From the IMG/VR virus record IMGVR_UViG_3300010371_000778, positions 1 to 23,083 of that record: DNA of 23,083 nt. One strand, given 5' to 3'. How positions within the stretch are numbered: the stretch's first letter is position 1; each line of letters starts with the position of its first letter. Under the pieces are notes generated by a model that was not told the DNA's origin, did no database searches, and saw only the letters and a list, made by a program, of their open reading frames with translations. Position numbers and translations under genes: made by a program. Positions 1 to 23,083 of this stretch are shown one piece after another. Source of the stretch: a virus.

Positions 1-80
1 GCGATCGAGAAGACCGCCGTGAGGACCGGGTACCAGATGGCGGGGTTCGCGTGGAACCACGCTTCGACGGAGGCGAGCAT
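1..80 (-). CDS. Partial membrane protein at left edge, possible holin
   Basis: This is the first start codon (ATG at 80) after the preceding stop in the same frame, with AAGGA about ten bases upstream. The 26 visible residues begin MLASVEAWFHANPAIWYPVL, with an amphipathic start, a Trp/Pro turn, then a hydrophobic stretch (LTAVFSIA) continuing off the edge. The pattern resembles the first membrane helix of short phage holins. With two membrane coiled-coil proteins just upstream a lysis role is reasonable, but too little is visible to assign a family. The 51-base gap 81-131 shows nothing except the ribosome site. Confidence 0.6.
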   Translation of the reverse strand, partial: MLASVEAWFHANPAIWYPVLTAVFSI

Positions 81-131
81 GCGGTAAACTTCCTTGTGAT
101 GGGAGCGCTCGACCGACTGGCCGCGCGCAGA

Positions 132-728
132 CTATTCGGCGCCGTACTTGCCGCGGCTCGGGAGCCGGGGACGCATGGGCGGGAGTTCTCGGGGCGGCGG
201 AGGGTCCGTGCTGTCACGCCGCGGGATGGGAGGCTGACGAACAGCCGGCATCGACTGGATCGATCCGGTCTTGCGGCCGATCTTCTCGACCATGTCCACC
301 AGGACGGCACTGGTGGCCGACATCTGCTGGAGGAGCATGTCTTGACGGTCTGTCCGTTCCTCGAAGCCGTTGCGCGTGACGAGCTTGTCGCGCATGTCCT
401 CGCGGGCGTCATGGTCGGCCTGCATGGCGAGGAAGCGGCCATCGAGCTTCAGGCGCTCATTCGTCTCTGCCGCGAGCTCCACGCGGACCTTCTGGATCTC
501 TGTGCTTGCCGCGGCCTTCGCGTCCTTCGCGTCCGCTTCCGCCTTGGCCGCCTGCGCGATCGCCGTCCCTGCCTTGATCGCGAGCGTGTCGAGATCGTGC
601 TTGTAGTTCCGCAGTAGGAGGGCGCCGATGATGTTCAGCAGGACGCCCGCTCCCGCGATGATCGCGCTCCATGGCGGCGAGGGGAGCGCCGCGGCGTCCG
701 CATCGAGGAGGGCCGGGAGAAACTGCAT
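132..728 (-). CDS. N-anchored coiled-coil protein, possible inner-membrane spanin, 198 aa
   Basis: GAGGAG (739-734) overlaps the previous TGA and lies five bases before the ATG at 728, an excellent ribosome site. The product has one N-terminal membrane helix at about 21-39 (SAIIAGAGVLLNIIGALLL) followed by RNYKHDL. A long charged coiled coil follows (about 42-155; AKAEADAKDAKAA, then EIQKVRVELAAETNERL), and the last 40 residues are Pro/Arg-rich (PPPPRELPPMRPRLP). An N-terminal anchor plus periplasmic coiled coil is the layout of Rz-type inner-membrane spanins, which work with an outer-membrane lipoprotein to fuse membranes at lysis. No overlapping Rz1-like lipoprotein frame was recognised, so it may equally be a different lysis or virion membrane protein. 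Confidence 0.8.
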   Translation of the reverse strand: MQFLPALLDADAAALPSPPWSAIIAGAGVLLNIIGALLLRNYKHDLDTLAIKAGTAIAQAAKAEADAKDAKAAASTEIQKVRVELAAETNERLKLDGRFLAMQADHDAREDMRDKLVTRNGFEERTDRQDMLLQQMSATSAVLVDMVEKIGRKTGSIQSMPAVRQPPIPRRDSTDPPPPRELPPMRPRLPSRGKYGAE

Positions 729-733
729 ACGGA

Positions 734-739
734 CTCCTC
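734..739 (-). promoter_or_regulatory. Strong ribosome binding site (GAGGAG) overlapping the preceding stop codon
   Basis: GAGGAG lies five bases before the ATG at 728. Its first two bases are the last two of the TGA at 740-738, so ribosomes finishing the upstream gene are placed for re-initiation. Confidence 0.6.
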
Positions 740-1100
740 AGCAGCGCTGTGCGACGAGGACCAAGAGCCCCATGAGCACCAGCCCGAACGTCGCGTACTG
801 CGGCCACTGCCTCGGCGGGCGAAGCTGGAGTGCGAGCCGCAGCTCGGTACGCATCTCGTCGACGGTCCTCTGGAACGCCTCGATTCGCTTCACAAGGATC
901 GGGTGCTGCTCGTAGTGCCACTCAGAGACGGTCGCGAACCGCTGTGCGAAGTCCCGATCGGTCGGGTTCGGCGGCAGCGGCGTCATGGGAGGCGGCCTAC
1001 GCTCGAGCGGCTTCGGAACGGGCGCCCCGTCGTCCAAGAGGAGCCGCTTCGCGTACGGGGAGTCCGCCGGCGTATCGTCGTCGTCGCGGTGTTCGGTCAC
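738..1100 (-). CDS. Tail-anchored coiled-coil membrane protein (XhlA-like topology), 120 aa
   Basis: The GTG at 1100 is preceded by GGAG five bases upstream and overlaps the previous stop (GTGA). The protein has a polar, Pro-rich first 50 residues (MTEHRDDDDTPADSPYAKRL start), then a helical segment (FAQRFATVSEWHYEQ). A short coiled coil follows at about 66-93 (HPILVKRIEAFQRTVDEMRT), and a single C-terminal membrane helix at about 101-117 (QYATFGLVLMGLLVLVA) with a short RC end. This coiled coil plus C-terminal anchor is the topology of XhlA-type proteins that act with phage holins. The likeness is in layout, not in a confident sequence match. It is followed by another membrane coiled-coil protein, supporting a lysis region. 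Confidence 0.75.
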   Translation of the reverse strand: MTEHRDDDDTPADSPYAKRLLLDDGAPVPKPLERRPPPMTPLPPNPTDRDFAQRFATVSEWHYEQHPILVKRIEAFQRTVDEMRTELRLALQLRPPRQWPQYATFGLVLMGLLVLVAQRC

Positions 1101-1246
1101 ATGGTCTCCGGTTGCAACGGCGCCGGGCGCCAGGTGGGCGTCATGTCGATGGGAACGTCGTTGGCATCCGCCTCGAACGCGATGGGCTCTCCCATCGGCT
1201 CCACGTCCCCGGGCGGCGGGAGCATCGTGGATCGCCGGTCGTTCAT
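1097..1246 (-). CDS. 49-aa small protein of unknown function
   Basis: The ATG at 1246 lies eight bases after the LamG-like stop. The product (MNDRRSTMLPPPGDVEPMG..., 49 residues) is acidic and Pro/Met-rich with no membrane segment or recognisable motif. Its TGA at 1099-1097 overlaps the next GTG by four bases (GTGA), the same coupling found at several other junctions in this operon. That, and the lack of any other frame for the 150-base interval, is the main evidence that it is real. A longer upstream reading of the frame runs through the LamG-like gene and was rejected. It may be a short leader for the following membrane protein. Confidence 0.5.
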   Translation of the reverse strand: MNDRRSTMLPPPGDVEPMGEPIAFEADANDVPIDMTPTWRPAPLQPETM

Positions 1247-1254
1247 CCGGCGTC

Positions 1255-1962
1255 TCAGGGCGTCCCGAAGGTTGCTGCTGCATACGCTTTCATGGCCGCG
1301 CGTTGACTGACAGACAGCGCCCCGCTGACGCAGATCCATTCGTAGCAGTTGCCGAGCCACGCGCTGGCCAGCGTGTTCGAGTTCCCCAAGCCGAAATCGG
1401 TTCCCACTCCCGTCGCCCCTGCATTGGCCACGGTCAACGCTCCGCCGTTGATGCCAAGACCGGACGATGCCCCGTTGAAGAGGGCCTCTACCCAAAAGTC
1501 AGACCCTACCGCTATGGCTCCGGTTGCCCCGAGTGCCCCGTTGTATTGCTGGACGGCGGTACCACCGACCTGCTGAAACACGATGGCGCTGTTCCCGGAG
1601 AAATCGTACAGATACTGTGTTGCGCCCGAGGCAACAAGCGACCGGGCGACGACGAGCATCGTAAATGGCGCCGTTGGCGCTGCCCCCAGCACCAAGTTGA
1701 GACGCGTGCTCGCGGGGAAGTAGACGCTCCCTTGCGCATTGCCGCCACCGCTCGCGTTGTACGTTGGTCTCGCGGCGCCCGACGCTGACGCTACGAGATG
1801 ACTGGGGCCGGAATCGGCCAGCGCCGTGACGAGGCTTCCTACGCGCGTGCTGTTCGACCAAAGGAAGTCGAACACAATCGAACTGCCGAAGATTTGGGCC
1901 GGTCCTGGGCGCGACATCCCCGCCGAGCCCCCGACGCCTAGCCCAAGCGCAAGACCCATCAT
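1255..1962 (-). CDS. LamG-like receptor-binding or fibre-tip protein, relative of the tailspike C-terminus, 235 aa
   Basis: The start is ATGATG at 1962/1959, overlapping the tailspike TGA by four or one bases, so translation is coupled. After a Gly-rich lead (MMGLALGLGVGGSAGMS), the product is a concanavalin/LamG-like beta-sandwich: PTYNASGGGNAQGSVYF, then LNLVLGAAPTAPFTMLVV, ATQYLYDFSGN and LGNCYEWICVSGALS. It ends QRAAMKAYAAATFGTP. This order of elements matches the last 220 residues of the tailspike (PTYSASGGINN, then RTVYAVVTP, GDMYRFLVIDRVV, VMAYLNAIYT), so the two are probably homologous domains. It may be a separately encoded tip or an alternative receptor-binding head. A longer upstream reading frame passes through the tailspike gene in a shadow frame and was rejected. 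Confidence 0.8.
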   Translation of the reverse strand: MMGLALGLGVGGSAGMSRPGPAQIFGSSIVFDFLWSNSTRVGSLVTALADSGPSHLVASASGAARPTYNASGGGNAQGSVYFPASTRLNLVLGAAPTAPFTMLVVARSLVASGATQYLYDFSGNSAIVFQQVGGTAVQQYNGALGATGAIAVGSDFWVEALFNGASSGLGINGGALTVANAGATGVGTDFGLGNSNTLASAWLGNCYEWICVSGALSVSQRAAMKAYAAATFGTP

Positions 1963-4900
1963 GTGTAGATCGCGTTGAGGTAGGCCATGACCAGCGTCTC
2001 CTCCGGGCCCGTGACGACGCGGTCGATGACGAGAAACCGGTACATGTCCCCGATCGCTGCCTGACCGGCAGTGTTCGTTGCGACGATGTACCCATTGGTG
2101 CCCGTATCCGAGGCCAGCGCTCCCGGACTCGGGCCCGTCGTCGTGAGGGGCGCCCCGTCGAGCGCCACAGTGGGTGCGCCACTCGCGAGAGCCCACTTGA
2201 TGATATGCGTTCCGCTGGACGGCATGCCCGCCGCGGTCACGATGTTCGTTGTGACGTCCGTGATCGCGTAAGAGCCGTGCGCATTGAGCGTCGCGAGCAT
2301 CGTGATCGCGGGGTTGCCCTGTCGAAAGCAAAACCACGCGGGAAACGTGGCGCTACCTGAAGGCGTCACGACGGCATACACGGTGCGGTCGGACCCGGAC
2401 GGCACGACGTTCGTATTCGAGAAGAGCCACGAACTGCCGGCGGTCGTGAACTTTGGCAGATTGTTGATGCCGCCCGACGCGCTGTATGTAGGCGCGTTCG
2501 CAACGCTATTGGAGGCGTTGTTGTGGAACGTGCTCTGATCGGCCCACGTGACGGTCGTCGGTCCATTCGTCACGCCAAAGCGCGAGTCCAGGTCGAGCTT
2601 CAGGTGAGTCCCGAAGATGTACCAAGGCTCTTGGTCGAGCGCCGCGTCCCCGGTGACGCGAATCCACCGCACACCGTTCGAGCGAATGGTTGCGGAGCAA
2701 GCCGCTGCGACCGTGACGCCCTGCGCGCCCGCCGATTTGAACGTGAGCGACTGGTGCGTGTAGTTCGTGACGCGAAGGACGTACCCATCGGCGAAGGTCG
2801 GGAGGTTGACCTTGCGCGTCGTCGAAAGCAGTCCGCTCGGGTCGCGGATGTCGAGCCCTCCATAGAGGAAGTCGTCCATTGCGACCGTGATGTCGGCGTC
2901 CGATCCGACCGTGAGAATCTTAATCTTGTCGGCCGTATCGCGCACGCGGAGGAAGCCCGTACCGCCCGGGTCGAGCCATGGGCCGCCCTGGTACTGGTAG
3001 CCGTCCACTTCCACCGGGGACGTCTGGTTCGGACCGATCTTGACGATGCCGCCTGCCGCGCCTCCCTTGCCGAATAGGCCGGAGAGGCTCACCCGCTTGC
3101 AGGCGTCGACATAGACGGCGGGTGCTGCCCCGGGCGAGTAGGTTGCCGACATGAAGAGCCCAATGCCGCGGCCATCCACCGAGCCGAGGCCGTTGAGGTA
3201 CAGCATCGCGAGTTCGGTATCGAGGTTCCCCTCATCACTCGGCTCGAGATCCTCGAGCGTGAGCGAGAGTGCGAAGCCATCGTTGCCAGCGATGCCGCAG
3301 AACGCCCCGCGCACCGTCACGTCGGTGCGGAATCCGTGCGTATACATCGTCCGGAAGATGCCGCCCGACGCGGTTGCAATGGCCCACTGCCCGGAGCCCT
3401 GCGCCGTGATCCGCTCGAAGGAGCTGTCGCCCGCGCCTGCCATGACGAGGATGCCCGCATTGAGGTTCCGTGCGGGCGTCTGGCAGGTGAAGAAAATATC
3501 CTCGAAGTGATTCTCGTAGGCGAACGCCTGCACGATGATCGACGCGTTCGAAGCGGTGACGATCAGATCATGGAACCGCGAGAAGGTCGGGGACGTGACG
3601 CGCAGGTTGGCGCCCAGGTTGAGATGCCCCACTTCGGCGCGCGGGATGCGGCTCGTCGATTGAAGTACGAGCCCATGCACCTCGTACCATACGGCCGATC
3701 CGGTCCCGATGCGGGCACCCGTGTACGCCGAAAACGGGTTGTACCCGGACATCGCGACGAGCCAGGAGTTGTGCTTGCTCGAGACATGCGCGCCATGCGG
3801 GCTTGTCCCGTCGTCCGGCCAAAACGAAAGGAGAACGAGCGTGTTGGCATCGCACGCGCCTTCGGAGGTCGGAGCGGTGAAGGATGAGGTCCCGGTATGC
3901 CGTGCAACCTTCGACATGCGGATGTACGCGAAGTCGATGGCATCGCTTCCCAGGGTGTACGCCTCGGCGCCACGAAGAAACCGGGTGAAATATGCGCCGA
4001 TGCAGAAGTGTTCGCCCTTGTCCTGGATGATTGTGGCGCCCGGCGTTCCGGTCGTGGAATGTCCAACGTGGACCCCATCCACGTAGACGTAGATGTTGCC
4101 CGAAGACGAATCGAGGTCGACCTCGATATCGTGCTCCCCCGCGCTCATCCCCGAGCCCGTGAGCACCGACACGATGCCCGCACTCGTGGTCAGCGAGACC
4201 TGGAGCTGGTTCTGGATGCCGTTGACGTTCGAGCCGAGGACGAGAAGCGAGAACGCGCTATGCGCATCCGACGCGCTCAGGCCACCACCCGATGCCGCGT
4301 AGCAGATGCCACCGGACGAGTTGTTCACGACCGCGCGCATCGCGAATGTCCACGCGCTATAGCCGTTGATCTCGCCGCAGTCATACTCGGTGAGATCGAT
4401 GAACGACGACTCCAGCGCGCCCACGAGCCCGTTTTGGAACGTCTGATACCAGAAGTTCCCGCGCTTTGTGCGCGTGGGCGCCACCGTGGCCGGCGACACG
4501 ACGAGCGCGGGACCCGTAAAGTCGTTGGTGATATTCAGAGGCCCGATGGTGATCGCGTTTCCGGCCTTCGGGTTGCCCCCTCCGAAATCGCCCAGGAATC
4601 GCACAGCCTGCGTCATGAAGATGGGACGCTTGATGCGATAGAACGTGGTCGGCGTGCCCGTTACGTCCGTAAACTCGCCGCTTCGCGGCACGTGAACGAT
4701 GGTCGGGTTGACCGACGTTGCTGCCGTCGCGATGGCGCCTTCGATCGCATCCGCACAATCCGTGACGCCGTCGCCCTTCGCACCCTTCTCGCGGATGTCG
4801 AAGTGGATCGGCGACTGGGTCTCCCAGCCGCGATTGACGAGTTGCCACCGGTTGTTGGTGGTCTCGTAGCGGAAGGTGCAGCGCCCACCGAACGGCTTCA

Positions 4901-5837
4901 GGACAACGGCGCCGCCGTTGCCACTGCCCGTGATGATCCGGTTCGTCGAGGTCGAGACCGACGACGCCTGATCGATGATCGTGAGCGGGTAGGCCGTCGT
5001 GTTGATCGCGACGAGGTCGAGGCCCGGCTTCGTCGAGGCCGTGGTCGCGATCCCGTCGATCGTGGACGCCGACGTGAGCCCGCCGATGAGGAGCGTGGAG
5101 AGCCCCGTCGTGCCGACGTTCGAGTTCCGGTTGCTCGTCGCGCTCGTCGCGGAGTTCGTCGTCCCGGAGTACGGCGTGCTCAGGGTGAACGAGCCCGACG
5201 AGACGGTCGAGACCTGATACCACGTGCTCGCCTGCGCCCCGAAGAGGACGAGGTCCCCGGGGAAGAGCGCTGCGGTCTGGTTCGCAGTCGATGTGACCGT
5301 GGCGGAGTCTTTCGTGACACCGACGGTCCCAGAAAGAACGGTCCCGGAAAGCGTGACGTTGAACTGGCCTTGGTTGCCGGTCCCGGAGCCGCCGCCTCCG
5401 CCGTTGCGAACCACGTCGTTGAACGGGATGATCCAGCCGAAGACCGGGTCTTCCTCGAGCGCCTCGTTGACGGCGAGAACCGACTGGCCGCCGCTCGTCT
5501 TGACGTTGACCTTGAAGGTCGCGGTGTACGAGCTCTGGGGCCGGCCATTCGCATCAAGGCCAGGGCCCAGGATGCCGACCGTCGACGTGAAGACGACGGC
5601 GCTGCCGAGACTCGCAGGCGCCGTGAACGAGAACGTCTTGGCCGTGTGGTCCACGGACAACGTCGCGTTGATCGCGTCTGCCGTGTTCTGGTCATCGGTC
5701 GACGTGCACGCGATCGTCCAGAACTTCACGCCTGCGTCCGACGCGAGCGACCCGTTGACCGTGGCGCTGGCCACAACGCTCGGGGCGGGCGTGGTCGACG
5801 CGCCATTGATCAGACAGACGGGGCTCGGTGCGGGCAT
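1959..5837 (-). CDS. Large tailspike: pectate-lyase-type beta-helix with LamG-like modules, 1292 aa
   Basis: The chosen ATG at 5837 has GGGAG four bases upstream; an alternative in-frame ATG at 5861 (eight residues longer) lacks a site. Residues about 30-145 form an Ig-like virion attachment region ending DPVFGWIIPFNDVVRNGGGG. Residues about 344-375, HFDIREKGAKGDGVTD then AIEGAIATA, are the canonical opening of pectate-lyase-superfamily beta-helices. The helix then seems interrupted by a concanavalin/LamG-like domain (about 475-650; GEHDIEVDLDSSSGNIYVYV, then DGVHVG). It resumes with short repeating strands (about 740-990). The C-terminus (about 1073-1292) is another LamG-like domain, related to the next gene's product. 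Such spikes bind and often cleave capsule or O-antigen; catalytic residues cannot be assigned here. It ends in ATGATG, overlapping the next start. Confidence 0.88.
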   Translation of the reverse strand: MPAPSPVCLINGASTTPAPSVVASATVNGSLASDAGVKFWTIACTSTDDQNTADAINATLSVDHTAKTFSFTAPASLGSAVVFTSTVGILGPGLDANGRPQSSYTATFKVNVKTSGGQSVLAVNEALEEDPVFGWIIPFNDVVRNGGGGGSGTGNQGQFNVTLSGTVLSGTVGVTKDSATVTSTANQTAALFPGDLVLFGAQASTWYQVSTVSSGSFTLSTPYSGTTNSATSATSNRNSNVGTTGLSTLLIGGLTSASTIDGIATTASTKPGLDLVAINTTAYPLTIIDQASSVSTSTNRIITGSGNGGAVVLKPFGGRCTFRYETTNNRWQLVNRGWETQSPIHFDIREKGAKGDGVTDCADAIEGAIATAATSVNPTIVHVPRSGEFTDVTGTPTTFYRIKRPIFMTQAVRFLGDFGGGNPKAGNAITIGPLNITNDFTGPALVVSPATVAPTRTKRGNFWYQTFQNGLVGALESSFIDLTEYDCGEINGYSAWTFAMRAVVNNSSGGICYAASGGGLSASDAHSAFSLLVLGSNVNGIQNQLQVSLTTSAGIVSVLTGSGMSAGEHDIEVDLDSSSGNIYVYVDGVHVGHSTTGTPGATIIQDKGEHFCIGAYFTRFLRGAEAYTLGSDAIDFAYIRMSKVARHTGTSSFTAPTSEGACDANTLVLLSFWPDDGTSPHGAHVSSKHNSWLVAMSGYNPFSAYTGARIGTGSAVWYEVHGLVLQSTSRIPRAEVGHLNLGANLRVTSPTFSRFHDLIVTASNASIIVQAFAYENHFEDIFFTCQTPARNLNAGILVMAGAGDSSFERITAQGSGQWAIATASGGIFRTMYTHGFRTDVTVRGAFCGIAGNDGFALSLTLEDLEPSDEGNLDTELAMLYLNGLGSVDGRGIGLFMSATYSPGAAPAVYVDACKRVSLSGLFGKGGAAGGIVKIGPNQTSPVEVDGYQYQGGPWLDPGGTGFLRVRDTADKIKILTVGSDADITVAMDDFLYGGLDIRDPSGLLSTTRKVNLPTFADGYVLRVTNYTHQSLTFKSAGAQGVTVAAACSATIRSNGVRWIRVTGDAALDQEPWYIFGTHLKLDLDSRFGVTNGPTTVTWADQSTFHNNASNSVANAPTYSASGGINNLPKFTTAGSSWLFSNTNVVPSGSDRTVYAVVTPSGSATFPAWFCFRQGNPAITMLATLNAHGSYAITDVTTNIVTAAGMPSSGTHIIKWALASGAPTVALDGAPLTTTGPSPGALASDTGTNGYIVATNTAGQAAIGDMYRFLVIDRVVTGPEETLVMAYLNAIYT

Positions 5838-5841
5838 GCGT

Positions 5842-5846
5842 CTCCC
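5842..5846 (-). promoter_or_regulatory. Ribosome binding site (GGGAG) deciding the tailspike start
   Basis: GGGAG ends four bases before the ATG at 5837. The in-frame ATG at 5861 has only GC-rich sequence without a purine run before it, so the shorter start is preferred. Confidence 0.55.
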
Positions 5847-5901
5847 GTCCCCTGGCGCCATGCGCCGGGGCTCACGCGTTCAATGGTCTCGGGTCGAGCC
5901 G

Positions 5902-6717
5902 TTACTGGACGGCTGCGGCGGATAGCCAGGCGTTGGCGTTGGCGATCGCGGTCTGAAGGTTCCCGATCGCCGTTGCCGACGCAGCATCCTCGTTCGGATT
6001 CGCCGCCGGCTTCGCAGCCAGGGCTGCTAGCCAGGCGTCGTTGGCGCCTGCGAGGAGCGTCTGAAGACCCGGGCTGGCGCCAGCGATTACAGCCATCGCC
6101 GTCTGCCTGAATGTCAGCGTCGCGATGTTCTCAAAGGCCGCGCTCCACGGCAGCGCCTTGGGGACTCCGGTGGGGCCGAGCACGGGCGACATGCAGACCC
6201 ATGCCGTCGTCCCATCGAACGTCACGAGGCCCGGCTGCGTGGTCCAGGTGGGCTGGGTCGAACCGCTCGTTCCCGCAGCTCCCACAAACGTGTAGCCGTT
6301 GCTCGGGTTCGCGAGGACCGCGCTGTTGACGAGGTATGGTGTGCTGGGCTGCCAGGTTCCGAGACCGCTCATCCCAAAGACGGCCGCCTGGTAGTCGGTC
6401 GGCGTCGGTACGAGGATCTGAAAGACGGCGCGGCACACCCGATCCAGTTCAGTCCATGCGGCTTTCGCGCCCGTGATCGGCGTATCGATCCATGCCTGCA
6501 TCGCGAGCGCATAGGTCGACGTGTTGGAGATGCCGTCGATCGCGTTTTCGTCGTAGAGCTTGCCGAGTCCAGGGGACGAGCCGGGCGGGAAGCCGTCGAT
6601 TGCCGCACGGACCTCGACGCCCGAGTTGATCGTCGCCTGCGGCAGCGGTGGCTGCTGGTCGAGCACGGCCTGCACGGCCGCCACAGTCGCCGGCCAGTTG
6701 ATGGTCCGAACCGCCAT
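5902..6717 (-). CDS. Fibre-associated protein with a carbohydrate-binding-like module, 271 aa
   Basis: I chose the ATG at 6717, four bases after the preceding stop. The frame extends upstream, but only through low-quality Pro/Ser/Arg-rich shadow sequence. Residues 1-115 are helical. Residues 121-176 follow the pattern of CBM5/12-type modules often seen in phage tail proteins: W122-x-P-S-T-x-Y128, GYTFV (141-145), GTSGSTQPTW (149-158), then DGTTAW (168-173). The C-terminal 90 residues are helical and Ala-rich and look like an oligomerisation segment. This suggests a host-surface glycan-binding or fibre-tip-adjacent protein encoded just before the tailspike. The module match is by pattern only; its sugar is unknown. 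A 64-base gap to the tailspike start follows. Confidence 0.72.
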   Translation of the reverse strand: MAVRTINWPATVAAVQAVLDQQPPLPQATINSGVEVRAAIDGFPPGSSPGLGKLYDENAIDGISNTSTYALAMQAWIDTPITGAKAAWTELDRVCRAVFQILVPTPTDYQAAVFGMSGLGTWQPSTPYLVNSAVLANPSNGYTFVGAAGTSGSTQPTWTTQPGLVTFDGTTAWVCMSPVLGPTGVPKALPWSAAFENIATLTFRQTAMAVIAGASPGLQTLLAGANDAWLAALAAKPAANPNEDAASATAIGNLQTAIANANAWLSAAAVQ

Positions 6718-6721
6718 CGTG

Positions 6722-7558
6722 CTACGGGAACTGCATCGAGCCGATGGCGCTGTAGGTCGGCTGGATGGCGATGTAGAGGTTTCCGGTGGCAGCGTTGGCG
6801 CCGTTCTCGTCAACCATCTTGAGCATGTACGTGTACTGCGACGTATCGATCACGTTGTTCTGATTGCACGTGACCGTGAAGCTCTGAACCGCACTGCTCG
6901 CGTCCCACGCCGGTCCGTTGGCCGGCGCGGGGCTCTGGGCCGCCGTGGTCGACATGGCCACCGTCGTGTTCGAGCCGACCGTGGCTCGGTACATCCCGAA
7001 GGCCGGAAGGACGGCCGGTAGGCTGGCGTGTGGGCCGTTGACGATGAACCAGACCTTGACGCTCGTCAGCGTGGAGCCGTTGTGCGGCTGGTCGATGAGG
7101 ACGTACTGAACCGCGTTCGTCGCGGGGCCCTGGAGTCCGCCCATGCTTGCCAGGACGGGCGTCTGGAAGGTCCACCCGGTGCCGAGCGCCTGGAACCGGG
7201 GCCACAGCATTGGGGACCGCGAACGCGTGGCTGAGAACGTCACCCAGTCGCTTGCGCCGCCGGCGTGCTGGAAGCCACCGGCGATCGTGCTCTGCACCGC
7301 GCCCGCGGCCGATGCCTGGAGAGCTCCCGTGACCGTCGCGTTGAGGCCCGCGCTTCCCAGAAGGAAGATCGTGGCGCCGCTGTCGACCTGGAACGAAGTG
7401 CTGGTGAGGACGTGATAGACGACTCCGACGCCCCCAAGATCATCGCTCGCCGTCTTGTCAAAAGCGTTCGCGTGATCGATATCGAGCGCGGTCGCTTGGG
7501 CGGCGGTGTAGATATCGTGCGCTGCCCATCCACTGGGGTTGACCCTGGTGAAGCTCAC
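6722..7558 (-). CDS. Tail fibre-type protein, 278 aa
   Basis: The GTG at 7558 overlaps the gp48-like stop (GTGA). The N-terminus, SFTRVNPSGWAAHDIYTAAQ followed by ALDIDHANAFDKTA, resembles the attachment start of many short tail-fibre or receptor proteins ('vNp.gW..gd.lt..q.n.ld.n...AlD'). The rest is beta-rich with Gly/Ala/Ser/Thr repeats, including a short strand-turn segment (NATVTGALQASAAGAVQSTI) near 74-93 that looks like a beta-helix or stalk, and a C-terminal folded domain (SSAVQSFTVTCNQNN, then YTYMLKMVDENG). The position immediately after gp48-like is where Mu carries its fibre gene (gpS). I cannot name the receptor. The role as fibre or fibre connector is inferred. Confidence 0.7.
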   Translation of the reverse strand: MSFTRVNPSGWAAHDIYTAAQATALDIDHANAFDKTASDDLGGVGVVYHVLTSTSFQVDSGATIFLLGSAGLNATVTGALQASAAGAVQSTIAGGFQHAGGASDWVTFSATRSRSPMLWPRFQALGTGWTFQTPVLASMGGLQGPATNAVQYVLIDQPHNGSTLTSVKVWFIVNGPHASLPAVLPAFGMYRATVGSNTTVAMSTTAAQSPAPANGPAWDASSAVQSFTVTCNQNNVIDTSQYTYMLKMVDENGANAATGNLYIAIQPTYSAIGSMQFP

Positions 7559-8280
7559 GCGAACACCTCGTTATCCAGGTTGCCGGGATCGTCCAGCTTG
7601 AAGCCCAGCGTGCCGCCCGAGTTCGCGAGCACCGTGTCCCAGGTGACGTACGCCGGGAGGTACTTGTCCATGATATCCCCGATCTTCCCGGCGGTCGCGT
7701 AAAAGAGCGCGTTCGGAGAGCCATCGGCGTTCTTGTAGCCGGCCACATTCTGGGTGAGCACGACCAGGATGTGCAGGACCGTGGAATACCAGGGCGCGAG
7801 CGCGTTCGGCGTCCCGCCCGGCCAATAGACCAACGCCGTGGCGGGCGGATTATGGACGATGCTCACGAAGATCGGCCCGATGGCGGCTTGCACCTGATCG
7901 GCGATGGTCTGGTAGACGTTGTCATCGGCAAGACGGGCCCATGCGGTCGCCACAGCGTTCCGCCGGTCGACCTCCGTGTCGGTCGGAGCGGGGTTCAGGC
8001 CGAAGACGCGCTCCCAGCGGGGCAGCATCCCGCTTGCCACGGTCGCCTTGGTCGGGAGGAAGCTGTTGGCGAGCCGCTCGTTGGCGCCATAGAGGTCGAA
8101 GCTGATCGCCCGGGCGATCGCCATATTCTCGAGGCCGACAATGCTCGAGACGGTCTGGTCGTACGCATCTCCTCGACCCGCCGCGAGCGACTCGAAGACG
8201 ATCTGAAGCATCGGCTTATTGCTCGGCGTCCCCGCTCCGCCGTAGCGCCGAATAGGGCACCAGCCTCCATAGAACGGCAT
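7555..8280 (-). CDS. Baseplate protein of the Mu gp48/YmfQ (DUF2313) type
   Basis: The 241-residue protein carries the family's most typical block at 86-115: LPRWERVFGLNP, then TDTEVDRRNAVATAWA, i.e. 'L..WE..lGL....s...RR..v....'. A preceding helical part (AYDQTVSSIVGLENMAIARA, 39-58) corresponds to the usual residence segment of these proteins. A middle segment, AIGPIFVSIVHNPPATALVY, is followed by a region (WYSTVLHILVVLTQN) that fits the C-terminal domain ending near a conserved LP-A. Proteins of this family link the J-like wedge to tail fibres. It begins directly after the upstream stop (TGAATG), and its stop overlaps the next GTG by four bases (GTGA), so this is a tightly coupled set. Confidence 0.8.
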   Translation of the reverse strand: MPFYGGWCPIRRYGGAGTPSNKPMLQIVFESLAAGRGDAYDQTVSSIVGLENMAIARAISFDLYGANERLANSFLPTKATVASGMLPRWERVFGLNPAPTDTEVDRRNAVATAWARLADDNVYQTIADQVQAAIGPIFVSIVHNPPATALVYWPGGTPNALAPWYSTVLHILVVLTQNVAGYKNADGSPNALFYATAGKIGDIMDKYLPAYVTWDTVLANSGGTLGFKLDDPGNLDNEVFA

Positions 8281-8790
8281 TCAGTACGCCACCACCACGA
8301 AGTCGACGGTCGTCGGATCGGTCAGCGAGCCGCTCGCGTTGAAGATCGCAAAGCTCACAACGTTTGCCGATGTGATGTTCGACTGGAAGCTGTACTGGGT
8401 GACGAGGCTCTTGCACTCGCCCGTGGACGCATGCAGGTTCACAGCGATCGGCCCGATGTAGCCCGGCTTCGTCGGGTCGATCATGTCATCGGACACGCTC
8501 GATGGCCACGTCACGGTCCCTTGCCCTGTATTGGTCCGCGCGACCGTGGGGGCGACGGCGTTCGCGTTGCCCCACATCGCGAAATGGGACACGAGCGTCG
8601 GCGCTCCCGTGCCGGACCATGTGAACCGCGCCATCGCGCGGGGACACGTCCGGGTCATCATCGCGACGTCGTTGAAGGCGTTGTTTCCCGCGCTCGCGTC
8701 GAGATCGGTGGTCGCGTCGATCGCGGCGGTGCCCTGGTAGTTCTCGAGCTGGCCTCCGTAGTTGGCCAGGGACGCCGGGTTAGGGAGCAT
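8281..8790 (-). CDS. Unknown structural protein between J-like and gp48-like genes, 169 aa
   Basis: The ATG at 8790 starts MLPNPASLANYGGQLENYQG. The product is beta-rich with many Ser/Thr/Asn/Ala residues, like virion fibre or baseplate proteins, and has no signal or membrane segment. It ends in alternating strands (VVSFAIFNASG, TVDFVVVAY). Two cysteines (C49, C126) are present. In Mu the gp48-like gene directly follows gp47; here this gene and the antisense lipoprotein are inserted between them. The stop TGA is immediately followed by the next ATG (TGAATG), tying it to the gp48-like gene, so a baseplate or fibre-associated role is likely. I recognise no family. Any transcript from the J-like gene must cross the lipoprotein as antisense to reach it, unless a promoter lies just upstream. 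Confidence 0.75.
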   Translation of the reverse strand: MLPNPASLANYGGQLENYQGTAAIDATTDLDASAGNNAFNDVAMMTRTCPRAMARFTWSGTGAPTLVSHFAMWGNANAVAPTVARTNTGQGTVTWPSSVSDDMIDPTKPGYIGPIAVNLHASTGECKSLVTQYSFQSNITSANVVSFAIFNASGSLTDPTTVDFVVVAY

Positions 8791-8825
8791 ATTCTCGAGT
8801 CCTCACAGTCGTTTACGTGGCCTCA

Positions 8826-8854
8826 TTCGACGCCAACCGAAAACGCGGTACGCT
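8826..8854 (+). promoter_or_regulatory. Candidate promoter of the lipoprotein gene
   Basis: TTCGAC (8826-8831) and TACGCT (8849-8854) are 17 bases apart, the right spacing for -35 and -10 boxes, though the -35 match is weak. The TAnnnT box ends seven bases before the ATG at 8862, so the transcript would start at or next to the start codon. A short AAGG just before the ATG could serve ribosome binding only if transcription began further upstream. Confidence 0.3.
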
Positions 8855-8861
8855 GAAGGTC

Positions 8862-9518
8862 ATGCGTTGCGTGGTGATGGCGGTCTTGAGCGTCGCGGTT
8901 CTCGGATGCAGCGGCTCGGTAGGCGGGACCGCGATCGGCATCTCAGAGGAGGGCGCCGCAGGCGACACCGGCACGACACCGGCCGCGCCGTCGACGGTCG
9001 TCGTAGTCGATGCGGGGGCCCTTCATGAGGACGACGGCGAGGATGTGGATGGCGGCGTCGCGCCCGGAGCGGATGCGGCCTGCGTGCCCCGCGCGTGCGG
9101 CGGTGCTCGATGCCAGAACCTCGACGATGGGTGCGGGCACATGCTGGGCTGCTGGGACTCGTCGTGCGTCCCGCCGTCGCCCCCCTCGACCGTGCCTCCT
9201 GTCGAAGGCGACCCGCCCAGTGAAGTCGACGCGAGCGCCGCAGTCGATGCCGGCGCCTCATCGCCCGATGCGATGGCCGTCTTCGATGCGGGCCACGTAA
9301 TCGTGACCTGCGGCAGTTTCATCTGCGGGACGGACCCGACGATCTGCCACAACGGCCAGATCTTCATGGACGGGGTCGTCTACGCATGCACACCCGGGAA
9401 CACCACCTGCGGCTACGCGCTTCAGGCGAACTTCACGTGGGTCAAGTCGTGCTGCACGGACGACCAACGCCTCAGCGGCAATTGTCGCGGCGACGGCACC
9501 GGGGCGCCGCCCTACTAG
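8862..9518 (+). CDS. Cys-rich secreted lipoprotein, candidate moron antisense to the baseplate operon
   Basis: The ATG at 8862 was chosen because the product then begins with a standard lipoprotein signal: MRC, hydrophobic VVMAVLSVAVLG, then lipid cysteine C16 followed by Ser-Gly-Ser. A longer frame from 8817 lacks this. The mature 203-residue part starts with an acidic, Ala/Thr/Pro-rich linker with VDAG repeats. A cysteine cluster follows (C74, C79, C84, C91, C97, C102) around DDGCGHMLGC (88-97), then a second Pro/Asp-Ala-Gly linker, then a C-terminal domain with eight cysteines (C150 to C208), probably disulphide-bonded. It would sit on the periplasmic or outer face of a membrane. Prophage lipoproteins in structural operons often give surface exclusion or other conversion traits; that role is inference. 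No domain family is recognised with certainty. Confidence 0.82.
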   Translation: MRCVVMAVLSVAVLGCSGSVGGTAIGISEEGAAGDTGTTPAAPSTVVVVDAGALHEDDGEDVDGGVAPGADAACVPRACGGARCQNLDDGCGHMLGCWDSSCVPPSPPSTVPPVEGDPPSEVDASAAVDAGASSPDAMAVFDAGHVIVTCGSFICGTDPTICHNGQIFMDGVVYACTPGNTTCGYALQANFTWVKSCCTDDQRLSGNCRGDGTGAPPY

Positions 9519-9524
9519 GCGGCG
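9505..9524. terminator. GC stem-loop enclosing both convergent stop codons, possible bidirectional terminator
   Basis: CGCCGCC (9505-9511), a six-base loop CTACTA, and GGCGGCG (9518-9524) form a perfect seven-base-pair GC stem. The loop and first stem base contain the CTAG that gives the stop of both the lipoprotein (9516-9518) and the J-like gene (9517-9515). No T-run follows on either strand, so it is not a classic intrinsic terminator. It could pause polymerase or protect both mRNA ends. Confidence 0.4.
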
Positions 9525-11092
9525 TAGAGCCCGATGTTCCGCGGCACGAGCACGGCGGGCGGCGAGCTCGTGAGCAGGAGCGACGTCGGGTCGATCGTCG
9601 GAAGCCCGGGCGGCGTCGGCATGGTGAAGGGCGTGGGGACCGAGAAGTCGCCGCGGGAGATCCAGTTGGCATCGAGGACTTCGGCGCCGGCGTTGATGAT
9701 CTGTTTTAGGAAGGCGGCGTCGAGCGCATACGGCCAGGCGTTCGTGGTTCGCGGACGACGGAACGAGAACTTGTAGGCCGCGAGTCCACCGTCGATCCAC
9801 TCACCGGGCCCGAGGCCCGCGAATGCCGCGAGGATCGCGTTGATATAGGTCTGCTGGTTCTGCGAGGTGGGGAAGATGAAGTGGCCGACCGAGATGCCGG
9901 GGAACGGGGTGTCGATCGTGATCGCCCACTGCCCACCGACGAAGCTCGCGGACAGCACCGTCGCCGAGTAGAGCGTCCAGTTGCTGGGGTTCAGCCATGA
10001 GACGTGGGTGATCCCGGGCTGCGGCGCAGTCGACGCATGGACCGAGAACACCGTCGAGCTCACGAATGAGCCGACCGTGACAGGCGCAGTTCCGCCCGAG
10101 TTCGACAGCGGCCACGGCGTCCCGTCGAGCCACCCTCCCCCGGGCCCGGCCGGCGAGGCTGTGGTGGCGGCCGGCAGGGACAGAAGGATCGCGATGTCGG
10201 TCGCCTGATTCGCGACCGACGTTCCGACCGCGAGCGCGTGCTCAGGAAGTTGCCCCTGCACGTACGGCAGGATGGTCCCGGTGACGGTCGCCGAGGCGAT
10301 GTCCCTGTTCTTGCTCGTCGAGGTGAACGGTCCGCTCTGTTGCGTCTCCGCGGTCACAGCGAAGAACACCGTGCCAGGACCAAGAAGCGTCGGGTAGACG
10401 AATCCCGCCTGCACGACCGGCGTGGACTCGGTCGTCCACTTCGCGATGTGCGACCAGTTCCCGCCCTTCGGGTCGTTCTGGAGCCGCGCGAAGAGTCGCT
10501 GACGAGGAGGCTCGTCCACCCCGACCTCGCTGTCCTCGCCGCCCGAGAGACCATCCGAGCCGCCCGTAACGCCTACCGTCACCGTCGACGAACTGTATGG
10601 GATGTACGTGGCCCATGTCAGGGCGTCGCCGTTGTCATGGTTCGTCGCGGTCCCCGTATCGAGCGCCGAGATCGGGACGAGCGCGCCGTTCGCATACACG
10701 CCGGGCGCGTCGATCTGGAAGCGCTGACCCGAGGTATCGACGAGCTGAGCCCCGATCGGAAGCGTCGTCGACGCCACGGAGAGCGGCAGTGTAAAGTACC
10801 CATGGCTCCCGATTGCCGGGCGCCGCTGCATGTTGAAGAGCGCGAGCCAGCGGTCGAGATACGAACCGCCCGCCGTATCCGGCATGAGCTGGTCGGCGAG
10901 GATGACGCAGTTGGCCTGACCGACCGCGATCTCGTTGGCGACCGCTGTTGCGATGAGGTCGAAGTCGGACCCCTTCGCGACGTTCGGGTTCGTGACGCCG
11001 CGCGCGATCAGGCCGTTCCGGACGACACGAAGCTGATCGTCATGCGACTGCTTCGCCGTCTTCTGAACGAACGTCAGCGTCGGATAGGACAT
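9515..11092 (-). CDS. Baseplate J-like wedge protein (Mu gp47-like)
   Basis: The 525-residue protein begins MSYPTLTFVQKTAKQSHDDQ, then has GSDFDLIATAVANEIAVGQ (41-59) and an aspartate/glycine block ending GGSYLDRWLALFNMQRRPA. These are the 'G.......l...la.....a.....D..s..fldl.a...gi.R.pa' features of baseplate J. A beta-rich insert follows (PIGAQLVDTSGQRFQID and similar 'G......g..f' strands). The C-terminal half is longer and Pro/Ser/Thr-rich compared with the roughly 350-residue Mu gp47, so it may carry an added domain. J-like proteins form the wedge ring that triggers sheath contraction. Its TAG stop overlaps the stop of the plus-strand lipoprotein through the palindrome CTAG, inside a 7-bp GC stem-loop. 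Confidence 0.87.
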   Translation of the reverse strand: MSYPTLTFVQKTAKQSHDDQLRVVRNGLIARGVTNPNVAKGSDFDLIATAVANEIAVGQANCVILADQLMPDTAGGSYLDRWLALFNMQRRPAIGSHGYFTLPLSVASTTLPIGAQLVDTSGQRFQIDAPGVYANGALVPISALDTGTATNHDNGDALTWATYIPYSSSTVTVGVTGGSDGLSGGEDSEVGVDEPPRQRLFARLQNDPKGGNWSHIAKWTTESTPVVQAGFVYPTLLGPGTVFFAVTAETQQSGPFTSTSKNRDIASATVTGTILPYVQGQLPEHALAVGTSVANQATDIAILLSLPAATTASPAGPGGGWLDGTPWPLSNSGGTAPVTVGSFVSSTVFSVHASTAPQPGITHVSWLNPSNWTLYSATVLSASFVGGQWAITIDTPFPGISVGHFIFPTSQNQQTYINAILAAFAGLGPGEWIDGGLAAYKFSFRRPRTTNAWPYALDAAFLKQIINAGAEVLDANWISRGDFSVPTPFTMPTPPGLPTIDPTSLLLTSSPPAVLVPRNIGLYAA

Positions 11093-11098
11093 GCGGCT

Positions 11099-11578
11099 TC
11101 AGGTCCCGATCTGTTGCGGCGGCTGCACGATCCCAGTCGTCAGGTCCTTCCAGACGAACTCGATGACCGCGGCATCCGGGTTGGTCTTCGGCTCGATGAC
11201 CTTCACGCTGAGGAGCGCGATGACGCCCGAGGAGATCGCGTTCGCCAGGGCGGCTTGGACGGCGGTCGCGGCTTGCCTCTGGAAGCCAGGACGCTTCTCT
11301 TTGATCGCCGAGAGCGCCTGCCCCAGGGACGCGACCGCGGAACTCCCGAGTGTGGTGGAGATCGCAAGCTGGACGAGCTGTTGGGCGGTCGACATGCCCA
11401 GCGTGCGGCCGTCCGCCGTGAGGATGTAGTCGCCCGTGGCGGGGTCGATGGCCCTCCCGGTCTGCGGAAGACCGCTCTGCGGGTCCGGGAGGACCGCGTT
11501 CTGCGGCGCGGTCGCCGAAGACGAAAGGCCGTATCCAGCCGCCGCGATTCCGGCGGGCGCTGCACCTGCTCCAAGCAT
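11099..11578 (-). CDS. Baseplate wedge protein (Mu gp46-like, W/gp25-type)
   Basis: The 159-residue product precedes the J-like gene, the invariant order gp46 then gp47 in Mu-like baseplates. The core is DYILTADGRTLGM (50-62), matching the 'D.v.t.dG.l' start of gp46 proteins. TAQQLVQLAISTTLGSSAV (64-82) and GFQRQAATAVQAALAN follow, ending in VKVIEP and a last beta segment (AVIEFVWKDLTTG) that in relatives pairs within the wedge. The Ala/Gly-rich first 40 residues look disordered and lengthen the protein compared with typical members. Wedge proteins of this type cross-link the central hub to the J-like proteins. It starts five bases after the 63-aa gene and ends six bases before the next ATG. 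Confidence 0.82.
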   Translation of the reverse strand: MLGAGAAPAGIAAAGYGLSSSATAPQNAVLPDPQSGLPQTGRAIDPATGDYILTADGRTLGMSTAQQLVQLAISTTLGSSAVASLGQALSAIKEKRPGFQRQAATAVQAALANAISSGVIALLSVKVIEPKTNPDAAVIEFVWKDLTTGIVQPPQQIGT

Positions 11579-11582
11579 GGGA

Positions 11583-11774
11583 TCAGTCCAGAGGGCAGAA
11601 GGCCGGCGGCTGCGGCACGCTCGGCAGGTGCGGGATCGCGATCCCGAGCGCCGAAAGCGCCTCCTCGATCAGCGCGAGGATGTCCGGCGGATTGGGGATG
11701 CTGATGTTCGGGGGATTGCAGGCCGTGGCCGCGACCGCCGCGGCGGCTCCAACGGCGGTGAGGGCATCGACCAT
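11583..11774 (-). CDS. 63-aa hydrophobic, Pro-rich protein between spike and wedge genes
   Basis: A small gene with a strong ribosome site: GGAG at 11784-11781, overlapping the spike stop and six bases from the ATG at 11774. It exactly fills the gap before the gp46-like gene. The first 19 residues are Ala/Val-rich and hydrophobic, ending TAC. They resemble a signal or membrane segment but do not make a good lipobox. The rest alternates Pro-rich turns (NPPNISIPNPPD, 20-31; PHLPSVPQPP, 48-57) with an amphipathic helix (LALIEEALSALG). Only two cysteines, C19 and C60, are present. I recognise no family. Location suggests a small baseplate component, possibly a cap or tip protein for the spike, but it lacks an obvious PAAR motif. 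Confidence 0.68.
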   Translation of the reverse strand: MVDALTAVGAAAAVAATACNPPNISIPNPPDILALIEEALSALGIAIPHLPSVPQPPAFCPLD

Positions 11775-11783
11775 GGGGCACTC

Positions 11784-12497
11784 CTACGGGCTGATGAAGA
11801 CGTTCACCGACGGAGCGCCGCTGGCGCCGTTCAAGCCGTGAATCGCCGAGGTGAGGCTGGGCGCTCCGGGCGTTGGCGTCGCGGCGGGCCCAAGGCAGGT
11901 GGCGATGGTGCCAGCCACCGCAGCGATGGAGCCCTGCATGGACGCCTGAGTCCCCATGAGCTTCGCCAGCCCCGCTGGCGTCAGGACGAGCGCCGCGGGT
12001 CCGACGGTGAGGGTGATGCCAGCCGCGTCGAGTGTGATGCTGCCGAACTGCGTGACGACCTTCCAGCCGTCCGGACTGAGCGTGACCGAATGCTGGACGC
12101 CGCCGGGGGAGTTGTCGGCCGTCGTGTAGTGGGTGATCGACCCGTCCGCCTTGTAGATCGTCCGGGCCTGCCCGATGCTCGCGAAGACGCAGGTCTCTCC
12201 CGCCTTGAGCTTTCCGTAGATCGACGAGTTCCGCGTGTCACGGGTCGCGACAATCGCATCATGGTCGCCGCGTTGAAAGGCGATGGCCTGGCAGGACGCC
12301 TGGCCCTTCGTGGGGGGCGCCGGGATGGCGACGAAGCCAGGTGGGTACCAGAGCTCCGCCTTGTCCGAGTCCGCGGTGCCCTCCACCGAGTCGCCGAGTT
12401 GCACCTCGACAACGCCCGTCACCTTGTTGATCGCGGCGTAGAGGACGTCCTTGCCGATCGAGTAGAGATAGGCGGCGGCGCGGGAATGGACGGACAT
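11784..12497 (-). CDS. Baseplate central spike protein (Mu gp45/P2 gpV-like)
   Basis: The 237-residue product follows the hub gene. Residues 28-128 form the OB-fold part typical of gp45: VVEVQLGD, ELWYPPGFVAIP (48-59), the GDHDAIVATRDTR block (78-89), KLKAGETCVFA, then ITHYT. Residues about 137-180 are short alternating strands (HSVTLSPDGWKVVTQ, SITLDAAGITLTVG, ALVLTPAG), consistent with the triple-stranded beta-helix needle. Spikes pierce the outer membrane. Unlike P2 gpV and Mu gp45, whose tips hold a His-x-His iron-binding motif, I see only a single H220 in the Gly/Ala/Pro-rich end, so the tip chemistry may differ. AGGGG lies upstream of the ATG at 12497, and the stop is nine bases before the next ATG. 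Confidence 0.88.
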   Translation of the reverse strand: MSVHSRAAAYLYSIGKDVLYAAINKVTGVVEVQLGDSVEGTADSDKAELWYPPGFVAIPAPPTKGQASCQAIAFQRGDHDAIVATRDTRNSSIYGKLKAGETCVFASIGQARTIYKADGSITHYTTADNSPGGVQHSVTLSPDGWKVVTQFGSITLDAAGITLTVGPAALVLTPAGLAKLMGTQASMQGSIAAVAGTIATCLGPAATPTPGAPSLTSAIHGLNGASGAPSVNVFISP

Positions 12498-12509
12498 TCG
12501 CGGCCCCTG

Positions 12510-13790
12510 TCAGAACTGGAGCGCACCCGGCAGGATGCATTCGATCTGGGTGCGCGTACCTTCGCCCGGCGCCTTCGAGAAGCGACGCCCGATGATCCAG
12601 AGCGGCTGCTCCACCTTGTTGCGCTTGTCCATCACATCGACCATCGTGTTGATGGCGACCGGGACGCCGTTGATCGTGTGGCCCTCGATCGTGTAGTTCG
12701 CCGTGAAGGCCTTGCGGCAGAGGAGGGACATCTGCCGGCGCGCGTACGCCTGGATCTGTTCGAGCGTGTGGCTCTCCGGATCGGCGGAGTACATCGGCCG
12801 GGCGTTCGGATCGATGAAGGGTGCGATCGGAATCGCATCTCCGAACGCCGTGAACTTCACCTGCGGGTAGGCCGCGAAGATCGCCGTGTTGTCGGCGAGC
12901 ACCATGGGGTTGGTGATGCCGGCCCGGACCTGCGCCTTCGGGAACTCCGCCCCGCCCGCGACCGCGTAGCAGTACATCACCGACGGCTGGTCCTTACGGG
13001 ACCGCACCACGTGAGACTCGATGATGTTGTTGAGGTCCTGCTCTTGTGGGTTCAGCAGGTGCCGCAGTTGGTAGCTCGGGTCTTGGTCGTAGTCCGGGGT
13101 ACCGACGATGAGGGTCTCCCCGTCGACCGCGGGCCAAAGCCAGAGACCGAAGCGCTGCGTGATGCGAGACGCAAACCCGTAGGCCCCCTCTTGCGGATAG
13201 GGCTTCAGCTGGTGGGTGACGAAGCTCTTGAGGGGCTTCCCCTTTTTGCTCGTCTTGACGCCGCGCTTCTGGCCCTGGATCGCGTTCAGGTTCGCCGCGT
13301 TGTCGGTGGCAAAGACCGTGACGCCAAAGGGCGTGAAGACCGCCTGGAGGGTCTGGTCGAGCGTCTGGCTGGACGACAGCTTGAGTTGCGGATTGATGTG
13401 CGAATCGATCGACGGCGCCAGCCAGTCCCGCCCGCTGACGTGGACGACCGACCCAGAGCCTCGGGCGGAGGCCATCGTGACGTCGTCGATGTACCCAACC
13501 GTCTGTGGGTAGTCCTGGATGGTTACGTCGACGCGTGACCCTGGCTGGAGGATCGCGAAGTCGTCGTCGTTGAGCTCGTCCGTGTCGAAGGCGAACGCCC
13601 ACTGATCCGAGGGCGTAAGGAAGTCCTGCGCGAAATGGTACGCGAGGAACCGCCTGTAAGCCTTCACGACCGACGTCGGCCCACTTGCCCCCTGGGACGA
13701 CGTGGTGGCACTCACCGTGATCGTGAGCGAGTCATCCTCGGGGTTGTCGCTGAACGACTTCCCTGCCCCCGTGACGACGGTGCCAGCCAT
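12510..13790 (-). CDS. Baseplate hub protein (Mu gp44/P-like, gpD/gp27 fold)
   Basis: The 426-residue protein occupies the Mu gp44 position, after gp43-like and before the spike. It has the features of hub proteins of the gp44/late-control-D type: a beta-barrel N-terminal half; LQPGSRVDVTI (81-91) with TVGYIDDVT (97-105), as in the usual 'i.pG..v.v...g..v.tGyvd' pattern; and HVSGRDWLAPSIDS (117-130), the conserved 'v.GRd...D' motif. There is a Lys-rich loop (KTSKKGKPLKS) near the middle and a C-terminal barrel ending TQIECILPGALQF. Hub trimers join tube, spike and wedges. A GAGGGGCG stretch precedes the ATG at 13790. No lysozyme insertion is visible. Confidence 0.9.
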   Translation of the reverse strand: MAGTVVTGAGKSFSDNPEDDSLTITVSATTSSQGASGPTSVVKAYRRFLAYHFAQDFLTPSDQWAFAFDTDELNDDDFAILQPGSRVDVTIQDYPQTVGYIDDVTMASARGSGSVVHVSGRDWLAPSIDSHINPQLKLSSSQTLDQTLQAVFTPFGVTVFATDNAANLNAIQGQKRGVKTSKKGKPLKSFVTHQLKPYPQEGAYGFASRITQRFGLWLWPAVDGETLIVGTPDYDQDPSYQLRHLLNPQEQDLNNIIESHVVRSRKDQPSVMYCYAVAGGAEFPKAQVRAGITNPMVLADNTAIFAAYPQVKFTAFGDAIPIAPFIDPNARPMYSADPESHTLEQIQAYARRQMSLLCRKAFTANYTIEGHTINGVPVAINTMVDVMDKRNKVEQPLWIIGRRFSKAPGEGTRTQIECILPGALQF

Positions 13791-13801
13791 CTAGGCGCCC
13801 C

Positions 13802-14809
13802 TCACGCGTAGTACCGGACGACCGAGCCCCCAGGGACGACGCCAGCGCCCACGAAGGCCACGTTGAGCGCCATGAGGGGGCCGAGGTCAGCCCCCAAGGT
13901 CGCCGCGATCTGGCCGAGCGTAGAGTCCTTGGGGACGGTGTAGAGCGCGACGGTCTTGCTCTTCGTCCCGATCGTCGCCTTCAGGTCGTAGGCGGCGCTC
14001 TTCATCTGCTCGCATGCCTGCGTGACCGGCCAGTTCAGCGCGTTGGCGTTGACCGACCGGTCGAGGGCGTCCTCGATGGAGGTCGCCTGATAGATGAGGT
14101 TGTCGATCCGGCCCGCGAACGACCGCTGAAGGATCGTCGTCTGGTCGATCGTGCCTCGGATGGCATTCACGAAGTCCCCGAACGTGGTCGGGAAGGTCGG
14201 AAGCTCCGGGGCCTTAAGGTTCGTCGGGTCGCTCAGGTAGGCGTCGAGCGCGGCGCCGACCGACGAGACCGTCGCGATCGGCGACTCCTTCTGGAGCGCC
14301 TCGGTGAGCTGCGTCGCGCTGTCGTCGCTCTCGATCCAGGTGACGTCGACCCAAACACCGGTGCGGACATCCGCGGCCCACCGAGTCCGGGCCGACTCGC
14401 ACTTGCAGGTGATGACGCCGAGCTCAGGATGCTGAAGATCCCCGGTCGACTTGTCGGCACACGCCTGGAAGAACTGCCGCCAGACGGTCGGGTACAGCGT
14501 CCAGTTGTTGCTCAGGCCCCACGTCTCGGCGAGGCCAGAGCTCAGACCGTTGAGGAACGGGACCCGCGCCGTGAACTGGAGCGGGTGACGGCCCGTGCCC
14601 TCGACGTGCGCACCGTCCTTGTCGACGATCTTGTGGATCGTCTGGTCCTGGCGGAGGTCCACCGCGAACTCGGCGACCGGGAACCCGATGCCCCGCCACT
14701 GGAACTCGAGGAGCTGGTCGAATAGCTGTCCGTAGGACGGCGGCGCGTCGGCCGGAATCGTCCCGAAGAACGGGCCCCCATTCGACGTGCCGGGAAGACT
14801 CGTCGTCAT
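13802..14809 (-). CDS. DNA circularisation N-terminal domain protein (Mu gp43/N-like) with LysM-like C-terminus
   Basis: The 335-residue product has the DNA_circ_N signature in residues about 36-165: FQWRGIGFPVAEF, the HKIVDKDGAHVEGTG region (59-73; 'h.yP.rd....e..G' in relatives), and LQHPELGVITCKC (125-137), the 'L.HP..G' motif. In Mu-like phages this protein follows the tape measure and belongs to the baseplate or tail hub; the 'DNA circularisation' name is historical. The last 45 or so residues (YTVPKDSTLGQIA, then LNVAFVGAGVVPGGSVVRYY) match a LysM-like fold pattern: 'tL..IA', 'lN', 'v.pG..l..y'. LysM segments bind peptidoglycan or act as docking modules on baseplate proteins. GGAG lies about 12 bases upstream of the ATG, which is 15 bases past the tape-measure stop. 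Confidence 0.86.
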   Translation of the reverse strand: MTTSLPGTSNGGPFFGTIPADAPPSYGQLFDQLLEFQWRGIGFPVAEFAVDLRQDQTIHKIVDKDGAHVEGTGRHPLQFTARVPFLNGLSSGLAETWGLSNNWTLYPTVWRQFFQACADKSTGDLQHPELGVITCKCESARTRWAADVRTGVWVDVTWIESDDSATQLTEALQKESPIATVSSVGAALDAYLSDPTNLKAPELPTFPTTFGDFVNAIRGTIDQTTILQRSFAGRIDNLIYQATSIEDALDRSVNANALNWPVTQACEQMKSAAYDLKATIGTKSKTVALYTVPKDSTLGQIAATLGADLGPLMALNVAFVGAGVVPGGSVVRYYA

Positions 14810-14824
14810 GGGGCGCGGGCTCCG

Positions 14825-16981
14825 CTACGTGTGATGACCGTTTCGGACGTCGATGGGCTGGGACCGGGCTGGGTCCGGCTGGCCCGTGCTGGCCGTCCGT
14901 CCGTGGACCTGGAGGGCCTTGGTGGCGATGTCCAGCGCCGTCGTAAACTGCTTGATCGTCGCCTCGGTGTTCCCGAGTTCGGCGCTCGCGCGGGCCACGC
15001 GCTCGTCCCGGAAGAAGGTCGCGTTCTTGGCGTCGGCGAGCTTCGCCTGCTGTTCGCCTTCCTTGACCTTGTACTCGGCGAGCTTCTCTTTCGCCTTCGC
15101 GACCTGCTCGGGGGTGAGCTTTTTGTTGCGAGCGTCTCCGATGAGCTGCGTCGCCGCGTTGAAGTCGGCGTTCGAGTCGCCCACCTCGTGACGCTGCTTC
15201 TGGATGTCCGTGTCGGCGATCTTGTCGATGATCGCCTGCCCGATCAGACCGACCATCGCGGCGATCGCCACGACGACTCCCGCCGAGCCGGCGGCCGCAC
15301 CGAGATTCGTCGCCAGCGCCTTCTCGACCGTCTTGCCGAGCGCGGCACTGGCGATGTCCTTGGTGATCGACCCCGTTACGGCGAGACCGATGCCGCTCCA
15401 CGGGTTCTTGAGCAGCCAGTCCGCCAGGAACGCGAACGCGTCGATCGCCTTGTCGATCGCTGGCACCCACTCCGGCAGCCTGGTCGCAATGTCGGTCAGG
15501 GCTGGCGCGAGGGCGTTCTCCATCTGCGTGGAGATGGCGTTCATGGCTACCTCGAGCTTCTTGCCCGGGGTATCCATGACGGTCTTGTATTGGGCGTCGA
15601 GTTCGCCCGGGGAGCCGCGGACGTTCATGACGGGGGCCATCTCAGCCCGGACCGCCTCGAGCCCCTTCTCCCCGCCCCCCGCCGCGTTGTAGATCGGCGC
15701 AAGGTGCTGAAGGACCTTGGCACCACGAAGCCCGAAGGCTTCGTTGAGCGCCGTCATGTTGCCGCGGCTGCCTGTCAGCGACGCCTCGATCATCTGCTGG
15801 AGATCTTCGATCTGCCCCGCCTTGTTGATCTTGACGCCCCAGCCCTTCAGCTTGTTGACGTGCTCCTCGTTTCGGAGCCCTTCAGTCGAGAGATCCTTGA
15901 CCGCGGTCGCGGCGTCCGCAGCCGAACCTGCTTCCGGTCGTGCCAACTGGGCCAGCGCCAGAAGCTTGCGCTGGTTCTCGCCGATATCGCCCGCGTACTG
16001 ACCTCGGGCAGAGCCGATGGTCCCGGCGAGCGCCGCCATGTCCTTGATCTCGACGGCGCCCTGCTTTCCCTGCGCCATCATGTCGAGCATCATCTGCTGC
16101 ATCGATGCCGAGTCGAGGTTCTTGTTCTGGGCCTGCAAGATGCCAGCGGCGCCGGTGATGTCGTTCATGGAGCTCCCGGACGCGACGCTCAGCTTCGCGA
16201 AGAAGTCCATGTTCTTCATCGCGTTGCCGAACTGGTCGGCGCCTGCGAGTGCGACGTAGTTCTGCGTTCCTGCGATGAGATCGGACCGCGAGACGCCATG
16301 CGTCTTTGCAACGACGCTGGCCTGGCCGAGGATATTGTCGACCGTCGCACCGGGCTGCGTGACGCCACCGCTCGTCGCTGAGTTCACGAGGAGCGCAGCG
16401 GCCTGCTGGTCGGATGCCTGCTTGTGGAAGGCGTCGGCGAGTTGGAAGCCCCCGAGGATGCCACCGGCGAGCCCCGCGGCGCCTGCCACGCCACCGATCG
16501 CACCGCCAAACGCACCGGATACCCGATGTGCGGACGCGCGCCTCTCGTTCAGTTCCTCGCGAACTTGGCGCTCCGCGAGGCGCCCGGCCTGGATCGACGA
16601 GTTGATCCGGACACGTTGTTTGAAGTCCTCGAGTCGCTTCGCCTCGCGCTCCTGCTCCTTGGCCGAGCGCTTGGCCTCGCGGATCTCCGCATCCGCCTGC
16701 TTGCCGGCTGCGAGGCCCGCCATCTCGGAGGACCGCCGCCGTACGTCAGCCTTGTACTTCTCGAGCCGATCGGCCTCGCGCTGAGCATCTTTGTTGGCTT
16801 TCGTCGAAGCCTTCGCCTCGTCATCCACGGCCCGGATGCGTGCGCGCGCCGTGCGAGTCGCCCCGTCCGTGCTCGACTTCTCGAGCCGGCGGACATTCTG
16901 CTCGATCGTCGTGAAGGCCTTGGAAACGTCAGTCAGTCCCGCGGTTGCGAAAGCAATGACGACGGGGTCGATCGTGGGCAT
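14825..16981 (-). CDS. Tail tape measure protein, 718 aa
   Basis: The longest gene in the central tail block, between chaperone and hub genes, with the usual make-up of a tape measure. A helical, highly charged coiled-coil N-terminus (about 20-150) is followed by a Gly/Ala hydrophobic stretch (157-180). Next come long amphipathic helices rich in Ala/Gln/Met, a second hydrophobic patch (about 565-585), then another charged coiled coil (about 615-690) and a polar tail. It occupies the tail lumen during assembly and sets tail length. By the rule of about 0.15 nm per residue, 718 residues predict a tail near 110 nm (inference). GAGG sits just upstream of the ATG at 16981. Residues 69-107 and 113-151 form a diverged tandem duplication. 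No peptidase or muramidase motif was recognised. Confidence 0.93.
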   Translation of the reverse strand: MPTIDPVVIAFATAGLTDVSKAFTTIEQNVRRLEKSSTDGATRTARARIRAVDDEAKASTKANKDAQREADRLEKYKADVRRRSSEMAGLAAGKQADAEIREAKRSAKEQEREAKRLEDFKQRVRINSSIQAGRLAERQVREELNERRASAHRVSGAFGGAIGGVAGAAGLAGGILGGFQLADAFHKQASDQQAAALLVNSATSGGVTQPGATVDNILGQASVVAKTHGVSRSDLIAGTQNYVALAGADQFGNAMKNMDFFAKLSVASGSSMNDITGAAGILQAQNKNLDSASMQQMMLDMMAQGKQGAVEIKDMAALAGTIGSARGQYAGDIGENQRKLLALAQLARPEAGSAADAATAVKDLSTEGLRNEEHVNKLKGWGVKINKAGQIEDLQQMIEASLTGSRGNMTALNEAFGLRGAKVLQHLAPIYNAAGGGEKGLEAVRAEMAPVMNVRGSPGELDAQYKTVMDTPGKKLEVAMNAISTQMENALAPALTDIATRLPEWVPAIDKAIDAFAFLADWLLKNPWSGIGLAVTGSITKDIASAALGKTVEKALATNLGAAAGSAGVVVAIAAMVGLIGQAIIDKIADTDIQKQRHEVGDSNADFNAATQLIGDARNKKLTPEQVAKAKEKLAEYKVKEGEQQAKLADAKNATFFRDERVARASAELGNTEATIKQFTTALDIATKALQVHGRTASTGQPDPARSQPIDVRNGHHT
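16529..16777 (-). repeat. Tandem 44-residue duplication inside the tape measure coiled coil
   Basis: Residues 69-107 (beginning EADRLEKYK) and 113-151 (beginning EAKRLEDFK) align without gaps, 18 of 39 identical by my count. Shared positions include EAxRLE, K, VR, SS, AG and the final SA. The offset is 44 residues, i.e. 132 bases. Low-complexity helices can look alike by chance, but the matched non-Ala/Glu positions argue for real duplication. Confidence 0.6.
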
Positions 16982-16990
16982 CGCCCCTCG

Positions 16991-17668
16991 CTATTTAGAC
17001 GGACTTGGCGCGCTCACTTCGGCGGCGGGCGGCGAGCCAGACGAGAAACTGTCCGTCGGTGAGATCATCAGGAGCTTCGAGACCAAATGCTCGATCAGGC
17101 CAATCAGAGCCCCCGATGAGTGCTGCCCTAAAGGGGAAGCGTCGGCGCCCTCCATGAGGCGAGCCACCCACGCGTCCATCTCGGCCTCGGTCATCTCGGC
17201 GATGATCGGACCGCTCTCGACCTTGAGAAGGAGGTAGTGCTGGTAAAGCACTGCGTATTCGTCGCTCACGAGCTTCCCGCGAGCCGCCTCGGCGCTTGGA
17301 AAGGCGGGCAGCGCCGGCGCATTGACGTCGCGCGCGGCGATCGCCATGAGCTGCACCATGAGCTCGTTGCGGTAGATTTCGTCGTAGCCGAGGTCCCCGA
17401 TCGGCGCCGACTTGGTGGCCTCCCGGGCGAACGCTGAGGCCCCAGCGCGGCACTGGTGGAGCTCCCCCTCGGTGAGGATCTGGAGCCGCAGACTGCCCGG
17501 CGATTCCTCTCCAGGGCGCACCGGGAACGACACGACCTTGTGGGGCCGCGGACGCTGGGTGAGGCGCGCCCAAAGTTCGCTCGCGGTGACGTCCGTGGGC
17601 GGCCCGTTGCCCTTGGTGGCGGCGGACTGCTCGAGGAGCTTGCGGGCCTGCGCGACCGTGAGACTCAT
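16991..17668 (-). CDS. Presumed tail assembly chaperone, 225 aa, single reading frame
   Basis: It lies between tube and tape measure, the slot of tail assembly chaperones (Mu gp41/Y region, lambda G/GT), so it is assigned by context. The protein has a helical N-terminus (SLTVAQARKLLEQ), a FPVRPGEESPGSLRLQILT block (48-66), then ELHQCRAGASAFARE. The middle is mainly helical and the Ser/Pro-rich tail is probably disordered. Such chaperones bind the tape measure and recruit tube subunits. Many relatives use a programmed frameshift to make a long form. Here the gene ends ten bases before the tape-measure start, leaving no room for a downstream extension, and I saw no convincing slippery run. The start at ATG 17668 lies four bases after the tube stop. 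Confidence 0.7.
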   Translation of the reverse strand: MSLTVAQARKLLEQSAATKGNGPPTDVTASELWARLTQRPRPHKVVSFPVRPGEESPGSLRLQILTEGELHQCRAGASAFAREATKSAPIGDLGYDEIYRNELMVQLMAIAARDVNAPALPAFPSAEAARGKLVSDEYAVLYQHYLLLKVESGPIIAEMTEAEMDAWVARLMEGADASPLGQHSSGALIGLIEHLVSKLLMISPTDSFSSGSPPAAEVSAPSPSK

Positions 17669-17672
17669 CGGA

Positions 17673-18050
17673 TCACGACCACAGCTTCATTGGTCCGCGA
17701 GCTCGGAACTCGTAGGTCGCCTCTTGATTCACGCCGTGCCGCGTGACGTCGGAGATGATGAAGCACTCGCCCTTCAAGGTCGCACCACCCGGACCAAGTA
17801 CGTAGAGCTTCGCCGGCGTGAGGGTCGCCATCTTTTTGCCGGCGTCGAACTCGAAACCGTCCTTGGGGATGGCGCCCGTCACGTCGAACTCGCACATCGC
17901 GGCGCCCGGGGACTCGCCCGCGTAGCCGTTGCCGACGGTGTGGACGGGCTGGGAGTTGGTGGTCCGGGTGATCGTGATCGACGACTCCTCCATCAGGAGC
18001 GAGCCGTCGACGGACGGGAAGAGGAGGGCGTAGATCTTCAGCGCTGCCAT
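17673..18050 (-). CDS. Tail tube protein (Mu gpM-like)
   Basis: A 125-residue, beta-rich protein directly after the sheath, the fixed place and size of the Mu gpM-like tube in contractile tails. Visible elements are an initial strand (KIYALLFPSVDGSLL, 5-19), an alternating-hydrophobic segment SSITITRT, DVTGAIPKDGFEFD (56-69) and the strands ATLTPAKLYV and KGECFIISDV. Tube proteins form hexameric rings that polymerise from the baseplate up to the length set by the tape measure. The ATG at 18050 follows a purine-rich stretch (AAAGGCGG) upstream. The stop is four bases before the next gene. The AIP-x2-GFEFD block recurs in the gp38-like protein on the other side of the sheath. Position and size carry most of the assignment. 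Confidence 0.88.
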   Translation of the reverse strand: MAALKIYALLFPSVDGSLLMEESSITITRTTNSQPVHTVGNGYAGESPGAAMCEFDVTGAIPKDGFEFDAGKKMATLTPAKLYVLGPGGATLKGECFIISDVTRHGVNQEATYEFRARGPMKLWS

Positions 18051-18115
18051 CGAATGGGCCGCCTTTCGGGGATGGGAGGTCCGAGCGAGCGCGATGGCGC
18101 CGCTGACGAGACGAG

Positions 18116-18149
18116 GGGCGCGCTGCTACCGATTGGCCGCGGGCGCGCT
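18116..18149. repeat. 9-bp direct repeat in the sheath-tube intergenic gap
   Basis: The nine bases GGGCGCGCT occur at 18116-18124 and again at 18141-18149 (25-base period) inside the 106-base gap 18051-18156. No clean hairpin-plus-T-run terminator or -35/-10 pair was found in the gap. The repeat may be chance in GC-rich DNA, or may mark an mRNA processing or regulatory element that sets sheath and tube expression apart. Confidence 0.3.
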
Positions 18150-18156
18150 CAGACGA

Positions 18157-19734
18157 TCAGCCGACTTGCATCGCCAAAATCGCAGCGACGTCGAAGATGG
18201 CGCAGGGCGAGAGCGGGATGGACACGCTCATGCGATTCGGGTTCGCCGTCTCGATCTGCGGCCCCTGGAAGTTCGCGTTGATCATGTCCGCCGGGGTCTG
18301 CCCCTGCTGCGGCACGTTCCCGGGGATGTAGGACCACTGCCCGAGGTCGCCGTAGTTGCTGACCTGGCCCTGGAGGAGCCCCTTCCAGACCCGCGGCGTG
18401 ACCGCGGTGGGCGGGACCGGCTGGCCAGGGATGGGGTCCGGTAGGAGATCCTTGCCCCCGCACTGGGTCGTGGTGATCGCCGCGACGTCGTCACAGAAGT
18501 AGTCGCAGACCGTGACCTTGTGCGCGTCCCGGATCCGGTAATCCGCGGTGGACCCGTTGAGCGACCGCGTGGTGATGCGCTTCACCATTTGTGCGGCGCC
18601 GGTCTGGAGCACGGTGATCGGGGTGATCCCGTTCTGGAGCGCGCTGTAGATCTGCGCCTGCGTCGGGGCCCCGCCCGCGCCGTTCCGTCCCGCGATGACG
18701 GGCCAGTAGGACGCGTCGTTGGCCTGGGCCGGGAAGAGCGAGAAGTTCTTCCGGTTGACGCCGTACTGGGAGCCCTGCTCGAGCGTGGCATAGATCGCCG
18801 TGGCGGTCGCCGCGAGCTCGGCAGGGGTCATGTCCGTCGCGTTGCCCCAGACGCACTCCGCCCGCGCGGCGTTCACGCCGGTCGCGAGGGTGATGGTGTT
18901 CGCAAGGGTGTCCATCGACCCGAAGACGACGCGCTGCCGGTTCCCGTTCGTCGGGAGGGCCAGCGAATTGACCTGGGTGACGAGCGCTCCGACGTTCGTG
19001 GCGTCCGAGTCGCCGCACACGATGTAATAGAAGCGCTGGCTGGCGATCGTCGAGAGCGCGGAAGTGTAGCTGTCCGCGGTGGCGCCGCTCGTGAGGAAGG
19101 TGTTGCTCGTGAGCGTGGTGGTGGTCGCCACGCCGGTTCCCGTGAGGAGCGCCTGGACGCGGCCCCAGTTGCCCTCGGGTCCCGCATGCTTCCACGTGAT
19201 GGTGATCACGCCCGCGGTGTTCGCGGCGGTGATCGGCCAGCTGGTCTGGGCGTTGATGCTCGCCACGATCGCGGTGGCGATCTGGGTGACGGTCTGCCCG
19301 GTGGTGATCGGGGTGTCGACGAACTGGTCCAGGCACCAGAAGCGATGATTTCCGGTGGCGGCCGCCGTCGTGGCGATCGTCATCGTCGTCGACGCCGCGG
19401 TTCCGCCCGAGGCAGTGACCGCGATGAAGAAGAGGGGCGTCGTGTTGTTGACCCCGGCCGCCTTCACGAACCGGATGAACATCCGGTGAAGCTGGGAGCC
19501 CGGGCCGAAGAGGGCGATGACGTCGGCCTCGGTCTGGCAGGGGATGGCCGTGTTCGGCCCGTAGATGACCGTGTCCGCGGTCGCCGACCCCGCCGAGGTC
19601 TTGTTGCCCATGAGGAGGACGGCGCGCGCGGCACCGCTGCCCCCGGACTGGCCGACCGCGAAGTCGAGCTCCACGAGGACGCCCGGCACGACGTAGCCGG
19701 CCGGGACACCGTTGAGGTTGATCGCAGCGGGCAT
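18157..19734 (-). CDS. Contractile tail sheath protein (Mu gpL-like)
   Basis: The 525-residue product matches the Mu gpL type of sheath in length and architecture. PGVLVELDF (17-25) is followed by ARAVLLMGNKTSAG (36-49), the usual N-terminal block of this family. A Thr/Ala-rich variable domain sits in the first half. The C-terminal half has the conserved core, including YWPVIAGRNG and RITTRSLNGSTADYRIRD. The end, NPNRMSVSIPLSPCAIFDV, is typical of the terminal handshake region. Sheath subunits stack as hexameric rings around the tube and contract to drive it through the host envelope. The gene starts three bases after the gp38-like stop and is followed by a 106-base gap before the tube gene, one of the longest non-coding gaps here. 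Confidence is high. Confidence 0.95.
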   Translation of the reverse strand: MPAAINLNGVPAGYVVPGVLVELDFAVGQSGGSGAARAVLLMGNKTSAGSATADTVIYGPNTAIPCQTEADVIALFGPGSQLHRMFIRFVKAAGVNNTTPLFFIAVTASGGTAASTTMTIATTAAATGNHRFWCLDQFVDTPITTGQTVTQIATAIVASINAQTSWPITAANTAGVITITWKHAGPEGNWGRVQALLTGTGVATTTTLTSNTFLTSGATADSYTSALSTIASQRFYYIVCGDSDATNVGALVTQVNSLALPTNGNRQRVVFGSMDTLANTITLATGVNAARAECVWGNATDMTPAELAATATAIYATLEQGSQYGVNRKNFSLFPAQANDASYWPVIAGRNGAGGAPTQAQIYSALQNGITPITVLQTGAAQMVKRITTRSLNGSTADYRIRDAHKVTVCDYFCDDVAAITTTQCGGKDLLPDPIPGQPVPPTAVTPRVWKGLLQGQVSNYGDLGQWSYIPGNVPQQGQTPADMINANFQGPQIETANPNRMSVSIPLSPCAIFDVAAILAMQVG

Positions 19735-19737
19735 CGG

Positions 19738-20199
19738 TCAGGCCCCTTCCTTCGCGGTCGCCGGCAGCACGGTGAGCGCCGCTTTGCTCGCATCGAACTT
19801 GCTGGAGTCGAACTCGAAGCCCTGGGCCGGAATCGCGTTCGCGACATCCACGACGACCGACGGCGCGAGCGTGTGCTCTCCGCCGAACTTCGGGTCGAAC
19901 GCGCAGCCCGCGATCCGCGCGGTCTCTTCGTCGGCCGCCCAGAAGTCCCCGTCTCGGAGATGGCGGATGTACTCCGGCGTGACCGGCAGTTCGATCACGT
20001 GCTCGTCGGTCGAGACCTCGATCGGCTCGAAGCCGCCTGAGCGGCGCTTCACGATGGCGCCCGTCTCGGTCCGGTCCTCGTATTCCTCACCGACGTTCGG
20101 ATCGTGCGTCCAGCCGTGGAACTTGCGGACGACGTGCTGGTGCTCGTAGTGCGGCACCATCGCCTGTCCGCGCGGAAGAACGCGCAGCGTCTTGGGCAT
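19738..20199 (-). CDS. Mu gp38-like (DUF2635-type) protein upstream of sheath, expanded to 153 aa
   Basis: I chose the ATG at 20199 because GGAG lies six bases upstream; an in-frame TTG at 20211 has no such support. The protein starts MPKTLRVLPRGQAMVP and later has IELPVTPEYIRHLRDGDF (69-86). These two blocks resemble the two ends of the short DUF2635 proteins that precede the sheath gene in Mu-like phages (a 'v.P..g..v.d' start and a final 'y..Rl.dGDv'). Here an insert of about 50 residues separates them and a C-terminal extension follows. That extension contains AIPAQGFEFD (122-131), closely matching AIPKDGFEFD in the tail tube protein encoded at 17673-18050. The stop lies three bases before the sheath ATG, so the pair is probably coupled. 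The family link is moderate; the precise role is unknown. Confidence 0.72.
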   Translation of the reverse strand: MPKTLRVLPRGQAMVPHYEHQHVVRKFHGWTHDPNVGEEYEDRTETGAIVKRRSGGFEPIEVSTDEHVIELPVTPEYIRHLRDGDFWAADEETARIAGCAFDPKFGGEHTLAPSVVVDVANAIPAQGFEFDSSKFDASKAALTVLPATAKEGA

Positions 20200-20205
20200 G
20201 GAGAT

Positions 20206-20209
20206 CTCC
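20206..20209 (-). promoter_or_regulatory. Ribosome binding site (GGAG) fixing the start of the gp38-like gene
   Basis: GGAG with a six-base spacer to the ATG at 20199 favours that start over the in-frame TTG at 20211. Confidence 0.6.
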
Positions 20210-20276
20210 AAAGGCGCGCGCGGGCTTGCGCGGCCGAAAGCAGTTCGGACGTCCCGGAGGCGTCTTGCGGATTCGG

Positions 20277-20285
20277 TGCTACGGT
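20277..20285 (+). promoter_or_regulatory. Candidate extended -10 element of the 88-aa zinc-ribbon gene
   Basis: TGC followed by TACGGT gives an extended -10 pattern (TGnTAnnnT). The hexamer ends eight bases before the ATG, which would put the transcript start one or two bases ahead of the start codon. No convincing -35 box lies 16-18 bases upstream. The 94-base gap 20200-20293 is the only stretch between the two divergent genes, so any promoter for the plus-strand gene lies here or within the neighbouring gene. Confidence 0.3.
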
Positions 20286-20293
20286 GTTGCGCT

Positions 20294-20560
20294 ATGAGCG
20301 CTCATCCGCTTCAGCACGTGTTCGATGAGAACGAGCGACGTCGCACCGAGGACTGCCCGGGGTGCGGTTCGCAGAACGACCGCGACTGGATGGCCTGCAC
20401 GAAGTGCGGGCTATGCCGTGAGGGCTGGCTCACGGGGCCGAGCCGCTTCTATGGCGCTCGCAAGTGCCTGGAGTGCGGCGAGACGGTGCGCGTCAACGGT
20501 GTCGGTGGCGTCGCAGCGGCTCTGGTGACGCCATGCGACTCGGACCGCTGCTACGTGTAG
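20294..20560 (+). CDS. Small multi-CxxC (zinc-ribbon-like) protein, candidate moron, 88 aa
   Basis: This is one of only two plausible plus-strand genes. The ATG at 20294 is the first start whose product looks natural; the frame extends upstream but through Arg-rich shadow sequence. The product carries paired cysteines C21-P-G-C24, C35-T-K-C38, C58-L-E-C61 and C81/C86, plus C41, each CxxC followed by glycine, as in zinc ribbons. A Trp/Tyr-containing stretch (EGWLTGPSRFYG) sits between the knuckles. No membrane segment or signal is visible. No Shine-Dalgarno sequence precedes the ATG, but a TACGGT box lies eight bases upstream, so the message may be leaderless. Opposite orientation inside a tail operon suggests independently expressed prophage cargo, perhaps a small regulator. 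Function is unknown. Confidence 0.72.
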   Translation: MSAHPLQHVFDENERRRTEDCPGCGSQNDRDWMACTKCGLCREGWLTGPSRFYGARKCLECGETVRVNGVGGVAAALVTPCDSDRCYV

Positions 20561-21519
20561 ACGAATGCCCCGTCGACGGTCACCGACTGCCCGTCTGCGT
20601 TCAGGATCGTGATGGGCACCGCGCCGGACCCGCCGACCGCAGGCGTCGTACAGGTGAGGCTTTCCGCATTCGACCAAACGACGTTGGTAGCCGGCTGGTT
20701 GCCAAAGATGACCTTGGGGTTCTTGAGGAAGAGCGTCCCGGTGAGGGTCACACTCGTTCCGCCCGCGCTCGTCCCGCTCCCCGGTGAAACCCCGGTCAGC
20801 GTCGGCGCCAGCTGCGTCGAGAACTGCGCGAAGTCCGGGACGCTGGTCCCGTCCTGCGTAGCCATCCGGACCGAGACGTCTCCGCCCTGGAATGGCACGC
20901 CGGGGACGGGCATGTCGCGCTCGAGGAAGTAGCCTTCCATGTGGAGCATCGGGAAGACGAGGTTCCCGGTGCCCTCCACGTTGCTGTAGTGGTCAGCCGT
21001 GAAGCCGACCTCTTCCACGCACGCATACTGCTCCGCGAACGGGGAGTCGCCGAGGCTTCCACCCCGAGGCGTGTAGCCCGGGTCGAAGCTGTAGGTCGTC
21101 TTCTGCCGCAGACACGCCGCGATCGCTCGCCGGACCGGAAGGAGCTTGTCCACCTGGCTGGGCTTCAGCGGCGGCAGGATGTAGAGCAGATCGAAGGTGC
21201 AGCGGTCATGTTCCCAGGCCGCCGTCTTCTTCGAATACGCCGAGTCCTTACGATACGCCGCGAGGCACGGGAGCTGAACTTGCTGCTCGAGCAGGTACGG
21301 GAGCGGATCGTCCGGGAAGACCTGCTGCACGACCGCCGGCATCGGGACGGAGCACGCTGCGGCGCGCGCCGTGATGGCGTCTCCGACGTATGTCTCGATC
21401 AGCCACTTCCAGAAGTCGAGCGCATACCCGAGGACCGGATCCGCGTCGTAGAGGTCAAGGCCCGTCGAGAGCGGGAACGAGAGGCCGGCGACCTTGAAGT
21501 TCGAGAAGGCGGTCGGCAC
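20551..21519 (-). CDS. Probable tail terminator/completion protein with C-terminal IPT/TIG domain
   Basis: The protein has 322 residues with a GTG start at 21519, 17 bases after the gp10-like gene. Residues 1-235 are a folded domain, with helices such as YALDFWKWLIETYV (32-45) and a long mixed alpha/beta region. In a Mu-like order, the slot after gp10-like and before the sheath belongs to the terminator or minor tail protein (gp37 type), so I assign that role by position. Residues 241-322 form a clear IPT/TIG immunoglobulin-like domain: LTGVSPGSGTSAGG, a VTLTG strand, VIFGN, the LTCTTPA strand, then VPITILNADG and a final FVYT. TIG domains on phage structural proteins are thought to be surface-adhesive decorations. 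The gene converges on a plus-strand gene and shares its last ten bases with it. Confidence 0.72.
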   Translation of the reverse strand: MPTAFSNFKVAGLSFPLSTGLDLYDADPVLGYALDFWKWLIETYVGDAITARAAACSVPMPAVVQQVFPDDPLPYLLEQQVQLPCLAAYRKDSAYSKKTAAWEHDRCTFDLLYILPPLKPSQVDKLLPVRRAIAACLRQKTTYSFDPGYTPRGGSLGDSPFAEQYACVEEVGFTADHYSNVEGTGNLVFPMLHMEGYFLERDMPVPGVPFQGGDVSVRMATQDGTSVPDFAQFSTQLAPTLTGVSPGSGTSAGGTSVTLTGTLFLKNPKVIFGNQPATNVVWSNAESLTCTTPAVGGSGAVPITILNADGQSVTVDGAFVYT

Positions 21520-21536
21520 GAATTAGGTCCGTCCCT

Positions 21537-21974
21537 TCACCGCACCACCCGTCCCAAGAAGATCTCCGCCGCGTAGGCGATGTCCTGTTGCGCCGCGTTG
21601 CGCGCCTGCGTGAGGAAGTACGCCCCTTTCGTGCCCGGATGCTGGACCCGGCGCCGAAAGAGCATCTGCCCGTTCACCGAGAACTTGAGCGCCTTGGCTC
21701 GCTTCGCCTCGATGATGTGCGCCCGCGTCCCATTCTCCAGGAACCGGCTAGCCCCGCCTGCCGTGACGATGCCGGTCCCGAAGCCCGTCCGGCTCCCCAC
21801 GATCGACTTTCGGGTCTCGCCGGAGCGGTCCTTCCACGCCGTCGTGGCCTTCGCACGGCTCACAGTGTCCTCGATCGCGCTCTTCAGGATGAGCGCTGCG
21901 GCCTGGACGATGCCGCCGTTCATGTTGCGGAGGCTCGCGACCGTCTTGGTCGCGTCGATGCGGACCGCGCTCAC
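21537..21974 (-). CDS. HK97 gp10-like tail completion protein
   Basis: This 145-residue protein fits the HK97 gp10-like family, whose members sit at the head-tail junction or complete the tail. Characteristic elements are a helical N-terminus; W47 followed by DRSGETRKSI (49-58, typically 'TG.LR.SI' in this family); FLENGTRAH (79-87), matching the usual 'Y...ve.GT..h' signature; and HPGTK (112-116) with a C-terminal helix. The order of these motifs matches the family and the length is typical. The GTG start at 21974 overlaps the preceding stop as GTGA. The stop at 21537 is followed 17 bases later by the GTG of the next gene. The family call is fairly secure; the exact virion position is inferred from homologues. 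Confidence 0.88.
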   Translation of the reverse strand: MSAVRIDATKTVASLRNMNGGIVQAAALILKSAIEDTVSRAKATTAWKDRSGETRKSIVGSRTGFGTGIVTAGGASRFLENGTRAHIIEAKRAKALKFSVNGQMLFRRRVQHPGTKGAYFLTQARNAAQQDIAYAAEIFLGRVVR

Positions 21975-22282
21975 GGCGTCTTGGGTGCGCAGCCGATAAG
22001 GTCCCGCCCCAGCATCGCGGCGAACTCACGCGAGAGCGACAGGACGACGTGCGCCATGGTCTGCCCCTTGTGCTTCTGCTCGATCGCGATCTGCACGAAT
22101 CGCGCATCGTCGGGGTGCTGGATCGCCACGATGCGCGGCATCGCGACGCCGTAGGTGATGAGCGCGCCGCACGAATCGCAGCGGACGACCTGCCGCTCGA
22201 TATCCCCGTCGGACTCTTCCGACGCGCCGCATGCAGGGCACGCGAACAGGAGGCGACCTTCGACGATCCCGGCGTCGCTCAC
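21971..22282 (-). CDS. Zinc-ribbon protein in the head-tail joining operon, 103 aa
   Basis: Translation starts at GTG 22282, overlapping the upstream stop by four bases (GTGA), and ends at TGA 21971, which again overlaps the next GTG start by four bases. The N-terminal third holds two CxxC knuckles, C15-P-A-C18-G and C35-D-S-C38-G, separated by 16 residues, which is a classic zinc-ribbon arrangement. The remainder is mixed alpha/beta, with a segment around residues 64-87 (RFVQIAIEQKHKG and onward) and a C-terminal helix near SREFAAMLGRDL. A zinc ribbon between structural genes could be a small virion protein or a carried regulatory or nucleic-acid-binding protein. Function is not established. 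A longer upstream start was rejected because it runs through the preceding gene in a shadow frame. Confidence 0.75.
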   Translation of the reverse strand: MSDAGIVEGRLLFACPACGASEESDGDIERQVVRCDSCGALITYGVAMPRIVAIQHPDDARFVQIAIEQKHKGQTMAHVVLSLSREFAAMLGRDLIGCAPKTP

Positions 22283-22764
22283 GGAGCCCGCGCTCCGGTG
22301 TTCCGGAGCATCAGGAAGGAGTGCGCCCACGTCGCCTCTTCGTTGATCTTCTTCATGATGGCGCCGTTGGCAGGAAGGCCAGGGCCCTTCATGGTCCACA
22401 CGATTTCGACCGCCTGAGTAGGCGTCGCGGTCGGCGTTGGGTCGAGGGCGTCATCCCCCACCCCGCCGCCAGGATATGGTGGCGTCATCGGGCCGACCTT
22501 GTAGTCGCCGTCCGAATAGACGCCGCCGCTTGCGATGATGTCTTGGCTCGTCACCTGGCGCACGAGGACGGGTGCGGTGGACCCGTCGGGGCGGGTGTTC
22601 ACGAGCTGGACGATCGGGCCCGGCGTGACGTTGCCCATGCCCGGTCGGCTACCAGACCATGTGTTCCGCTGCACGAAGACGCTGAAGACGCGGAGACCCA
22701 GTTCGTCCGAGATGCCACGAATCTCATCCAGATCGGGCAGCAGGTCGTCCCGGAAGGAACCCAT
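22279..22764 (-). CDS. Putative head-tail joining (neck) protein, 161 aa
   Basis: The ATG at 22764 overlaps the upstream stop by one base (TGATG). The frame stays open further upstream, but that stretch lies inside the previous gene in another frame and reads as low-quality Arg/Gly-rich sequence, so I rejected the longer start. The protein begins MGSFRDDLLPDLDEIRGISD, an acidic helical start, and continues into a beta-rich region with a Pro/Thr linker near residues 110-122. No membrane segment or cysteines are present. The length and the place directly before a zinc-ribbon protein and an HK97 gp10-like protein fit a head-completion or neck protein, but I recognise no family motif. It ends in a TGA that overlaps the next start by four bases (GTGA). 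Confidence 0.75.
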   Translation of the reverse strand: MGSFRDDLLPDLDEIRGISDELGLRVFSVFVQRNTWSGSRPGMGNVTPGPIVQLVNTRPDGSTAPVLVRQVTSQDIIASGGVYSDGDYKVGPMTPPYPGGGVGDDALDPTPTATPTQAVEIVWTMKGPGLPANGAIMKKINEEATWAHSFLMLRNTGARAP

Positions 22765-23083
22765 CAGTAGACCCCGACGCGGTTGCCAGCGCCGCCGAAG
22801 CTCTGGATGTTCCCCACCCCGAAGAGCAGCATGCAGAGCTCCGAGCGGAAGTACCGCTGGATCTCGGCGAGGGTCTGGAAGCCCGAAGGCTCCTTGCCAG
22901 ACCGGCCGGCGCCGCCGAAGAACTCCACTTCGTCGGCCTTCTTGACGCCGGCCCTTGACCCGAAACGGTCGATGCGGTCCGCGATGGTCCGGAGCCGCGC
23001 AAGGTGCCACCGAACCATGCTGGCGCCCCCCTCGATGCAGACGGGATAGGCCCCGCCCGCCCCGTGCGCCTTGCGCAGACGCA
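22764..23083 (-). CDS. Head-tail region protein of unknown function, partial at right edge
   Basis: The frame is open from the window edge to a TGA at 22766-22764, and only the C-terminal 105 or so residues are visible. There is an internal ATG at 23018 preceded by a G-rich run, which would give an 84-residue protein. The 65 bases upstream keep strong G/C at third codon positions and no stop, so I read this as a truncated longer gene. Visible features are an Arg-rich helix (MVRWHLARLRTIADRIDRFG), a Gly-rich linker, and a segment ending IQSFGGAGNRVGVY. I do not recognise the family. Its place upstream of the tail-completion genes suggests a capsid-associated or head-tail joining protein. The stop shares one base with the next start (TGATG), so the two are probably translationally coupled. 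Confidence 0.7.
   Translation of the reverse strand, partial: RLRKAHGAGGAYPVCIEGGASMVRWHLARLRTIADRIDRFGSRAGVKKADEVEFFGGAGRSGKEPSGFQTLAEIQRYFRSELCMLLFGVGNIQSFGGAGNRVGVY

Follow-up and report, generated by a model that had tools for sequence, protein, structure and literature searches.

Why should an intact lipoprotein gene lie antisense among the tail genes of a phage, and what might its product do? The window, meaning the whole 23,083 b stretch of DNA analysed here, is an IMG/VR virus record carrying the tail genes of a phage whose baseplate is of the Baseplate_J type, and its confident structural genes all lie on the minus strand, with the lipoprotein gene (8862-9518, plus strand) as the exception. 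As described in an earlier note on this DNA, the gene occupies an antisense position within a one-strand cluster. It lies between the Baseplate J-like gene, which is the preceding late gene (9515-11092, minus; PF04865 Baseplate_J, E = 1.5e-18) and whose stop codon overlaps its own in the sequence CTAG (9515-9518), and a conserved 169-residue tail gene (8281-8790, minus) that in relatives comes directly after J. Beyond these lie a Gp48-like baseplate wedge gene (7555-8280, minus), assigned from a domain match below the cut-off together with other comparisons, and a tail spike gene (1959-5861, minus) with a weak pectate-lyase-like match in the domain search. The feature had been given as 8791-9518, of which 8862-9518 is the gene, whilst 8791-8861 is non-genic: these 71 b separate the lipoprotein gene from the divergently oriented late gene that follows, are the likely site of any promoter, and have an AT content of 45% against 34% for the whole window. 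Likewise, the statement that all structural genes are on the minus strand holds for the confident ones, but a weaker plus-strand ORF with zinc-ribbon-like motifs is also found at 20294-20560. This antisense ORF encodes 88 residues (DZR, E = 7.4e-5, below the cut-off) and sits in the structural cluster between 19738-20199 and 20551-21519.

The lipoprotein gene is an open frame of 218 residues beginning MRCVVMAVLSVAVLGC, a sequence with the basic start, hydrophobic stretch and lipobox cysteine (VLGC) of a bacterial lipoprotein. A GAAGG motif lies immediately 5′ of the ATG at 8862, with no such site at the alternative longer start, GTG 8817, and the lipid cysteine is thus taken to be C16 (codon 8907-8909). 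The GC content by codon position, calculated for the version of the ORF starting at 8817, is coding-like (.66/.58/.82), and none of 5000 shuffles of the insert contained a frame of at least 218 residues with a lipobox start. Cysteines are found at positions 3, 16, 74, 79, 84, 91, 97, 102, 150, 155, 162, 176, 183, 197, 198, and 208, with 14 besides C16 falling into a first cluster of six (residues 74-102; 9081-9167, plus) and a second of eight (residues 150-208; 9309-9485, plus), bearing out the earlier description of an intact lipoprotein with two cysteine clusters. In myxobacteria, retention in the inner membrane follows a +2 Lys / +7 Ala rule (PMC5562445). The +2 Ser and +7 Gly of the window lipoprotein provide no retention signal by this rule, and the protein should, as judged from its sequence, be destined for the outer membrane.

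Searches of Pfam, PHROGs, NCBIfam, and PDB sequences returned no match to the window lipoprotein, no relative was found among the viral contigs and deposited phages searched, and none of the libraries searched recognises it as a virion protein. The absence of a recognised domain stands as far as Pfam, PHROGs, and NCBIfam are concerned. The first cysteine cluster nevertheless resembles a 30-residue module, CxPxxC..C..DDGCG....C, often in tandem, that recurs in surface proteins of Polyangiales and is present in 75 of 115 Polyangiales genomes. Individual genomes of this order can carry dozens of copies of the module, with 71 in one of them. No Pfam family matched the window copy, which scores 17.7 bits against the module model; when two host modules found through the window protein are left out of the model, the best domain falls to 13.4 bits and the full-sequence score to 5.1 after bias correction, no longer above all shuffles. 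This drop indicates that the link between the window protein and the module rests largely on an intermediate, the host protein L028, in which the same lipobox, acidic Asp/Ala-rich linker and module (CxPxxC..DDGCG..C) precede a longer domain. Whereas the Polyangiales proteins have multiple modules or additional domains, the window protein has one divergent copy followed by its second cluster, for which no known relative was found in domain libraries or Polyangiales genomes. A profile search with this C-terminal region and a structure prediction had both been proposed at the outset; the matches from the former, in five Polyangiales genomes, were rejected as chance alignments to a cysteine-poor protein family, and the single-protein prediction gave no usable fold, its mean pLDDT being 38.

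Relatives of the phage were located through the J protein and neighbouring tail proteins, giving some 30 related phage loci, one of which is a prophage in Polyangium sp. 15x6. Together with the Polyangiales-type cysteine module, this relative fits a myxobacterial host; the host is probably a soil myxobacterium, and the lipoprotein has probably been drawn from the myxobacterial gene pool. In 22 related loci the J gene and the 169-residue tail gene are adjacent, at spacings of −4 to +18 b with L003 the one exception at 86 b, compared with 724 b in the window, implying that the 724 b insert is private to the window. The composition of the insert (68.0% GC) is not unlike that of J (66.7%) or the window (66.3%). 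The proposal of an accessory (moron) gene inserted antisense is supported by its absence from the J/169-residue junction in every relative seen, and by the recurrence of its kind in nine further phages.

These further genes emerged from a search for lipobox ORFs on the opposite (minus) strand of the relatives’ tail clusters, which split cleanly into many chance ORFs lying wholly within late genes and a set in gaps between genes with 6-18 further cysteines. The window and at least nine others, ten phages in all, have a cysteine-rich lipoprotein gene placed antisense within the tail-fibre region, in slots that differ among the phages. In the relatives these are, all on the minus strand, 14788-15714 of L002 (= L005), 13749-14186 of L004 (truncated by the contig end), 13853-14332 of L006, 14224-14778 of L018 (closing the fibre cluster, with a further minus-strand gene after it), 10473-11081 of L053, 9904-10323 of L056 (adjoining a second antisense gene), 12568-12825 of L063, 7565-7987 of L110, and, less surely owing to a 324 b overlap with a called late ORF, 11089-11736 of L064. 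The layout is consistent, with nearly all 3′ ends lying −32 to +28 b from the preceding late gene (L064 being uncertain) and, where another late gene directly follows, starts lying 51-139 b from it. The next gene is spike-like in L002, L006, and L053, and the 169-residue tail gene in the window. Fifteen loci whose sequence extends at least 3.5 kb beyond J had no such gene in the cluster, and five further loci were too short to tell, a count that predates L110 and the loci found alongside it; one of the fifteen, the Polyangium sp. 15x6 locus L011, has two antisense cysteine-rich lipoprotein genes just beyond the tail operon, at 17005-17607 and 18990-19346.

The encoded proteins are mostly unrelated in sequence. 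In a test of fifteen pairs with cysteine positions kept fixed, window-L002, window-L006, L002-L053, L004-L053, and L006-L011 showed weak similarity, outscoring most shuffles (p about 0.02 or less), whilst the remaining pairs did not. The trait is patchily distributed across the J tree, being present in L006 and absent from its sister L012, and together with the varied slots and mostly unrelated sequences this makes repeated gain the simplest reading. Several other genes were observed around these clusters. The second antisense gene of L056 (10395-11147, minus) encodes a 250-residue protein with a likely membrane anchor; L054, a relative of 34% GC, carries an antisense gene just past its tail genes (12914-13222, minus) for a likely lipoprotein of 102 residues with 12 cysteines; L008 has a sense-strand lipoprotein after its tail genes (14851-15411, plus) with a metalloprotease-like motif, HETLHAIGLDH; and antisense genes that appear HNH endonuclease-like by eye lie between structural genes in L016 (7809-8321, minus) and L010 (11644-12342, minus).

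Genes antisense to lytic genes are described as characteristic of prophage accessory loci (PMC7067206), and the orientation of the lipoprotein gene opposite to the late genes suggests expression apart from them. Regions upstream of the antisense lipoprotein genes outscore those of late genes for a sigma-70 promoter (p 5e-4); the promoter scores of the in-cluster genes, calculated with a pre-set sigma-70 matrix, do not, however, exceed those of composition-matched shuffles (p 0.39). A pattern, TTSGAC-16..18-TANNNT, lies upstream of three of the lipoprotein genes and has 8 matches in 734 kb of strand, but it was derived from those same sequences and is given no weight here. Scanning of 8600-9700 revealed no terminator, and the convergent stop codons overlap. 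In L063, the gap between the convergent late and lipoprotein genes (12548-12567) is exactly a perfect 20 b palindrome, CTCATAAATCGATTTATGAG, possibly a two-way terminator. No integrase is encoded in the 23,083 b window, but integrases were found in 8 of the 17 virus records searched, including the contigs of L003 and L005, indicating that temperate phages occur in the group. Neither the promoter scores, nor the terminator scan, nor the gene content of the window bears out the note's suggestion that the gene may be expressed only in the lysogen and silenced during late transcription.

The arrangement is of a known kind, exemplified by T5 llp and lambda bor, of which the window gene is a variant. 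T5 llp, the gene for the lytic conversion lipoprotein, lies opposite the late genes and divergent from the receptor-binding gene oad, with a 79 b gap, similar to the 71 b of the window, and annotated promoters in both directions; its product blocks the receptor FhuA (PMC9586334). In contrast to the window gene, T5 llp borders the late cluster without interrupting it, its precursor is of 77 residues rather than 218, its divergent neighbour is an adsorption gene rather than a tail gene not proven to bind a receptor, and it alone has a proven function. Lambda bor is also an opposite-strand lipoprotein gene converging on a late gene, Rz, and is expressed in the lysogen (PMC7067206), but it encodes 97 residues and lies beside lysis genes rather than tail genes. 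The superinfection exclusion lipoprotein Rtp45 of phage Rtp is likewise encoded just past a lambda-J-like tail gene on the opposite strand (PMC12685063), though it is about 6 kDa when mature, has one reported disulphide, and shares its strand with the neighbouring rtp44. The window lipoprotein has no sequence similarity to lambda Bor or to T5 Llp, the sole Llp-type member compared.

Taken together, we place roughly a 45% probability on an accessory outer-membrane lipoprotein gene, probably myxobacterial, lying antisense between late genes and most likely serving superinfection exclusion. The lipoprotein would be translated from a transcript of its own, independently of the late programme, then exported, lipidated at C16, and held by its disulphides in the envelope. 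There it would alter the surface of the cell, whether infected or lysogenic, and may block or alter the receptor of the adjacently encoded tail fibres, as T5 Llp does with FhuA. The recurrence of mostly unrelated lipoproteins in the same layout in nine relatives argues for a job at the cell surface of the infected cell, and exclusion is preferred over general conversion, with modest confidence, because the slots found are at fibre genes, like those of the coliphage exclusion lipoproteins, which adjoin receptor-binding genes (PMC9586334, PMC12685063). Against exclusion stand the size of the window protein and its long linker, known exclusion lipoproteins, such as T5 Llp, being small, its dissimilarity to Llp and Bor, neighbours (J and the 169-residue gene) that include no proven receptor-binding gene, and an in-cluster promoter signal not beyond base composition.

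It is possible, although doubtful, that the protein instead aids the host as a lysogenic-conversion surface protein, in adhesion, polymer binding, predation, or stress. The host-type cysteine module fits such a role, as do L028, with the shared lipobox, linker and module ahead of its longer domain, and the L002 lipoprotein, which has a stretch (E = 6.4e-5, below the Pfam cut-off) resembling Lcl_C, a domain known from an adhesin. Lambda Bor provides a precedent (PMC7067206). Conversion, however, leaves the clustering among fibre genes unexplained, a clustering seen within the tail-gene surroundings, the sole region examined. A recently acquired host gene without function for the phage would account for the patchy presence, and with no close relative in any search selection is not measurable; such a neutral passenger is nonetheless unlikely given the intact frame, lipobox and even cysteine numbers, and the same orientation of its kind in ten phages. 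That the transcript itself is the agent, extending beyond the overlapping stops to dampen J, or excluding infecting phages as the antisense RNA STnc6030 of prophage BTP1 does (PMC7067206), is very unlikely: whilst no terminator was found between the convergent genes, a coding-like ORF and lipobox would be superfluous, and the L063 palindrome might stop such transcripts.

A late or virion function, as a tail-fibre partner or outer spanin, is suggested by the location within the structural cluster, and outer spanins are lipoproteins. Both versions were rejected as highly improbable, with the gene lying opposite to all late genes, matching no PHROG, and being absent from relatives with the same tail genes. 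Hardly any weight is given to a toxin passed from cell to cell through outer-membrane exchange, as with SitA, a family of outer-membrane lipoproteins encoded on the prophage-like Mx-alpha elements of myxobacteria (PMC5562445). Although the window protein is also a lipoprotein on a phage element, no immunity gene follows on the same strand, that side being occupied by J on the opposite strand, and domain searches found no toxin domain, so the SitA-like reading was rejected.

Lipoprotein-mediated superinfection exclusion has been worked out in a few coliphages, and phage receptors in the phylum Myxococcota are, to our knowledge, poorly characterised. A broader and more tentative proposal is that phages of this phylum hold an exchangeable antisense lipoprotein slot among their fibre genes, filled with unrelated cysteine-rich lipoproteins from the host's pool of surface proteins, each matched to the receptor of the adjacent fibre, which would form a polymorphic exclusion system. 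The antisense layout shared by ten related phages, with lipoproteins that differ between them, offers a means of finding such genes by position and orientation alone, and makes the link between fibre and lipoprotein directly testable.
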